From NCBI RefSeq assembly GCF_001044255.1, contig NZ_JYNX01000059.1:1-64000 (forward strand): DNA of 64,000 nt. The letters are read 5' to 3'. The position numbers and the translations under genes were made by a program. Shown one piece after another: positions 1 through 64,000 of this stretch; position 1 is the first letter of the stretch; each line of letters opens with the position of its first letter. The notes below the pieces were generated by a model. The model made no database searches, was not told where the DNA came from, and saw only the letters and a list, made by a program, of their open reading frames with translations. Source of the stretch: Mycolicibacterium chubuense. Its GTDB lineage: Bacteria; Actinomycetota; Actinomycetes; Mycobacteriales; Mycobacteriaceae.

Positions 1-1412
1 GAAGGTCGATGCCCGAGGAGGTGCTGGCGGCAGCGGCGATCTGCGGCAACGGGTTTGGGCACCGGAGCGGGAGCCGGTGCCGGAGCAGGCGTCTCGGGCG
101 CCGGTGGGGGCGCAGGCGTCGGCTCGGGTGGCGGCGGGGGCGCGGCCGCGGGCGCCGGTGCCGGTTCCGCTGCCGGCTCGGCCGCCCTGGTCTTGCGGAC
201 GTACTGCTTGACCTGGGCCGCGGGCCGCGCGGCGCCGTTCTCGTCGGCGGGGATCGACATGTCCAGCCGCGTCTCGATGCGCTCGATGCGCTGCAGCAGC
301 GCGGCCTCGGTGTCGCTGGCCGAAGGCAGCAGCAGCCGCGCGCACACCACCTCGAGCAGCAGCCGCGGCGCCGTCGCACCGCGCATCTCCCCCAGCCCGG
401 CGTGCACCACCTCGGCGTAGCGCGTCAGCGTGGCGGTGCCGATCCGCGAGGCCTGCTCGCGCATCCGCTCCATCTCGTCCTGCGCTCCGTCGACCACACC
501 GCGCGCGACCGCGTCGGGCACGGCCTGCAGCACGATCAGGTCCCGGAACCGCTCCAGCAGGTCGGTGGCGAAGCGGCGCGGATCGTGGCCCGCGTCGACC
601 ACACCCTCGACCGCACCGAACAGCGCGGCGGCGTCCCCGGCCGCCAGCGCGTCGATCGCGTCGTCGATCAACGCCACGTCCGTGGCGCCGAGCAGTGCCA
701 GGGCCCGCTGGTAGGCGACGTGGTTCCCCTCGGCGCCGGCGAGCAGCTGATCGAGCACCGACAGCGTGTCGCGCGGGGAGCCGCCGCCGGCGCGGATGAC
801 CAGCGGATAGACCGCGTCGTCGACGTCCACGCTCTCCGACGCGACGATCTTCTCGATCAGCGTGCGCATCGTGCGGGGAGCCAGCAGCCGGAACGGATAG
901 TGGTGGGTGCGGGACCGGATGGTCGGCAGCACCTTCTCCGGCTCGGTGGTCGCGAACACGAAGATCAGGTGGTCGGGTGGCTCCTCGACGATCTTGAGCA
1001 GCGCGTTGAAGCCCGCGGTGGTCACCATGTGCGCTTCGTCGACGATGAAGATGCGGTACCGCGACTGGGCCGGCGCGTAGAACGCGCGGTCGCGCAGCTC
1101 ACGGGTGTCGTCCACGCCGCCGTGGCTGGCGGCGTCGAGTTCGACGACGTCGACGTTGCCGGGACCGTTGGGGGCCAGCGCGACGCACGAATCGCAGACC
1201 CCGCACGGCGTTGCGGTGGGCCCCTGCGCGCAGTTCAGCGACCGCGCCAGGATCCGGGCCGACGACGTCTTGCCGCAGCCGCGCGGACCGGAGAACAGGT
1301 ACGCGTGGTTGATGCGCCCGGAGTTCAGCGCCACAGACAGCGGCTCGGTGACGTGTTCCTGGCCGACGACCTCTGCGAACGTCGCCGGTCGGTACTTGCG
1401 GTAGAGAGCCAC
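1..1412 (-). CDS. dnaX: DNA polymerase III gamma/tau subunit, C-terminus outside window
   Basis: This gene encodes the clamp-loader ATPase that loads the sliding clamp and links polymerase III cores. The GTG at 1412 begins VALYRKYRPATF, the usual DnaX N-terminus. A Walker A motif (GPRGCGKT, residues 42-49) is followed by a four-cysteine zinc module (C..CGVCDSC), the Walker B segment IFIVDEAH and the sensor region LLKIVEEPP. The AAA+ and collar regions run to about position 250. A long Pro/Ala/Glu linker then leads to the window edge, so the tau-specific C-terminal domain is missing here. Close to the edge (positions 1-60) the frame used upstream reads an Arg/His-rich stretch, while the neighbouring frame reads IAAAASTSSGIDL, which looks more like DnaX; see findings. 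Identity is very secure. Confidence 0.97.
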   Translation of the reverse strand, partial: MALYRKYRPATFAEVVGQEHVTEPLSVALNSGRINHAYLFSGPRGCGKTSSARILARSLNCAQGPTATPCGVCDSCVALAPNGPGNVDVVELDAASHGGVDDTRELRDRAFYAPAQSRYRIFIVDEAHMVTTAGFNALLKIVEEPPDHLIFVFATTEPEKVLPTIRSRTHHYPFRLLAPRTMRTLIEKIVASESVDVDDAVYPLVIRAGGGSPRDTLSVLDQLLAGAEGNHVAYQRALALLGATDVALIDDAIDALAAGDAAALFGAVEGVVDAGHDPRRFATDLLERFRDLIVLQAVPDAVARGVVDGAQDEMERMREQASRIGTATLTRYAEVVHAGLGEMRGATAPRLLLEVVCARLLLPSASDTEAALLQRIERIETRLDMSIPADENGAARPAAQVKQYVRKTRAAEPAAEPAPAPAAAPPPPPEPTPAPPPAPETPAPAPAPAPVPKPVAADRRCRQHLLGHRP

Positions 1413-1439
1413 GCCGAGAAGGCTACCGACCCCGACCGA

Positions 1440-3020
<1,581 letters not shown>

Positions 3021-3090
3021 CACTCGGCCCGGGGTGCGACCGGCTGACGACTCGCACGGTCGCACCCCGGGCACAGAATCGAGGAGGAGT

Positions 3091-3831
3091 ATGGGCCGCA
3101 CCGTCGCGGTGGTTTGGCACGCGTCGTTCTCCGTCGCCGCCGGTGTTCTCTACTTCTTCTTCGTCCTTCCCCGCACCCCCGAGCTGTTGGGCGACACCTC
3201 GCACACGCTGGGCACGGTGTTGCGCATCGTCACCGGCGCGCTGATCGGGCTCGCCGCGCTGCCGGTGGTGTTCACGCTGCTGCGCACCCGCCGGCCCGAG
3301 TTCGGCGTGCCGCGGCTCGCTCTGCGCCTGCGGACCACGTCGATCGCGCTGCACGCGCTCGCAGGTGCCTTGATCATCGGCGCCGCGATCGTCGAGATCT
3401 GGCTGTCGCTGGACAGCGTCGGACAGTGGCTGTTCGGCGTCTACGGCGCTGCCGCGGCGATCGCACTGCTCGCGATCCTGGCGTTCTACCTGGCGTTCGT
3501 GGCCGAACTGCCGCCGCCGCCGCCGAAGCCGCTCAAGGTCAAGAAGCGCACGTCGCGCCGGCGCGGCCGGAAAGCCGCCGACGGCGACGAGACCGCGGCC
3601 GAGGAGACGGAGACCACCGAGGTCGACGAGACCACCGGGGCGGATGAGGACGCGGACGTGACGCCGACGGCCGAGGCGGACTCCCAAGACGACACCGAGG
3701 ACGACTCCGAGGACGATGCGGAGCCCGATTCCGACACCGGTGGCAAGCTGCAGAACAGGCGCCCGACCGGCAAGGGAACGCTGCTGAGCCGCCGCAGACG
3801 CACCCGCGGCGGCGTCGCGGTCGAGGACTGA
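3091..3831 (+). CDS. Conserved mycobacterial membrane protein with acidic tail (Rv3723 type)
   Basis: A protein of 246 residues with four hydrophobic helices in the first 150 residues (around 5-27, 45-65, 85-108 and 115-140). A proline stretch and a basic patch (KVKKRTSRRRGRK) follow, then an unusually acidic Glu/Asp/Thr-rich region (about residues 165-220) and a basic C-terminus. The ATG at 3091 has the strong ribosome site GAGGAGGAG immediately upstream, which rules out longer frames that would start inside tRNA-Ser. Position and layout match the conserved M. tuberculosis membrane protein Rv3723. Its biochemical role is not known to me. The charged tail is likely cytoplasmic and may bind partners; this is inference. 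Confidence 0.85.
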   Translation: MGRTVAVVWHASFSVAAGVLYFFFVLPRTPELLGDTSHTLGTVLRIVTGALIGLAALPVVFTLLRTRRPEFGVPRLALRLRTTSIALHALAGALIIGAAIVEIWLSLDSVGQWLFGVYGAAAAIALLAILAFYLAFVAELPPPPPKPLKVKKRTSRRRGRKAADGDETAAEETETTEVDETTGADEDADVTPTAEADSQDDTEDDSEDDAEPDSDTGGKLQNRRPTGKGTLLSRRRRTRGGVAVED

Positions 3832-3884
3832 GCTACCGCCATCTCGTTCGACAGCAGCCCTTCGCACGGCCACTATTGATGGTT

Positions 3885-4898
3885 ATGGGCCCGTTACCCC
3901 CGCTTCGGCTTCTCCTGGTCGCACTGGCCGCGATGCTCGCTCTGGTCGCGCCCGCGGCTCCTGCTGCCGCGGCTCCCACTGATCTTCTGGCCGCCTCCGG
4001 GCAGGTGGAGCCGTCCGTCGTGCGGATCGACACCCAGGTGGACTACCAGGGCGTCCTCGGGGCAGGAACGGGGTTCGTGATCGACCCGGCCGGCCAGGTG
4101 GTGACGAACTTCCACGTCGTCCAGGGCGCCGACCGCATCACCGGGACGGTCAACGGCCGCCCCTATCCGGCCGTCCTCGTCGGCTACGACCGCAAACGCG
4201 ACGTCGCGGTGATCCAATTGCAGGGTGCGGGCGGGCTCCCTCCGGCCAACATCGGCGACTCCAACGTCCTGGTGCCCGGCGAACCCGTGGTCGCGCTGGG
4301 CAACGCGTCAGGCACCGACAGCCCGTTGACGCGTGAGGTGGGGACGTTCACCGCGTTCAACCAGACCGTCACCGCGGAAGACTCGCTCACCGGCGCCAGC
4401 GACGAGATCACCGGACTGATCGAGTTCGCGGCGCCCGTGCGCGCGGGCGACTCCGGCGGTCCCGTCGTCAACAGCGCCGGACAGGTCGTCGGGATCACCA
4501 CGGCGGCGTCGGTGAACTTCAAGATGGGTCCGGGCGGCAAGGGCTTCGCGATCCCGATCAACGATGCGATGGCGATCGCCAACCAGATCCGCGCCGGCGC
4601 CGCATCCGACAGTGTCCACATCGGCCCGCCGGTCCTGCTGGGGGTCGGGATCCGGACGGCGCCGCAGAACGAGCCCGGCGTGGTCATCCACGAGGTGCTG
4701 CGCGGCGGCCCGGCTGAACAGGCGGGACTGGCCAACGGCGATCTGCTCGTCGCGGTCGACGGGGTACGGCTGGATTCGTCGAAGTCGCTGCCGGCGGTGC
4801 TGGATCGCCACTACGCCGGAGACGTCATCGAGCTGACGTGGATCGATCGCAGCGGCGCCACCCGGACCGGCAAAGCGGTGCTCACGCCCGGCCCCTAG
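3885..4898 (+). CDS. Secreted trypsin-like serine protease with PDZ domain (PepA-like)
   Basis: A protein of about 337 residues with a Sec-type signal peptide (LLLVALAAMLALVAPAAPAAAA). The chymotrypsin-fold protease domain shows His in TNFHVVQG, Asp in YDRKRDVAVIQL and Ser in RAGDSGGPVVN, so the triad is complete. A C-terminal PDZ domain starts near GVVIHEVLRGGPAEQAGL. This order is that of the HtrA-like exported proteases PepA/MTB32A of mycobacteria (Rv0125 and relatives), which act outside the membrane. Start codons at 3879 (ATG) or 3876 (TTG) would add two or three residues; none has a clear ribosome site. The exact paralogue cannot be told from the sequence alone. Confidence 0.9.
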   Translation: MGPLPPLRLLLVALAAMLALVAPAAPAAAAPTDLLAASGQVEPSVVRIDTQVDYQGVLGAGTGFVIDPAGQVVTNFHVVQGADRITGTVNGRPYPAVLVGYDRKRDVAVIQLQGAGGLPPANIGDSNVLVPGEPVVALGNASGTDSPLTREVGTFTAFNQTVTAEDSLTGASDEITGLIEFAAPVRAGDSGGPVVNSAGQVVGITTAASVNFKMGPGGKGFAIPINDAMAIANQIRAGAASDSVHIGPPVLLGVGIRTAPQNEPGVVIHEVLRGGPAEQAGLANGDLLVAVDGVRLDSSKSLPAVLDRHYAGDVIELTWIDRSGATRTGKAVLTPGP

Positions 4899-4901
4899 CC
4901 C

Positions 4902-4913
4902 TATGCTGAGCGA
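4902..4913 (+). promoter_or_regulatory. Likely leaderless promoter (-10 TATGCT) for the next gene
   Basis: TATGCT at 4902-4907 matches the mycobacterial -10 pattern TANNNT. It ends six bases before the GTG start at 4914, so transcription would begin at or beside the start codon. No ribosome site lies between them. Leaderless transcripts of this geometry are common in mycobacteria. The -35 region is not recognisable. Confidence 0.5.
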
Positions 4914-5984
4914 GTGCACAACACCGCTCCCCACCGCGTCGTCCAATGGACGACCGGGAACGTCGGCAAGAGCGCCGTCGCCGCGATCGCCGCGAATCCG
5001 CAGCTGGAACTGGTCGGCTGCTACGCGTGGTCGGCCGACAAGGTGGGCCGCGACGTCGGCGATCTCGCCGGGATCGCACCCCTGGGGGTGAGCGCCACCG
5101 ATGACGTCGACGCGCTGCTGGCGCTGAAACCCGACGTCGTCGTCTACAACCCGATGTGGATCGACGTCGACGAACTCGTGCGGATCCTCGAGGCGGGGAT
5201 CAATGTGGTCGCGTCCGCGTCGTTCATCACCGGGCACAATCTCGGCGACGGACGGGCCCGGCTGGCCGAGGCGTGCCGACGCGGCGGAGCCACGTTGTTC
5301 GGGTCTGGCGTCAGCCCCGGGTTCGCCGAACTGCTCGCGATCGTGGCGGGCACGGCGTGTGACCGCATCGACAAGATCACGATCGCCGAATCCGCCGACA
5401 CCACGCTCTACGACTCTCCGGACACCGAACGACCCGTCGGCTTCGGCGCCGCGATCGACGATCCCGACCTGCCGCCGATGGCCGCGACCGGCACGGCCGT
5501 GTTCGCCGAGGCCGTCGCGCTGGTCGCCGACGCCCTCGGGATCGAACTCGACGACATCACCTGTGTCTCCGAGTACGCACAGACCACCGAGGACCTGCCG
5601 ATGGCGTCGTGGACGATCCCCGCCGGCCATGTCGCGGGCGTGTTCGCCAGCTGGCAGGGCACGGTCGGCGGCAGGACGGTCATCGACATCAACGTCCGGT
5701 GGAAGAAGGGGCAGACGCTCGACCCGGACTGGAAGCTCGACGGTGACGGCTGGAAGATCACGATCGACGGCCGGCCGACGGTCACCATGAGCGTCGGCTT
5801 CCTGCCGCCGCAGGACATGATCGAAAGCGCCACGTCGATCGAGGACTTCTTCGTGCTCGGCCACATCATGACCGCGATGCCGCCCATCCACGCCATCCCT
5901 GCGGTGGTGGCGGCTGCGCCGGGCATCGCGACCTACACCGACCTGCCGCTGCCGATGCCGCGCGGGGTGGTGCCCACCGGCTGA
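4914..5984 (+). CDS. Dihydrodipicolinate reductase-like NAD(P)-binding protein
   Basis: A protein of 356 residues with an N-terminal Rossmann fold (VVQWTTGNVGKSAVAAI). It belongs to the large actinobacterial family annotated as dihydrodipicolinate reductase-like or NAD(P)H-dependent amine dehydrogenase. True DapB is shorter and lacks the long C-terminal region ending YTDLPLPMPRG. Substrates in this family are mostly unknown, so an NAD(P)-dependent oxidoreductase role is the most that can be said. A paralogue of the same length (356 residues) is encoded at 48254-49324 on the other strand. The GTG start at 4914 is supported by the leaderless-type -10 element just upstream. Confidence 0.85.
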   Translation: MHNTAPHRVVQWTTGNVGKSAVAAIAANPQLELVGCYAWSADKVGRDVGDLAGIAPLGVSATDDVDALLALKPDVVVYNPMWIDVDELVRILEAGINVVASASFITGHNLGDGRARLAEACRRGGATLFGSGVSPGFAELLAIVAGTACDRIDKITIAESADTTLYDSPDTERPVGFGAAIDDPDLPPMAATGTAVFAEAVALVADALGIELDDITCVSEYAQTTEDLPMASWTIPAGHVAGVFASWQGTVGGRTVIDINVRWKKGQTLDPDWKLDGDGWKITIDGRPTVTMSVGFLPPQDMIESATSIEDFFVLGHIMTAMPPIHAIPAVVAAAPGIATYTDLPLPMPRGVVPTG

Positions 5985-6030
5985 GCGCCCGGCGCAATTC
6001 GGTTGCGTCGGCGGCCGCCGATGCGGTGGC

Positions 6031-6939
6031 ATGGTGGGTATGAGCGTGCGCGGCTGGGTGCTGTTCGCCGCGATGAGCCTCATCTGGGGCATCCCCTACC
6101 TGCTCATCAAGGTTGCGGTGGAGGGGGTTTCGGTCCCGGTGCTGGTGCTCGCACGGACCGCGGTCGGCGCTCTGGTGCTCATTCCGCTGACGCTGCGCCG
6201 ACAGGCGTGGGCACCGGTGCTCGCGCACTGGAAACCGGTCGCCGTGTTCGCGTTCTTCGAGATCATCGCGGCGTGGCTGCTGCTCTCCGACGCCGAGCGG
6301 CACCTGTCGAGCTCCCTGACCGGGCTGCTGATCGCGGCGTCGCCGATCGTCGCGGCGCTGCTGGACCGGCTCACCGGTGGCGAGCACCGGCTGACCCCTG
6401 TCCGGCTGGCGGGGCTCGGCGTCGGGCTGGCCGGGGTGGCGGCGCTGGCCGGCCCCGAACTCACCGGCGGCAGTGCGTGGTCGGTGACGGAGGTGCTGAT
6501 GGTGTCGGTCTGTTACGCGATCGCGCCGCTGGTCGCGGCCCGCTACCTCGCCGACGTCCCGACGCTTCCGATGACGGCGGCGTGCCTGACGCTGGCGGCG
6601 CTCGTGTACGCCGCACCGGCGGCGGCCACGTGGCCCGAGGCCGTCCCGGCGACACGTGTGCTGATCGCGATCGCGGCGCTCGCGGTGATCTGCACCGCGA
6701 CGGCGTTCCTGGTGTTCTTCGCGCTGATCCGGGAGGTGGGCGCCGCCCGGGCACTGGTGTTCACCTACGTCAACCCGGCGGTGGCGCTGGCGGCCGGGGT
6801 GCTGGTGCTGGGCGAGCCGCTGACGGCGTGGAATCTCGCCGGGCTGGCGCTGATCCTGACCGGGTCGGTGCTGGCGACGCGACGCAGTCCCGCGGTCAGT
6901 CCGGTACCGCCCGCAGCGTCCGTGCGATCACCTCGATGA
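6031..6939 (+). CDS. EamA/DMT-family drug or metabolite transporter
   Basis: A membrane protein of about 302 residues with ten predicted helices in two five-helix repeats, the EamA layout. Recognisable pieces are the first helix WVLFAAMSLIWGIPYLLIKVAV and the end of the second repeat VNPAVALAAGVLVLGEPLTAWNLAGLALILTGSV, typical of DMT exporters. The substrate cannot be inferred. The ATG at 6040 (MSVRGW) is an equally good start. Its 3' end overlaps the convergent thioesterase gene by 44 bases, so the two transcripts are antisense to one another at their tails. Confidence 0.88.
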   Translation: MVGMSVRGWVLFAAMSLIWGIPYLLIKVAVEGVSVPVLVLARTAVGALVLIPLTLRRQAWAPVLAHWKPVAVFAFFEIIAAWLLLSDAERHLSSSLTGLLIAASPIVAALLDRLTGGEHRLTPVRLAGLGVGLAGVAALAGPELTGGSAWSVTEVLMVSVCYAIAPLVAARYLADVPTLPMTAACLTLAALVYAAPAAATWPEAVPATRVLIAIAALAVICTATAFLVFFALIREVGAARALVFTYVNPAVALAAGVLVLGEPLTAWNLAGLALILTGSVLATRRSPAVSPVPPAASVRSPR

Positions 6940-7648
6940 CGCCCTCGGGCTGCTTCTCCAGGTAGAAGTGGCCACCGGTGAACGTGTGCACCGTGCCACC
7001 GCCGGACGTGTGCTCGTGCCAGGCCGAGGCGTCGGCCACGGTGGTCTTGGGGTCGTCGGTCGCGGTCATCACGACGATCGGCGCAGAGATGCCGACCTCG
7101 GTGCCGCGGTGGTAGGCCTGCAGCGCCCGGTAGTCGTTGCGGAACGCGGGCAGGAACGTCTCGAGCATCTCCCGGTTCTCCAGCACCCGCGGATCGGTGC
7201 CGCCGAGTTGGCGCATCACGTCGACCAGTTCACGGTCGTCCTTGTGGTCACGCTCGTCGCCGTACCGGCTGGGTGCGCGTGCGCCGGAGGCGAAGACGGT
7301 CACCGGTGTGCGGCCGGTCCGGTTCTCCATCCGGCGGGCCACCTCGAAGGCCAGCACCGCGCCCATGCTGTGGCCGAAGAAGGCGACCGGCCCGGCAGGG
7401 ACGGCGCCGAGTTCGGCGTGCACCTGATCGGCCAGGTCGTCGATGGTCTCGACGAACGGCTCCTTGTAGCGGTCCTGCCGCCCGGGGTACTGCACGGCGT
7501 AGACGTCGAACTCCGGCGAGAGCGCCCGCGACAGCGGGAAGTAGTAGCTCGCCGAGCCGCCCGCGTGCGGGAAGCACACCAGGCGCAGGCGCGCGGTGGG
7601 CGCGGGGGTGAAGTTGCGGATCCAGGGGCTGCGCTGAGGGTCGGTCAT
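6896..7648 (-). CDS. Type II thioesterase (TesA/GrsT family)
   Basis: An alpha/beta hydrolase of 250 residues. It has the family start RLVCFPHAGGSASYYFPLSRAL, the nucleophile elbow GHSMGA, an Asp in MTATDDPKT and the catalytic His in GGHFYLEKQP. Type II thioesterases remove wrong or stalled acyl groups from polyketide or peptide synthases; TesA does this for phthiocerol lipid synthesis in M. tuberculosis. No synthase gene lies in this window, so the partner is elsewhere. The ATG at 7648 overlaps the stop of the preceding gene (ATGA), which indicates translational coupling. Confidence 0.9.
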   Translation of the reverse strand: MTDPQRSPWIRNFTPAPTARLRLVCFPHAGGSASYYFPLSRALSPEFDVYAVQYPGRQDRYKEPFVETIDDLADQVHAELGAVPAGPVAFFGHSMGAVLAFEVARRMENRTGRTPVTVFASGARAPSRYGDERDHKDDRELVDVMRQLGGTDPRVLENREMLETFLPAFRNDYRALQAYHRGTEVGISAPIVVMTATDDPKTTVADASAWHEHTSGGGTVHTFTGGHFYLEKQPEGVIEVIARTLRAVPD

Positions 7649-8148
7649 GGTTGCGGCGGCTCCGCGGGAGGCGGCGGCGGTGGCGGTGCGCCCGGCGGTG
7701 GCGGTGGTGGCGGCGGCTCCTCGACGACGCGCAGCACGTTCGCCGACAGTCGCGCACCCGGCGGACCCTCGATCTGGACGTCTTTGTAGATCTCCGCCTT
7801 CTCGCCCTGGACGGTGAACTTGCCCGGCTGCGGCTGGTTGCCGCCGGTGACCTCGTACTCCACGGTGAAGGGCGTCTCCGGGAAAGGATGCAGCCCAACG
7901 TATTTGGGCTCGATCGTGTAGGTGTAGACGCACGCGCCGACCGGATCGCAGGTCTGGGCGGTGACGGTCACCCCGATGAGGAACTCCTTGACCGTCGGCA
8001 CCGACGGCGGCGGCGGAGCCGGCGGTTCGCGCCGCGGCGCGCTGGCCTGCTGGTCCGACTGGGAGACCAGGACCAGTGACGCGATGCCCACGCCGCTGGC
8101 CAGCACCCCGACGATCGCCAGCGCGGCGAGCAGCTTGCGGAAGGTCAC
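7645..8148 (-). CDS. Membrane-anchored exported protein with proline-rich tail, function unknown
   Basis: About 167 residues. A single N-terminal hydrophobic helix (LLAALAIVGVLASGVGIASLVLV) would anchor it in the membrane. A proline linker follows, then an exported domain of about 90 residues with one cysteine pair (QTCDPVGACVYTY). The C-terminus is almost pure Pro/Gly/Ala (runs of seven or eight prolines). I do not recognise the domain; the general plan resembles small mycobacterial accessory proteins of the MmpS kind, but no MmpS motif is seen. It is coupled to the type II thioesterase by a four-base overlap. Another GTG start lies eight codons upstream; neither has a clear ribosome site. 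Confidence 0.65.
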   Translation of the reverse strand: MTFRKLLAALAIVGVLASGVGIASLVLVSQSDQQASAPRREPPAPPPPSVPTVKEFLIGVTVTAQTCDPVGACVYTYTIEPKYVGLHPFPETPFTVEYEVTGGNQPQPGKFTVQGEKAEIYKDVQIEGPPGARLSANVLRVVEEPPPPPPPPGAPPPPPPPAEPPQP

Positions 8149-8405
8149 CTGGGCAGGGTAGCGAGTCACCGCCGCGTACCACGCGATCGCCCTCGTCGTG
8201 CATCGAATCGTGACCGCGCAACCCGGTTGGTCGGCAAGGGGATGGGTAGTCCGGGAGAAGCGACGGAGAACAGAGAGCTGGTTGCGTTCACTTCTCCACG
8301 TCAGACGGCCGTTGGTGCAACTGTGGTGTTGAGCAGTCAGCATCAGACTGGCCGCCGTCGCACCCACCCTGTGCACAGACGCAGTTCACCTTCTTGGGCG
8401 GACGG
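8149..8405. other. Gene-free gap between PolD1 and the proline-rich protein gene
   Basis: This stretch of about 257 bases lies upstream of the proline-rich membrane protein gene and downstream of polD1. No convincing coding frame, tRNA or strong palindrome was found. It probably holds the promoter of the thioesterase operon. Confidence 0.5.
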
Positions 8406-9455
8406 TCATTCCCCCACCCGGTTGCCCTCGTCGTCCCAGTGCGCGGCGACCTTCTTCGACGGCTGCACCCGCGGCGGCTCGCCCGGCATCTTCGGATAGC
8501 TCGGCGGGTACGGCAGGTCGCCGAGACCGCGCTCCTCGTCGGCGGCGACCATCTCCAGCAGTCGGTCGATCGACTGGGCCGTGGCGTCGATGCCGGCCCA
8601 GGGATCGGGCCGGCCGGCGACGAACTCGGGCACGGTGCGGATCGTGTAATCGTCGGGATCCGCGGTGCGCAGTTCCTCCCATGTCAGCGGGGTCGAGACG
8701 GTGGCGATCGGGGTCTTGCGCACCGAGTAGGGCGAGGCGAAGGTGCGGTCGCGCGCGTTCTGGTTGTAGTCGATGAACAACCGCTTCCCCCTCTCCTCCT
8801 TCCACCACGACGTCGTCACCGCATCGGGTGCGCGCCGTTCCACCTCGCGGGCCAGCGCGATCCCGGCCCGCCGCACCGCGATGAAATCCCAGTCGGTGGC
8901 GATCCGCAGGAACACATGGACCCCGCGTCCGCCGGAGGTCTTCGGATAGCCGACCATCCCGAGTTCGTCGAGCAGCGGCTTGAGCACATCGACGGCGACC
9001 GTGCGGGCCTCGGCGAAGCCGGTGCCCGGCTGGGGGTCCAGGTCGACGCGCAGCTCGTCGGGATGTTCGGTGTCCGGGCAGCGCACCTGCCACGGGTGCA
9101 GCGTCACCGTGCCCATCTGCGCCGCCCACACGATCGCCGAGGGATGGGTGATCTTCAGCGCGTCGGCCGTGCGTCCGGACGGGAAGGTGACGGTACAGGT
9201 CTCGAGGTAGTCGGGATGCTTCTGCGGCACCCGCTTCTGGTAGATCTCTTCGCCGGTGATGCCGTCGGGGAAGCGCTGCAGATGTACCGGCCGGTCCCGT
9301 AACAGCGTCACCATCGGGCCGGCCACGGACAGGTAGTACTCGACCAGCTTGCCCTTGGTGCCGTCCTTGCCCAGCTCCGGGAAGTACGGCTTGTCGGGGT
9401 TGGTCAATCGGACCTTCACCCCGTGGACGTCGAGTTCAGTTGCGGGCGTTGCCAT
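8406..9455 (-). CDS. polD1: LigD-type polymerase/primase domain protein (PolD1, Rv3730c type)
   Basis: A protein of 349 residues of the archaeo-eukaryotic primase superfamily, the same family as the polymerase domain of LigD. It adds nucleotides, often ribonucleotides, at gaps and ends. Signatures are the N-terminal block VRLTNPDKPYFPELGKDGTK, the metal-binding LRVDLDPQPG (Asp-x-Asp), SGGRGVHVF and the later acidic FIDYNQN. It starts one base after the stop of the ligC gene and would be co-transcribed with it. Pairing of PolD1 with LigC is conserved in mycobacteria and points to gap-filling repair followed by sealing. Confidence 0.93.
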   Translation of the reverse strand: MATPATELDVHGVKVRLTNPDKPYFPELGKDGTKGKLVEYYLSVAGPMVTLLRDRPVHLQRFPDGITGEEIYQKRVPQKHPDYLETCTVTFPSGRTADALKITHPSAIVWAAQMGTVTLHPWQVRCPDTEHPDELRVDLDPQPGTGFAEARTVAVDVLKPLLDELGMVGYPKTSGGRGVHVFLRIATDWDFIAVRRAGIALAREVERRAPDAVTTSWWKEERGKRLFIDYNQNARDRTFASPYSVRKTPIATVSTPLTWEELRTADPDDYTIRTVPEFVAGRPDPWAGIDATAQSIDRLLEMVAADEERGLGDLPYPPSYPKMPGEPPRVQPSKKVAAHWDDEGNRVGE

Positions 9456-9456
9456 G

Positions 9457-10488
9457 TCAGGAACTCTCCAGCACGTCGTAGAGATCGTAGGTGATCGGCA
9501 CGTCGAGTTGATCGAAGGTGCAGCCGGCGGGGTCGCGGTCGGGGCGCCACCGCACGAACTTCACCGCGTGGCGGAACCGGTCGCCCTCCATCTGGTCGTA
9601 GGCGACCTCGCACACCCGCTCCGGGCGGACCGGGATCCAGCGTTTGTCGGCCGCAGAATTCCAGCGGCTCGGCTCGCCGTCGCGCACGTCGTCGCCGATA
9701 CGCAGCGGCTCCAGGTCGGCGAGCAGACTCAGGCGCGCCTTCGCGGTGAAAGACGCGGCCCCGCCGATCATCTGCAGCTCCCCGTCATCGCGGTACAGCC
9801 CGAGCAGGATCGAGCCGATTCCCTCGCCGCTCTTGTGGATTCGGTACCCGATCGCGACGCAGTCGGCGTCGCGGGCGTGTTTGACCTTGACCATGTCCCG
9901 CTTGCCGGGCAGATAGGCGCCGTCGAGCCGCTTGGCGATCACCCCGTCGAGGCCGGCGCCCTCGAATTCCTGCAACCACCGGGTGGCCAGGTCGGCGTCC
10001 TCGGTGGTGCGGGTGACATGACACCACTGCTTCTCGAAGACGGCCTCGCACAGAGCATTCCGCCGTGTCCGGAACGGTTCTTTGAGCAGCGAGGTGTCGC
10101 CGACGGCCAGCGCGTCGAAGCCGATGAAGTGCGCGGGGGTCTGCTCGGACAGCATCCGGACCCGCGATTCGGCGGGGTGGATGCGCTGGCTGAGCGACTC
10201 CCAGTCCAGCCGCACCCGGCCGCTGATCTCGCGGGGCACGACGATCTCGCCGTCGACCACGCAGCGCGGCGCGAGTTCGTCGCGCACGGCATCGAGGACC
10301 TCGGGGAAATAGCGGGCCAGATCCTTGCCGCTGCGCGACAGCAGCACCACGTCATCGCCGTCCCGGAACACCAACGCCCGGAACCCGTCCCACTTGGGCT
10401 CATAAGACCACACCCCCGCGTCGGAGGGCACGGTTGCCTGCGCCTTGGCCAGCATCGGCTCCAGCGGCGGCCGCACGGGAAGGTCCAT
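9457..10488 (-). CDS. ligC: ATP-dependent DNA ligase LigC, first paralogue
   Basis: A protein of about 343 residues with the ATP-dependent ligase core. Motif I is EPKWDGFR, with the lysine that receives AMP. VVDGEIVVP is motif III, GLDGVIAKRLDG motif IV, and KVKHARDADC motif V. An OB-fold domain follows. LigC enzymes are backup ligases that work with PolD-type polymerases, one of which is the next gene. I chose the ATG at 10488 (MDLPVRPP) because it aligns with the start MRLPVMPP of the second LigC in this window. GTG 10503 and ATG 10497 are possible longer starts. Confidence 0.92.
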   Translation of the reverse strand: MDLPVRPPLEPMLAKAQATVPSDAGVWSYEPKWDGFRALVFRDGDDVVLLSRSGKDLARYFPEVLDAVRDELAPRCVVDGEIVVPREISGRVRLDWESLSQRIHPAESRVRMLSEQTPAHFIGFDALAVGDTSLLKEPFRTRRNALCEAVFEKQWCHVTRTTEDADLATRWLQEFEGAGLDGVIAKRLDGAYLPGKRDMVKVKHARDADCVAIGYRIHKSGEGIGSILLGLYRDDGELQMIGGAASFTAKARLSLLADLEPLRIGDDVRDGEPSRWNSAADKRWIPVRPERVCEVAYDQMEGDRFRHAVKFVRWRPDRDPAGCTFDQLDVPITYDLYDVLESS

Positions 10489-10556
10489 GGTGTCCATACT
10501 CACGCAGACCCGAGTACCCAGGCAATCTCATCGTATGGTCCCGCGGTTCTCACATG

Positions 10557-10594
10557 GAGTTGAACAACTCGGGGATTTCAGTAGTGCGCTACTG
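10557..10594. promoter_or_regulatory. Two adjacent palindromes between ligC and a FAD oxidoreductase gene
   Basis: GAGTTGAACAACTC (10557-10570) is a perfect 6+6 palindrome. Eight bases further, CAGTAGTGCGCTACTG (10579-10594) has perfect 6-base arms around TGCG. Both lie in the divergent promoter region between ligC and the oxidoreductase gene at 10651. This stretch is richer in A/T than its surroundings, as expected for a control region. The second palindrome recurs exactly, on the other strand, at 61460-61475. They look like transcription-factor operators, but no factor can be named. Confidence 0.5.
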
Positions 10595-10650
10595 GTGTGC
10601 CCTGCCACTCGGCCTCATAACTTGATGTCTGGCGGCAGACACACGACATC

Positions 10651-12069
10651 GTGAGGGGTCCGACAGTGCTGGTATCAGGGGAACATGCGGTCGTTCTCGG
10701 CGCGAGCATCAGCGGCCTGCTGGCGGCACGAGCGCTCGCCGACCACTTCCGAAGCGTCACCGTGGTCGAACGCGACGCGCTGTCCGAGGAGCCCGCGGAT
10801 CGGCGCGGCGTACCCCAGGGCAGGCAACCGCACGCACTGCTGGCGCGCGGCGCGCAGACGCTCGATGAGATGTTCCCCGGAATCCTCGATGAGCTCGTCG
10901 CCGACGGTGCCCCGGTGTGGGACGACGGTGACCTGTCGCGGTTGCACATCTGCCTCGGCGGGCACCTGATGGTGAGGTCGGGCAAGGCAGCCGTCGACGA
11001 TGTCAAGGCGGCTGCGATGTACCAGCCGAGCAGGCCCCTTCTCGAGTGTCATGTGCGGCGGCGGGTGCAGGGGCTCGACAACGTGACGGTCCTCGGTGGT
11101 CATGATGTCGCCGACCTCGTCGCGACCGCGGACCGCAAGCGGATCAACGGAGTTCGCATCGTCGACCGCGACGGCGGAACCGATCGACACCTGGCGGCGA
11201 ATCTCGTTGTCGACGCGATGGGGCGGGGCGCACATACGCCGGCGCTGCTGGACAGTCTGGGTTACGGGAGACCGGTGGAGGACCACATCGTCGTCCACAC
11301 CACCTATGTCAGTCAGTCTCTGCGGATCCCGCCGGGAATCTTGAACGAGATGCTGGTCCTCATCGGTCCCGCAGCCGGTCGGCCGACCGGCATGTTCCTG
11401 GTCCACAACGAAGACGACAAGTGGATCTTCACGGTGTTCGGCATGGCGGGTCAGGAACCGCCTCGCGACGTGGCGGGCATGACCGAATTCGCCCGGGGTT
11501 ACGCGCCCGCGCACCTGCTCGCGGCCGTGCGCGCCGGCGAACCCCTGGGCCCTGTGGTGCGGCACCGTCTGCCGTCCAGTCAGTGGCGACGCTACGACAA
11601 GATGCGTAGCTTCCCGGACGGGCTGGTGGTGTGCGGCGACGCGATGTGCAGCTTCAACCCGATCTACGGACAAGGCATGTCGGTCGCGTCGATGGAGGCG
11701 TTGGCTCTGCAGGATGCGGTGCGGCGCGGCACGGACGACCTGCCGCGGCGCTACTTCCGTTCTGCGGCGAAGGCCATCGGCGTGGCCTGGAGGCTCGCGG
11801 CATCATCTGACCTGGCTTTTCCCGAGGTACAGGGACGGCGGACGACGTCGATGCGGTTCGCCAACCGGCTCTCCGATTGGGTGCTCGGAGCCGCCGAAAC
11901 CGATGCCGTGGTCAATACGCAGTTCTTCAAGGTGACCGGGCTCGTCGATCCGCCCGCCCGGTTGCTGGACCCGCGGTTTCTGTCACGGGTTGCCCGCGTG
12001 AACCGGACCCGTGGGCGACAGGACAGGCGACCGGTGACCCCGCCGAGCCTGACGCCGACCGCCCCCTAG
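10651..12069 (+). CDS. FAD-dependent monooxygenase/geranylgeranyl reductase-like oxidoreductase
   Basis: A flavoprotein of about 472 residues. The N-terminal FAD-binding fold reads AVVLGASISGLLAARAL followed by the acidic end VTVVERD. A second conserved block, VVCGDAMCSFNPIYGQGMS, is the GD motif that contacts the FAD ribityl chain in this family. The family covers hydroxylases and related oxidoreductases; the substrate is unknown. The GTG at 10651 is used here; a GTG five codons on is also possible. It is convergent with the acyltransferase that ends two bases after its stop. Confidence 0.82.
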   Translation: MRGPTVLVSGEHAVVLGASISGLLAARALADHFRSVTVVERDALSEEPADRRGVPQGRQPHALLARGAQTLDEMFPGILDELVADGAPVWDDGDLSRLHICLGGHLMVRSGKAAVDDVKAAAMYQPSRPLLECHVRRRVQGLDNVTVLGGHDVADLVATADRKRINGVRIVDRDGGTDRHLAANLVVDAMGRGAHTPALLDSLGYGRPVEDHIVVHTTYVSQSLRIPPGILNEMLVLIGPAAGRPTGMFLVHNEDDKWIFTVFGMAGQEPPRDVAGMTEFARGYAPAHLLAAVRAGEPLGPVVRHRLPSSQWRRYDKMRSFPDGLVVCGDAMCSFNPIYGQGMSVASMEALALQDAVRRGTDDLPRRYFRSAAKAIGVAWRLAASSDLAFPEVQGRRTTSMRFANRLSDWVLGAAETDAVVNTQFFKVTGLVDPPARLLDPRFLSRVARVNRTRGRQDRRPVTPPSLTPTAP

Positions 12070-12071
12070 GT

Positions 12072-13145
12072 TCACCGGAGAGATCGTCGGGCCGCGGACT
12101 CCACCCGGCCGAACACGGCCACGAGAACCACCAGCACGGCGAGCGGGCCGACCAGCCACAGCCAGCGCTGCGCCCACCAGGCCGTGGTCGGCTCGTCGAT
12201 CAGCGTGTGCCCCGACCACTCGTAGACCCACACCACCACCAGGTAGGCGGTCATGTGCCAGACGAAGACGGTCATCGCGATCGCGTTGACCGCGACCACC
12301 GGCTTCCACACGGCGGGCCGGCCCAGCAGCCTCCTCGCTGCCGGCGCCGCGAGGACCAGCAGCCCGAGCTGGAACACCGCCAGGGCCGCGATCGCGGCGT
12401 TCGTCGGGAAGAGGTTCGACTCGGCGGCGCCCACGGTGGCGACCATCGAGCGCGGAAAGCCGGCACACAGCGTCAGGACCAGCAGTCCGGCCAGGCCCGC
12501 CGCGGCGATCGCTGCCCGCACCGGAAGCGGCCGGCCGCCGAGATCGGCGCTGCGCCAGCAGTATCCGAGCTGGTGGCAGAACAGCCACACCAGCGCGGCG
12601 GTCGGCCAGGCGGCCGCGTCCAGGCCGTCGCCGCGCGTCAGGACCGTGCCGCCGGCGAGAAGTGCAACCAACGCCGCCAGCACGGTCGGGCCGGCGCGGA
12701 CGTGCAGCGCCGCGGTGAGCGGCACCAGCGCGATCAGCACGCCGTAGACGCCGACGAACCACAGCGGCATGAGATAGCCGGGAAACCACTGCCACATCCA
12801 GCGGTGCGGACCCGGCAGCGCGGCCGCGATCATTTCACCGGCGAGCCAGACGGCCGCCCACGCCGCAGTCGGCCAGAGCAGCCGGCGCAGCCGGTCGCCG
12901 ACGAACCGCACGCCCGAGGTGCCGGTGGCCCGGGCGCGTTCCCACGCCGCCAGGTTGGCGTATCCACCGACCACGAAGAACAGTGGCATGACCTGCAGGA
13001 TCCACGTCGCGAGCCAGCTGCCCGGCACCGTGTGAACCGGGTTGGGCATCACCAGGGTGCCGTCGGCGGTTCGCTGCGTCACCGACAGCGTCCAGTGCCA
13101 GAGCACCACCACCACGATGCAGACGGCGCGGGCGGCGTCGACCAC
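12072..13145 (-). CDS. Acyltransferase 3 family integral membrane protein
   Basis: A multi-spanning membrane protein of at least 357 residues with about ten helices. The first helix carries the family signature RVVDAARAVCIVVVVLWHW, with the histidine typical of acyltransferase 3/OafA proteins, followed by PLFFVVGGYANLAAW. Such enzymes transfer acyl groups to sugars or lipids across the membrane. The start is uncertain: the GTG at 13145 lies just before the first helix. A coupled start at a rare codon (CTG or ATT) overlapping the preceding gene's stop near 13195 would add 17 residues. A decayed relative is found at 15233-15569. Confidence 0.83.
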   Translation of the reverse strand: MVDAARAVCIVVVVLWHWTLSVTQRTADGTLVMPNPVHTVPGSWLATWILQVMPLFFVVGGYANLAAWERARATGTSGVRFVGDRLRRLLWPTAAWAAVWLAGEMIAAALPGPHRWMWQWFPGYLMPLWFVGVYGVLIALVPLTAALHVRAGPTVLAALVALLAGGTVLTRGDGLDAAAWPTAALVWLFCHQLGYCWRSADLGGRPLPVRAAIAAAGLAGLLVLTLCAGFPRSMVATVGAAESNLFPTNAAIAALAVFQLGLLVLAAPAARRLLGRPAVWKPVVAVNAIAMTVFVWHMTAYLVVVWVYEWSGHTLIDEPTTAWWAQRWLWLVGPLAVLVVLVAVFGRVESAARRSLR

Positions 13146-13192
13146 TCGGTCGCGGGAGTCGGGGGTCGCAGCGACCAGTCGATCCAGCGGCG

Positions 13193-13525
13193 TCAGAATC
13201 CGATGCCGATCCCGACGCCCCAGAGGCCGCCGTTGATCCAGATGTCGTCGTCGTGGTTGGGGCAGGAGACGTCGACATAGACGGTCGTGAACGTCTCCGG
13301 CGGCGGTCCGTTCAGATCGGGGTTGTGCACGCCGAGTACCTGGCACTCCCCCAGCGGGCGACTGCTCACGCCGCTCACCCAGTTGATCTGGACGTCGTAG
13401 CCCTGCCCTTTCAGCTCGTCGATCACTGCGGCGGCCGAGCTCGAGCCCGGTTCGGCGGCACCCGGGGCGGCCGACGCGAGAGCAGCCGCAGCCACGGAGG
13501 CGACGACGAGGACGCATCGGGTGGG
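13193..13525 (-). CDS. Small secreted protein, function unknown
   Basis: A protein of 110 residues with a Sec signal peptide (CVLVVASVAAAALASAAPGAAA-type, cleavage near residue 25). A short mature domain has two cysteines (GECQVLG and VSCPNHDDD) that could form a disulfide. The domain resembles the many small exported mycobacterial proteins of about 100 residues with a helical start (VIDELKGQGYDVQINWV). No biochemical role is known to me. It sits directly upstream of the acyltransferase and is probably co-transcribed with it. The ATG at 13525 is used; a start eight codons upstream is less likely because it extends before the hydrophobic signal. Confidence 0.7.
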   Translation of the reverse strand, partial: PTRCVLVVASVAAAALASAAPGAAEPGSSSAAAVIDELKGQGYDVQINWVSGVSSRPLGECQVLGVHNPDLNGPPPETFTTVYVDVSCPNHDDDIWINGGLWGVGIGIGF

Positions 13526-13538
13526 CATCACTTTATGA
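13522..13538. promoter_or_regulatory. Inverted repeat over the start codon of the secreted protein gene
   Basis: GCATCA-CTTTA-TGATGC is a perfect 6+6 inverted repeat with a five-base A/T-rich centre. It covers the start codon of the secreted-protein gene and lies 16 bases from the stop of the upstream fadD gene. It could be an operator or an RNA hairpin that hides the start. No T-run follows, so it is not a standard terminator. Confidence 0.35.
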
Positions 13539-13553
13539 TGCGCCCTCACCCGG

Positions 13554-15203
13554 CTACTGCGCCGTCACGTCCATGTCGACCAGGATCCGTCGCAGCACCT
13601 TGCCGGTGGCGTTGCGCGGCAACTCCTCGACGAACACCACGTCGCGCGGCACCTTGTAGCGGGCGAGGTTGTCCTTCACGTACTGCTTGATGTCCTCGGC
13701 CCGCGGCGAGGTGCCGGGGTGGGGAACGATGAAGGCGCGCAACCGTTTTCCGAACTCGACGTCATCGACACCGACCACCGCGACGTCGGAGACGTGTTCG
13801 TGCTCGACGAGCAGGTTCTCGACTTCCTGCGGGAAGACGTTCTCGCCGCCGGAGACGATCATGTCGTCGTCGCGGCCGTCGACGAACAACAATCCGTTCT
13901 CGTCGAAGTGGCCCATGTCGCCGCTGGACATGTAGCCGTCGATGACCTGCTTGTGCCGGCCGTCGGTGTATCCCTCGAACGGTGACCCGCTGCGGATGAA
14001 GATCCGGCCCCGCTTGCCGGCGCCGTGCACCCGCTGGTCGTTCTCGTCGAACAGCACCACCTCACACGTCACGGGCGATCGTCCGGCGGTGCCCGGCGCC
14101 CGGCGCAGCTCCTGGGGTGTCGCCACCGTCGCCACCGCACATTCGGTGGAGCCGTAGAGGTTGTAGAGGACGTCGCCGAAGGTGTCCTGCGCCCGGGTGC
14201 ACAGCTCCGGGCTCAGCGCCGACCCCGCGACGACGATCGCCTTCAGTGACGACGTGTCGTACTTGGCGATGGTCTCGGCGGGCAGCTCGACCATGCGGTG
14301 CAGCATTGTCGGGACGGCGACCAGCATGTCGGCGCGATGGTCGGCGATGAGCGCCAGCGTGCCCTCGGGGCTGAAGCGGCGTGCGGTGACGACCTTGTTT
14401 CCCAGCGCCGCTCCCACCAGATAGGTCGCGAGCCCGGTGCTGTGGAAGATCGGCGAGACGATCACCATGGTTCCCTTGCGGGGGAACGGGATCCGATCCA
14501 CCACCTGGGCCGTCGCGAAGGGAGACACCTTGGCCCGCGGCGCGCCCTTGGGCAGCCCGGTGGTGCCACTGGTGAGGATCACGAAGCCGCCGGGCTTCCC
14601 GGGCGCGGGAAGTGGTTCGGCGGAGTTGGCCGCGATCAGGTCGTCGATCGTCTGCATGCCCGCAGGCCGGTCGGTGCCCTCGTCGAGCCAGGTGAGCACC
14701 CGCGGAAGTTCGGCGGGCAACGCGTCGAGCAGACCGAGGAACTCGCTGTCGTGCAACACCACCTTCACGTGCTCGCGTTCACACACCTGCGCGAACTGCG
14801 GTTTGGCGAATCCGGTGTTCATCAACACCAGGCGCGCACCGATCTTGCCGCACGCCGCCATCGCGATGATGAGGCCGCGGTGGTCGCGGCACAGGATGCC
14901 CACGACCGAGCCCTCGTGGACGCCGAGCCGGTTCAGCCCTCTGCCCAGAGCGGTGGACTGGTCGTCGACCTGCTTGTAGGTCAGGGTCCCTCGCTCGTCG
15001 GCGATGGCCGGCAGCGTCGGATACTTGCGGCCGCCCTGGATCGCCATCGTGGCCTGGGGGCCGTACACCGCGGCGTTCTTCGCCGTCGCCAGCGTGGCAC
15101 CGCTGAACTCGAGGATCCCGGTGTCGTGCAGACGCTTGAGCGCCCTGGCCTTTTCGGCGGCGAGGTCGATCCGCCGGCGAAGGTGGGAAACTGTGTCGGT
15201 CAT
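13554..15203 (-). CDS. Acyl-CoA synthetase / fatty-acid-CoA ligase (FadD family)
   Basis: A protein of 549 residues of the ANL adenylating superfamily, which activates a carboxylic acid with ATP and then forms the CoA thioester. The P-loop motif FVILTSGTTGLPKGAP, the A5 motif LYNLYGSTE, the hinge region VDGRDDDMIVSGGENVFPQEVE and the C-terminal catalytic lysine segment LPRNATGKVLRR are all present. Chain-length preference cannot be read from sequence. Gene order suggests it once followed an acyltransferase gene (now a relic at 15233-15569). Confidence 0.92.
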   Translation of the reverse strand: MTDTVSHLRRRIDLAAEKARALKRLHDTGILEFSGATLATAKNAAVYGPQATMAIQGGRKYPTLPAIADERGTLTYKQVDDQSTALGRGLNRLGVHEGSVVGILCRDHRGLIIAMAACGKIGARLVLMNTGFAKPQFAQVCEREHVKVVLHDSEFLGLLDALPAELPRVLTWLDEGTDRPAGMQTIDDLIAANSAEPLPAPGKPGGFVILTSGTTGLPKGAPRAKVSPFATAQVVDRIPFPRKGTMVIVSPIFHSTGLATYLVGAALGNKVVTARRFSPEGTLALIADHRADMLVAVPTMLHRMVELPAETIAKYDTSSLKAIVVAGSALSPELCTRAQDTFGDVLYNLYGSTECAVATVATPQELRRAPGTAGRSPVTCEVVLFDENDQRVHGAGKRGRIFIRSGSPFEGYTDGRHKQVIDGYMSSGDMGHFDENGLLFVDGRDDDMIVSGGENVFPQEVENLLVEHEHVSDVAVVGVDDVEFGKRLRAFIVPHPGTSPRAEDIKQYVKDNLARYKVPRDVVFVEELPRNATGKVLRRILVDMDVTAQ

Positions 15204-15232
15204 CGGACTCCTTCAGGTCACTCTCGGCCGGT

Positions 15233-15569
15233 TCACACCCGGCGCACCATCATGATCCAGCGCCGACCGGCCGACGCCGTTATCGAGACAACTGCCTGGC
15301 CGGCGGCCGCGCCCGCGGTGCCGGTCACCGCCAGCGCGGTCGTCCTCAGCCGCTGCCGGGCAGGAGACGGCACTCCGGTTGCGAGTCGCTCCACCCGGCC
15401 GAAGACGGCGACCACGGATGCGACCGTCCTCCATCACGATGGTGACCGCGAGCCAGTGCCCGAGGATGACGACGGTGATCGACAGGGCACGGAGGAAGTC
15501 GACGTACCGGTCCCGCTGGGCGGGCGTCGTCCTGGCGAGGTCGCGCGCACCCGCCCCGCGCGGTGTCAT
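15233..15569 (-). pseudogene. Relic of an acyltransferase 3 gene with large internal deletion
   Basis: The ATG at 15569 opens a frame with the acyltransferase N-terminus RYVDFLRALSITVVILGHW. Around 15420 this frame turns into unrelated Arg-rich sequence. Exactly there, another frame reads VVAVFGRVERLATG, matching the extreme C-terminus (VLVAVFGRVESAA) of the intact acyltransferase at 12072-13145. The roughly 300 residues in between are gone, and the two ends are joined out of frame. The ATG overlaps the stop of the upstream small membrane protein gene (ATGA), so an old operon arrangement is still visible. Confidence 0.75.
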
Positions 15570-15832
15570 CGACCTGTGCGCAGGTGCCGAACCGTTCCGC
15601 GGCACCAGGACCGGAACGCGCGCATCGCCGCAGGCACGCACCGTTCGCCGACGCGGTCTGCGACGGCCAACAGCAGGAGCGTCGTGACGAGCAGCGTCAC
15701 CAGCCCGAGCAGCGGGTTCAGTGCTGCCGCTACGGCGGTCAAATTGAAGCCCGCCAACGCGACGGCCGTGGTGACGATCAGGAACACCGCCGATCCGGCG
15801 AGGGGGCCGACAGGCTGTGGCCGAATGGACAT
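15566..15832 (-). CDS. Small two-helix membrane protein, function unknown
   Basis: A protein of 88 residues beginning MSIRPQPVGPLAG. It has two hydrophobic helices (AVFLIVTTAVALAGFNLTAV and LLGLVTLLVTTLLLLAVA) and a basic tail with two cysteines. I do not recognise a family. The stop codon overlaps the start of the acyltransferase relic by four bases, so it was probably its operon partner. Whether it is still functional is unclear. Confidence 0.6.
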   Translation of the reverse strand: MSIRPQPVGPLAGSAVFLIVTTAVALAGFNLTAVAAALNPLLGLVTLLVTTLLLLAVADRVGERCVPAAMRAFRSWCRGTVRHLRTGR

Positions 15833-15924
15833 AAGCGCCTCGCTTTCGTGACGCACACCCGCCGTCAGTATAGCGAAATCGAATTCGTCAATGCATCGTC
15901 GTTCGTGCGCGGGAGCAGATCCGG

Positions 15925-16704
15925 TCACCTCACGGCGCGGTTCAGCAGGTACAGGAACGGCCGATGACTCACACGGCCCTCTCGGCGCGCCGGCATGCTG
16001 TCGGCCGCCGCCGCGTACCACTCCTGCCGGGTGACCCGGGTCAGGTCGAGCCGGCGACCGCACATCGACGCGATCGCCAGCAGCATCAGCGCGCCGGTGC
16101 GCCCGTTGCCTTCGCGGAAGGGGTGGATCTGGTTGTACTCCGCGTACCAGCGGGCCAGCTCGTAGGCGAGCCGGGGGGCGTCGTGGTCGGCACGCTCGTC
16201 GACCAGTCGCCGCGCGGTGCGGTGCACGTCGGCCATCCTGTCCTCGATCGACGACACCGAGCCGAACACGTCCCGGCCGCGGCGCAATTCGACGATGCGG
16301 TACTGGCCTGCCCACCCGTAGGTGTCGGAGAACAGATGGCGGTGCATCGTTCTCGCGTCGAGCGTCCCGACCGTCGGCGCGCACAGCCAGCCGACCATCC
16401 GGCCCGCCGACGCCACGTACTCCAGGTCAGCCAGCGCTTCGGTCGTCGTCACGCCGAACTCGTTGCGCAGCAGCGTCGTTCCGGGAACGAGATACGGTGC
16501 GGGCCGGCGCAACCGTATCCTGCGACGGGGCCGCGCCGGCGGCGGATGGCGGGCGCGGTGGGTCGCGAGGAAGTCGGCGAACGGCAGGTCGCCGCGGGCC
16601 ACGGCGCTCAGCGCGTCGACGTGGTCGTCGGTGGGGCGCCACCCCTCGATGCGGTGCACCGCGACCGTCGTCGCCACGGCGTGAGGTACGGGATCGCCGG
16701 ACAC
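15925..16704 (-). CDS. Fic-domain protein (AMP-transferase type)
   Basis: A protein of 259 residues. The full Fic motif HPFREGNGRTG (residues 194-204) is intact, including the catalytic histidine and the anion-binding loop. A flap sequence precedes it (YRIVELRRGRDVFGS). Fic enzymes usually move AMP from ATP onto hydroxyl side chains of target proteins and often act as toxins. No clear inhibitory S/TxxxE(G/N) helix is visible at either end. The N-terminal helical segment DALSAVARGDLPFADFLATH has the feel of the antitoxin-like helices fused to some Fic proteins, but this is a guess. Six bases separate it from the upstream nucleotidyltransferase gene, so they form an operon. Confidence 0.88.
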   Translation of the reverse strand: MSGDPVPHAVATTVAVHRIEGWRPTDDHVDALSAVARGDLPFADFLATHRARHPPPARPRRRIRLRRPAPYLVPGTTLLRNEFGVTTTEALADLEYVASAGRMVGWLCAPTVGTLDARTMHRHLFSDTYGWAGQYRIVELRRGRDVFGSVSSIEDRMADVHRTARRLVDERADHDAPRLAYELARWYAEYNQIHPFREGNGRTGALMLLAIASMCGRRLDLTRVTRQEWYAAAADSMPARREGRVSHRPFLYLLNRAVR

Positions 16705-16710
16705 GTCGGC

Positions 16711-17763
16711 CTACCGTTGCCCGAACGCCGAAATCGACGACAGATACGACAGCTTGCGCATCACGCCGGACACGTCGCGCGCGACGCTGCGCAACGCGGC
16801 CCGGTCCTGCGGTGGCAGCTCACCGAGGGAGATCACGTCTCCCGCGGCGCGGCCGGCCAGGAACGCGGAAACGTGTGTCCGCCAACGGAAACGCATCAGC
16901 CAGAGGTGGCAGTCGCGCAGCGTCGCGGCGTCGTCGGCGTCCAGCACACCGCCGGCCTCGCCGGCGGCGAGCCGCTCCCGGGTGGACAGCGCGGCGGAGC
17001 CGGTCGACAGCGCCGCCCAGCGGGCGATCTTCACCACCGGGTCGATCACGGCGCGCTTGACGTCGACGGCGTCGCCCCCGCTGACGAAAAGCTTCAACCG
17101 GGACGGGACCGTGGCCCGCACCGCGGTGGCGTCCTGCACCATCGCCTGCCGAACCGCGTAGTGCCGCCCGGCGGCCGCCACCGCCGCCGCGCGCAGGAAG
17201 TCGTCGGCGCAGGCACCCGGCAGACCGCTGGCGTCGGCCATCAGCCCGGTCATCACGACGCCGCGGTCCTGCTGCGGCTCGGCCGCCCAGCGCTCGATCC
17301 CCTCGGTCCAACTGCCCCGCCGCCGGCAGAACCGGGCCCGGCCGGCCAGCACACCGTTCGCGTCGCCGTGGATGCCACACCCCTCCACCAGGGCGTGCAC
17401 CTGCGCGGCGCGGGCCAGCAGCGCGGCCTTCCCGTCGTCGTCGACCCCGTCGTCGAGCACGATCATCGTCTCAACGTCCGATCCGGGCACCGCCTCGCCG
17501 CGGGCCACGCTGCCCGACACGAACCACGTCCAGTCCGCCGGTCCCGCCAGCCGAACCCCGGCGGCCATACCGTGCCGCAGCACCGTCGACCAGGCCGCCG
17601 CCAGCGCCGGCGCATGAGCGCGGGACTCGCCGGTGACCGTCGCGGCCGCCTGCTCCATCCCGGCGCGCAGGGCGGCCTCGTCGGCGGCGGCGTCCAGCAC
17701 CGCGACGGTCTCGGCGAGATCTCGCCCGGACGGCAGCACCAACGACATGACCGAGATTGTCAC
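16711..17763 (-). CDS. DUF294-type putative nucleotidyltransferase
   Basis: A protein of 350 residues. A nucleotidyltransferase-type motif, FVSGSVARGEAVPGSDVE, lies near residue 87. The second acidic position is Glu where most relatives have Asp. The C-terminal helical part resembles the substrate-binding domain of DUF294 proteins, which are related to the GlnD/GlnE regulators that add nucleotides to proteins. Target and activity are unknown. It is directly upstream of the Fic gene in the same direction. A second ATG five codons in (MSLVLP) is an equally plausible start. Confidence 0.75.
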   Translation of the reverse strand: MTISVMSLVLPSGRDLAETVAVLDAAADEAALRAGMEQAAATVTGESRAHAPALAAAWSTVLRHGMAAGVRLAGPADWTWFVSGSVARGEAVPGSDVETMIVLDDGVDDDGKAALLARAAQVHALVEGCGIHGDANGVLAGRARFCRRRGSWTEGIERWAAEPQQDRGVVMTGLMADASGLPGACADDFLRAAAVAAAGRHYAVRQAMVQDATAVRATVPSRLKLFVSGGDAVDVKRAVIDPVVKIARWAALSTGSAALSTRERLAAGEAGGVLDADDAATLRDCHLWLMRFRWRTHVSAFLAGRAAGDVISLGELPPQDRAALRSVARDVSGVMRKLSYLSSISAFGQR

Positions 17764-17830
17764 CCGACCGGCGCCTGGTCACACAGTCGTGACATCGAGG
17801 AAACGGCGAGCACACGAACGGTTTGTACTT

Positions 17831-17848
17831 TTCTGTCGCACGACAGGA
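17831..17848. promoter_or_regulatory. Inverted repeat in divergent region before the permease gene
   Basis: CTGTCG-CA-CGACAG is a perfect 6+6 palindrome at 17833-17846, flanked by TT and GA. It is 24 bases upstream of the permease ATG, between divergent genes (nucleotidyltransferase/Fic leftward, permease rightward). This is a typical operator position; the regulator is not identified. Confidence 0.4.
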
Positions 17849-17871
17849 ATGTCCGACACCAGGAGCGCAGT

Positions 17872-19401
17872 ATGACCGCCATCGATCCCGCCATCTCCTC
17901 GCAGGAGGACGCCTCCACGCTGGAGGAACTCGGCTACACCCAGGAGCTGCACCGCGGCATCGGCGGGTACGCGGCGTTCGCGTCGGGATTCTCGTTCGTG
18001 TCGATCCTGACCACGGTGTTCGCGTTCTTCCCGCTGGGGTTCGCGCTCGGCGGCCCCGCGTTCTTCTTCACCTGGCCGATCGTGTTCGTCTGCCAGTTCT
18101 GCGTCTGCCTGGTGTTCGCCGAGCTGTCGGGCAAGTTCCCGGTGGCCGGTGCCATCTACCAGTGGTCGCGACGGCTCGCGGGCAACGCGGTCGGCTGGTT
18201 CGCCGGATGGTTCATGCTGGTCGGCTACATCGTGTCGATCGCCGCACTGGCGATCGCCATGCAGACGGTGCTGCCGCCGATCTGGTCGGGCTTCCAGCTC
18301 GTCGGCCAGGACATGGATCCGCTGTCGGTCGACGGCGCCACCAACGGCATCATCCTCGGCGCCGTCACGATCGTGCTGTGCACGATCATCAGCGCCGCCG
18401 GCGTGCGGTTCATGGCCCGCATCACCGTCACCGGCGTGACGCTGGAGATCATCGGCGTCGTGCTGATCATCGGCGCGATGTTCCTGACCGCCGAACGCGG
18501 CCCGGCCCAGGCCGTCCTCGACACCGGCGGCCACGGCACCGGGGTCAGCTACCTGCCCGCGTTCCTGGCCTCGATGCTGATGGCCGCCTACGTGATGTAT
18601 GGCTTCGACAGCGCCGCCGAGCTCAGCGAGGAGACCCGCAACCCCCGCAAGACCGCCCCGAAGGCGATCGTCAACGCGCTGCTCGTCTCGTTCCTCGGCG
18701 GCGGCCTGATGATCCTGGCCGCCCTGATGTCGGCCCCCGAGCTCGGTGACGATCTGGCCCACGGCGGTATGGCGTGGGTGATCGAGAGCCAGCTCGACAC
18801 GTGGCTCGGCAAGACGCTGCTCGGCCTCGTCGCGGTCGCCATCTTCTCGGCCACCCTGGCCATCCAGGCGTCGGCCTCACGGGTGATGTTCTCGATGGCC
18901 CGCGACAACCGCCTCCCGTTCGGCTCGTTCCTGGCGAGGGTCAACAAGCGCACCGGCACACCCGTCATCACCGGCATCGCGGTCAGCACCCTGGCCATCG
19001 CGGTGCTGCTGGTCAACCTCGGGCAGTCGAGCGTGTTCGCCGCGATCGCGTCGGTGTCGGTGGTGATCGTCTACCTGGCCTACCTGATGGTGACCGTGCC
19101 GGCGCTCGTGCACCGGCTGCGCGGGACCAGCCTGTCCTACGGGAAGCCGATCATGGACCTGGGCCGGTGGGGGATCCCGGTCAACATGATCGCCGTCGTG
19201 ATGGGCGGTCTGCTCGTGGTCAACATCGGGTGGCCGCGGCAGGAGGTCTACAACCCCGCCGGGGACTCGCTGTTCCTGCAGTACTTCGCGGTCATCTTCG
19301 TCGCGCTCACGCTCGTCGTCGGCAACGTCGCCTACCGGGTGGTCAAGGACCGCGACGGCGCCCCGGACCCCGTCGACGCGCTCGTCGGCCGGAAGGACTG
19401 A
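17872..19401 (+). CDS. APC-superfamily amino acid permease
   Basis: A protein of 509 residues with about twelve hydrophobic helices and the APC pattern: GGYAAFASGFSFVSILTTV at helix 1, AELSGKFPVAGAIYQWSRRL after helix 2, and YGFDSAAELSEETRNPRKTAPKAI around helix 6. These transporters import amino acids or amines by proton symport. The substrate is not readable. The start ATG at 17872 follows AGGAGCGCAGT. A second permease of the same superfamily is part of the diol dehydratase operon at 28929-30467. Confidence 0.88.
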   Translation: MTAIDPAISSQEDASTLEELGYTQELHRGIGGYAAFASGFSFVSILTTVFAFFPLGFALGGPAFFFTWPIVFVCQFCVCLVFAELSGKFPVAGAIYQWSRRLAGNAVGWFAGWFMLVGYIVSIAALAIAMQTVLPPIWSGFQLVGQDMDPLSVDGATNGIILGAVTIVLCTIISAAGVRFMARITVTGVTLEIIGVVLIIGAMFLTAERGPAQAVLDTGGHGTGVSYLPAFLASMLMAAYVMYGFDSAAELSEETRNPRKTAPKAIVNALLVSFLGGGLMILAALMSAPELGDDLAHGGMAWVIESQLDTWLGKTLLGLVAVAIFSATLAIQASASRVMFSMARDNRLPFGSFLARVNKRTGTPVITGIAVSTLAIAVLLVNLGQSSVFAAIASVSVVIVYLAYLMVTVPALVHRLRGTSLSYGKPIMDLGRWGIPVNMIAVVMGGLLVVNIGWPRQEVYNPAGDSLFLQYFAVIFVALTLVVGNVAYRVVKDRDGAPDPVDALVGRKD

Positions 19402-19428
19402 GTCTGGCGCGGGTCAGAATGGGAGTCG

Positions 19429-20499
19429 ATGAGACTCCCTGTGATGCCGCCGGTGTCGCCGATGCTCGCGAAGTCGGTCACCGAGATCCCGCCGGACGCG
19501 TGGTACGAGCCGAAGTGGGACGGGTTCCGGTCGATCCTGTTCCGCGACGGCGACGACGTCGAACTCGGCAGCCGCAACGAACGGCCGATGACGCGTTACT
19601 TCCCGGAGATCGCGGCCGCCGCCGAGACGGAACTGCCGCAGCGCTGCGTCATCGACGGGGAGATCGTCATCGCCTCCGGCGCGGGCCTGGACTTCGAAGC
19701 GCTGCAACTGCGTCTGCATCCCGCCGCGTCGCGGGTGCGGATGCTGGCCCAGCAGACCCCGGCGGCGTTCATCGCCTTCGATCTGCTGGCGCTGGGTGAG
19801 CGCGACCTGACGGCGCTGCCGTTCGCCGAACGCCGGGCCGCCCTCGTCGACGCACTGGCCGGGTGCGGGCCGACGTTCCACGTCACCCCGGCGACCACCG
19901 ACCTGGACACCGCGCACCGCTGGTTCGACGAGTTCGAGGGTGCGGGTCTGGACGGCGTCGTCGCCAAGCCGCCGACGCTGGCCTATCAGCCCGACAAGCG
20001 GGTGATGTTCAAGATCAAGCATCAGCGCACCGCGGACTGCGTCGTCGCCGGGTACCGGCTGCACAAGTCGGGCCCCGACGCGATCGGGTCGCTGCTGCTG
20101 GGGCTCTACGCCGCCGACGGATCGCTGGCGTCGGTCGGCGTCATCGGCGCGTTCCCGATGGCGCGCCGGCGTGCGCTGTTCACCGAGTTGCAGCCGCTCG
20201 TGACGACGTTCGACGAGCACCCTTGGAACTGGGCGGCGCACGTGGACCCGGAGGTGGTGCGCCGCCACGGCGGCGGATCCCGGTGGAACGCCGGCAAGGA
20301 CCTGTCGTTCGTGCCGCTGCGCCCCGAACGGGTCGTGGAGGTGCGCTACGACCACATGGAGGGCTCGCGGTTCCGGCACACCGCGCAGTTCAATCGGTGG
20401 CGGCCCGACCGCGAACCGCGCTCCTGCACCTATGACCAACTCGACCGGCCTGTCACTTTCCGGCTCGCGGACATCGTTCCCGGTTTAGGGTCTGCGTGA
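19429..20499 (+). CDS. ATP-dependent DNA ligase LigC, second paralogue
   Basis: A protein of 356 residues with the same motifs as the first LigC: YEPKWDGFR (AMP-lysine), VIDGEIVIA, GLDGVVAKPPTLAYQPDKR and KIKHQRTADC. An OB-fold domain follows (SFVPLRPERVVEVRYDHMEG). It starts MRLPVMPPVSPMLAKS, close to the known mycobacterial LigC N-terminus, behind a GGGAG ribosome site. M. smegmatis also carries two LigC genes near each other; here about 9 kb separate them. An arylsulfatase gene starts ten bases after its stop. Confidence 0.92.
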   Translation: MRLPVMPPVSPMLAKSVTEIPPDAWYEPKWDGFRSILFRDGDDVELGSRNERPMTRYFPEIAAAAETELPQRCVIDGEIVIASGAGLDFEALQLRLHPAASRVRMLAQQTPAAFIAFDLLALGERDLTALPFAERRAALVDALAGCGPTFHVTPATTDLDTAHRWFDEFEGAGLDGVVAKPPTLAYQPDKRVMFKIKHQRTADCVVAGYRLHKSGPDAIGSLLLGLYAADGSLASVGVIGAFPMARRRALFTELQPLVTTFDEHPWNWAAHVDPEVVRRHGGGSRWNAGKDLSFVPLRPERVVEVRYDHMEGSRFRHTAQFNRWRPDREPRSCTYDQLDRPVTFRLADIVPGLGSA

Positions 20500-20509
20500 A
20501 TCACGACCG

Positions 20510-22906
20510 GTGAAGAAGTCGCCGGCGGGCACGAGTGAGGACAGCGTGATCCAGCGGACCCATCTCCCCATCCCGACACCGCCCCGCACGGGGCTGATCA
20601 CCTATGACGCCAAGGACCCCGACACCAGCTATCCGCCGATCCAGCCGATCCGCCCGCCCGAGGGCGCCCCGAACGTCTTGGTGATCCTGCTCGACGACGT
20701 CGGCTTCGGCGCGTCCAGCGCGTTCGGCGGCCCCTGCGCGACCCCGGTCGCGGAGCGACTGGCCTCGAATGGACTGCGCTATAACCGGTTCCACACCACC
20801 GCGCTGTGCTCCCCGACCCGGCAGGCCCTGCTGACCGGGCGCAATCACCATTCGGCGGGCATGGGCGGGATCACCGAGATCGCCACCGGTGCGCCCGGGT
20901 ACTGCTCGGTGCTGCCCAACACCATGTCGCCGATCGCGCGCACGTTGAAACTGAACGGCTACAACACCGCACAGTTCGGCAAGTGCCACGAGGTGCCGGT
21001 GTGGGAGACCAGCCCGGTGGGGCCGTTCGACGCCTGGCCGACGGGCGGCGGCGGGTTCGAGTACTTCTACGGGTTCATCGGCGGCGAGGCCAACCAGTGG
21101 TATCCGACGCTGTTCGAGGGCACCAATCCGATCGAGGTGACCAGTACCCCGGAGGAGGGGTATCACTTCATGGCCGACATGACCGACAAGGCACTCGCCT
21201 GGATCGGTCAGCAGAAGGCGCTCGCCGCGGACAAGCCGTTCTTCGTCTACTTCGCCCCGGGCGCGACCCACGCCCCGCACCACGTCCCCAAGGAATGGGC
21301 CGACAAGTATCGCGGTCGGTTCGACGATGGTTGGGATGCATTGCGGGAGAGGACCTTCGCGCGCCAGAAGGAACTCGGGGTGATCCCCCCGGAGTGTGAG
21401 CTCACCGCGCGGCACGCCGAGATCCCGGCCTGGGACGACATGCCCGACGAGCTCAAGCCGGTGCTGCGCCGGCAGATGGAGGTCTACGCCGGTTTCCTCG
21501 AGTACACCGACCATCACGTCGGCCTGCTCGTCGACGGCCTGCAGAGCCTCGGCGTCCTCGACGACACGCTGATCTACTACATCATCGGCGACAACGGCGC
21601 GTCGGCCGAGGGCACGATCAACGGCACCTACAACGAGATGCTCAACTTCAACGGCATGGCGGCGATCGAGACCCCGCAGTTCATGGCCGAACGCCTGGAC
21701 CAGTTCGGTGGGCCCGACTCCTACAACCACTACGCCGTGGGCTGGGCGCACGCGATGGACACGCCGTATCAGTGGACCAAGCAGGTGGCCTCGCACTGGG
21801 GCGGCACCCGCAACGGCACGATCGTGCACTGGCCCAACGCGATTCGCGCCAAGGGTGAGATGCGCTGGCAGTTCCACCATGTGATCGACGTGGCGCCGAC
21901 CATCCTGGAGGCCGCCGGGCTGCCCGAGCCGCTGTTCGTCAACGGCGTGCAGCAGCACCCCATCGAAGGGGTGAGCATGGCGTACTCGTTCGACGACGCC
22001 GACGCGGCCGACCGCCACGAGACCCAGTACTTCGAGATGTTGGGCAACCGCGGGATCTACCACAAGGGCTGGACGGCGGTCACCAAGCACAAGACACCGT
22101 GGTTACTGGTCGAGGACGACGTGCCCGCGTTCGACGACGACGTCTGGGAGCTCTACGACACCACCGCCGACTGGAGTCAGGCGCGCAACCTGGCAGCGGA
22201 GATGCCCGAGAAACTCCATGAACTGCAACGACTCTGGTTGATCGAGGCAACCCGCTACAACGTGTTGCCGCTCGACGACGACGTGGCGCGGCGGCTCAAC
22301 CCCGACGTCGCGGGCCGCCCCGTCCTGATCAGGGGCAACACCCAGCTGCTGTTCGCCGGCATGGGGCATCTCTCGGAGAACTGCGTGCTGAACCTGAAGA
22401 ACAAGTCGCACTCGGTGACCGCGGAGATCGAGGTGCCCGACTCCGGGGCACAGGGGGTCATCATCGCCCAGGGCGCGAGCATCGGCGGATGGAGTCTCTA
22501 CGCCCACGACGGCAAGCTGAAGTACTGCTACAACCTGGGCGGCATCAAGCACTTCTTCGCCGAGTCCGAGGGTCCGTTGCCGGCCGGCGATCACCAGGTG
22601 CGAATGGAGTTCGACTACCACGGCGAGGGTCTCGGCGGCGGGGGGACGGTGCGGCTGTACGTCGACGGCACCGAGGTCGGCAGCGGTGAGGTCGAAGCGA
22701 CGCTGGCGATGATCTTCTCCGCCGACGACGGCTGCGACGTCGGTCTGGACTCCGGGTCGGCGGTCTCCCCCGACTACCGCGCGGGCCAGACCACGTTCAC
22801 GGGGCGGGTCAAGGGCGTGCAGCTCGCGATCGCCGAGGCCGCCGTCGCCGACAACCACCGCGTCTCCCCGGAGGAGGCGCTGCGGGTGGCGATGGCGCGG
22901 CAATAG
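20510..22906 (+). CDS. Arylsulfatase (type I, formylglycine-dependent)
   Basis: A protein of about 798 residues of the type I sulfatase family. NVLVILLDDVGFG gives the metal-binding aspartates, and CSPTRQALLTGR (Cys100) is the full sulfatase signature. The cysteine would be converted to formylglycine. Mycobacterial AtsA/AtsB/AtsD proteins share the long length and the jelly-roll-like C-terminal region seen here after residue 600 (AEIEVPDSGAQGVIIAQG). It releases sulfate from organic sulfate esters. No signal peptide is apparent, so a cytosolic location is likely. A GTG twelve codons downstream (VIQRTHLPIP) is an alternative start. Confidence 0.92.
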   Translation: MKKSPAGTSEDSVIQRTHLPIPTPPRTGLITYDAKDPDTSYPPIQPIRPPEGAPNVLVILLDDVGFGASSAFGGPCATPVAERLASNGLRYNRFHTTALCSPTRQALLTGRNHHSAGMGGITEIATGAPGYCSVLPNTMSPIARTLKLNGYNTAQFGKCHEVPVWETSPVGPFDAWPTGGGGFEYFYGFIGGEANQWYPTLFEGTNPIEVTSTPEEGYHFMADMTDKALAWIGQQKALAADKPFFVYFAPGATHAPHHVPKEWADKYRGRFDDGWDALRERTFARQKELGVIPPECELTARHAEIPAWDDMPDELKPVLRRQMEVYAGFLEYTDHHVGLLVDGLQSLGVLDDTLIYYIIGDNGASAEGTINGTYNEMLNFNGMAAIETPQFMAERLDQFGGPDSYNHYAVGWAHAMDTPYQWTKQVASHWGGTRNGTIVHWPNAIRAKGEMRWQFHHVIDVAPTILEAAGLPEPLFVNGVQQHPIEGVSMAYSFDDADAADRHETQYFEMLGNRGIYHKGWTAVTKHKTPWLLVEDDVPAFDDDVWELYDTTADWSQARNLAAEMPEKLHELQRLWLIEATRYNVLPLDDDVARRLNPDVAGRPVLIRGNTQLLFAGMGHLSENCVLNLKNKSHSVTAEIEVPDSGAQGVIIAQGASIGGWSLYAHDGKLKYCYNLGGIKHFFAESEGPLPAGDHQVRMEFDYHGEGLGGGGTVRLYVDGTEVGSGEVEATLAMIFSADDGCDVGLDSGSAVSPDYRAGQTTFTGRVKGVQLAIAEAAVADNHRVSPEEALRVAMARQ

Positions 22907-22985
22907 CGGGTGGCAGTTCCCGGCGTCGTCGCCGAGTTGCCGCCAAACGGGAATGGTGACGCCGGGCACAGTCTTGTAGCCGAGT

Positions 22986-23858
22986 ATGGACCTCGGAATA
23001 CACGTACCGATCTTCGACATCGACGGCGGACCCACCGCGATCGCCCCCGAGTTGGCCCGCGTCGGCGCGGCCGCGGAGGAGGCCGGCGCGACCTGGCTGT
23101 CGTTCATGGACCACTTCTTCCAGATCGAGCCCACCGGCCTGCCCGCCGAGGCGCACATGCTGGAGGGCTACACCACGCTGGGCTACCTCGCCGCGCACAC
23201 GTCGACGGTCAGCCTGGGGTTGCTCGTCACCGGGGTGACATACCGGCATCCGGGCCTGCTCGCCAAGATCGTGACGACGGTCGACGTGCTGTCGGGCGGG
23301 CGCGCGGTCCTCGGGATCGGCGCCGCCTGGTTCGAGCGGGAGCACCAGGGACTCGGTGTCCCGTTCCCGCCGATCGCCGAGCGGTTCGAGCGCCTCGAGG
23401 AGGCCCTGCAGATCTGCGACCAGATGTGGGACCCCGAGAACAACGGGGCGTACCAGGGCAGGCACTATCAGCTCGCCGAGACGCTGTGCTCCCCCCAGCC
23501 GATCAACAAGCCGAAGGTGATGATCGGTGGCGGCGGGGAGCGCAAGACGCTGCGCCTGGTCGCCCGCTATGGCGACGCGTGCAACCTGTTCGCCAGTTCG
23601 CCCGACGATGTGGCGCACAAGCTGGAGGTGCTGCGCCGGCACTGCGACGACGCCGGCCGCGACTACGCGTCGATCCGCAAGACCATCATGGCCAACAACC
23701 CGCGGCCCACGCCGGACACGCGCGACGAATTCGTCCGTGCGATGGCCGATTACGCGGCCCTCGGCGTCGACACGGTAATCGTGACGCCGACCGACGGCTC
23801 CCCGGCGGCGTGGATCGACGCCATGGCGCCGGTGGTGCGCCAGCTCGCCGAACTCTGA
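22986..23858 (+). CDS. LLM-class F420-dependent oxidoreductase
   Basis: A TIM-barrel protein of 290 residues of the luciferase-like monooxygenase superfamily. It shows DLGIHVPIFD at strand 1, LGLLVTGVTYRHPGLLAKIVTTVDVLSGGRAVLGIGAAWFEREH in the middle (the GGR/GIGAAW signature), and VMIGGGGERKTLRLVARYGDACN near the C-terminal third. In mycobacteria, proteins of this type usually use coenzyme F420 rather than FMN. The substrate is unknown. Confidence 0.88.
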   Translation: MDLGIHVPIFDIDGGPTAIAPELARVGAAAEEAGATWLSFMDHFFQIEPTGLPAEAHMLEGYTTLGYLAAHTSTVSLGLLVTGVTYRHPGLLAKIVTTVDVLSGGRAVLGIGAAWFEREHQGLGVPFPPIAERFERLEEALQICDQMWDPENNGAYQGRHYQLAETLCSPQPINKPKVMIGGGGERKTLRLVARYGDACNLFASSPDDVAHKLEVLRRHCDDAGRDYASIRKTIMANNPRPTPDTRDEFVRAMADYAALGVDTVIVTPTDGSPAAWIDAMAPVVRQLAEL

Positions 23859-23878
23859 CAAGCTTCGGCCCCAGCGGC

Positions 23879-23941
23879 CACAGCTCTTCACGTTCTGCAG
23901 GCAAAGTGCGAGTGGACGGCTGCAGAACGTGGGGAGCTGTG
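23879..23941. repeat. Large imperfect inverted repeat (22-base arms, 19-base loop)
   Basis: The arm at 23879-23900 (CACAGCTC...TTCTGCAG) and the arm at 23920-23941 (CTGCAGAA...GAGCTGTG) are reverse complements with two mismatches in 22 positions. The loop of 19 bases is GCAAAGTGCGAGTGGACGG. The structure begins 21 bases after the stop of the oxidoreductase gene. It could form a long RNA hairpin but lacks a T-run. Confidence 0.7.
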
Positions 23942-24013
23942 ACGAGTGTGGTTCTGGAGTGCATCACCACCACCCCTTGACCTGAAGCATCGTTGAGGTT
24001 GCAGCCTGAAGGC

Positions 24014-24661
24014 ATGAAACAGGTACTGAGCGATCTCTACGAAACCCGCACCGATTCACCGTTTCCGGGGCTGACCACCCACGCCTACCTCTGGACGCCG
24101 GCGAACATCATGTTCTACTCGCCGGCCACCGACGCCGACTTCGACGGACTCGACCGCCTCGGCGGCGTCGCCCACCACTACCTCAGCCACCGCGACGAGG
24201 CCGGGCCCATGCTCCGCCGGGTCGCCGAGCGCTTCGGGTCCACCCTGCATGCACCCGCAGGGGATCTCGCCGACATCAGCAGGCACGCCCATGTCGACGT
24301 CCCGGTGACGGGCCGCTACACCGACGTGAACGGCATCGAGATCATCCCGACGCCGGGCCATTCCCCGGGCAGCGTCTGCTACCTGGTGCCCGGCGCCGAG
24401 GGCCGCTACCTGTTCACCGGCGACACGCTGGTGCGCACCGCAGAGGGCGGCTGGTGGGCCGGCTACATCGACAGCTTCCACACGTCCAGCGATGCGGAGA
24501 AGATCGCCGAGAGCCTGCGGACACTCGCCGAGCTCTCCCCGGATGTGGTGATCTCCAGCGCTTTTCAGGGTGACTCCGCGGTGCACCGCATCGAACCGGC
24601 ACACTGGCGGGGTCACATCGCGCACGCGATCGCGGGCCTTCCTACTGCTGCGCGAACATAG
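24014..24661 (+). CDS. MBL-fold metallo-hydrolase
   Basis: A protein of 215 residues with a metallo-beta-lactamase fold. The first metal motif is degenerate (HHYLSHRDEAG in place of HxHxDH), while the later PTPGHSPGSVCYLV and LFTGDTL carry the usual second histidine and aspartate. The loss of part of the first motif leaves catalytic ability uncertain. The start ATG at 24014 is preceded by GAAGG. The last 20 bases overlap the convergent diol dehydratase reactivase gene. Confidence 0.75.
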   Translation: MKQVLSDLYETRTDSPFPGLTTHAYLWTPANIMFYSPATDADFDGLDRLGGVAHHYLSHRDEAGPMLRRVAERFGSTLHAPAGDLADISRHAHVDVPVTGRYTDVNGIEIIPTPGHSPGSVCYLVPGAEGRYLFTGDTLVRTAEGGWWAGYIDSFHTSSDAEKIAESLRTLAELSPDVVISSAFQGDSAVHRIEPAHWRGHIAHAIAGLPTAART

Positions 24662-26342
24662 CGACCAACCCGCGCGCCACCGCGAACCGCGGCCCGTGCA
24701 CGCCGTCGATGTCGGCGCGCCCGACCACCACCCGCAGCGGCCGCAGCGCCTCGGAGACCGTGCGCATCAACTCGTCGTCCAGCGCGCCACCGCCTGCCAG
24801 CACCAACGCATTCGGCGGATCGTCGAACGCGGTGAGACACCGGGCGATGTTCGCCGCGACGGTCTCCTGCTTGATCGCCAACCGCAGGCTGCGCCACTCC
24901 TCGGCGGCGAGCCTGTTCGAGAACGGCACCAGGCCCGCACTGCCGCGCGTGCACAGCCGGCCGATCGCGTCCGACGCCGCCGGCGAGTTCAGGAACACCC
25001 GCCGCCCGTCCTCCTCGTGCGCGACGTGCGGGCCCTCCACCCGCACCGCCGGTGTGCGTTTCACCGTCTCGGCCAGCGCGTGGGGGATGCCGAGCACACG
25101 GGCGATCGCGACGGTGATCGACTCCCCCGCCCCTGCCGCGACGACGGTCTTCTCGTCGCCGATGAGATCGACGGTGCCACCGCCGATGTCGCACACCATC
25201 GATCCGGGTGGGAAGCCCGGAGTGGTGCGGGCACCCCACGCCGCGGCCAGCGGTTCGGAACTCAGCGTGCGGGCGGGCCGACCCGTCAACTCACTCAGCA
25301 TGTCCGCCGCGTCGGCCGCCTCCTCGGCGGCCAGCAACGCGACCACGGTGCCCTGCGCGTCGGCGACTCCGCGCCGCAGCCACGCGCCGCTGTCGATGGC
25401 CGCTAGGTTCGTGAAGAACGCGTCGTGCACGGCCAGGCCCTGTGCCGCGGTCGGAACCGACTGCAGCCGCACGTGTTCGACGATGCCGGGCGCCGAGCGG
25501 CGCAGCACCGCGTGCGCCTGGGCGGGCGAGTACCGCACCGTCCGGCCGTCGGCGCGGATGTCGACGTGATCGCCGTCGGCATCGGGCGGGGCGGGCGCGT
25601 CGGTGCGGGGGGTCACCGCGATCGCCGCCGAGTCGGCCAGTTCCCGACAGAAGTCGGCGACCTCGTGCAGGCTGTCGACGGGCAGGCGCAGTGCCGCGGA
25701 GAGCGCGATCGGATCGGCCATCGCGCGGTAGGCGCGGCCCTCCTCGACCACTTCCACCGCGATCAGCGCACCCGGTGCCAGACCCTCGACGTCCGCCTCG
25801 TCGACCACCGGCACGTCGATCGGAATCCGGTTACGGATCAACACCGCATCGTCCTGCGCGGCGACCACACCGACGATCCGCCAACCCCGGTAGACCGCCG
25901 CGCCGATCTCCCGGGCCGCCACCTCGAAGTCCGTGACCGCGTCGACGGACACGACCACGGGCTCCCCGGTCGGAGAGGTCGCCAGATCGGTCAGACGCAC
26001 GTGGCGCCCGACCCCGTGACCGGCGCCGGCCGGCGTGCTGGCATCCGGTCGGCGCAGGCTGCGCACCGGGGACGACGGGGAGTAGGCCGGCGGAATCGGC
26101 GCGGTCGCGGTGTCCACGGGCCGCAGCGCCGACAACAGCAACTCGTCAGCCCGAAGACCGGCGTCGACCTCGATCCTGTGCAGCAGTGCGGCCGCGCCGT
26201 GCAGCGACTCCGGGCTGCCCTTGCGGCCCCGGGTGGGCGCCTGCCCGTGCGCGACGGTGCTGACGACGCCGCCGTCCAACCGCGCCAGCAGGATCTCGGT
26301 GGTGTGGTTACCGACGTCGATGCCGGCGACCGTGCGGATCAA
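24642..26342 (-). CDS. Diol/glycerol dehydratase reactivase, large (ATPase) subunit
   Basis: A protein of 566 residues related to DdrA/PduG. The actin/Hsp70-like ATPase start VAGIDVGNHTTEILLARL and the phosphate-2 type loop MVCDIGGGTVDLIG are clear, as is the adenosine-type segment NALVLAGGGALDDEL. The protein releases damaged cobalamin from inactivated B12-dependent diol dehydratase, using ATP. No small reactivase subunit (DdrB/PduH) gene is seen nearby. The gene overlaps the dehydratase small subunit gene by four bases. Confidence 0.9.
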   Translation of the reverse strand: MIRTVAGIDVGNHTTEILLARLDGGVVSTVAHGQAPTRGRKGSPESLHGAAALLHRIEVDAGLRADELLLSALRPVDTATAPIPPAYSPSSPVRSLRRPDASTPAGAGHGVGRHVRLTDLATSPTGEPVVVSVDAVTDFEVAAREIGAAVYRGWRIVGVVAAQDDAVLIRNRIPIDVPVVDEADVEGLAPGALIAVEVVEEGRAYRAMADPIALSAALRLPVDSLHEVADFCRELADSAAIAVTPRTDAPAPPDADGDHVDIRADGRTVRYSPAQAHAVLRRSAPGIVEHVRLQSVPTAAQGLAVHDAFFTNLAAIDSGAWLRRGVADAQGTVVALLAAEEAADAADMLSELTGRPARTLSSEPLAAAWGARTTPGFPPGSMVCDIGGGTVDLIGDEKTVVAAGAGESITVAIARVLGIPHALAETVKRTPAVRVEGPHVAHEEDGRRVFLNSPAASDAIGRLCTRGSAGLVPFSNRLAAEEWRSLRLAIKQETVAANIARCLTAFDDPPNALVLAGGGALDDELMRTVSEALRPLRVVVGRADIDGVHGPRFAVARGLVAMFAQQ

Positions 26343-26668
26343 CGCAGCAGGCCGCGGCGGGCGTAGGCGGCGGCGGCCTGCTCCACCAGGGCCGCGCAGC
26401 GCGGTGCACCGCGGTTGATCAGCGAGGTGCGCAGCTCCTCGAGTTCGGCGGCGGTCGACCGGTGGGGACGCAGCGCCTCGTAGAGCGCCATCACCTCTTC
26501 GTCGTCGATCGTCGCGAGTTCGGCTGCGCGCCGGAAGTTCTCGGCGAGCTGCGGGTTACCGCCCCGCTCAGCGACGGCGGCCTGCCGATCCAGCGCGGCC
26601 GGGTCCATCCGCAGATCGGCCAGCCCCAGCTTGCCGTCGACGGCGTTGTCCACGGTGATGTCGGTCAT
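26339..26668 (-). CDS. Diol/glycerol dehydratase small subunit (PduE-like)
   Basis: A protein of 109 residues. The segment NPQLAENFRRAAELATIDDEEVMALYEALRPHR is the recognisable core of the gamma subunit of B12-dependent diol dehydratase. It is shorter than the enteric PduE (about 170 residues) and has no obvious amphipathic targeting helix at its N-terminus. Four-base overlaps with the genes on both sides show tight translational coupling. Confidence 0.88.
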   Translation of the reverse strand: MTDITVDNAVDGKLGLADLRMDPAALDRQAAVAERGGNPQLAENFRRAAELATIDDEEVMALYEALRPHRSTAAELEELRTSLINRGAPRCAALVEQAAAAYARRGLLR

Positions 26669-28905
26669 GGCAGCTCCACCTTCACCGTCACCGGGGCCTC
26701 ACCGGGTTCGCACGCCGCCCGTTCCAGGGCCACCAGCGCGACGGCGCGGGCGTGGTACCGGGCTGAGATCGACTCGTCGGTGCCTCCGGTGAAGATCGGC
26801 ACCGGGGCCATCCCCTTGGCGTGCCGGGCCGCGTTCTTGCCCAGCTCGCGATACTGCGCGGCGGTGAGCAGCGGCGCCACACTGAACAACTCCAGGTTCG
26901 CCAGGGGGGCCAGATCACGGCGGTGGATCAGCGCGGTGCCTTTGCCCTGCAGCCCGATTCCGATGCCCGAGCCGGACAGTCGCGCGGCGGTCAGCCCGAT
27001 CATGCCGACATCGATCGTGGAGCGCACCCGCACCGTGCGCGCGACGCAGCCCTCCTCTTCCAGGCCCGCCGAGATCTGCCGCAGCACCTCGCCGATGGTC
27101 AGCCCGCACAGGCTCAGCCACACGCTGCGGCCCCAGGCCGGCGACAGCCCGATGCACACCTCGCGGGGATCGCTGCCCTGCCGGGCCGGTTCGACGTCGG
27201 TCACGACGAGATGACCGCGGTGCTCCTCCTGATCGGCGGTCAACTCGGCGCTGCTGCGCGCCTGCCGGATCCCGTCGATCTCGGTGCGCCGGGCGTCGGT
27301 CAGCGCGTAACCCGTTGCCGGACCGCTGTAGTCGTTGGGATCGGTGAGCTTGGAAAGCACCTGGAACTGCTCGTCGAAGATGGCCGAGGTCTGCAACTGG
27401 TCGCCCTTGAGCCGTTCCCGGGTCAGGGTCGTGATCGCCTCGGCCTCGTCGGTGAAGCCGGTGCGGTGCAGCGAGGCGATGACGTCGAACACCGTCAACT
27501 GCTTGGCCTCGATGGACGCCGCGGCCTCCGCCACCATCTTGGGGTGGCCCGCAGGCAGGTCGCGAGAACCGTTGGCCGCCACCACCTGCTCCACCCGCGC
27601 GTCGTCGTAGTCGGCCAGGCCGAGGTCGCGGTACACCGCCTGAACCGCCTTGGCGGCGCGGCGGCGCACCGCCTCGAGATGGTCCGGGGAGACGGTGCGC
27701 AGGCCGCCGTCGGCGCCCCAGTCACGCTGCAGTACCAGGAAGTCGTCCATGTCGTCGGAGTTGAAGTTCGACAGCGCGAAGGCGTTGTCGTAGCGCGGTA
27801 TCGACCCGAAGCCCGAGAAGATGAAGTCCGCACCGGCCAGCAGCACCGGCAAGGTGTGGGCACTGCGGCGGATGTCCGATTCGGAGATCAGGTTGTCGTT
27901 GCCCGCGCACGACTCCAAGTCGCGCATCATCACCATCAGGTTCTCGGCGAGCAGTTCCTTCATGCCCTCGGGCACTGAAGCGACCACACCGACCCCGTCG
28001 ATGCCGCCGTTCTGCACGCCCTGCGATCCCAGCGCCCGGGCCAGCGACACACACCGGGACTCCAGATAGAGGATCGAGCACTGCTCCGCGGCGCCCATCA
28101 GCACCTCCGCCCCGCCGCCGCTGGTGACCCGCATCTTCAGGCCCCGTGACGCGTACGCCGAGGTGAGAATCGCCTTGCTGAACGGGGTGTCGTCGCCGTC
28201 GACGAACACCTGCTCGGTGCCATAGATCGAGATGGTCTCGGCGTAGCTGGTCAGCCCGCGCAGACCCAGGCGCAACTCGAGGGCCTCCTCGATCGAGCAC
28301 TGCGCCATCGCGCCCGGGGTGCCGACCTGCGAGCCGATCAGCAGGGCGACCGCGTTCGACGGGGCGTCGCCGAGGACCGGCACCGTCGTCTCGACCTCGC
28401 GGAAACCGTAGGCGACAGCGCTGGCCGCGTCGGCGGCGATCAGCAGCGGGTCGTCGAGCTGGTTGGTGACGTGGGCCTGGTTGCTCGGGGTCCGGCGGGC
28501 GCGCATCTTGGCCATCGCCATCTGCATCTCGACCGGCGACATCAGGGCGATCACCCGGGCCAGCTTGGCGGGGGTGGTGCCGCCGATCAGCCGCACCACC
28601 TCCGCCCGCGGGACGTTGATGTCCACCGCCATCCGTGCCAGCGTCACGTCGTCGAGGGCCATCGCCTCCTCGGCGACCGCGAGATCGATGCCGTAGCGGG
28701 CGATGAACTCGTCGATCACGTCGAACTCGCCGGCGCCTTTGCCGTCGAGCTCGACGACCTCGCCCCCGCGTGTCACCAGCGAGGGCAAGGGGTCCTGGGG
28801 GCTGCTCATCGCGACCAGACCGAGCCGGGCGTCCGGGACGCTGAACCCGTCGAGGTTGACCGGCTTCGAGTTCAGTACCCGGAATCGGCCCAGCTCGTCT
28901 GCCAC
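26665..28905 (-). CDS. B12-dependent diol/glycerol dehydratase, fused large and medium subunits
   Basis: A protein of about 746 residues. Residues 1 to about 560 match the large subunit (PduC), and residues from about 562 match the medium subunit (PduD). The enzyme uses adenosylcobalamin to turn 1,2-propanediol into propionaldehyde, or glycerol into 3-hydroxypropionaldehyde. Recognisable large-subunit blocks are GYGI-like FIARYGIDLAVAEEAMA, MSPVEMQMAMAKMRARRTPSNQAHVTN and SGGGAEVLMG. The start GTG at 28905 has a perfect AGGAGG five bases upstream. The medium part lacks the long N-terminal tail that targets enteric PduD to microcompartments. Such fusions are known in mycobacteria. Confidence 0.93.
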   Translation of the reverse strand: MADELGRFRVLNSKPVNLDGFSVPDARLGLVAMSSPQDPLPSLVTRGGEVVELDGKGAGEFDVIDEFIARYGIDLAVAEEAMALDDVTLARMAVDINVPRAEVVRLIGGTTPAKLARVIALMSPVEMQMAMAKMRARRTPSNQAHVTNQLDDPLLIAADAASAVAYGFREVETTVPVLGDAPSNAVALLIGSQVGTPGAMAQCSIEEALELRLGLRGLTSYAETISIYGTEQVFVDGDDTPFSKAILTSAYASRGLKMRVTSGGGAEVLMGAAEQCSILYLESRCVSLARALGSQGVQNGGIDGVGVVASVPEGMKELLAENLMVMMRDLESCAGNDNLISESDIRRSAHTLPVLLAGADFIFSGFGSIPRYDNAFALSNFNSDDMDDFLVLQRDWGADGGLRTVSPDHLEAVRRRAAKAVQAVYRDLGLADYDDARVEQVVAANGSRDLPAGHPKMVAEAAASIEAKQLTVFDVIASLHRTGFTDEAEAITTLTRERLKGDQLQTSAIFDEQFQVLSKLTDPNDYSGPATGYALTDARRTEIDGIRQARSSAELTADQEEHRGHLVVTDVEPARQGSDPREVCIGLSPAWGRSVWLSLCGLTIGEVLRQISAGLEEEGCVARTVRVRSTIDVGMIGLTAARLSGSGIGIGLQGKGTALIHRRDLAPLANLELFSVAPLLTAAQYRELGKNAARHAKGMAPVPIFTGGTDESISARYHARAVALVALERAACEPGEAPVTVKVELP

Positions 28906-28928
28906 GAAGGCCTCCTGTTCGCGGACTG

Positions 28929-30467
28929 TCAGTCCCGTACTTCGTTGTCCTCGTATACGATCCGGCCGATCAGCTCGTACCGGCCCGGGTCCCTGAACTT
29001 GAAGTACAGCGCCATGGCCGCCCCGAGCGCGAACAGTCCGACCACGATCCATGGTGTCAGCTTGAACAGCAACGTGCCGGATGCGGCGCCGGCCGCCGCA
29101 TCCTTGTGTTCCCACAGCAGGTACACGACGTAGAGCATGCCGATCCCGCCGAGCAGCGGAGCCAGGAACGTCTTGAACCAGTGCGCGCTGGAGGGGTGGT
29201 TCTTGTGGAAGTGGAAGTACGCGACCACCGAGAAGGCGCACAGCGACTGAACGATCAGGATCGCCATCGTGCCCAGGATCGCGAGCAGTGTGTACATGTG
29301 GATGTAGGGATCCATGCCGGCGACGAAGAACGCCAGGATCAGCACCAGCGTGATCCCCGTCTGCACGAACGACGCGATGTGCGGCGATCCGTGGTGCTTG
29401 TGAGTGGCGCCCAGCGTCTTCTGCAGGCCTTCGTGCAGCCCTTCACGGCCCATGGCGTACAGGTAGCGCGACGCGCAGTTGTGGAACGCCATGCCGCACG
29501 CGAACGATCCGGTCACCAGCAGGATGTTGAACAGCGTGATGGCCCACTCGCCGTAGGTGCTGCGCACCGGGCCGAAGAAGATCTCGGAGCTGGTGTCGGC
29601 GCTCTGGGCGAGCTCGATCGACTTCTGCGGGCCACTGCCGGCGATCGCCATCCAGGACACGAAGATGTAGAAGATGCCGACGCCGAGCACCGCGATCATG
29701 GTGGCGCGCGGGATGATCTTCTTCGGATCCTTGGACTCCTCGCCGTACATCGCGGTCGACTCGAAGCCCACCCACGACCAGAACGCGAAGAACAGGCCGA
29801 GTCCGGCACTGGCGCCGGCGATCGCGGCGGGCTGGAAGGCGCCGACCGGGTTGAGGATCTGCCCGACCGCGAAACCGTCGGGGCCGCCGCCCTTCACGGC
29901 GACGGCGAGCGCACCGAGGGAGAGCATGACGATCTCGGTGATCAGGAACACGCCGAGCACCTTGGCCGTCAGGTTGACGTCGAAGTAGGTCAGGATGCAG
30001 TTCAGCGTCAGCATCAGCAGGGCCGGGATCAGCCAGTGGATCTGGATGCCGAACTGACTGTCGAACAGGTTCTGGAAGAAGAACGCGAAGATGCCGATCA
30101 GGGAACCCTCGAACACGACGTAGGCCATCGTGATGATCAGACCGCTGGCCATTCCGATGACGCGGCCCAGGCCGTGGGAGATGTAGCCGTAGAACGCGCC
30201 GGTCGACGTGATGTGCTTGGCCATCGTCGCGTAGCCGATCGCGAACAGGCCCAGCACGATCGTGGCGACCAGATAGCCGGCCGGTGCGTGGGCACCGTTG
30301 CCGAAGCCGACGGCGATCGGCACGTTGCCGACCATCGCGGTGATCGGCGCGGCGGTCGCGACCGCCATGAAGATCACCCCGAAGGTGCCGACGGCGTTGC
30401 GCTTGAGCCGTTGCACGGAGTCGGTGGTGGTCGGGCGCGGGGCCACGGTTGCAGAGTCTTCTGTCAT
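28929..30467 (-). CDS. APC-superfamily amino acid/amine permease
   Basis: A protein of 512 residues with twelve or so hydrophobic helices. The family blocks are AVGTFGVIFMAVATAAPITAMVGNVPIA, ITSTGAFYGYISHGLGRVIGMASG and FWSWVGFESTAMYGEESKDPKKIIPRATM. It diverges from the microcompartment operon and is followed 23 bases later by the dehydratase. It therefore probably imports an amine or amino alcohol used by this region, such as 1-amino-2-propanol; that is inference from position. The ribosome site GGAAGG lies ahead of the ATG at 30467. Confidence 0.85.
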   Translation of the reverse strand: MTEDSATVAPRPTTTDSVQRLKRNAVGTFGVIFMAVATAAPITAMVGNVPIAVGFGNGAHAPAGYLVATIVLGLFAIGYATMAKHITSTGAFYGYISHGLGRVIGMASGLIITMAYVVFEGSLIGIFAFFFQNLFDSQFGIQIHWLIPALLMLTLNCILTYFDVNLTAKVLGVFLITEIVMLSLGALAVAVKGGGPDGFAVGQILNPVGAFQPAAIAGASAGLGLFFAFWSWVGFESTAMYGEESKDPKKIIPRATMIAVLGVGIFYIFVSWMAIAGSGPQKSIELAQSADTSSEIFFGPVRSTYGEWAITLFNILLVTGSFACGMAFHNCASRYLYAMGREGLHEGLQKTLGATHKHHGSPHIASFVQTGITLVLILAFFVAGMDPYIHMYTLLAILGTMAILIVQSLCAFSVVAYFHFHKNHPSSAHWFKTFLAPLLGGIGMLYVVYLLWEHKDAAAGAASGTLLFKLTPWIVVGLFALGAAMALYFKFRDPGRYELIGRIVYEDNEVRD

Positions 30468-30517
30468 TGACGAACACCTTCCGGATGAAGGAGGACCAGC
30501 TCACGGGGGCCGGTCAC

Positions 30518-30590
30518 TGTGGTATAGACCACAATGGGTAAACCTCAGTCATATTGGCACTACCAATAGGTCTGCGCAAGACCCAATTGG
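30518..30590. promoter_or_regulatory. Cluster of palindromic operator-like sites in the divergent promoter region
   Basis: TGTGGTATAGACCACA (30518-30533) has perfect 6-base arms and contains GTATAGAC, fitting the GTNTANAC core known for GntR-type operators. ATTGGCACTACCAAT (30553-30567) has perfect 5-base arms. GGTCTGCGCAAGACC (30569-30583) has perfect 5-base arms, and CCAATTGG (30583-30590) is a perfect palindrome. TGG/CCA half-sites recur and are shared with the site before the GntR gene (37634-37646). The cluster sits between the divergent permease/dehydratase and microcompartment operons. Confidence 0.6.
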
Positions 30591-30596
30591 TCGCTG

Positions 30597-30625
30597 TTGA
30601 CATAAATGGTCCTACCCTTTAACTT
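30597..30625 (+). promoter_or_regulatory. SigA-type promoter of the microcompartment operon
   Basis: A perfect -35 TTGACA (30597-30602), a 17-base spacer, and -10 TAACTT (30620-30625) form a standard housekeeping promoter, rare in this clarity in mycobacteria. The spacer contains TGGTCCTACC, another match to the TGGT-N3-ACC operator pattern, so a bound repressor would block it. Transcription would begin near 30632, which supports the GTG at 30663 as the first gene's start. Confidence 0.7.
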
Positions 30626-30662
30626 TTGGTCACACCCGGCCGAGCTCACGACAGGGAGTCCC

Positions 30663-31937
30663 GTGTACGACTACGGCACGTTCTCGTTCGATTCCAAGGC
30701 ACAGGTGCTCGAACGCGCCAAGGAGTACTGGAACCCGGACAAGACGCAGTTCTGGACCGACTCCGGAGTCGACCTGGTGATCGACCGCCGGCAGGACTAT
30801 TTCCTGTGGGACATGAGCGGGCGCCGGCTGATCGACATGCACCTCAACGGCGGGACCTACAACCTCGGCCACCGCAATCCCGAACTGGTGCAGGCGATCA
30901 CCGAAGGCATGCAGTACTTCGACGTCGGCAACCACCACTTCCCCTCGGTCGCCCGCACCGCACTGGCGCAGAAGCTCATCGAGTCCGCCCCCGCGTCGCT
31001 GAGCAAGGTGGCCTTCGGGTCCGGCGGCGGCGAGGCGATCGACATCGCGCTCAAGAGCGCCCGCCACGCCATGCAGCGCCGCAAGATCGTCTCGATCGTC
31101 AAGGCCTACCACGGGCACACCGGCCTGGCCGTCGCCACCGGCGACGACCGATTCGCCAAATTGTTCCTGGCCGACCGGCCCGACGAGTTCGTCCAGGTGC
31201 CGTTCGGCGACACGGACGCGATGGAGCAGGCGCTGCGCGGTCGCGACGTCGCGGCGGTGATCATGGAGACGATCCCGGCCACCTACGGATTCCCCCTTCC
31301 ACCTGTGGGTTACCTCGAGGCGGTCAAGGATCTCTGCGAGCGCTACGACGCGCTGTACATCGCCGACGAGGTGCAGACCGGCCTGATGCGCACCGGTGAG
31401 ATGTGGGCGATCACCAAGCACGGCATCGAACCCGACATCATGGTCACCGGCAAGGGACTCTCCGGCGGCATGTACCCGATCACCGCGGCCCTGCTCAGCG
31501 ACCGCGCCGCGCAGTGGCTCGACCAGGACGGATTCGGCCACATCTCCACCTTCGGCGGCGCCGAGCTCGGCTGCGTCGCCGCCATCAAGACGTTGGAGAT
31601 CACCAGCAGGCCCGAGGTCCGCTCGTCGGTGCACTACATCGCCGACATCTTCGCCCGCGGCCTGTCCCGCATCCAGGCCGACCACCCCGAGTGGTTCGTC
31701 GGCATCCGCCAGAACGGGGTGGTGATCGGTCTGGAGTTCGATCATCCCGAGGGCGCGAAGTTCGTGATGCGCGAGCTCTACCAGAACGGCGTGTGGGCGA
31801 TCTTCTCGACCCTGGATCCCCGTGTCCTGCAATTCAAACCGGGCCTGCTGCTCAACCGTGACCTCTGCGAAGACGTGCTCGACCGCGTCGAGGTGGCCGT
31901 GGGACGGGCGAAGCTGGCCGCGACCGGACGGAGATAG
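30663..31937 (+). CDS. Class III aminotransferase-fold PLP enzyme, likely amino-propanol phosphate phospho-lyase
   Basis: A protein of 424 residues of the class III aminotransferase family. Visible features are GSGGGEAIDIALKSARHA and KAYHGHTGLA (PLP phosphate region), YIADEVQTGLMRTGEMWA (PLP-binding Asp) and TGKGLSGGMYPITA (Schiff-base lysine). In the described mycobacterial aminoacetone microcompartment this gene position is held by the enzyme that removes phosphate and ammonia from phosphorylated 1-amino-2-propanol to give propionaldehyde. I chose the GTG at 30663, behind GGGAG. The ATG 57 bases upstream lies inside the promoter. It is the first gene of the operon; two bases separate it from the aldehyde dehydrogenase gene. 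Confidence 0.85.
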   Translation: MYDYGTFSFDSKAQVLERAKEYWNPDKTQFWTDSGVDLVIDRRQDYFLWDMSGRRLIDMHLNGGTYNLGHRNPELVQAITEGMQYFDVGNHHFPSVARTALAQKLIESAPASLSKVAFGSGGGEAIDIALKSARHAMQRRKIVSIVKAYHGHTGLAVATGDDRFAKLFLADRPDEFVQVPFGDTDAMEQALRGRDVAAVIMETIPATYGFPLPPVGYLEAVKDLCERYDALYIADEVQTGLMRTGEMWAITKHGIEPDIMVTGKGLSGGMYPITAALLSDRAAQWLDQDGFGHISTFGGAELGCVAAIKTLEITSRPEVRSSVHYIADIFARGLSRIQADHPEWFVGIRQNGVVIGLEFDHPEGAKFVMRELYQNGVWAIFSTLDPRVLQFKPGLLLNRDLCEDVLDRVEVAVGRAKLAATGRR

Positions 31938-31939
31938 CA

Positions 31940-33493
31940 GTGACCAGCAAAAGTGCGGTGCCCCACGCCGGCCAGCTGCTCGAGCGGGCGCGCTTCGCCG
32001 CCGCAGCCTACGGCGAGTACGACCAGGCCGCCGTTGCGCGCATCGTCGACGCAGTCGCCGAGGCCGGCCACCGCAACGCCGAACGCTTCGCCGCGGCCGC
32101 CGTCGCCGAGACGCAGATGGGTGTGGTCGAGGACAAGATCGTCAAGAACCGCGCCTGCTCGCGCGGCATCGTCGACTTCTACCGGGGCCAGGACTACGTA
32201 ACGCCCCGGATCGACACCGCCCGCAAGATCGTCGAGATCCCCCGCCCGGCGGGTGTGGTGCTGGCGCTGTGCCCCACCACCAATCCCGTTGCGACGGTGT
32301 ACTTCAAGGTGATCCTCGCGCTGATGACCCGAAACGCCGTGGTGGTCGCCCCTCACCCCAGGGCGCGTCAGTGCTCAGCCGACGCGGCCCGGGTGCTCGC
32401 CGATGCGGCCGTCGCCGCCGGCGCGCCCGACGGCATCGTGTCGGTGATCGAGGATCCCTCGCTGCCGCTCCTCGAGGCGATGATGTCCGACGAGCGCACC
32501 GACGTCATCGTCGCCACCGGCGGCACCGCGGTGGTACGGGCCGCCTACTCCTCGGGCAACCCGGCCCTCGGCGTCGGACCAGGCAACGTTCCCGTCTTCG
32601 TCGACGCGAGTGCCGACGTCGACGCCGCCGCCCGCCGGATCGTCGGCAGCAAGGCCTTCGACAATTCCGTGCTGTGCACCAACGAGTCGGTGCTGATCGC
32701 CGAGGATGCCATCGCCGCGAAGCTCAGCTCGGCGCTCACCCGTCACGGCGCGCACATCTTGGATGCCGACGCGACGCAACGCCTGCGGGAGTTCATGTTT
32801 CCCGAGGGCCAGCTCAACACCGACGTCGTCGGCCGGGACGCGGCGTGGATCGCCGAGCGCATCGGTGTGCGGATCACTCCCAAGACCCGGGTACTCATCG
32901 CCCCGTTCACCGACGTCGTCGGCGAGGAGGTGCTGACTCACGAGAAGCTCAGCCCGGTGCTGGGGATGACCACCGTCGCCGACGCGCCGCGCGGCATCCG
33001 CGCCGCCCGCGCGGTGGTGCGCATCGCCGGGGCCGGCCACTCGGCGGCCATCCACAGCGAGGACGCCTCGGTGATCACCGAGTTCGCCGCCACCGTGCCG
33101 GTGCTGCGCGTGTCGGTCAACGTCGGGAACAGCACCGGCAGTTCGGGTCTGGAGACGAACCTCGCTCCGTCGATGACGATCGGCACCGGCTTCGTCGGGC
33201 GCAGTTCGATCGGGGAGAACCTGCAGCCCGAGAACCTGATGAACTGGACGCGGATCGCCTACAACGCCGACGCCGGCGTGACGATGCCGAATTTCGCCGG
33301 ACTGTCGCCGTGGCGTTCACCCGACGGGCCGGTGCCCGCCTACCCGCGGGCGTCCAACGACTCCGCGGCCGCGCCTCCGGTGCCCGCCGGCAGACCCACT
33401 GCTCGCCGTGCCGCCGATCCGGGCATCGAGGCGCTGCGCGCCGAGCTGCGTGCGCTGGTGGCCGAAGAACTCGCTCAACTGATCAGGCGGTGA
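31940..33493 (+). CDS. CoA-acylating aldehyde dehydrogenase with C-terminal microcompartment-targeting helix
   Basis: A protein of 517 residues. It resembles PduP/EutE: NAD-binding VVLALCPTTNPVATVYFKV, FVDASADVDAAARRIVGSKAFDNSVLC with catalytic Cys246, and GTGFVGRSSIGENLQPENL. It would oxidise propionaldehyde to propionyl-CoA inside the shell. After residue 460 comes a Pro/Ala/Arg linker. The last 22 residues or so (from GIEALRAELRALV) form an amphipathic helix, the pattern of encapsulation peptides that bind shell proteins. In other PduP enzymes this peptide is N-terminal. The GTG start follows GGAG. Confidence 0.9.
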   Translation: MTSKSAVPHAGQLLERARFAAAAYGEYDQAAVARIVDAVAEAGHRNAERFAAAAVAETQMGVVEDKIVKNRACSRGIVDFYRGQDYVTPRIDTARKIVEIPRPAGVVLALCPTTNPVATVYFKVILALMTRNAVVVAPHPRARQCSADAARVLADAAVAAGAPDGIVSVIEDPSLPLLEAMMSDERTDVIVATGGTAVVRAAYSSGNPALGVGPGNVPVFVDASADVDAAARRIVGSKAFDNSVLCTNESVLIAEDAIAAKLSSALTRHGAHILDADATQRLREFMFPEGQLNTDVVGRDAAWIAERIGVRITPKTRVLIAPFTDVVGEEVLTHEKLSPVLGMTTVADAPRGIRAARAVVRIAGAGHSAAIHSEDASVITEFAATVPVLRVSVNVGNSTGSSGLETNLAPSMTIGTGFVGRSSIGENLQPENLMNWTRIAYNADAGVTMPNFAGLSPWRSPDGPVPAYPRASNDSAAAPPVPAGRPTARRAADPGIEALRAELRALVAEELAQLIRR

Positions 33494-33496
33494 CCC

Positions 33497-34102
33497 GTGG
33501 CTGAACTGCGTTCGTTCATCTTCATCGATCGGCTCCAGCCGCAGACGATGTCGTATCTGGGCACCTGGATCAAGGGCGCCCTGCCGCGCGCGGGTGTCGC
33601 CGCACAGATCATCGAGGTGGCCCCCGGTCTGGACATCGAGGGCGTCACCGACGTCGCGGTCAAGCACGCCGAGGTCCAGGCCGGCATTCTGGTGGTGGAG
33701 CGCCAGTTCGGCTACCTGGAGTTCCACGGTGACACCGACGCGGTGCAGGCCGCCGCCGACGCCGCGCTGGCCGAACTCGACCGGGACTCCGGCTCGGCGA
33801 CCCCGCCGCAGATCCTGGCCTCGCGCATCATCTCCAGCATCGACGCCCAGCACGCATTCCTGATCAATCGCAACAAGATGGGTTCGATGGTGCTGGCCGG
33901 CGAGACCCTCTACGTCCTCGAGATGTCCCCCGCGTCCTACGCGATCCTCGCGACCAACGAGGCCGAGAAGGCCGCCGACATCAAGGTCGTCGACTTCCGG
34001 ATGATCGGCGCGACCGGCCGGGTGTACCTGTCCGGCAGCGAATCCGACATCCGCCAGGCCGCCTCCGCGGCCGAGGAGGCCCTGGCCCGGAGCGTGCCGT
34101 GA
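33497..34102 (+). CDS. BMC-T shell protein (tandem BMC domains), first
   Basis: A protein of 201 residues made of two bacterial microcompartment domains in tandem (about residues 1-95 and 100-200). It reads FIFIDRLQPQTMSYLGTW and, in the second half, ISSIDAQHAFLINRNKMGSMVLAGETLYVLEMSPASYA. Three copies would make a pseudohexameric tile with a central pore that may pass larger metabolites. The GTG start is three bases after the aldehyde dehydrogenase stop, and the stop overlaps the next gene. A second BMC-T protein with the same domain plan is at 35168-35821. Confidence 0.9.
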   Translation: MAELRSFIFIDRLQPQTMSYLGTWIKGALPRAGVAAQIIEVAPGLDIEGVTDVAVKHAEVQAGILVVERQFGYLEFHGDTDAVQAAADAALAELDRDSGSATPPQILASRIISSIDAQHAFLINRNKMGSMVLAGETLYVLEMSPASYAILATNEAEKAADIKVVDFRMIGATGRVYLSGSESDIRQAASAAEEALARSVP

Positions 34103-34587
34103 GCATCGACCGCGACGCGCTGCGACAACTCGTCCGTGAGGTCGTCCGCGAGGCCGTGGGCGACCTCTCCAACCCGGCCCCGGTCGCGACGGCTCCCCCT
34201 TCGCCGGCTCCCCCTCCGCCGGCCCCGGTGGGCCCCGTCGCGACCGGGCCGCTGGCCGCCGACGAGAGGTCGCGGGTCGACACCGTGCGGATCGCCTCCG
34301 ACCGGGATCTCGACGTATTCGTACGAAACCTGCTGCGGCTGTTCGAGAATCCGAAGACCCGTGCCGACCTGCGGCAGGGCCGGCTGTCGTTCCGGCTCGC
34401 CGGCACCGGCCGGCCGGGGCCCGGCAGTAGCCGACGCATCGAACGCGGCGCGGTCACCGAACGGCAGATCGCCGACATCGCCGCGTCCGGCGCGACCCTG
34501 GTGCTCGGCCCCCGGGCCGTGCTGACCCCCCTGGCCCGCGAGCGCGCCCGCGCACTGGGCGTGACGATCCACAAGGAGCGCACATGA
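34099..34587 (+). CDS. PduM-like microcompartment-associated protein
   Basis: A protein of 162 residues. An N-terminal amphipathic helix ([20 protein letters not shown]) looks like an encapsulation peptide. A Pro/Ala-rich linker of about 45 residues follows, then a folded region ([32 protein letters not shown]) ending in [21 protein letters not shown]. The arrangement resembles PduM and similar proteins of unknown role in shell assembly. It overlaps both neighbours by four bases (GTGA at the start, ATGA at the end). The name is tentative. Confidence 0.65.
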
Positions 34588-34829
34588 TTCGTGGCACGGT
34601 CGTCGGCCAGGTCTGGTCGACCCGCCGTATCGACGGCATCCCGGCCGGGGCCTTCCTGGAAGTGGAGGTCGACGGCTCCGGGGCCCGGCTCGTCGCATTC
34701 GACGTGCTGGGCAGCGGAGTCGGCGAGCACGTTCTCGTCACTCAGGGCTCCGTGGCGGCGAGCTGGTTCACCGGCACCCCGCCGCCTGTCGACGCACTGA
34801 TCATCGGCTCCATCGACGCAAGCGGATAG
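34584..34829 (+). CDS. BMC-P shell protein (EutN/CcmL pentamer)
   Basis: A protein of 81 residues of the EutN/CcmL family, whose pentamers close the corners of the shell. The family pattern is plain: [24 protein letters not shown] at the start, [20 protein letters not shown] in the middle (the G-x-G-E-x-V core), and the ending [12 protein letters not shown]. It is coupled to the upstream gene by an ATGA overlap. A gap of 47 bases follows before BMC-H. Confidence 0.93.
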
Positions 34830-34876
34830 CCGCCCGGCATCCGGCCCGACAATTCAACCGACACAAAGGAGAAATC

Positions 34877-35158
34877 ATGGCCAGCAACGCGATCGGAATG
34901 ATCGAGACCAAGGGCTACGTCGCGGCGCTCGCCGCTGCCGACGCGATGGTCAAGGCCGCCAACGTGACGATCACCGATCGCCAGCAGGTCGGTGACGGTC
35001 TGGTGGCCGTCATCGTCACCGGTGAGGTCGGCGCCGTCAAGGCCGCGACCGAGGCGGGCGCCGAATCCGCCTCGCAGGTCGGAGAACTCATCAGCGTGCA
35101 CGTCATCCCGCGCCCGCACAGCGAGCTCGGCGCGCACTTCTCCGTCTCCGCCCAGTAG
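34877..35158 (+). CDS. BMC-H shell protein (hexamer)
   Basis: A protein of 93 residues with the canonical single BMC domain: [26 protein letters not shown] and [26 protein letters not shown], ending [11 protein letters not shown]. Hexamers of it would make most shell facets. A strong ribosome site (AAAGGAGAAATC) sits before the ATG, stronger than for the other genes. This fits the need for many copies of the main tile. Confidence 0.95.
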
Positions 35159-35167
35159 TCTCGCGAG

Positions 35168-35821
35168 ATGGCCGTCACGGACGCACCGACACGGACCGAC
35201 ATCCGCGTCTACCTGCTCGTCGAGGACCTGCAGCAGCAGTTCGCCGCCTACCTCGGCACGCCGACGCGGGCACGCGGCTATCCGCCGTACGCCGGGGAGC
35301 ACGCCCTCATCGTCGAGGTGTCCCCGGCGCTGGCGATCGAGCGGGTCATCGACCTGGCGCTGCGGGAGGTTCCGGGTATCCAGCCCGGAATCCTTTACGT
35401 GGAGCGCCAGTTCGGGGTGCTCGAGATCCATTCCAGCGATCTCGAGGACGTGCGACGGGCCGGAGAGGCGATCCTGAACGGCACGAAGAACTCCGCGGCC
35501 GACCAACTGCGACCGCGAGTGCTCTACCACGACGTCATCGCTGACATCACCGATCAGCACGCGGTGATCCTCAATCGCAACCGGCAGGCGTCGATGGTGC
35601 TGCCCGGCCAGTCGCTGCTGGTGTACGAGATGACGCCCGCACTGTTCGCGGCTGTGGCGGCCAACGAGGCCGAGCGCGCCGCGCCGGGGCTGACGCTGGT
35701 CGACGTACAGATGATCGGCGCCGCGGGCCGCCTCTACATCAGCGGCAGCACCGCCGATGTGGTGACCGCACGTGATGCGATCACCACGGTGCTGGAGTCG
35801 ATCGAGGGGCGGGACCATTGA
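35168..35821 (+). CDS. BMC-T shell protein (tandem BMC domains), second
   Basis: A protein of 217 residues with two BMC domains in tandem, related to the protein at 33497-34102 (compare VERQFGVLEIHSSD with VERQFGYLEFHGDT). A short extra N-terminal tail (AVTDAPTRTD) is present. The second half reads HAVILNRNRQASMVLPGQSLLVYEMTPALFA. Two BMC-T, one BMC-H and one BMC-P are the known set for the Rhodococcus/Mycobacterium microcompartment. Its last four bases overlap the start of the kinase gene. Confidence 0.92.
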   Translation: MAVTDAPTRTDIRVYLLVEDLQQQFAAYLGTPTRARGYPPYAGEHALIVEVSPALAIERVIDLALREVPGIQPGILYVERQFGVLEIHSSDLEDVRRAGEAILNGTKNSAADQLRPRVLYHDVIADITDQHAVILNRNRQASMVLPGQSLLVYEMTPALFAAVAANEAERAAPGLTLVDVQMIGAAGRLYISGSTADVVTARDAITTVLESIEGRDH

Positions 35822-36813
35822 GCGGCGACGTCGGCGACGACCGCGCGGTGGCGGAGAAGGCGCTCGAGGCGTTCGACCTGCCGCAGGGCTCGGCGCTGCG
35901 ACTGCTCAACCTGTCTGAAAACGCCACCTACGCCGTCGAGGAGCCCGGCTGCGGGCACCGATCCATCCTGCGGGTGCACCGCAAGAACTACCACCGGGTC
36001 GACCAGATCGAGTCGGAACTGATGTGGCTCGACGCGCTGCGCCGCGAGAGCGACATCACCGTGCCGACCGTGATCCCGGCGCACGACGGCCGCCGTGTGG
36101 TCACCGTCCACCACGACGGCGCCGAGCGTCATGTGGTGCACTTCGAGATGGTGCCCGGCGCCGAACCCGACGAGAACACGCTGACGAGCACGGACTTCCA
36201 CACGCTGGGGTCCATCACCGCGGCGCTGCACGACCATGCCCGCAGCTGGCAGCGCCCGCCGACCTTCAGCCGGTTCGCCTGGGACTGGGAACACAGCCTG
36301 GGGACGTCCCCGCGCTGGGGCCGCTGGCGCGACGCGGTCGGCGTCGGCGAGCACGAGGCGGAGGTACTGGGCCGCGCCGAGCAGCTGCTGGCCCGCCGGC
36401 TCGCCGAATACGGCACGGGCAGCAACACCTTCGGGCTGGTTCATGCCGACCTGCGGCTGGCCAACCTGCTGGTCGACGGTGACACCATCACGGTCATCGA
36501 CTTCGACGACTGCGGATTCGGCTGGTATTTCTACGATTTCGGGACGGCGGTGTCGTTCTTCGAGGACCACCCGTCGGTGCCGGAGTGGCAGGACGCCTGG
36601 GCCACGGGTTACCGCACCCGCCGGGAGCTGGCCGCGGCCGACGAGGACATGCTGGCCTCGTTCGTGCTGCTACGCCGGCTGCTGCTGCTGGCGTGGATGG
36701 GGACGCACAGCCATTCCCGGGAATCGCAGGCCATTTCCGTCACCTACGCCGCGGGCAGCTGCACGCTCGCCGAGCGGTACCTGTCCTCCGACGGTCACCT
36801 CCTGACCGCCTGA
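35818..36813 (+). CDS. APH-family kinase, likely 1-amino-2-propanol kinase
   Basis: A protein of 331 residues of the aminoglycoside/choline phosphotransferase fold. Catalytic loop [14 protein letters not shown] (Asp211, Asn216) and metal-binding [10 protein letters not shown] (Asp228) are intact. In the mycobacterial aminoacetone microcompartment the enzyme at this place phosphorylates (S)-1-amino-2-propanol. The start is a TTG at 35818, overlapping the upstream stop (ATTGA), a weak codon that would limit its amount compared with shell proteins. No targeting helix is visible. Confidence 0.85.
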
Positions 36814-36835
36814 ATCATCCACCGAAAGGTTCGTC

Positions 36836-37615
36836 ATGTTCACCTCGCTGCAGGGCCGCTCGGCCATCGTGACCGGCGGCAGCAAGGGCATCGGGCGCGG
36901 GATCGCCGAGACCTTCGCGCGGGCCGGCATCAACGTCGTCATCACAGGGCGCACCGAGTCCGACATCGAGCGCACGGTGGCGGATCTGGCGGGACTGGCC
37001 GGCACCGTGACCGGCGTGGCCGCCGATGTGGCCAGCCCCGAAGACTGCCGGCGCGCGGTGGCCACCGCGACCGAACGCAACGGCGGACTCGACATCGTGT
37101 GTGCCAACGCCGGCATCTTCCCGTCGGCGTCGCTGGCCGACATGACCCCCGAAGACCTCGACCGGGTCCTCGGAACCAACGTCAAAGGCACCTTCTACAT
37201 CGTGCAGGCCGCGATCGACGCGCTGACCGCCAGCGGTCACGGCCGCGTCATCATCACGTCCTCGATCACCGGAACCATCACGGGTTTTCCCGGCTGGTCG
37301 CACTACGGCGCCAGCAAGGCCGCGCAGCTGGGGTTCCTGCGCACCGCGGCGATCGAACTGGCGCGCAAGAAGATCACCGTCAACGCGGTGCTGCCAGGCA
37401 ACATCCTGACCGAGGGGCTCGTCGAGATGGGTGAGCAGTACATGAACCAGATGAAGGCCGCGATCCCCACGGGGACTCTCGGCACCGTCGCCGACGTCGG
37501 CAATGCCGCGCTGTTCTTCGCCACCGATGAAGCCGGCTTCATCACCGGCCAGTCGCTGGTCGTCGACGGCGGCCAGATCCTCCCCGAATCGGCCGAGGCG
37601 CTTGCCGACCTCTGA
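36836..37615 (+). CDS. Short-chain dehydrogenase, likely aminoalcohol (1-amino-2-propanol/aminoacetone) dehydrogenase
   Basis: A protein of 259 residues with a classical SDR plan: cofactor motif GGSKGIG (residues 14-20), NAG at 91-93, catalytic Ser near 142, Tyr157 and Lys161 (YGASK), and the VDGGQ ending. In the described pathway an SDR converts aminoacetone and 1-amino-2-propanol into each other. It is 22 bases after the kinase gene, with GAAAGG as ribosome site. The exact substrate is inferred from context. Confidence 0.85.
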
Positions 37616-37633
37616 CGGATACGTACCCTGAAT

Positions 37634-37646
37634 TTGGTCGTACCAA
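37634..37646. promoter_or_regulatory. Operator-like palindrome before the GntR gene
   Basis: TTGGT-CGT-ACCAA is a perfect 5+5 palindrome, and it matches the half-sites found in the divergent promoter region at 30518-30616. It lies 24 bases before the GntR start codon at 37670, so the regulator probably controls its own gene as well as the operons. Confidence 0.6.
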
Positions 37647-37669
37647 TTGCCACGAGCCCAGGAGGTCGG

Positions 37670-38446
37670 GTGCCCACGCAAACCGAGGACCTGCGGCGCC
37701 GGATCGTGGCCGACATCAACGCCGGCGTCCCCGGCGCCAAGCTGGGTAGCGAGCGGGAACTGGCCGAGCGGTACCGCACCAGCCGCTCGAGCCTGCGCCA
37801 GGTGCTCGCCGCCCTGGAGGAGGCAGGCCTCATCGACCGGGTGATCGGCCGGGCCGGCGGGATCTTCATCAGCCACGCCCAGGTCCAACGCAGCCTCTCT
37901 GACGTCGTCGGGGTGCCCGCGTTCCTGGCCAGCCAGGGCTACGTCGCGGGCACCCGGGTGCTGTCGACCAAGATCGGCGCACCCGACGCCACCACCCAGA
38001 ACGCGCTCGGCCTCGCCGCCGACGACTTCGTCGTCGAGATCCAGCGGGTCCGCCTCGCCGACGGGTCGCCGATCTCGCTGGAACTGGCCCAGTTTCCCGC
38101 CGACGCCTTCCCCGGTCTGCTCGAACAGCAACTCGGCGGCTCGCTCTACGAGATCCTGGAGACGCAGTACGGACTGGTCACCGCACGCGCCGACGAACGC
38201 ATCGAGGCCGTCAACGCGACGCCCGAGGAGGCAACGCTGCTGGGCATCAAACCGAAATCGGCGCTGCTGTTGATCACCCGGGTCACCTACGACCAGCACG
38301 ACACCCCGTGCGAGTTCTCCCGCGACCTGTTCCGCGGCGATCGCACCCGGCTGGCCGTCACCGCCCAGGGCCGCGGAATCGGGGTGGCCGCGTCGGTGGC
38401 GGCGGCCTCGGTGGCGCTGCAGAGTCAGGGGCGGCGGGCGGTCTGA
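37670..38446 (+). CDS. GntR-family (HutC/UTRA type) transcriptional regulator
   Basis: A protein of 258 residues. The N-terminal winged helix reads [32 protein letters not shown], and the C-terminal effector domain is of the UTRA type ([22 protein letters not shown] and [15 protein letters not shown]). It most likely senses an intermediate of the microcompartment pathway and represses the two divergent operons. The GTG at 37670 with GGAGG four bases ahead is preferred. A TTG start at 37634 would place the N-terminus inside the operator. It ends the operon. Confidence 0.88.
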
Positions 38447-38459
38447 GGCGAGTGGATTC

Positions 38460-39344
38460 ATGACGAACCCACCCGGCGCGGGCCGGTTCGCGCCGAGCCC
38501 GTCGGCGGATCTGCACATCGGCAACCTGCGCACCGCGGTGCTGGCCTGGCTGTTCGCCCGCTCGACCGGGCGGCGCTTCCTGATGCGCGTGGAGGACCTC
38601 GACGACCGCACCCACACCGACATCGCCGACCGCCAACTCGCCGACCTGGCCGCACTCGGCGTCACCTGGGACGCGCCGGCCACCCGCCAGACCGAGCATC
38701 CACAGCGCTACGACGCCGTGGTCGACACGCTGGCGCGCCGCGGCCTGCTCTACGAATGCTATTGCACCAGAAAGGATATCGCGCAGGCGCCGCGCGCTCC
38801 CCACGCCCCTGAGGGAGCCTACCCGGGAACGTGCCGCGACCTCTCCGACACCGAGCGTGCACGACGGCGCGCGGAGACGGGCCGCCCGCCGGCCCTGCGG
38901 CTGCGCACCGACACGTCGACCCACACCGTGCGCGACGTGCTGCACGGCGACTACACCGGTCTGGTGGACGACTTCGTGGTGCGCCGCGGCGACGGGGTGC
39001 CGGCCTACAACCTCGCGGTGGTCGTCGACGACGCCGCCTCGGGCATCGACCAGGTGGTGCGCGGCGACGACCTGCTGTCCTCGTCGCCGCGCCAGACACA
39101 CCTCGCACGGCTGCTCGGGCACCCGGAGCCGATCTATGCGCACGTGCCACTGGTCCTCAACGCCGACGGCGCACGGCTGGCCAAGCGGGACGGGGCGGTG
39201 ACCCTCGCCGAGATCGGGGTGGACCGGGCGCTGGCCCAGATCGCGGACTCGCTGGGGTTCTCCGCGCGCACGGTGGCGGGAATGCTGCCGGAATTCGATC
39301 CGGCGCGTCTGCCCCGCGGCCCGTGGGTATACCTGCCCGGGTGA
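38460..39344 (+). CDS. gluQ: Glutamyl-queuosine tRNA(Asp) synthetase
   Basis: A protein of 294 residues resembling the catalytic half of glutamyl-tRNA synthetase, without the anticodon-binding domain. The class I signature is [19 protein letters not shown] (HIGN for HIGH), the zinc site is YECYCTRKD...GTC, and the KMSKS-like loop is LAKRDGA. Enzymes of this size attach glutamate to the queuosine base of tRNA-Asp. The tRNA-guanine transglycosylase that starts queuosine formation is encoded 5 kb away at 44248-45507. It is 13 bases after the GntR stop. Confidence 0.9.
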
Positions 39345-39380
39345 GCAGAACCCTTCTGATCGTCGGCCGGTGTTGCTAGC

Positions 39381-40859
39381 GTGCGGCCGGTGCATCGACT
39401 ACGCCGCACGCTGCCGGCGATCCTCCTCCTCGCGGCGCTGATCCTCGCCGGCTGTGCCGGCTCCTCCGGTGGGGGTGACACCCCCATCAAGTCCGCCGGC
39501 GTCCTGCGCGTCGGCACCGAGGGGGTCTACTCCCCGTTCTCCTACCACGACGCCACCGGCCAGCTCGTCGGCTACGACGTCGACGTGGCCCGCGCCGTCG
39601 CCGACAAGATCGGCGTCACCGTGGAGTTCGTCGAGACGCCGTGGGACTCGATGTTCGCCGCCCTGGAGGCCAACCGGTTCGACGTGGTCGCCAACGAAGT
39701 GACGATCAACGACGAGCGCAAGGCGAAATACGATCTCTCGCAGCCGTATTCGATCGGCGAGGGCGTGATCGTCACCCGCGCGGACGACAACTCCATCACC
39801 TCGCTGGACGACCTCAAGGGCAAGGTCGCCGCCGAGAACGCCACCAGCAACTGGTCGGAGGTCGCCCGCAAGGCCGGCGCCCGGGTGGAGTCGGTCGAGG
39901 GCTTCACGCAGGCGATCACGCTGCTCAGCCAGGGCCGCGTCGACGTCGTTATCAACGACAGCATCGCGGTGTACGCCTATCTCGCCGAGACCAAGGACTC
40001 CTCGGTCAAGATCGCCGGCACCGTCGGGGAGAAGAGCGAGCAGGGCTTCGCGGCCCGCAAGGACAGCGGCATGCTGCCCGAACTGAACGCCGCCCTGGAT
40101 GAACTACGCGCCGACGGCACGCTCGCCGCGATCTCGCAGAAGTATCTGAACGCCAACGCCTCCGGCGCCCCGGAGGCGGCCGATGCGAAGCCCGGCCGGT
40201 CGACGTGGCAACTGATCGGCGAGAACCTCTGGCCGCTGGCCCGCGCCGCGCTGACCATGACGATCCCGCTGACCATCATCAGCTTCGCCCTCGGTCTGGT
40301 GATCGCGCTGGCGGTGGCGCTGGCGCGACTGTCGTCGAACGTCGTCGCGAGCAACGTCGCCCGGTTCTACATCTCGGTGATCCGCGGGACGCCGCTGCTG
40401 GTGCAACTGTTCATCGTGTTCTTCGCGCTGCCGCAGTTCGGGGTGAGGATCGATCCGTTCCCGGCCGCGGTGATCGCGTTCTCGCTCAACGTCGGTGGCT
40501 ATGCCGCCGAGATCATCCGATCGGCGATCCAGAGCATCCCGAAGGGCCAGTGGGAGGCCGCGCAGACCATCGGCCTGGACTACACCGGCACGCTGCGCCG
40601 GATCATCCTGCCCCAGGCCGCCCGGGTGGCCGTGCCGCCGCTGTCGAACACGTTGATCTCGCTGGTCAAAGACACCTCCCTGGCGTCGACGATCCTGGTG
40701 ACCGAACTCCTGCGACAGGCGCAGATCATCGCGGCACCCACGTTCGAGTTCTTCGCCCTGTACGGCACGGCGGCCGTGTACTACTGGGTGATCTGCCTGG
40801 TGCTGTCGTTCGGTCAAGCCAGGATCGAACGCCGACTGGAGAGGTATGTGGCGAAGTGA
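39381..40859 (+). CDS. Amino-acid ABC transporter, fused substrate-binding protein and permease
   Basis: A protein of about 492 residues. A lipoprotein signal ([14 protein letters not shown]) leads a type II binding protein of about 240 residues ([36 protein letters not shown]). A linker follows, then five or so membrane helices with the polar amino-acid permease signature [12 protein letters not shown] and the EAA-like loop [21 protein letters not shown]. Fusion ties the binding protein directly to the membrane subunit. The family imports glutamine, glutamate, arginine or similar. A second GTG three codons in (VHRLRRTLP) is possible. It overlaps the ATPase gene by four bases. Confidence 0.9.
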
Positions 40860-41635
40860 CCGAGCAGCCCACCGAGAGCCGGCGCGAGAACCGGATCGTC
40901 GCCGACGGCGTACGCAAGTCCTTCGGGCCGCTCGAGGTGCTCAAGGGCGTCTCGTTCACCGTGCCCCGCGGCTCGGCGACCACGATCATCGGTCCGTCCG
41001 GGTCGGGGAAGACCACGCTGCTGCGGGCACTGAACGCGCTCGACACCCCCGATGCCGGCGTCATCGCGGTCGGTGACGTCGAGATCGACTTCTCCGGCCC
41101 CGTCACCAAGGACCAATTGCGGCGCTACCGGGCCCAGAGCGGTTTCGTGTTCCAGTCGCACAATCTGTTCCCGCACAAGACGGTGCTGCAGAACGTCACC
41201 GAGGGACCGGTGATCGCGCAGAAGCGGCCCCGCGAGGAGGCCGAGGCCGAGGCGGTGCAACTGCTCGAGCAGGTCGGGCTGGCCGACAAGCGGGACCAGT
41301 ACCCGTTCCAGCTGTCCGGCGGCCAGCAGCAGCGCGTCGGCATCGCCCGCGCGCTGGCGATGAAACCGAAGGTGGTGTTGTTCGACGAGCCGACCTCGGC
41401 GCTGGATCCCGAGCTCGTCGGAGAGGTTCTCGCGGTCATCCGCGACCTGGCTGTCGAGGGCTGGACCCTGGTGATCGTCACCCACGAGATCCAATTCGCC
41501 AAGCAGGTTTCCGACCAGGTGCTGTTCACCGACCAGGGTGTGATCCTCGAGCAGGGGCCGCCCGCGGCGGTGATCGGAGATCCGCAGCACGAGCGCACCC
41601 GGCAGTTCCTGCAGAGAATTCTCAACCCGCTGTAG
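40856..41635 (+). CDS. Amino-acid ABC transporter ATP-binding protein
   Basis: A protein of 259 residues. Walker A is GPSGSGKTT, the Q-loop is in [18 protein letters not shown], the ABC signature is LSGGQQQRV, and Walker B is [14 protein letters not shown] followed by the His of VTHEI. It pairs with the fused binding protein/permease just upstream, with a GTGA overlap. Together they form a complete importer of the polar amino acid family. Confidence 0.95.
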
Positions 41636-41640
41636 CGGGC
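41626..41640 (+). terminator. Small hairpin over the ABC ATPase stop codon
   Basis: CCCGCTGTAGCGGGC folds into a hairpin with six-base arms CCCGCT and AGCGGG around GT. It covers the stop codon of the ATPase gene. No T-run follows, so it may only weaken read-through into the amine oxidase gene that starts 20 bases later. Confidence 0.3.
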
Positions 41641-41660
41641 ACCGTGAGAGGGTGTGCTGC

Positions 41661-43022
41661 ATGGCAGTACACGAGGCCGACGTCATCATCGTCGGTGCCG
41701 GCATCTCCGGGTTGATCGCGGCGCGCACCGTCCTCGCGGCGGGTCTGACCCCACTGATCCTCGAGGCCGACGAGCGGGTCGGCGGGCGGATCCTCACCGA
41801 GGAGGTGCTGCCCGGCCTCCCCGTCGAGATCGGCGCGCAATGGATCGGCGACACGCATCACCGGATGTTCGCGCTGGCAGACGAACTCGGTGTCGAGACC
41901 TATCCGCAGTACGACGAGGGCGAGACGTCCTACCAGCTGGCAGGGTCGCCGGTACTGCGGCAGAACGACTTTCACCGCCGCTTCGGCGACGAACTGGCCG
42001 AGCTCACCAAGGTGCTGCGGCTACTCGACGAATTGGCGGCCGAGGTACCGCCCGAGGCGCCGTGGCGGGCGCCGCGCGCCGAAGAGTGGGACGCGATCAC
42101 CGCGGGTGCGTGGTACGACGGGCAGGGCCTGTCACCGGTCGCCCGGACGCTGCTCGAGATCTGCACCGTCGGGATTCTCGCGGTGCCGACCGTCGAGGTG
42201 TCGTTCCTGCACCTGCTGTTCACGATCCAGACGTGCGGGGTCACCGCGGAACTGTTCGCCGAGTCCGAGGGCGGTGCGCAGACCACCCGTTTCGTGGGCG
42301 GCACGGCCGAGATCCCGAACCGGTTGGCGGCGCTGGTCGAAAGCCATCTGGTGCTCGACGCGCCCGTGCAGGAGATCGAGCACACCGCCGACAGCGTGAC
42401 CGTTCGGTGCCGCGGCGGCCGGACCGCCCGAGCGCGGCGCGTCATCATCGCGATCTCCCCGATGCTGGCCGGGCGCATCATGTACGACCCGCCGCTGTCC
42501 GGCTACCGCGACCAGCTCACCCAGCGGATGCCCAATTCCGCAGCGATGAAGGCGTTCTTCGTCTACGACGAACCCTTCTGGCGGACAGACGGTTTGAACG
42601 GGCAGCTGATCTCCGACGTCGGGCCCGCCCGGATGTCCAACGACACCTGTCTCCCCGGCGACGACCACGGGGTGATCCTGATGTTCCTCGAAGGCGAACA
42701 GGCACGCACCCACGGCCACTGGTCGCAGGAGGAGCGGCGTGCCGCGCTCACCGCGGAACTGGTACGCCACTACGGCGACAAGGCCGCCCGTCCGATCGCC
42801 TACGTCGACGGCGAGTGGGGCAGCCGCCAATGGACCCGCGGCTGCTACAACGCGAACTGCGGACCGCTGGTGTGGACCACGTACGGATCCGCGCTCGCCG
42901 AGCCCATCGGCGTCATCCACTGGGCGTCGACCGACACCGCGACGCAGTGGAGCGCCTACATGGAGGGTGCGGTCGAGGCCGGTGAGCGCGCCGCCCGGGA
43001 AGTGATCGAGGCGCTGAGCTAG
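41661..43022 (+). CDS. Flavin-containing amine oxidase
   Basis: A protein of about 453 residues. The FAD-binding motif DVIIVGAGISGLIAARTV with VGGRILTEE is followed by the substrate domain and the C-terminal FAD motif VIHWASTDTATQWSAYMEGAVEAGERAA. This is the monoamine oxidase fold, as in the mycobacterial AofH. It would oxidise an amine to an aldehyde with release of ammonia and hydrogen peroxide. The substrate is unknown. The ATG at 41661 (MAVHEAD) is chosen over an ATG three codons earlier. Confidence 0.9.
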   Translation: MAVHEADVIIVGAGISGLIAARTVLAAGLTPLILEADERVGGRILTEEVLPGLPVEIGAQWIGDTHHRMFALADELGVETYPQYDEGETSYQLAGSPVLRQNDFHRRFGDELAELTKVLRLLDELAAEVPPEAPWRAPRAEEWDAITAGAWYDGQGLSPVARTLLEICTVGILAVPTVEVSFLHLLFTIQTCGVTAELFAESEGGAQTTRFVGGTAEIPNRLAALVESHLVLDAPVQEIEHTADSVTVRCRGGRTARARRVIIAISPMLAGRIMYDPPLSGYRDQLTQRMPNSAAMKAFFVYDEPFWRTDGLNGQLISDVGPARMSNDTCLPGDDHGVILMFLEGEQARTHGHWSQEERRAALTAELVRHYGDKAARPIAYVDGEWGSRQWTRGCYNANCGPLVWTTYGSALAEPIGVIHWASTDTATQWSAYMEGAVEAGERAAREVIEALS

Positions 43023-43028
43023 CCTGCG

Positions 43029-44243
43029 TCACAACGTGATCGGCAACTCCGTCATGCCCCGCAGCGTGACGTTGGGCTTGTAGCCGGGGTCGGCCGCCAG
43101 GGTCGCGCCAGGAAAGCGGGCCGTCAACGCGGTCAGCGCCACGGTGGCCTCCAGCCGGGCCAGCGGCGCGCCGATGCAGAAGTGCGGCCCCTTGCCGAAC
43201 CCGAGGTGGCGGATCGACGGCCGATCCGGATCGAAATCGTCGGGCCGCTCGACCGCCACGGGATCACGGTGGGCAGCAGCCAGCAGCAGCAACATGTTGT
43301 CCCCCCGAGGGATTCGCACACCGCCGATGGTCATGTCCTCCCCCGCGATCCTGCCGATCAACTGCACCGGCGGGTCGTGGCGCAACGTCTCTTCGATCAC
43401 CACGGCGGCACGGCCCGGGTCGGCGGCCAGCGCCGCCCACTGATCCGGGTGGCGCAGCAGCGCCAGGATCGCGTTGGCGATCAGGTTCACCGTGGTCTCG
43501 TGGCCCGCGACCAACAGCAGATTGCACGTCGCGACGATCTCGTCCTCGGTCAGGACGTCCCCGGACTCCTCCACCCCGATCAGCGCCGACATCAGGTCCT
43601 CGTGCGGCTCGCGCCGCCGCCGTGCGATCAGCTCGCGCAGGTAGTCCCGCAGCCACAGACCGGCCTGCAGCCGCTCCTCGGCGCCGTCGCCGGCAGCCCC
43701 GGTGATGGTGAGGAACGGGTCGAGGGACTGGGCGAGCAGCGCCGACGCCGCGCGAAACTCTGGCTCGTCCTCGACGGGCACACCGAGCAGACGGCAGATC
43801 ACCGCGACGGGTAGCGGGTAGGCCAACCCGCTGATCGCGTCGAACGGACTCGCCGCCTCGCCGAGCAGGGTGTCGACCAGCCCGGCGATGTCGGGTTCGA
43901 GCGCCTTGACCACCTTCGGGACGAACGCCTTGCTCACCAGGCGGCGCAACCGGGTGTGGTCGGGCGGGTCGAGGAACAGGAAGCCGGGCGGCCCGAACGG
44001 GCGGGGCGCGGCGCCCTGGGCGATCGCCCGCTGCGCGACCGTGGACTTGAGCCGGTCGCTGCAGGCCGCCGGATGGCGCAGCACCTCGTCGCAGTCGGCG
44101 TAGGAGGAGAACACCGTCAGGTTGTTGTCGGGCAGCTGCAGCGGGCCGCGCTCCCGGATCGCGGTGTACAGCGGGTACGGATCGGCGCGGTGGGCCGGGT
44201 CGAGCAGCTGCATCAGCAGTGCCTGCGCCGTCGCGGTGGTCAT
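43029..44243 (-). CDS. Cytochrome P450
   Basis: A protein of 404 residues. The I-helix oxygen-binding motif is AGHETT, the K-helix ExxR is ETLR, and the haem loop is GFGKGPHFCIGAPLARLE with the cysteine ligand. It is a soluble class I P450 that needs a ferredoxin and reductase, none of which is adjacent. The substrate cannot be read. It ends convergent with the amine oxidase, six bases away. The tgt gene lies upstream of it in the same direction. Confidence 0.94.
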   Translation of the reverse strand: MTTATAQALLMQLLDPAHRADPYPLYTAIRERGPLQLPDNNLTVFSSYADCDEVLRHPAACSDRLKSTVAQRAIAQGAAPRPFGPPGFLFLDPPDHTRLRRLVSKAFVPKVVKALEPDIAGLVDTLLGEAASPFDAISGLAYPLPVAVICRLLGVPVEDEPEFRAASALLAQSLDPFLTITGAAGDGAEERLQAGLWLRDYLRELIARRRREPHEDLMSALIGVEESGDVLTEDEIVATCNLLLVAGHETTVNLIANAILALLRHPDQWAALAADPGRAAVVIEETLRHDPPVQLIGRIAGEDMTIGGVRIPRGDNMLLLLAAAHRDPVAVERPDDFDPDRPSIRHLGFGKGPHFCIGAPLARLEATVALTALTARFPGATLAADPGYKPNVTLRGMTELPITL

Positions 44244-44247
44244 CTCC

Positions 44248-46867
<2,620 letters not shown>

Positions 46868-46991
46868 CTCAGCCACCTTCCGCGCTCGTCACATTTTCGT
46901 AATTTGGCTAACCCGGGCGAGGGCGCCACCCATACTGCTGGAGATGATCCGCCGGTGTTGACGGATCACACGACACAAAAGGAGAACCGTG

Positions 46992-47453
46992 GTGAAGCGT
47001 GAAATCCTGGTCGCCGTCGGCGGCGCAGCGATCATCATCGCCGGCCTGTCGGGCTGTTCCTCGGAGAAGAAGTCCGAGACCTCTGGGGAGACCTCGTCGG
47101 CCGCCGCAGCCGAAGGCAAGACGACCGTCACCATCGACGGCACAGATCAGGAGATCCAGGGCAACGTCGTCTGCTCGGACATGGGCGGCAACACGAACAT
47201 CGCGATCGGCAACGCCAGCACCGGCATCGGCGCCGTCGTCAGCTCCGGCGACAGCCCCTCGGTGGTATCGGTGGGCCTCGGCAACGTCAACGGCGTGACG
47301 CTGGGCTACCAGAGCGGCGCGGGTCAGGGCGAAGCCAAGGTCGAGAAGAACGACAAGACCTACAAGATCTCCGGCACCGCCACGGGCGTGGACATGGCCA
47401 ACCCGATGCAGCCGGTCAACAAGCCCTTCGAGATCGAGGTGAGCTGCCCCTAG
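46992..47453 (+). CDS. lpqH: 19-kDa lipoprotein LpqH
   Basis: A protein of 153 residues that follows the well-known LpqH closely. It has the signal and lipobox [18 protein letters not shown], a Ser/Thr-rich stretch (often glycosylated), then [38 protein letters not shown] and the ending [24 protein letters not shown]. The last block is almost word for word that of M. tuberculosis LpqH. It is a major surface lipoprotein that stimulates TLR2. GTG at 46992 is preferred to the GTG one codon earlier; AAAAGGAG precedes them. Confidence 0.95.
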
Positions 47454-47794
47454 CTGGGGATGTAGCCGGCGGCCGACTGCCGCAGTTGCCAGATCTGCGC
47501 GGGGCACAGCTCGTTGACGGCCTGATTGATCAGGTAGGCGCCCTGGTAGTAATCGGCGGTGCGGAAGTCGGCCTTCACCTGGTTGACCAGATCGGCATAG
47601 CTCGTCTTCGCGGCCACCCGGTCGCAGATGCTGCGACCGTAGCCGAGCGCGGCGTCGGCGTTGGGGAAGTTGTACCCGGGCCGCACCGTGACGTTCACGA
47701 GATAGGCCACCACGTCGGCGCCGGCCGGGGCCGCGCCGAACAGGGCACCCACCCCGAGCACCACCCCCGTCACCGCACTCACCAGCGCCTTCAT
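47450..47794 (-). CDS. DUF732-type small secreted protein
   Basis: A protein of 114 residues. It has a Sec signal ([19 protein letters not shown]) and then the DUF732 pattern [26 protein letters not shown]...[17 protein letters not shown]. The two cysteines would form a disulfide. DUF732 proteins are common and mostly uncharacterised in mycobacteria. The stop overlaps the lpqH stop by four bases, tail to tail. Confidence 0.85.
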
Positions 47795-47872
47795 GGTCGG
47801 TCACCCTACGCGCTGCGGGCCGATGTCGCGGCAATGCCGGCAAACTCCGCTCATGATCGCGGGGCGACGATC

Positions 47873-47878
47873 TAGGCT
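47873..47878 (+). promoter_or_regulatory. Leaderless-type -10 element TAGGCT
   Basis: TAGGCT fits TANNNT and ends seven bases before the ATG at 47886, so transcription would start on the start codon itself. No ribosome site is present between them, which agrees with a leaderless message. Confidence 0.45.
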
Positions 47879-47885
47879 CGTGCCC

Positions 47886-48263
47886 ATGAAGCGCAGTGGT
47901 GTGGTCGCGTTCGCGGGTGGTCTGCTCGTCGCTCCGTTGCTCGGACTCGGTGTCGGCTCCGCCGCGGCGTCCCCCGGGGCCTGCGACGACGCGGGCTGTG
48001 TTCCGTATGTGGACCGGGGTGTTCAGGCCGGCGGCGAGTGCAACCAGGGCACCCGGTACAACTTCGGACTGGACGCCGGCGGCAACACGCTGGCGTGCAG
48101 CTCGAAGGGAGCATGGGTGTCATCGCCGCCCCTGACCGGGGTGCGCCTGCTGCGCTCCCCCTGCGGCGACGCGACGGGCGTGGCGCAGACGCCCGACGGC
48201 GTGCCACTGAAGTGCTCCGGCGGCGCGTGGACTGCCGACTACTGGGTGATGTTCTACGGCTGA
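47886..48263 (+). CDS. Small cysteine-rich secreted protein, function unknown
   Basis: A protein of 125 residues. A signal peptide (VVAFAGGLLVAPLLGLGVGSAAAS) is followed by a mature part with six cysteines (ACDDAGC, GECNQG, LACSSKG, SPCGDATG, LKCSGG). They probably form three disulfides in the oxidising cell envelope. Two repeats of the pattern xLxCSxGxW are visible (LACSSKGAW, LKCSGGAW), as in small mycobacterial exported proteins. No role is known to me. It ends ten bases inside the convergent reductase-like gene. Confidence 0.75.
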   Translation: MKRSGVVAFAGGLLVAPLLGLGVGSAAASPGACDDAGCVPYVDRGVQAGGECNQGTRYNFGLDAGGNTLACSSKGAWVSSPPLTGVRLLRSPCGDATGVAQTPDGVPLKCSGGAWTADYWVMFYG

Positions 48264-49324
48264 GCGTCGAAGGCCCGCGCGTTGCGGATCAGCGGCAGCG
48301 TCGCCGTCGTCGCGAAACCGACCGGGGCCCGGCAGATCTCGGGCACGGCGTTGAGCACCTGCATCGCGGTGGCTACGTTCGCCGACCGCACGTGCTCGGC
48401 CATGCTCGCCGGGCGGCTGAAGCTGGCCAGCGAGACGAAGTGCGCCTGCATCGACGGGTCGCCCTCGATCGTCAGCGTCCAGCCGTGCCGGGGGCTGGGC
48501 CAGTGGCCGGGGTACTCACCACCGACCGTCCACAACGTCTCGATCTCGACACGGGGCACACCGGCGCGGCGGCCGACCCAGTTCCAGCGCTGTCCGGCGG
48601 TGGTCCCCGCGTCCAGCCGGTACTCGAAGATCTGGTGATCCTGTTGCGCGGCAACGGCTTCCACGGTCGCGGTGACATCGTCGAGGTCCACTCCGAGCGC
48701 GTCACCGATCATCCACACCTGCTCGACGAAGATCGAGCTGTTGAACGCCAGGAAGTCCGTGGCCGTCGGACTGATCGATTCCACCGGCTGCCCGAAAGCC
48801 ATGTTGTCGAACGTGATTCCGGTGCTCTCGTAGACCGACCAGTCGGCTCGTTCGCACAGCGTGATCTTCTCGATCCGCCGGCTCATGCCCGACAACGCAA
48901 GCGGAAGCACTCCGGACAGATTGCCGGGGTTCAGCCCGCTGCCGTGCACGGAGGTGCCGCCCAGTTCGCAGGCGGCGAGCACCCGGTCCCGGTCGGCCGG
49001 CGCCATGCGGCGCGGATGGAACATGAAGGCGGTCGTGGCGACGTTCTTGCCGCTGGCCAGCAGTGCGCACACCTCGTCGACCCGCGCGGTGCGCGGCGTG
49101 TAGAGCACGCAGTCGGCTTCCACCGCGAGGATCTCCTCGACGTCGGTGGTGGCCGCGACACCGACCGGGTCCCGTCCGGCCAGGACGCCGACGTCGACGC
49201 CGTTCTTGTCCTCGGAGTAGACCCTGGCCCCGACGAGGTGCAGATCGTCGCGACGTCGATCGAGGATCGCGGTCAGCATCTCGGTCCCGACAGCGCCTGT
49301 GCCCCACTGGATCACCCGATACAC
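48254..49324 (-). CDS. Dihydrodipicolinate reductase-like NAD(P)-binding protein, second paralogue
   Basis: A protein of 356 residues with the Rossmann start YRVIQWGTGAVGTEML and the family blocks HGSGLNPGNLSGVLPLAL and GWTLTIEGDPSMQAHF. It belongs to the same family as the protein at 4914-5984 (compare VVQWTTGNVGKSA and FGSGVSPGFAELLA) and has the same length when started at the GTG at 49324. Its substrate is unknown. The segment upstream of this GTG is shared promoter DNA with the divergent PAS-GGDEF gene. Confidence 0.85.
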   Translation of the reverse strand: MYRVIQWGTGAVGTEMLTAILDRRRDDLHLVGARVYSEDKNGVDVGVLAGRDPVGVAATTDVEEILAVEADCVLYTPRTARVDEVCALLASGKNVATTAFMFHPRRMAPADRDRVLAACELGGTSVHGSGLNPGNLSGVLPLALSGMSRRIEKITLCERADWSVYESTGITFDNMAFGQPVESISPTATDFLAFNSSIFVEQVWMIGDALGVDLDDVTATVEAVAAQQDHQIFEYRLDAGTTAGQRWNWVGRRAGVPRVEIETLWTVGGEYPGHWPSPRHGWTLTIEGDPSMQAHFVSLASFSRPASMAEHVRSANVATAMQVLNAVPEICRAPVGFATTATLPLIRNARAFDAQP

Positions 49325-49454
49325 CCCGCGGACGGTAGCACCGCCGGCACCCACGGCCGGCAGGTTCTTACGGACCGATGACAAATCACCGTCGCCGGCA
49401 GGTCATTGCGGTGTCAAAGAAACGCGGAAGCGGTCCGGGGTGTACTCAGTAAGG

Positions 49455-51170
49455 GTGACTGACGAGGCGGCACGCGCCGTGGCGGCAGCAGGGGCGGTGG
49501 GACTGACGGTCGGACCCGGTGAAGTGGCCGGACTGGTCGTGCAGTCCGCAGAGGGCGTCATCGAGGCGGCCACCCCTGAAGCCGAGGACATCCTGGGACT
49601 GTCGCTGGCTCAGATGCTGGGCCGGGGCTCGGCGGACCCCCGGTGGGCCGCGGTCGACGTGCACGGCGTAGCGCTCCGGCCGCAGGACCATCCCGCGCTC
49701 CAGGCGCTGGCGACCGGCCGACCGGTGCGCGGCGCGGTGCTCGGCGTGCACCGTCCCGGCCGCGACCGCGCCGGCGAGCATGTCTGGCTGCGGGTGGACA
49801 GCGTGCCGTTCAACGTCGTCGACGGCGCCGCCCGCAACGTGGTGGTGCGCTTCGCCGTGGTGTCCGGTCAGCAGGCCACCGAGCTCCGGCTGGCCGAATC
49901 CGAACGGCTGTACCGCTTCCTGATCGACCACGCTCCCGACGTCGTCGCCTGGCAGCTCGTCGACACGACGTTCCTGTGGGTGTCGCCGGCCGTGCAGACG
50001 ATCCTCGGGTATTCGCCCGAAGACCTCGTGGGCCGGACCGCGTACGCGTTCATGCACCCCGACGACGAGTCGACGGCACGAGCCACCGAGTGGTTCGATC
50101 CCGCCGCGGCGGCGCCGGCGCCGATGCTGCTGCGGATGCGGCACAGCGACGGCCGCTACCGGTGGATGGAGGTCGCCGGGCAGCTGGTGCGCGATGCGGA
50201 CGGGGCGCCGGCCCAGTTGCGCACCTCGTGGCGCGACGTGACGGCGCGGGTGAAGGCCGAACAGGATCGGGATGCGGCCGTGCAGCTCGTGCAGTCGGTG
50301 GTGGCCAACTCACCGATCGGCATCGCGGTGTCGGACGGCACCGGGGTGCTCGAACAGGTCAACGAAGCGCTGTGCTCGATGCTCGGTTGCGCGTCCGACC
50401 AGCTGCTCGGGCACCGCGTCGCCGAGTTCGTCCACCCCGACGACTCCTGCCCGGACGGCAGTGCGCAGCTGCTCAGCGGTGCGCTGACAGCACACGAGTC
50501 GGAATGCCGGTATCTGCGTCCGGACGGTACGGCGATGTGGGGGCACCGCACCACGATGGTGCTGCGCGGCGGAGACACCGATGACGGCGCCCGTCTGTTG
50601 ATCCACCTCCAGGACGTCACGGCCCGCCGCCTCGCCTACGACGAACTCCGCCACGCCGCGACCCACGATCCACTGACCGGACTGGCCAACCGGGTGGCGT
50701 TCGACGCGCACCTGGCGTCGACCCGTGACGACGGGGCGCCGGAGGACTGCAACGGTCTGCTGTTCATCGACCTCGACGATTTCAAGACCGTCAACGACAC
50801 CCACGGCCACGAGGTCGGCGACGAGTTGTTGACCATCGTCGCCGACCGCATCCGTGGCTCGATCCGCCCGCAGGACTTCGCGGCCCGGATGGGCGGGGAC
50901 GAGTTCGTGGTGCTGTGCCTGCGCCTGCCGGACCACCGGACGGCGGTGGGCATCGCCGAGCGCATCGTCGAGGCGCTGGCGACCCCGTTCACGGTGGGCG
51001 CGCTGACGATCAGCATCTCGGCGAGCGTCGGGGTCACCACCGGCAGCGGCGAAGACCGCCGAAACCTGATGACATCGGCCGACCGCGCCATGTACCGGGC
51101 AAAACAGGCCGGCCGCGGGGTGGTCACGCACCTGACATCCGCAGGTGACCATCAGTGTTCGTCCGCGTAG
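49455..51170 (+). CDS. PAS-PAS-PAS-GGDEF diguanylate cyclase
   Basis: A protein of 571 residues. A degenerate PAS-like start (VVQSAEGVIEAATPEAEDILGL) is followed by two clear PAS domains (ERLYRFLIDHAPDVVAWQL... with HPDD motifs, and VVANSPIGIAVSDGTGVL...). The GGDEF domain starts at ATHDPLTGLANRVAFD. The active site RMGGDEFVV is intact. RPQD lies exactly five residues before it, the inhibitory I-site, so product feedback is likely. It makes cyclic di-GMP in response to a signal sensed by PAS. No membrane helix is present. A GTG five codons earlier is an alternative start. No EAL domain is attached. Confidence 0.92.
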   Translation: MTDEAARAVAAAGAVGLTVGPGEVAGLVVQSAEGVIEAATPEAEDILGLSLAQMLGRGSADPRWAAVDVHGVALRPQDHPALQALATGRPVRGAVLGVHRPGRDRAGEHVWLRVDSVPFNVVDGAARNVVVRFAVVSGQQATELRLAESERLYRFLIDHAPDVVAWQLVDTTFLWVSPAVQTILGYSPEDLVGRTAYAFMHPDDESTARATEWFDPAAAAPAPMLLRMRHSDGRYRWMEVAGQLVRDADGAPAQLRTSWRDVTARVKAEQDRDAAVQLVQSVVANSPIGIAVSDGTGVLEQVNEALCSMLGCASDQLLGHRVAEFVHPDDSCPDGSAQLLSGALTAHESECRYLRPDGTAMWGHRTTMVLRGGDTDDGARLLIHLQDVTARRLAYDELRHAATHDPLTGLANRVAFDAHLASTRDDGAPEDCNGLLFIDLDDFKTVNDTHGHEVGDELLTIVADRIRGSIRPQDFAARMGGDEFVVLCLRLPDHRTAVGIAERIVEALATPFTVGALTISISASVGVTTGSGEDRRNLMTSADRAMYRAKQAGRGVVTHLTSAGDHQCSSA

Positions 51171-51185
51171 GGCAGACTTTCGGGC

Positions 51186-51482
51186 ATGGACAGTGACGGC
51201 GACTACGACGACGCAGGCCCCGACAACACCCTCGGACCGAGCGAGTCCCTCGACTCCGACGAGGTGCGCAACGACGACGGCGACTCCGTCGTCGACCCGC
51301 CCGACGAGTGGATCGAGGCCGAAGAGGACGAGACCCTCGACGAGAAGCTGGCCGCCGAGGTGCCCGACGTGCTGCCCGCCGGCGCGCCCGACGAGGTTCG
51401 ACCCGACCGCCGCACCCTCGGGCAGATCGACGGAACCCCCGAAGACGGCGAGTCCTTCTACACCGTCCTCGACGACGAGTGA
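51186..51482 (+). CDS. DUF5709-type acidic small protein
   Basis: A protein of 98 residues, strongly acidic (about one third Asp/Glu). It includes the conserved ends LGPSESLDSDEVRNDDGD and EEDETLDEKLAAEVPD. Such proteins are widespread in actinobacteria and lack a known function. It starts 15 bases after the GGDEF gene stop and ends 6 bases before the SGNH gene, so all three may share a transcript. Confidence 0.8.
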   Translation: MDSDGDYDDAGPDNTLGPSESLDSDEVRNDDGDSVVDPPDEWIEAEEDETLDEKLAAEVPDVLPAGAPDEVRPDRRTLGQIDGTPEDGESFYTVLDDE

Positions 51483-51488
51483 ATCACC

Positions 51489-52142
51489 ATGCCGGACAAG
51501 AGGATTCTCTGCTTCGGTGACTCGCTGACCTGGGGCTGGGTGCCCGTCGCCGACGGGATGCCCACCGAGCGGTTCCCGCGCGACCGACGGTGGACCGGAG
51601 TGCTCGCCGATCAGCTGGGCGACGGACATGTCGTCATCGAGGAAGGTCTGTCGGCCCGCACCACGAACATCGACGACCCGACCGACCCCCGGCTGAACGG
51701 GGCGGCATACCTGCCGTCGTGTCTGGCCAGCCATCTGCCGCTGGATCTGGTGATCCTCATGCTGGGCACCAACGACACCAAGGCGAACTTCCACCGCACC
51801 CCGCTCGACATCGCGCTCGGGATGTCGCTTCTGGTGACGCAGGTGCTGACCAGTGCGGGCGGGGTCGGCACCGCCTACCCGGCACCGCAGGTGCTGGTGA
51901 TGGCGCCGCCTCCGCTGGCGCCGACCCCGCATCCGTGGTTCCAGCTCATCTTCGGCGGCAGCCAGGAGAAGACGGCGCAGCTGGGGCAGGTGTACAGCGC
52001 GATGGCCAGTTTCGTGAAGGTGCCGTTCTTCGACGCCGGCTCGGTGATCTCCACCGACGGCGTAGACGGCGTGCACTTCACCGAGCAGAACAACCACGAT
52101 CTGGGGGTCGCGCTCAGCGAGCAGGTGCGCGGCCTCCTCTAG
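51489..52142 (+). CDS. SGNH hydrolase/acyltransferase, MsAcT orthologue
   Basis: A protein of 217 residues. Block I FGDSLTWGW holds the serine nucleophile (Ser12), block III is GTNDT, and the Asp/His pair is in DGVHFT near residue 195. It is nearly collinear with the M. smegmatis acyltransferase MsAcT (for example VIEEGLSARTTNIDDPTDP and ALGMSLLVTQVLTSAGGVGT). That enzyme is an octamer known for making esters in water. The natural substrate is unknown. No signal peptide is seen, so it is cytosolic. Confidence 0.93.
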   Translation: MPDKRILCFGDSLTWGWVPVADGMPTERFPRDRRWTGVLADQLGDGHVVIEEGLSARTTNIDDPTDPRLNGAAYLPSCLASHLPLDLVILMLGTNDTKANFHRTPLDIALGMSLLVTQVLTSAGGVGTAYPAPQVLVMAPPPLAPTPHPWFQLIFGGSQEKTAQLGQVYSAMASFVKVPFFDAGSVISTDGVDGVHFTEQNNHDLGVALSEQVRGLL

Positions 52143-52151
52143 GCGCGGATC

Positions 52152-52505
52152 TCAGTCGTCGTCGAGGCTGAGTACGGCAAACGGCGCCGTCGGTATCTCG
52201 GCGATGGCCATTGTCGCGGCCGAATCAACCGGGACGACTTGGCGGGTGAGCGCCGCGAGCGCTGCGGTCGTGCCGACGTCGCGTCCGACATCTTCGCTGA
52301 GAAGCCAACGCACCTCGAGCAGATCGCAGTAGGCCTGGATGGGAGTCCCCGTGTGATCACGTGCGGCATGGGCGAGTTGTTCGGAGGCGGCGAGCCGCCG
52401 CAGGACGTCGTACTCCTTCACCGCCACCCGCGGAGGCATGTCCTTGACTGCCCACAGATGACCGTCAGCGTCGACGAACTTCACCAGGTGGCGGCTTCGC
52501 CCCAA
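52152..52505 (-). pseudogene. Internally deleted DUF4032 (kinase-like) gene
   Basis: The open frame of 117 codons starts at a TTG (RHLVKFVDADGHLWAVKDMPPRVAVKEYDVLRRL), the N-terminus of DUF4032 proteins. It then jumps to a typical C-terminal part (YCDLLEVRWLLSEDVGRDVGTTAALAALTRQVVP). Intact family members have the protein-kinase-like core and DUF4032 domain between these ends, several hundred residues long. The loss is in frame, so a short product could still be made, but it could not be active as a kinase. It lies downstream of the polyol transporter ATPase gene. Confidence 0.65.
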
Positions 52506-52525
52506 GCCTGCGGAGCGCCCGCATG

Positions 52526-53614
52526 TCAGTTGAGGCGTTCGCCCGACTTCGGGTCGAAGAGGTGCACCGCCCCCTCGGGATGCCTACGGAGGCGCACCGT
52601 ATCGGCCAGTCTGGGCGCCGTGCGCGGATTGCAGCGTGCCACCAGTTCCACACCGCTCGAGCCCGAACCCGCGTGCGTATAGACGAATGCCTCACTTCCG
52701 AGATCCTCGACCAGGTCGACGACGACCTCGGCGCCACCGGACTCGGTGATTTCGAGTTGCTCGGGCCGTATGCCGACGGTGACCTCGGTGAGCCCTGCCC
52801 CCGAGAGGATCGACATCTGATCGCGCTCGAGTTCGAACACCGAGTCGCCAACGCGAACACCGTTGTCCACCACCGACGCGGTGAACAGGTTCATGGCCGG
52901 CGATCCAATGAAGCCCGCGACGAAGGCGTTGGCCGGACGGTCGTAGAGCTCGTTCGGCGCGGCGAACTGCTGCAGTTTGCCGCCTTTGAGCACCGCCACG
53001 CGGTCCCCCATCGTCATCGCCTCGACCTGGTCGTGGGTGACGTAGACCGTCGTGGTCCCCAACCGCCGCTGCAGGGCGGCGATCTGGGTACGGGTCTGCA
53101 CACGCAGCTTGGCGTCGAGATTCGACAACGGCTCGTCCATGCAGAACACCTGTGGCTCACGGACGATGGCACGTCCCATGGCGACCCGCTGCCGCTGACC
53201 GCCCGAGAGCTTGGCGGGCTTGCGGTCGAGGAACTCGGTGAGGTCGAGCACCTTGGCGGCTTCCTCGACCTTCCTGCGCCTCTCGTCAGCCGGCACGCCC
53301 CGCAGTTTCAGTGCGAAGCCCATGTTCTCGGCGACCGTCTTGTTGGGATACAGCGCGTAGTTCTGGAACACCATCGCGATGTCGCGGTCCTTGGATGGCA
53401 CACCCGTCATGTCCTTGCCACCGATCTCGATGGCGCCCTCGTCGATGTCCTCCAGGCCGGCGAGCATCCGCAGCGCAGTGCTCTTGCCGGAACCGGACGG
53501 CCCCACCAGGACGACGAACTCGCCGTCCTGGATGTCGAGATTGAGGTTGTCGACCGCGAGCTTGTCGGAGCCCTCGTAGATGCAGGTCGCGTTCTTGTAG
53601 GTGATCGATGCCAT
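52526..53614 (-). CDS. Sugar/polyol ABC transporter ATP-binding protein (UgpC/MsmX type)
   Basis: A protein of 362 residues. Walker A is GPSGSGKST, the Q-loop is in MVFQNYALYPNKTVAENMGF, the signature is LSGGQRQRVAMGRA, and Walker B is VFCMDEPLSNLDAKLR. The C-terminal OB domain (TVGIRPEQLEI) is typical of carbohydrate importer ATPases. It powers the permeases encoded just upstream. A gap of 50 bases separates it from the second permease gene. Confidence 0.94.
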   Translation of the reverse strand: MASITYKNATCIYEGSDKLAVDNLNLDIQDGEFVVLVGPSGSGKSTALRMLAGLEDIDEGAIEIGGKDMTGVPSKDRDIAMVFQNYALYPNKTVAENMGFALKLRGVPADERRRKVEEAAKVLDLTEFLDRKPAKLSGGQRQRVAMGRAIVREPQVFCMDEPLSNLDAKLRVQTRTQIAALQRRLGTTTVYVTHDQVEAMTMGDRVAVLKGGKLQQFAAPNELYDRPANAFVAGFIGSPAMNLFTASVVDNGVRVGDSVFELERDQMSILSGAGLTEVTVGIRPEQLEITESGGAEVVVDLVEDLGSEAFVYTHAGSGSSGVELVARCNPRTAPRLADTVRLRRHPEGAVHLFDPKSGERLN

Positions 53615-53664
53615 GTGTCTAGCTCTCTATCCTCGGGAGTGTCGGTGGTCAGGGGGTGGAGGTT

Positions 53665-54534
53665 CTACTTGATCGCGCCGAACGAGAGTCCGCGCACCAG
53701 CTTGTTCTGTGCGAACCACCCGCACAGGATCACGGGAAGTGCCGCCATGGTCGCGGCTGCCGAGAGCACGGCCCAGTACTGGCCCTCGCCGGCGATGAAA
53801 CCGACGAGGTACACCGGCATCGTCTGGGCGTTCACGGCGGTCAGGTTCACGGCGAGAAAGAACTCGTTCCACGCGAAGATCACGCAGATGAGCGCAGTCG
53901 CAGCGATGCCGGGTGAGACCAACGGCAGGATCACTTCTCGCACCGACCGCCACAGGCTGGCGCCGTCCAGACTTGCGGCCTCGAGGAGCTCACCCGGCAC
54001 TTCGAGGAAGAACGAACGCATCATCCAAATCGCGATCGGCAGGTTCATCGACGTGTAGAGAATGACCAGGGCCCAAATGTTGTCCAGCAGGCCGAGATTG
54101 GACACGATCACGTACAACGGCAGGATCGCCGCGACGACGGGCAGCATCTTGGTACTCATGAAGAAGAACAGCGCATCCGAGGTCTTGCGAACCGGTCGAA
54201 GCGACAGCGCGAACGCGGCCGGCACACCCAACAGCAGCACCAGGATCGTCGACATGGCGGTGGCGAACACCGAGTTCAGCATGGCGGGTCCGATGCCCTG
54301 AGAGAACACCGCACCGTACTGATCCAGCGTCGGGGTGAAGAACAACGTCGGCGGTTTAGTCGCCGCGGCACTTTCCGGCTTGAACGACGTCAGGACCATC
54401 CAGAACACCGGGAAGAAGAACCCGAGCCCTACCAGCCAGGCGACGACACCCCACGGGCTGAACTTCTTCGACTTCTTCTTCCGCACCGGAACGGCATCGT
54501 CTGTCGCCGTGTCTCTTTCAGCAGTAGTCGTCAT
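53665..54534 (-). CDS. Polyol/sugar ABC transporter permease (MalG type)
   Basis: A protein of 289 residues with six helices. The EAA loop is GELLEAASLDGASLWRSVREVILPLVSPG. The N-terminal basic stretch VRKKKSKK is cytoplasmic. The C-terminus FAQNKLVRGLSFGAIK is typical of MalG-like subunits. It starts two bases after the stop of the other permease gene and pairs with it in the membrane. Confidence 0.93.
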   Translation of the reverse strand: MTTTAERDTATDDAVPVRKKKSKKFSPWGVVAWLVGLGFFFPVFWMVLTSFKPESAAATKPPTLFFTPTLDQYGAVFSQGIGPAMLNSVFATAMSTILVLLLGVPAAFALSLRPVRKTSDALFFFMSTKMLPVVAAILPLYVIVSNLGLLDNIWALVILYTSMNLPIAIWMMRSFFLEVPGELLEAASLDGASLWRSVREVILPLVSPGIAATALICVIFAWNEFFLAVNLTAVNAQTMPVYLVGFIAGEGQYWAVLSAAATMAALPVILCGWFAQNKLVRGLSFGAIK

Positions 54535-54536
54535 GA

Positions 54537-55511
54537 TCAGGCAGCCTCTTCCTTGCCGGAGAACGATTTGAAAATCAGCCGAAGCGCGAAGCTGGCGATG
54601 ATCATCGTGAAGATGACGACCACCACGCCCATCGCCGCGGCCTGGCCCATGTCGAAGCCCAGGAACGCGCGCTGGTAGATGTAGAACGGAAGGTTCGCAC
54701 TGGCCACGCCGGGACCACCCTGGGTCATCATGAATATGGCGTCGAACGTGTTGACCAGGTACACCGCGCCGAGCACCACGCCCAACTCGATGAACCGCCG
54801 CAGGTGGGGCAACGTCAACTCGCGGAAGAGCTGGAACGCAGTCGCCCCGTCGACCCGACCCGCCTCGAGCTGGTCACGCGGCATCGATGTCAGACCCGCG
54901 AGGATCAACAGCATCATGAACGGCGTCCACTGCCAGATCAATTCCACCATCACCATCGTCAGCGGGAACTGACCGATCCAGTCGACCGGTCCGAGACCCG
55001 CCAGCGACAGCACCCAGTTGAGGATGCCGTTGTTGGGATCCAGAATGGTGGTCTTCCAGATCAGGGCGCCCGCAACGGGGGTGATCAGGAACGGGGTGAT
55101 CAAGAGTGTGCGAACGGCGCCACGCCCCACGAACGTCCGGTCCAGCAGCAAGGCGATCAACAAGCCGAACAGCGCCGAGATGAGCACCACCCCGACGATC
55201 AGAATGACGGTGTTGCCCGCCACCGACCAGAACTGACTGTCCTTGACGACCGCGACATAGTTGTCGATCCCGATGAACTGGCGTGACCGCGGCCGAACCA
55301 GGTTCCACGACAATGTCGAGTAGTACAACGTGAACAGGAACGGCACCTGCGTCACCGCGATCATGAAGATCAGCGCGGGCAGCAGCGGTCCCCGCCGCCG
55401 CCATCCCTCGGCGCGGCTCACCCCGATGTCCTGGCGCTCGCGAATCTTGCGGACCCGTTCGGCGACTGCCCCCTGGCCGGCATCCGATTCGGTATGAGCA
55501 GTAAGAGTCAT
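54537..55511 (-). CDS. Polyol/sugar ABC transporter permease (MalF type)
   Basis: A protein of 324 residues. A cytoplasmic N-terminus is followed by six helices, with PALIFMIAVTQVPFLFTLYYS as the first and the EAA loop DQLEAGRVDGATAFQLFRELTLPHLRR. Its ATG shares the last base of the binding protein's TGA stop, so translation is coupled. It is the first of the two membrane subunits. Confidence 0.93.
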   Translation of the reverse strand: MTLTAHTESDAGQGAVAERVRKIRERQDIGVSRAEGWRRRGPLLPALIFMIAVTQVPFLFTLYYSTLSWNLVRPRSRQFIGIDNYVAVVKDSQFWSVAGNTVILIVGVVLISALFGLLIALLLDRTFVGRGAVRTLLITPFLITPVAGALIWKTTILDPNNGILNWVLSLAGLGPVDWIGQFPLTMVMVELIWQWTPFMMLLILAGLTSMPRDQLEAGRVDGATAFQLFRELTLPHLRRFIELGVVLGAVYLVNTFDAIFMMTQGGPGVASANLPFYIYQRAFLGFDMGQAAAMGVVVVIFTMIIASFALRLIFKSFSGKEEAA

Positions 55512-56887
55512 CACTTCTCCTGGTAGCTCTTGCCGACGACTTCGGCGTATTGCTGTGACTGCTTGAGCGCCTCGTCGACCGATATCTGGCCGGCGATCGC
55601 CGCGCTGATCTGCTGACTCACCCGCGTGCCCAGATCCTGGAACTCGGGGATCCCGACGAACTGCACACCGGTGTACGGAACCGGTTGCACCGTAGGCTTG
55701 TCCGGTGTCGAGTTGGTGATCGACTTCAGTGTCAGAGGACCGTAGGACTTCGAGATCGCCTCGTATTCCGGAAGATCCGTGTACGTCGAGGTCCGGCTTC
55801 CGGGTGGGACCCGGGCCCAGCCCAGCTTCTCACCGACCAGCTTCATGTAGTCCTTGCTGGTCATCCACGAGATGAACTTCCAGGCGCCGTCGGGATTCTT
55901 GGCGGCCTTCGGGATCCCCAGCGACCAGGTGTAGAGCCACCCCGAATTGGGCTTCTCGACAATCGGCGCCGGCAGGTAGCCGATCTTGCCGACCAGGTCC
56001 GGATATGTTTCGGGATCCTCGAGCACCGACACCGCCGACGTCGCGTCGTACCACATCGCCGTCTGCCCCTGGCCGAAGAGGTTGGCGCATTCCTGGAAAC
56101 CGGTCGAGGATGCGCCGAGTTCGCCGGACTCCTTGATCGTGTCGACGTAGAAGTTGACCGCCTTCTTGACCTCGGGGCTGTCGAGCTGAGCGTTCCACTT
56201 CTCGTCGAACCACCGACCACCGAAGGTGTTGATCACCGTGTCCAGCGGCGCGAGCACCTCACCCCAACCCGGCTTACCGCGTAGGCAGATACCGGCGTCC
56301 GAGACCTGCTTGGCCTTGATGGTCTTGGCCCAGTCCGCGACCTCCGGCCAGGTCGGCTGGTAGTTCGGATCCTGATTGACCGTGATGCCGGCCTGTTCGA
56401 ACATGTCCTTGCGGTACATCAGGAACGACGACTCGCCGTAGAACGGCACCGAGTACATGTTGCCCTCGTACGACAGCGATTCGCGCAGCGACGGGATGAA
56501 GTCGGCCTCGTCGTATCCGGGGGTGTTCTTCGCATAGTCCGACAGCGGAAGCAGCCAACCGTCTTTGGCCCACTGTGGTGTCTCGAAGTTGCTGATCATC
56601 GCGACATCGAACTGGCTCCCACCCATCGCCGTCGACATGGTGATCTTGGCCCGGGCCTGGTTCTCCGACAAGGAGATGAATTTCAGCCTGACGCCGGGGT
56701 TCTCCTTCTCGAATTCCGGCGCCAGCTTCTGCGCGTCCGTCATCTGCGAGTTCGACACCAGAGCGATCGTCACCTCGTTGTCCGACGCCCCGAGACTCCC
56801 CGCCCCCGAACATCCGGCGGTCAACATTAGCCCGGACGCGGCCGCGCACACCGTCAGTCGGCGTACAGCTCTTCGTAGCTTCTTCAC
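55511..56887 (-). CDS. Polyol/sugar ABC transporter substrate-binding lipoprotein
   Basis: A protein of about 458 residues. A lipoprotein signal (TVCAAASGLMLTAGC) anchors it to the outer face of the membrane. The mature protein is a family 1 extracellular solute-binding protein: LAPEFEKENPGVRLKFISLSENQARAKI, SSFLMYRKDMFEQAGI and GWLYTWSLGIPKAAKNPDGAWKFISWM. The neighbouring polyol dehydrogenases suggest mannitol, sorbitol or arabitol as the ligand. The GTG at 56887 has GAGG five bases ahead. The ATG at 56905 overlaps the regulator gene's end and has no ribosome site. Confidence 0.9.
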   Translation of the reverse strand: MKKLRRAVRRLTVCAAASGLMLTAGCSGAGSLGASDNEVTIALVSNSQMTDAQKLAPEFEKENPGVRLKFISLSENQARAKITMSTAMGGSQFDVAMISNFETPQWAKDGWLLPLSDYAKNTPGYDEADFIPSLRESLSYEGNMYSVPFYGESSFLMYRKDMFEQAGITVNQDPNYQPTWPEVADWAKTIKAKQVSDAGICLRGKPGWGEVLAPLDTVINTFGGRWFDEKWNAQLDSPEVKKAVNFYVDTIKESGELGASSTGFQECANLFGQGQTAMWYDATSAVSVLEDPETYPDLVGKIGYLPAPIVEKPNSGWLYTWSLGIPKAAKNPDGAWKFISWMTSKDYMKLVGEKLGWARVPPGSRTSTYTDLPEYEAISKSYGPLTLKSITNSTPDKPTVQPVPYTGVQFVGIPEFQDLGTRVSQQISAAIAGQISVDEALKQSQQYAEVVGKSYQEK

Positions 56888-56894
56888 CTTCACC

Positions 56895-57929
56895 TCACTT
56901 GTCATGGCCGAGTAGCCAACGGGCACAGTCGATATCACAAACCAAAAACCGGGCCAGACCGCCCCGCAGTGCGCCCAGAGCTGCCGCGTGTTTGGCGGCA
57001 CCGCTAGCGATCAGAATGGTCTTGGTGCAGTTGCGGATGTCTTCCAACGGGACCGAGATCACCCTCTGAAGCAGATCGGTCTCCACGGGGGCGCCCTCTG
57101 AATCGAAGAATCTCCCACCGACTTCTCCCACCGCACCCAGTGCCACCAACTCGTCGAGCATCCCGGTGTCGAGGAAGCTGCCCTCGAACAATGTGGTCGA
57201 TGTCGAGACGGCGCCGACACCGAAGAGCATCAACTCGGCTCGACGGCCCGCGAGCAGGGTGCGGGAGATCACCGAATCCTGCTGCAGCGAAGCCACCGTC
57301 GACGGATCGGCGTACAGGGGTGCGGGTAGCCGGATGGCCTCCGCACGCAGTGCGTCTGCGCAGTGACCCAGAATGTAGTCAGCACCCGTCTGATAGGTGA
57401 TCGTCGATATGGCGCCGTCGAGTTGAACCACCGCGCGGCAGGTCGCCAACCCGGGCGTCAGCGCCGTGGCGACCGCGACCTGTTCGGGGCCCCAGGTGAA
57501 TCCCATGGTGTCGGTGGGCGACAACCGCCGTGTCAGCAGCGCCGCGGCGGCACGGCCGACGCTGGCGAATCCCGCCGGTCCCGACAACGCTCCGACATCG
57601 ACACCGCGGCCGGCGATGACGACCTCGGTCAGGCCGAATCTGCGTTCCAGCTCCCGCTCCTCTGCGGCGTGGAGATCGTCGCTGACCTCCGACGGCACGA
57701 CCACCTCGATACGAACCAGTCCGTCCGCCTTCGCCCTGGCGACGAGCCGACCGGCAGTCGGTCGCGAAACGCCGAGACGGGCGGCGATCTCCGCCTGCGT
57801 CAGCCCGTCGAGGTAGTAGAGCGTCGCCGCCCGCAGTGCCAACCGCACTTCGTCGGGCGAGCGCTCGCGCGACCGACCCTGCTGCGGGCGCAGGCCGGCG
57901 CTGCTGCCGTTGGTCGTTGGTCGGGCCAT
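56895..57929 (-). CDS. SorC-family transcriptional regulator of the polyol locus
   Basis: A protein of 344 residues. An N-terminal helix-turn-helix (LYYLDGLTQAEIAARLGVSRPTAGRLVARAKADGLV) precedes the SorC sugar-phosphate binding domain (VVQLDGAI, LLFGVGAVSTS-like MLFGVGAVSTSTTLF, and the ending VLKTILIASGAAKH-like TKTILIASGAAKHAAALGAL). It probably senses a polyol or its phosphate and controls both divergent operons from the palindromes at 57957-58002. The ATG at 57929 has GAGAG eight bases ahead; an ATG two codons earlier is too close to it. Confidence 0.9.
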   Translation of the reverse strand: MARPTTNGSSAGLRPQQGRSRERSPDEVRLALRAATLYYLDGLTQAEIAARLGVSRPTAGRLVARAKADGLVRIEVVVPSEVSDDLHAAEERELERRFGLTEVVIAGRGVDVGALSGPAGFASVGRAAAALLTRRLSPTDTMGFTWGPEQVAVATALTPGLATCRAVVQLDGAISTITYQTGADYILGHCADALRAEAIRLPAPLYADPSTVASLQQDSVISRTLLAGRRAELMLFGVGAVSTSTTLFEGSFLDTGMLDELVALGAVGEVGGRFFDSEGAPVETDLLQRVISVPLEDIRNCTKTILIASGAAKHAAALGALRGGLARFLVCDIDCARWLLGHDK

Positions 57930-57956
57930 GAACATCGCTCTCGGAAGGCTGACCCG

Positions 57957-58002
57957 TGAGCAAATGCTCAGGGGTGCGTTATTATGCTCATCACGTTAGC
58001 AT
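57957..58002. promoter_or_regulatory. Operator palindromes between the polyol transporter and catabolic operons
   Basis: TGAGCAAATGCTCA (57957-57970) is a perfect 6+6 palindrome. A related pair of half-sites, ATGCT (57984-57988) and AGCAT (57998-58002), follows, and ATGCTCA occurs in both. The spacing between sites is about 28 bases. They lie in the only gap between the divergent SorC regulator/transporter genes and the dehydrogenase genes, so they are the likely SorC binding sites. Confidence 0.6.
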
Positions 58003-58009
58003 GGGTAAT

Positions 58010-59044
58010 GTGACGCACACAACATTCGATCCGAAGGGGCAGATGCGGGCCGCAGTCCTCGTCGAACCGGAAGTGATCGACATTCAAGATCGGCCGATCC
58101 CGGCCCCAGCGAGCGGAGAAGTGCTGGTCCACGTGTCAGCCGTAGGCGTGTGCGGGTCGGATACGCATTACTACCGGCACGGCAGGGTCGGGAGTTTCCT
58201 CGTCGACGGCCCGCTCGTGCTCGGCCACGAAGCCGCCGGCACCATCGTCGCCGTCGGAGACGGCGTCCCCTGCTCGCGACTGGGTCAACGAGTGTCGGTC
58301 GAGCCACAGAAACCGGACCCCGACAGCGCCGAAACCCGCAGCGGCCGCTACAACCTCTGCCCGCACATGCGGTTCTACGGGACACCTCCGGTGGATGGAG
58401 CGCTCTGCGATTATGTGACGATCGGAGCCACCTTCGCCCACCCGGTGCCCGACACCATCTCCGACGAAGCCGCCGCACTGTGCGAGCCGCTGTCAGTGGG
58501 AATCGCCGCCGTCCGGAAGACCGGGGTGACCGGCGGCTCGCGCGTACTGATCGCAGGGGCGGGACCGATCGGCATCGTGGTCGCGCAAGTCGCCCGCGCC
58601 TACGGGGCCACAGACATTGTCGTGACAGACCTCGACGAATCGCGCCGCATGCGTGCCCGCGACTTCGGGGCGACGGCGGCCGTCGATCCCGCCACCGACG
58701 ATCTCGCGGACCTGAGAGTCGACGCCTTCATCGACGCGTCGGGGGCTCCCGCAGCGGTCATGGCAGGAATGTCGACGGTGCGCCCAGCCGGATCCGTGGT
58801 CCTGGTGGGCTCGGGTGCGGAGACGATGACACTCCCCACCCAGCTGATCCAGAATCGTGAGCTGGTGGTGACGGGGGTGTTCCGCTACGCCAACACATGG
58901 CCTTCCGCGATTGCGCTCGTCGAACGGGGACTGGTGGATCTCGACGCGATGGTCACCAGTAGATTCCCGCTCGAGGAGACCGCGGAAGCTCTCGACGCCG
59001 ACCGCGTCCCCGGTAGCGTCAAGGCCGTGGTGGCGATCTCATGA
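58010..59044 (+). CDS. Zinc-dependent polyol (sorbitol/xylitol-type) dehydrogenase
   Basis: A medium-chain dehydrogenase of about 344 residues. GVCGSDTHYYRHGRVGSF holds the catalytic zinc cysteine, GHEAAGTIVAVGDGV the His/Glu pair, and LIAGAGPIGIVVAQVARAYGA the NAD-binding loop. The match is to sorbitol/xylitol dehydrogenases, including the start VTHTTFDPKGQMRAAVL compared with MTHTVPQNMKAAVM of Bacillus sorbitol dehydrogenase. The structural zinc site is degenerate (only one or two cysteines remain near NLCPHMRF). Starts at 58001 or 58043 are possible. It overlaps the next gene by four bases. Confidence 0.9.
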   Translation: MTHTTFDPKGQMRAAVLVEPEVIDIQDRPIPAPASGEVLVHVSAVGVCGSDTHYYRHGRVGSFLVDGPLVLGHEAAGTIVAVGDGVPCSRLGQRVSVEPQKPDPDSAETRSGRYNLCPHMRFYGTPPVDGALCDYVTIGATFAHPVPDTISDEAAALCEPLSVGIAAVRKTGVTGGSRVLIAGAGPIGIVVAQVARAYGATDIVVTDLDESRRMRARDFGATAAVDPATDDLADLRVDAFIDASGAPAAVMAGMSTVRPAGSVVLVGSGAETMTLPTQLIQNRELVVTGVFRYANTWPSAIALVERGLVDLDAMVTSRFPLEETAEALDADRVPGSVKAVVAIS

Positions 59045-60453
59045 AACTCAACCGCTCGACCCTTGCCCACCTCCCCGTCGCCGGCCCCACGTACGACCGG
59101 AGTGAGATCGGCATCGGCATAGTGCATTTCGGAGTTGGCGGATTCCACCGCGCTCACCAGGCGATGTACGTGGACCAGTTGCTGGAGCGCGGCCTGGCCC
59201 GGGAATGGGGAATCTGCGGTGTCGGGGTGATGCCCGCCGACCAGCGGATGAAGGCGGCGCTGGACGCACAGGACGGCCTCTACACGTTGATCCTGATGAA
59301 CCCCGATGGTTCTCGAGACGTTCGGGTGATCGGCTCCATCCTGGACTTCCGCTACGCCCCGGATGACCCGGAGGCGGTGATCGAATTGCTGGCGGCTCCC
59401 ACCACCCGGATGGTGTCGATGACGATCACCGAAGGCGGCTATCAGATCGACAACGCCGGTGAGCTCTCGGTTTTCGGCTTGGTCACCGAATCGCTGGCGC
59501 GGCGCCGGGCACGCGGTATCCCATCGCCCACGATCGTGTCGTGCGACAACATCGAGGGTAACGGTGACATCGCCCGGCGCGCGTTCACCGACTACGCCGA
59601 CAGACATCATCCAGGCCTCTCCGAGTGGATGACAGGTCAAACGAAGTTCCCCAACTCGATGGTGGATCGGATCACGCCGGTCACGACGCCTGAGGTCGTC
59701 TCCTCGCTGGCGCAAGAGTACGACGTCGAGGACCAATGGCCGGTGGTCGCCGAACCGTTCACCGCGTGGGTGCTCGAAGACGACTTCGCCGAGGGCCGGC
59801 CGCCACTGGAGGACGCCGGCGTTCTCATGGTCGAGGACGTCACGCCGTACGAGTTGATGAAATTGCGCCTGCTCAACGCCAGCCACCAGGGTCTGTGCTA
59901 CTTCGCCTACCTGGCCGGCTATCGGCTCGTGCACGAGGCCGCGGGCGATCCTCTCTTCGCGGAATTTCTTGTGGCATACATGGATTCAGAGGCGACCCCG
60001 ACTCTCAAACCCGTTCCGGGCATCGACCTCGCCGACTACAAGCGAACGCTCATCGAACGCTTCGCCAATCCGGGGGTGCGGGACACCATTGCGCGGCTGT
60101 GCGCCGACTCCTCCGACCGCATCCCGAAGTGGCTGCTGCCTGTGATCCGCGCCAATCTCCAGAGCAACAGGCCGGTCCGCCTCTCCGCGGCGATCGTGGC
60201 GAGCTGGGCGCGCTATGCCGAGGGGGTCGACGAGCAAGGCGAGGCGATCGAGGTGGTCGACCACCTCGCGGACTCCCTGATCCCGATTGCGCGGTCGCAG
60301 CGGAATGATCCGTTGGCCTTCGTCGAGAATGCAGAGGTATTCGGCGATCTCGCGCAGCAAGCCCGCTTCGTCGAGGCCTACCGGTGGGCGCTGGAATCCC
60401 TGCACAGCGAAGGCGCACGGGCAACTCTCGAGAAGCTCAGGGAAGACCGCTGA
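59041..60453 (+). CDS. Mannitol dehydrogenase family oxidoreductase
   Basis: A protein of 470 residues of the long-chain mannitol dehydrogenase family. The cofactor region IGIGIVHFGVGGFHRAHQAMYVDQLL and the catalytic motif KLRLLNASHQ (Lys-x4-Asn-x2-His) are intact. It oxidises mannitol (or arabitol) to fructose (or xylulose) with NAD. ATGA coupling to the preceding dehydrogenase and TGATG coupling to the kinase make a tight three-gene catabolic operon. Confidence 0.92.
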   Translation: MKLNRSTLAHLPVAGPTYDRSEIGIGIVHFGVGGFHRAHQAMYVDQLLERGLAREWGICGVGVMPADQRMKAALDAQDGLYTLILMNPDGSRDVRVIGSILDFRYAPDDPEAVIELLAAPTTRMVSMTITEGGYQIDNAGELSVFGLVTESLARRRARGIPSPTIVSCDNIEGNGDIARRAFTDYADRHHPGLSEWMTGQTKFPNSMVDRITPVTTPEVVSSLAQEYDVEDQWPVVAEPFTAWVLEDDFAEGRPPLEDAGVLMVEDVTPYELMKLRLLNASHQGLCYFAYLAGYRLVHEAAGDPLFAEFLVAYMDSEATPTLKPVPGIDLADYKRTLIERFANPGVRDTIARLCADSSDRIPKWLLPVIRANLQSNRPVRLSAAIVASWARYAEGVDEQGEAIEVVDHLADSLIPIARSQRNDPLAFVENAEVFGDLAQQARFVEAYRWALESLHSEGARATLEKLREDR

Positions 60454-61376
60454 TGAGCCGCGCGCTCGTCATCGGCGAGGCGCTGATCGACATCGTCGAA
60501 CGTGAGGGGCAAGCGACCTCCGAGCACGTCGGAGGAAGCCCGTTGAACGTCGCGGTGGGCCTGTCGCGGCTCGAGCGGGACGTCGATTTCCTGACGTCGA
60601 TCGGCGACGACGACCGCGGAAGTCTGATCGCCGACTACGTGGCCGCCGCCGGTGTGCACCTGCTGGAGGGCAGCGCAGGGGCGCACCGGACGCCGGTGGC
60701 GCGGGCGCTGCTCGACGCGGACGGGGCGGCGACCTACACGTTCGACATCGCCTGGCAGCTGGACGGCACTCCCGACGTCGATCCGCCTCTGGTGCTCCAC
60801 ACCGGCTCGATCGCCACCGTCCTGGAGCCTGGGTGCTGGGCTGTCGCAGATCTCGTCGAGCACTTCCATGGGTCGGCGACGATCTCCTTCGACCCGAATG
60901 TGCGTCCCGCCCTGGTCACCGACCCGAAGCACACGACGGACCAGATCGAGCGTCTCGTGGAACGCAGCGATGTCGTCAAAGCCAGCGACGAGGATCTTCG
61001 GTGGCTCGACCCCGACAGCACCCCGGAAGAGGTGGCGCAGCGGTGGGCCCGGAAAGGCCCTGCCGTTGTGGCGATCACGATGGGCGGAGAAGGGGCCTAT
61101 GCCGTGTCCGCGGCGGGATCGGTGCGCGTTCCCGCCCGTCCGGTTCAGATGGTGGACACCGTCGGTGCGGGCGATTCCTTCATGACCGGGATGCTCGACG
61201 AACTGTGGTCGCTGGGAATGCTCGGCGCCGATAGACGGGACGACCTCCGCAGCATCGGGGTCGACCAACTCGAAGCCGTCTTGCAAGCCGCCGTGCTCAA
61301 CTCCGCCCTGACGGTGGAGAAGGCTGGGGCGTTCCTGCCTGACCGTGCCACTCGCGACGCTGCCCGAGAGCGGTGA
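60453..61376 (+). CDS. PfkB-family carbohydrate kinase (fructokinase-like)
   Basis: A protein of 307 residues. The glycine-rich N-terminal signature EHVGGSPLNVAVGLSRL and the C-terminal ATP/active-site signature DTVGAGDSFMTGM are present. It would phosphorylate the ketose made by the dehydrogenases, for example fructose to fructose phosphate. Its ATG shares bases with the upstream TGA, so it is coupled. It is the last gene of the operon. Confidence 0.9.
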   Translation: MSRALVIGEALIDIVEREGQATSEHVGGSPLNVAVGLSRLERDVDFLTSIGDDDRGSLIADYVAAAGVHLLEGSAGAHRTPVARALLDADGAATYTFDIAWQLDGTPDVDPPLVLHTGSIATVLEPGCWAVADLVEHFHGSATISFDPNVRPALVTDPKHTTDQIERLVERSDVVKASDEDLRWLDPDSTPEEVAQRWARKGPAVVAITMGGEGAYAVSAAGSVRVPARPVQMVDTVGAGDSFMTGMLDELWSLGMLGADRRDDLRSIGVDQLEAVLQAAVLNSALTVEKAGAFLPDRATRDAARER

Positions 61377-61458
61377 ACCCGGCGCGCAGCCGTCCCCTCC
61401 GCGGCTGCGCACCAGGTTCCGCGTGGTTTCAGCCTCGCGGCAGTACGGGGTGATGGCT

Positions 61459-61476
61459 GCAGTAGCGCACTACTGC
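61459..61476. promoter_or_regulatory. Inverted repeat GCAGTAG-CGCA-CTACTGC upstream of the CsbD gene
   Basis: Perfect 7+7 arms around a 4-base centre. The inner 16 bases are the exact reverse complement of the palindrome at 10579-10594. It lies about 108 bases before the CsbD-like gene. Two copies in promoter regions suggest one regulator for both loci. Confidence 0.5.
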
Positions 61477-61497
61477 TTTCTGTGGGGTACCTGAGGC

Positions 61498-61525
61498 GGG
61501 TTTCAGATGTGGGGCGTTCAGGTAC
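61498..61525 (+). promoter_or_regulatory. Possible SigF-type promoter of the CsbD gene
   Basis: GGGTTT at 61498-61503, a 16-base gap, and AGGTAC at 61520-61525 resemble the mycobacterial SigF pattern GGTTT-N15-17-GGGTAT. CsbD-type genes belong to stress regulons in other bacteria. A transcript from here would carry a leader of about 50 bases. Confidence 0.35.
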
Positions 61526-61583
61526 TCCCTACGCAACGACCCGATCTCCGGGCCGGATGCGAAAGAGCGAAGGGACCACGCAC

Positions 61584-61757
61584 ATGGGCGCCGACGACAA
61601 GGCCAGCAACAAGATCGAAGACCTCGGCGGCAAGGCCAAGGAGGGTCTCGGCAAGGTGACCGGTGACAAGAGCACCGAGAACGAGGGCAAGGCGGACCAG
61701 GCCAAGTCCAGCCTCAAGGACGCGGTCGAGAACGTGAAGGACGCCTTCAAGAAGTAG
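61584..61757 (+). CDS. CsbD-family stress protein
   Basis: A protein of 57 residues made of Lys/Glu/Gly-rich repeats of helix-forming sequence (NKIEDLGGKAKEGLGKVTGD and ADQAKSSLKDAVENVKDAF). This is the CsbD plan. CsbD proteins are small, disordered or helical, and are induced by general stress. The ATG at 61584 follows AGGGA. A terminator hairpin follows the stop. Confidence 0.9.
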   Translation: MGADDKASNKIEDLGGKAKEGLGKVTGDKSTENEGKADQAKSSLKDAVENVKDAFKK

Positions 61758-61771
61758 AAGACTTCTGCGGT

Positions 61772-61802
61772 CAGCCCGTCACCCCGCTGGGGTGGCGGGC
61801 TG
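61772..61802 (+). terminator. Rho-independent terminator after the CsbD gene
   Basis: CAGCCCGTCACCCC (61772-61785) pairs with GGGGTGGCGGGCTG (61789-61802) around GCT, leaving one mismatch. It begins 15 bases after the stop. A short T-containing tail (TTCTG) follows. Confidence 0.75.
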
Positions 61803-61832
61803 TTCTGCATGCCAAAACTGCTGATCAGAGGC

Positions 61833-61988
61833 TATAATTGGGGGGGTTCGGGCTCCGCGAGAGACGCCCGGCCATCCCACGCCGAGGTCGGCACCGACCC
61901 CTCGACGCCGGTGGCGACACACGGCTTGCGCGCCGTCGGTCCGCACACGAACGCCGGACATTCATCACTTCCGCATGAGAGGCGTTCG
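61833..61988 (+). promoter_or_regulatory. Perfect -10 TATAAT with G-tract and long leader of the VWA gene
   Basis: TATAAT at 61833-61838 is a consensus -10 element, unusual in this GC-rich DNA. No good -35 is seen. A run of seven G follows at 61840-61846. About 143 bases separate the likely start point from the ATG at 61989. This leader is GC-rich, has no convincing frame of its own, and could be structured. Confidence 0.45.
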
Positions 61989-62633
61989 ATGACCGACCCC
62001 GACAAGACCCTGATCGCTGCACTGCTGGATCGCTCCGGCTCCATGGAAACCTCCAAGGAGGCCACCGAGGACGGCTGGCGGGAACTGATCAACGAGCAAC
62101 GCCTGCTGCCCGGGCAGTGCCAGATGACGCTCGCTCAGTTCGACACCGACTACGAGGTCGTCTATCCCCCGACCCCGATCGAGACGGTTCCCGACCTGGT
62201 CGTGCGTCCGCGCGGGATGACGGCCCTGCTCGACGCGGTCGGGCGCTTCGTCACCGAGGTCGGCGCTCACCTCGCCGCACTCCCCGAGGATCAGCGGCCG
62301 GGTCACGTCATCTGCGTGATCATGACCGACGGCATGGAGAACGCCAGCCACGAATGGACCTGGCAGGCGGTGAAGTATCTGATCACCACCCAACGGGATC
62401 AGTGGCAGTGGAAGTTCCTCTTCATCGGCGCCAACATCGACGCGGTCGAGGTGGGCGCCCGGATGGGGTTCAGCGCGGGCGACTCGATCACCTACGACGA
62501 CTCCCACTACGAATCCACGGTCGCCGTGATGGCGTCAGCGAGGGAGATGGTGCGACGGACACGCGGCGGCGAGGACGCCGCGTTCTCGCCTGCGGACCGG
62601 GAGGCCGCGCTGGGCGGCCCGCAGCGGCAGTGA
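61989..62633 (+). CDS. VWA-domain protein
   Basis: A protein of 214 residues consisting of a von Willebrand factor A domain. The metal-site motif is LLDRSGSM (DxSxS), with a Thr in RGMTALLDAVG and Asp in IMTDGMEN completing the site. It therefore binds a divalent metal and probably a protein partner. Homologous bacterial proteins often work with AAA+ ATPases, but none is adjacent. The ATG at 61989 follows GAGAGG. Confidence 0.87.
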   Translation: MTDPDKTLIAALLDRSGSMETSKEATEDGWRELINEQRLLPGQCQMTLAQFDTDYEVVYPPTPIETVPDLVVRPRGMTALLDAVGRFVTEVGAHLAALPEDQRPGHVICVIMTDGMENASHEWTWQAVKYLITTQRDQWQWKFLFIGANIDAVEVGARMGFSAGDSITYDDSHYESTVAVMASAREMVRRTRGGEDAAFSPADREAALGGPQRQ

Positions 62634-62639
62634 CGACAA

Positions 62640-62672
62640 AACCGCCCTTGCCTGCGCGAACAGGAGGGCGGT
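62640..62672 (-). terminator. Intrinsic terminator downstream of tRNA-Ser
   Basis: On the minus strand AACCGCCCT and AGGGCGGTT form the main stem, extended by CCTG/CAGG after a two-base bulge. TTTTG follows directly. It starts a few bases beyond the tRNA CCA end and would terminate that transcript. It could also act for the VWA gene on the other strand. Confidence 0.75.
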
Positions 62673-62674
62673 TC

Positions 62675-62765
62675 TGGCGGTGGCGGAGGGATTTGAACCC
62701 TCGGACGGGGGTTACCCGTCACACGCTTTCGAGGCGTGCTCCTTAGGCCGCTCGGACACGCCACC
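62675..62765 (-). tRNA. tRNA-Ser (anticodon CGA)
   Basis: On the minus strand, acceptor stem GGTGGCG pairs with CGCCACC, followed by G and an encoded CCA (62675-62677). The anticodon arm CACGC-CTCGAAA-GCGTG gives anticodon CGA, reading UCG. The long variable arm and T loop GGTTCAAATCC confirm a serine tRNA. Unlike tRNA-Ser(GGA) at 2935 it encodes its CCA. Confidence 0.95.
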
Positions 62766-62880
62766 GTGTGGCAGCTTACCGAGCGAGGGCTCATGACCCA
62801 AACCGGCCGTCGAGCGTGCAACTTCAGCACGATTCCGGGCAGGATCCGTGAAAGAAGTGCACGTTCGGCGCCGGCCCCGC

Positions 62881-63330
62881 TCAGCGCTGTCGTGCGAAGA
62901 ACTCCTCCAGCGGCGCCGCGCACAGCTCGGCCAACACTCCGCCGCGGACCTGCGGCCGGTGCGTCAGCCGGCGATCGCGGACCACGTCCCACAGCGAGCC
63001 GACCGCGCCGGTCTTGGGTTCCCACGCCCCGAACACGACGCGAGCCACCCGCGCCATCACCAGCGCGCCCGCGCACATGGTGCACGGCTCCACCGTCACC
63101 GCCAGCGTCGCGCCCTCCAGCCGCCAGCCGTCGCCCAGCACCACAGCGGCCGCGCGCAGCGCCAGCATCTCCGCGTGCGCGGTCGGATCGCCGAGTTCCT
63201 CGCGGGCATTGGCCGCCCGCGCCAGCACGGTCCCGTCCGCGGCGACCACCACCGCACCGATCGGCACGTCGCGGGGTCCCGCGGTGGCGGCGGCCGCCAG
63301 GGCGGCGCGGATCAGGTCCTCGTCGGTCAC
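62881..63330 (-). CDS. tadA: tRNA-specific adenosine-34 deaminase
   Basis: A protein of 149 residues. It turns the wobble adenosine of tRNA-Arg(ACG) into inosine. The zinc site is HAE (His52, catalytic Glu54) with PCTMC (Cys83, Cys86). DVPIGAVVV and VVFGAWEPKTGAVGS are typical. It overlaps the preceding gene by four bases, as in other mycobacteria (Rv3752c-Rv3753c). Confidence 0.95.
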   Translation of the reverse strand: MTDEDLIRAALAAAATAGPRDVPIGAVVVAADGTVLARAANAREELGDPTAHAEMLALRAAAVVLGDGWRLEGATLAVTVEPCTMCAGALVMARVARVVFGAWEPKTGAVGSLWDVVRDRRLTHRPQVRGGVLAELCAAPLEEFFARQR

Positions 63331-63851
63331 CGGCCCAATCGATCGAGCACCGCGGCCAACTCGTCGGCGAAGCCCATCTCGCGGGCGATGCGGCCCACCT
63401 GCTCGTCGGCGTACAGGTCGTCGCTCTCGTCGAGGATCACGCCGAGCACCGCCTCGGGCAGCCCGATGTCGGACAGCACGCCCAGATCGCCCTCCTCGAA
63501 CGGGTCGGCGCTCTCCAGCTCCTCCTCGTCGAAGTCGGCGTCGAGCTTCTCGAGTACCTCGGCCGCGATGTCGTAGTCCAGTGCGGCCGTCGCGTCCGAG
63601 AGCAGCAGCCGGGTGCCCGACGGGGCGGGCCGGACGATCACGAAGAATTCGTCGTCGATGTCCAGAAGTCCGAAAACCGCTCCGGCACTGCGGAGTTCAC
63701 GCAGCTCGGTTTCGGCGGCCGACAGGCTGGTCAGCGCGTCGGGCCGCAACGCGGTGCACCGCCAGGTGCCGTCCTCGCGCACCACCGCCACCGCGAAGCC
63801 GTCCGGGACATCCGCCGACCGCTCCTGAGCCTGTGCACGCTGCGCTGCCAT
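63327..63851 (-). CDS. tRNA adenosine deaminase-associated protein (Rv3753c type)
   Basis: A protein of 174 residues with an acidic middle (LDADFDEEELESADPFEEGDLGVL). The pattern VAVVREDGTWRCTALRP and the helical C-terminus QVGRIAREMGFADELAAVLDRLGR match the small proteins that always precede tadA in actinobacteria. They are annotated as deaminase-associated, but their role is not established. It is divergent from tyrA, with 59 bases between the start codons. Confidence 0.85.
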   Translation of the reverse strand: MAAQRAQAQERSADVPDGFAVAVVREDGTWRCTALRPDALTSLSAAETELRELRSAGAVFGLLDIDDEFFVIVRPAPSGTRLLLSDATAALDYDIAAEVLEKLDADFDEEELESADPFEEGDLGVLSDIGLPEAVLGVILDESDDLYADEQVGRIAREMGFADELAAVLDRLGR

Positions 63852-63910
63852 GAGAGGTAACCGTAGTCCCCTGCCATGGCCTTGACCATGTCATATGCCA
63901 ACCTGAACGG

Positions 63911-64000
63911 GTGAGGAAGACACCGGTCTGCGTCGTCGGTCTCGGGTTGATCGGCGGCTCGCTGATGCGGGCGGCGCACGCCGCCGGGCGCGACGTGTTC
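63911..64000 (+). CDS. tyrA: Prephenate dehydrogenase, N-terminus only
   Basis: The first 30 codons are present, starting with GTG ([30 protein letters not shown]). The Rossmann motif GLGLIGGSL is characteristic of TyrA, which makes 4-hydroxyphenylpyruvate for tyrosine. The position beside the tadA pair matches Rv3754. The gene runs past the window end. Confidence 0.88.

Follow-up and report, generated by a model that had tools for sequence, protein, structure and literature searches.

The 64,000-nucleotide stretch of Mycolicibacterium chubuense DNA analysed here (the window) carries 14 genes at 24642-38446, which Pfam and NCBIfam profile searches resolved into two divergent operons. These searches bear out the gene content, order and strands given for the locus in a preliminary description, apart from its 'PduM-like' label for one protein. 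Pfam matches named for the locus genes exceed their family cut-offs; many NCBIfam equivalog matches fall under theirs, for example 212 of 400 bits for the reactivase and 381 of 620 for the aldehyde dehydrogenase.

24642..26342, minus strand: diol dehydratase reactivase, large-subunit type, DDR + DDR_swiveling (PF08841 4.6e-65, PF18427 6.1e-26; PDB 2d0o 1.3e-53)
26339..26668, minus strand: diol dehydratase small subunit, short form, with a 4-nt overlap with each neighbour (NF011974 1.3e-59, above cut-off)
26665..28905, minus strand: fused large+medium diol dehydratase subunit, 746 aa, GTG start 28905 (PF02286 1.1e-235, PF02288 1.2e-29; aligned with glycerol dehydratase structures)
28929..30467, minus strand: amino-acid-permease family transporter, first in the dehydratase operon (PF13520 4.7e-27)
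30468..30662, no strand: divergent promoter region common to both operons (sequence)
30554..30566, no strand: operator-like repeat TTGGCACTACCAA, core conserved in orthologous regions
30606..30616, no strand: degenerate second repeat copy, directly downstream of a TTGACA -35-like hexamer (sequence)
30663..31937, plus strand: class-III aminotransferase-fold PLP enzyme, probable phospho-lyase (PF00202 5.2e-72; ORF listed from 30606)
31940..33493, plus strand: CoA-acylating-type aldehyde dehydrogenase, EutE / AdhE N-terminal type (TIGR02518 8.5e-114, under cut-off)
33497..34102, plus strand: BMC-T shell protein (PDB 5l39, named RMM shell protein MSM0275, 8.4e-103)
34099..34587, plus strand: 162-aa protein with an N-terminal encapsulation-peptide-like helix and Pro/Ala linker (sequence; PduM kinship unproven)
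34584..34829, plus strand: BMC-P, EutN/CcmL (PF03319 1.6e-18)
34877..35158, plus strand: BMC-H (PF00936 9.9e-27)
35168..35821, plus strand: second BMC-T (NF053796 4e-56, under cut-off)
35818..36813, plus strand: APH-family kinase, probable 1-amino-2-propanol kinase (PF01636 7e-25)
36836..37615, plus strand: SDR, probable 1-amino-2-propanol dehydrogenase (PDB 6ci8 1.7e-126, 6ci9)
37634..37646, no strand: operator-like repeat TTGGTCGTACCAA, upstream of gntR (sequence)
37670..38446, plus strand: GntR/UTRA regulator (PF07702 1.4e-43, PF00392 1e-9; ORF listed from 37634)

The start of the fused dehydratase gene at 29241 was replaced by GTG 28905. For the PLP enzyme, GTG 30663 is the probable start: conservation in the alignment sets in at that codon, and ATG 30606 falls inside the promoter; 30660 was ruled out, as it holds no start codon. 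The probable start of GntR is GTG 37670. Best PDB matches of the PLP enzyme are aminotransferases, and its neighbouring kinase makes it a probable phospho-lyase. By family assignment alone, kinase and phospho-lyase would probably act in an aminoacetone/1-amino-2-propanol pathway. The SDR matches, PDB 6ci8 and 6ci9, were deposited as 3-oxoacyl-ACP reductase; we take them to be the M. smegmatis RMM enzyme. 'PduM-like' found no significant support for the 162-aa protein, which has no Pfam match and one unrelated match at E = 0.14; one of two scanned relatives gave a PDU_like match at E = 0.15.

The dehydratase genes form one tight operon with the permease, whose stop codon lies 23 nt from the dehydratase GTG, followed by two 4-nt overlaps. 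Profiles and alignment identified large, medium and small subunits plus reactivase, as in a coenzyme-B12 diol/glycerol dehydratase. The medium-subunit N-terminus is joined to the large subunit in the fused gene, and the Pfam match of the small subunit begins at profile position 25, its N-terminal part being missing. Both the one large-subunit and the one medium-subunit family match in the genome are the fused gene at 26665..28905; the small reactivase subunit, presumably a member of the medium-subunit family, was therefore not found. Aligned with Klebsiella-type glycerol dehydratase, the enzyme retains unchanged the putative active-site residues, which we take to bind substrate and metal in the Klebsiella enzymes. 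The fused protein matches both glycerol and diol dehydratase structures, so that family does not fix the substrate; together with the amino-acid permease family of the operon's transporter, this leaves room for an enzyme acting mainly on glycerol, ethylene glycol or an amino alcohol. We regard that as very unlikely; the unchanged ligands that weigh against it, shared with Klebsiella-type glycerol dehydratase, are no argument against glycerol.

This locus type was named RMM2 by Axen et al. in 2014 (PMC4207490), whose passages on RMM2 describe the genes of RMM1, permease through regulator, joined by diol dehydratase genes that lie on the other strand. The window has both, namely an RMM1-like set from permease to GntR (profiles, PDB matches) and adjacent opposite-strand diol dehydratase genes, so the joint arrangement, once thought unreported, belongs to RMM2 of 2014. 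The same passages already raise a bifunctional reading and take the opposite strands as an argument against joint use of dehydratase and shell. RMM1, the aminoacetone utilisation microcompartment of Mycobacterium smegmatis and Rhodococcus, has the PLP enzyme, aldehyde dehydrogenase, two BMC-T, BMC-P, BMC-H, kinase, SDR, GntR and permease as in the window; unlike the window, it is described in PMC4207490 without an adjacent dehydratase. Solved homologues match a window shell protein and the SDR. RMM2 is described as lacking the hydrolases of RMM1; no hydrolase was found among the 14 genes at 24642-38446, and the scan of the flanks covered six ORFs.

The PDU metabolosome of Salmonella combines a B12 diol dehydratase and reactivase, a CoA-acylating aldehyde dehydrogenase and a shell, all of which the window shares. 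PDU dehydratase subunits bear N-terminal encapsulation peptides, and PduL (phosphotransacylase) and PduQ (alcohol dehydrogenase) are encoded in the PDU locus. Unlike PDU, the window's dehydratase is a large+medium fusion, lacks N-terminal targeting tails by architecture and lies outside the shell operon; no PduL or PduQ family match was found among the 14 locus genes. What is new relative to RMM2 as set out in the 2014 passages is the common divergent promoter with its conserved operator-like repeat, the encapsulation-peptide-like tails and the existence of shell-less relatives. Literature listings from one open-access library gave no shell-less RMM loci, a weak negative.

The repeat core TGGNNNNACCA occurs in 58 of 68 orthologous divergent regions, against 0.013 per shuffled region; 8 of the 10 regions without it lie outside Mycobacteriaceae. 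Loci L114 and L016 preserve the second copy better than the window does. The strict pattern occurs four times in 5.9 Mb, twice within the RMM2 locus, and a reversed control pattern also gives four, so only clustering and conservation of the repeat count. No repeat was found at the operon on the forward strand of 18 unlinked loci of the window's dehydratase class. The HutC-type pattern GT-N3-TA-N3-AC was rejected as the operator, being absent from all 68 divergent regions. Because the conserved repeat in the divergent promoter recurs before gntR, one regulator probably serves both operons, a possibility already raised in the preliminary description that now appears likely.

Comparing neighbourhoods, as had been proposed, placed the two aldehyde-forming modules side by side in many species and excluded an adjacency confined to this one genome. 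Among the 80 best-scoring loci, kept from 455 relatives, 24 have the dehydratase near the shell genes (11 of the 24 not Mycobacteriaceae). A sample of 198 genomes of the genus includes 38 that bear the shell, and adjacency was seen in 14 of these. The type strain of Mycolicibacterium chlorophenolicum has an RMM2 locus with proteins 97-100% identical to the window's. Linkage is not obligatory, since in 15 of the 29 shell-bearing genomes having this dehydratase class its genes lie elsewhere than at the shell locus. The PLP enzyme is present in 44 of 49 genomes carrying the class; this co-occurrence is confounded by kinship, because two other dehydratase classes are likewise enriched with the PLP enzyme (18/23 and 13/17). 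In counts of PLP carriers, G056 (66% identity) is included. Six PLP matches contain one internal stop, which in at least L119 and L138 is upstream of the conserved start.

The dehydratase operon might instead be a neighbour without joint function, a movable three-gene unit often beside a permease. Eighteen fetched loci carry the class without PLP and permease genes, four lone loci that were scanned have unrelated neighbours (PE-PPE, penicillin-binding protein, porin, wax ester synthase), and linked and lone copies are intermixed in the dehydratase tree. Against this, linked copies within Mycobacteriaceae share the promoter bearing the repeat and do not vary in order or orientation; they follow the permease everywhere except in L094 (G159), where no permease stands between dehydratase and PLP gene. 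A layout resembling the window's is found in other families too. We consider a neighbour without joint function quite unlikely.

Whether the dehydratase is shell cargo bears on the earlier suggestion of two substrates sent through one shell. The aldehyde dehydrogenase has a C-terminal encapsulation-peptide-like helix in a conserved tail; alignments and tail-plus-linker architecture revealed no such tail on the dehydratase subunits. Amphipathic-moment scores of termini were rejected as evidence (PduP reference 0.279 versus interior median 0.372, no separation from interior segments), and the targeting judgement therefore rests on tail-plus-linker architecture. The basic C-terminal tail of the PLP enzyme differs between the shell-bearing and shell-less rows shown; we claim no targeting role for it, as it adjoins the next gene and may only reflect a ribosome-binding site.

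A bifunctional shell, with the dehydratase as cargo and two signature enzymes forming propionaldehyde inside one RMM2 shell, would agree with the common divergent promoter and its operator-like repeat and with the 24 shell-adjacent loci, 11 of them non-Mycobacteriaceae. It sits poorly with dehydratase subunits that have no encapsulation-peptide-like tail, a small subunit without its N-terminal part, a medium-subunit N-terminus fused to the large subunit and a dehydratase that stays beside the pathway genes in shell-less loci. The dehydratase could be encapsulated by piggy-backing. We judge the bifunctional shell unlikely. The two-substrate suggestion is likewise weakened by the dehydratase's lack of a targeting-like tail and its place near amino-alcohol genes in 20 directly observed shell-less loci.

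Among 53 PLP-enzyme genomes in the genus sample (198 genomes), 15 are shell-less. None of the 15 has a BMC domain or the orthologous aldehyde dehydrogenase (two have 37%-identical AdhE-like matches), and all 15 carry the window's dehydratase class, which was observed next to the PLP gene in 14; linkage in G008 was unseen, its contigs being short. The PLP-kinase junction was seen in 13 of the 15. Within this sample, absence of the shell is confined to genomes with a linked dehydratase (15/29 linked versus 0/24 others, G008 linkage unseen). The order-wide sample added six shell-less loci, four of them in another family, where ~3.9 kb separates permease from dehydratase. Because many relatives lack the shell part yet keep both enzyme sets, the dehydratase seems to be tied to the pathway and not to the shell.

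Trees were built from loci with at least 4 of 5 core genes and PLP identity of at least 75%, with L010 removed by hand and 10 near-duplicates collapsed (79 to 69); L100, L134 and L137, 3 of the 15 shell-less genus loci, had too few genes and stand outside them. A single shell-less origin was rejected by permease+PLP+kinase+SDR+GntR (p 8e-5, omitting 24 of 69 loci: 15 thinned RMM1 relatives and 9 far outgroups), by kinase+SDR+GntR (p 3e-4) and by the permease+dehydratase genes (p 1e-7). The PLP gene, next to the junction, did not reject it (p 0.62), so separate deletions within mycobacteria are unproven, and recombination of one shell-less allele among mycobacterial loci is possible. The pattern expected of such recombination is clearest in L159. 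In the shell-gene tree the mixed clade's 11 shell-bearing members fall together, which fits loss better than regain; counts of changes cannot decide. We think it probable that RMM2 is a shell-optional island, in which the aldehyde dehydrogenase and five shell-region genes are one cassette, cleanly removed more than once in two actinobacterial families, with the shell-less allele also spreading by homologous recombination between mycobacterial loci.

On balance, the sequence evidence favours an RMM2-type aminoacetone/1-amino-2-propanol locus with a co-regulated, probably cytosolic B12 diol dehydratase adding to a common aldehyde pool, and with aldehyde dehydrogenase and shell separable. GntR would bind putative TTGGYNNTACCAA-type sites upstream of gntR as well as in the divergent promoter, and amino alcohol would relieve it, switching on both operons together. 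The permease would bring in the amino alcohol, which SDR, kinase and PLP enzyme may convert to propionaldehyde, in part as proposed in print. Aldehyde dehydrogenase, predicted to be anchored in the shell through its C-terminal peptide, would yield propionyl-CoA, and the probably cytosolic dehydratase would feed propionaldehyde from 1,2-propanediol into the same pool. The dehydratase would thus belong with the amino-alcohol module and regulator, and aldehyde dehydrogenase plus shell would be a separable cassette, absent in relatives.

Taken alone, the locus in the window is an ordinary RMM2; it is the comparison set of close relatives that may matter. Whether or not they have a shell, these relatives retain the two propionaldehyde-forming modules and the same regulator. 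Joint control of the dehydratase and shell operons is a possibility that the 2014 paper left open and that can be tested directly, and what a metabolosome shell is needed for becomes testable in close relatives. If the shell-optional island is real, these genomes would offer a natural comparison of one pathway with and without its shell.

Profile searches bore out the genes, order and strands that had been described for the window from sequence alone, with a diol dehydratase operon back-to-back with a microcompartment (BMC) operon:

minus strand: permease, then fused large and medium diol dehydratase subunits, small subunit and reactivase
plus strand: PLP enzyme, aldehyde dehydrogenase, BMC-T, a 162-aa protein, BMC-P, BMC-H, BMC-T, kinase, SDR and GntR
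30554-30566: repeat TTGGCACTACCAA, between permease and PLP enzyme
37634-37646: repeat TTGGTCGTACCAA, before gntR

The first BMC-T matched solved structure 5l39, whose entry calls it an RMM shell protein (8.4e-103), and the SDR matched 6ci8 (1.7e-126); the label PduM-like proposed for the 162-aa protein was not established by these searches. Over the locus genes, proteins of the closest named genome, Mycolicibacterium chlorophenolicum, are 97-100% identical. The preliminary description knew of no report of this joint arrangement, which is already in print: Axen et al. 2014 describe RMM2 as an RMM1 locus to which diol dehydratase genes are added on the other strand, a layout taken to mean that the BMC does not use the dehydratase, with a bifunctional BMC given as a possible alternative. 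For the RMM1-like cluster, Ravcheev et al. 2019 put forward a pathway, citing the cluster's induction by 1-amino-2-propanol. According to a 2021 survey, RMM has been proposed to convert aminoacetone to propionyl-CoA, and Paracoccus yeei TT13, which grows on 1,2-propanediol, has an RMM2. The TT13 genome paper reports that the strain lacks a pdu operon and turns propylene glycol into pyruvate rather than propionate, so TT13 is no evidence for dehydratase use.

The neighbourhood comparison suggested in the preliminary description, run on relatives found with a BMC-T protein, placed the dehydratase inside the available flank in 24 of the best 80 of 455 loci, some contigs being too short to show it. 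These comprise 13 Mycobacteriaceae and 11 others, including Planosporangium, Nonomuraea, Kineosporia, Microbispora and Microtetraspora. At one of these 24 loci, L066, the dehydratase lies beyond gntR; its contig is binned as Spirochaetaceae, yet the RMM locus looks actinobacterial, reflecting either transfer or wrong binning. In the 198-genome genus sample, BMC-P (PF03319) occurs in 38 genomes and dehydratase large subunits (PF02286) in 60, the latter in three score classes found in 23, 17 and 49 genomes; several genomes carry two or three classes. The window copy belongs to class C (49 genomes), as do all shell-adjoining copies in the sample without exception. Of the 38 genomes with a shell, 14 have their class C copy next to it; coordinates place it there in 13, and in the other, genome G019, the locus spans two contig ends. 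Another 15 have class C elsewhere (13 were fetched and show no PLP and permease genes beside it; G128 and G193 were assigned from coordinates alone), and the remaining 9 lack it. Five genomes (G009, G024, G053, G151 and G156) carry a lone class C dehydratase and neither shell nor PLP enzyme; in the dehydratase tree their copies cluster with those of linked loci L121/L122, as if the remaining locus had gone.

A close PLP-enzyme homologue is present in 53 of the 198 genus genomes: every one of the 38 shell genomes and 15 that have no shell. In these 15, 12 of which have completeness >=90% and contamination <=5%, we found no BMC domain and no orthologous aldehyde dehydrogenase (E <= 1e-30); two encode an AdhE-like protein, 37% identical. 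Dehydratase genes adjoin the PLP gene on the opposite strand in 14 of these genomes. The permease separates the two in 13, and the fourteenth (L094, genome G159) has no permease and ~220 bases from dehydratase to PLP gene. On its other side, the PLP gene leads into kinase, SDR and GntR in 12 of 15 loci; L137 has a partial kinase there, and the L100 and G008 contigs are too short to show this region. PLP and kinase hit ends lie 15-148 bases apart across 19 shell-less loci, 13 of them from the genus sample. Downstream of gntR, the window (38460-43022) encodes a homologue of GluQRS, an ABC protein in which solute-binding and permease parts are fused, and a flavin amine oxidase; the first two also stand behind gntR in 11 of the 15 shell-less loci.

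An order-wide sample of 397 genomes yielded 18 PLP carriers, 14 of them new. No BMC domain was found in six of the new carriers, of which two belong to the genus and four to another family, and all six have a dehydratase nearby, ~3.9 kb past the permease in the four other-family loci (with two further genes between in L162). An acetamidase/formamidase-family gene lies between permease and dehydratase in three distant dehydratase-linked loci (L162:13004-14023, L078:4497-5504 and L058:2628-3668), alongside a protein kinase with NHL repeats in L162; the window has no space for this gene. Across the genus sample, the shell is absent only where the dehydratase is linked (15/29 versus 0/24; Fisher p 2e-5, uncorrected for kinship, with G008 counted as linked). 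The dehydratase follows the amino-alcohol module and that module's regulator more closely than it follows the shell, though in 15 shell genomes it sits elsewhere.

Only 23 bases separate the permease stop codon from the dehydratase GTG, and the following genes overlap by 4 bases; the dehydratase is therefore very probably carried on the permease message. In the divergent region between permease and PLP enzyme, a degenerate second repeat copy adjoins a TTGACA hexamer. The pattern TGGNNNNACCA is present in 58 of 68 orthologous divergent regions (32/39 with shell and no dehydratase, 16/18 with both and 10/11 shell-less), against 0.013 per region in a single-base shuffle control. Across the whole window the bare pattern shows no excess over chance (5 versus 5.46 expected), so the case for the repeat is one of conservation and position. 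Genome-wide, the strict 13-mer and its reversed control have four occurrences each, but two of the four 13-mer sites are at this locus. Forward-strand scans found at least one repeat, in the promoter or before gntR, in 17 of 20 selected linked or RMM1 loci, and none at the operon in 18 lone class C loci, where there was one distant match.

In 28 of 30 hand-chosen loci the aldehyde dehydrogenase carries at its C-terminus a linker and a helix conserved as ELRALVVEELAQLIKR or variants of it; the N-terminal helix and linker of the window's 162-aa protein are similar. The tail differs in L144 and L056, where the conserved C-terminal peptide was not seen, possibly through a frame difference or sequencing error. 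Among the window proteins, no such tail was seen on the dehydratase subunits, reactivase, kinase or SDR; among the loci displayed, the termini do not vary with shell state, dehydratase N-termini being covered in part of the loci.

A careful tree of five shared genes places 12 shell-less and 11 shell-bearing loci, including the window, in one clade (100/100). It rejects a single shell-less group (p 8e-5), and its starred branches force at least two changes; a quick tree including the order-wide loci forces at least four. Several separate mycobacterial deletions could produce such a pattern, as could regain of the shell; a quick tree unites the shell genes of the 11 loci in a single clade, which is what descent with losses would give. 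Locus L159 shows two affinities. Shell-bearing L069 or L128 are its closest counterparts for fused dehydratase, permease, reactivase, SDR, GntR and flanking genes (90-97%), as are shell-bearing loci for the kinase (88%), but shell-less L114/L116 are closest for the PLP gene (91%) and the PLP-kinase junction. The L159 small subunit is also closest to L116 (86%), against a simple recombination picture. One origin of the mycobacterial shell-less loci is not rejected by the PLP gene alone (p 0.62) and is rejected by both flanks. Given this conflict and the affinities of L159, we read the pattern as a shell-less allele that probably spread by recombination, plus a separate case in another family.

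The simplest account is a dehydratase that lies in the cytosol and is induced together with the amino-alcohol pathway. Gene content, linkage, the conserved repeat and the existence of shell-less loci are observed directly, and from them we infer the co-induction, the dehydratase's location and substrate, and what becomes of the aldehyde in species that have no shell. Dehydratase and amino-alcohol pathway would both yield propionaldehyde, and the aldehyde dehydrogenase and shell would constitute a separable downstream cassette.
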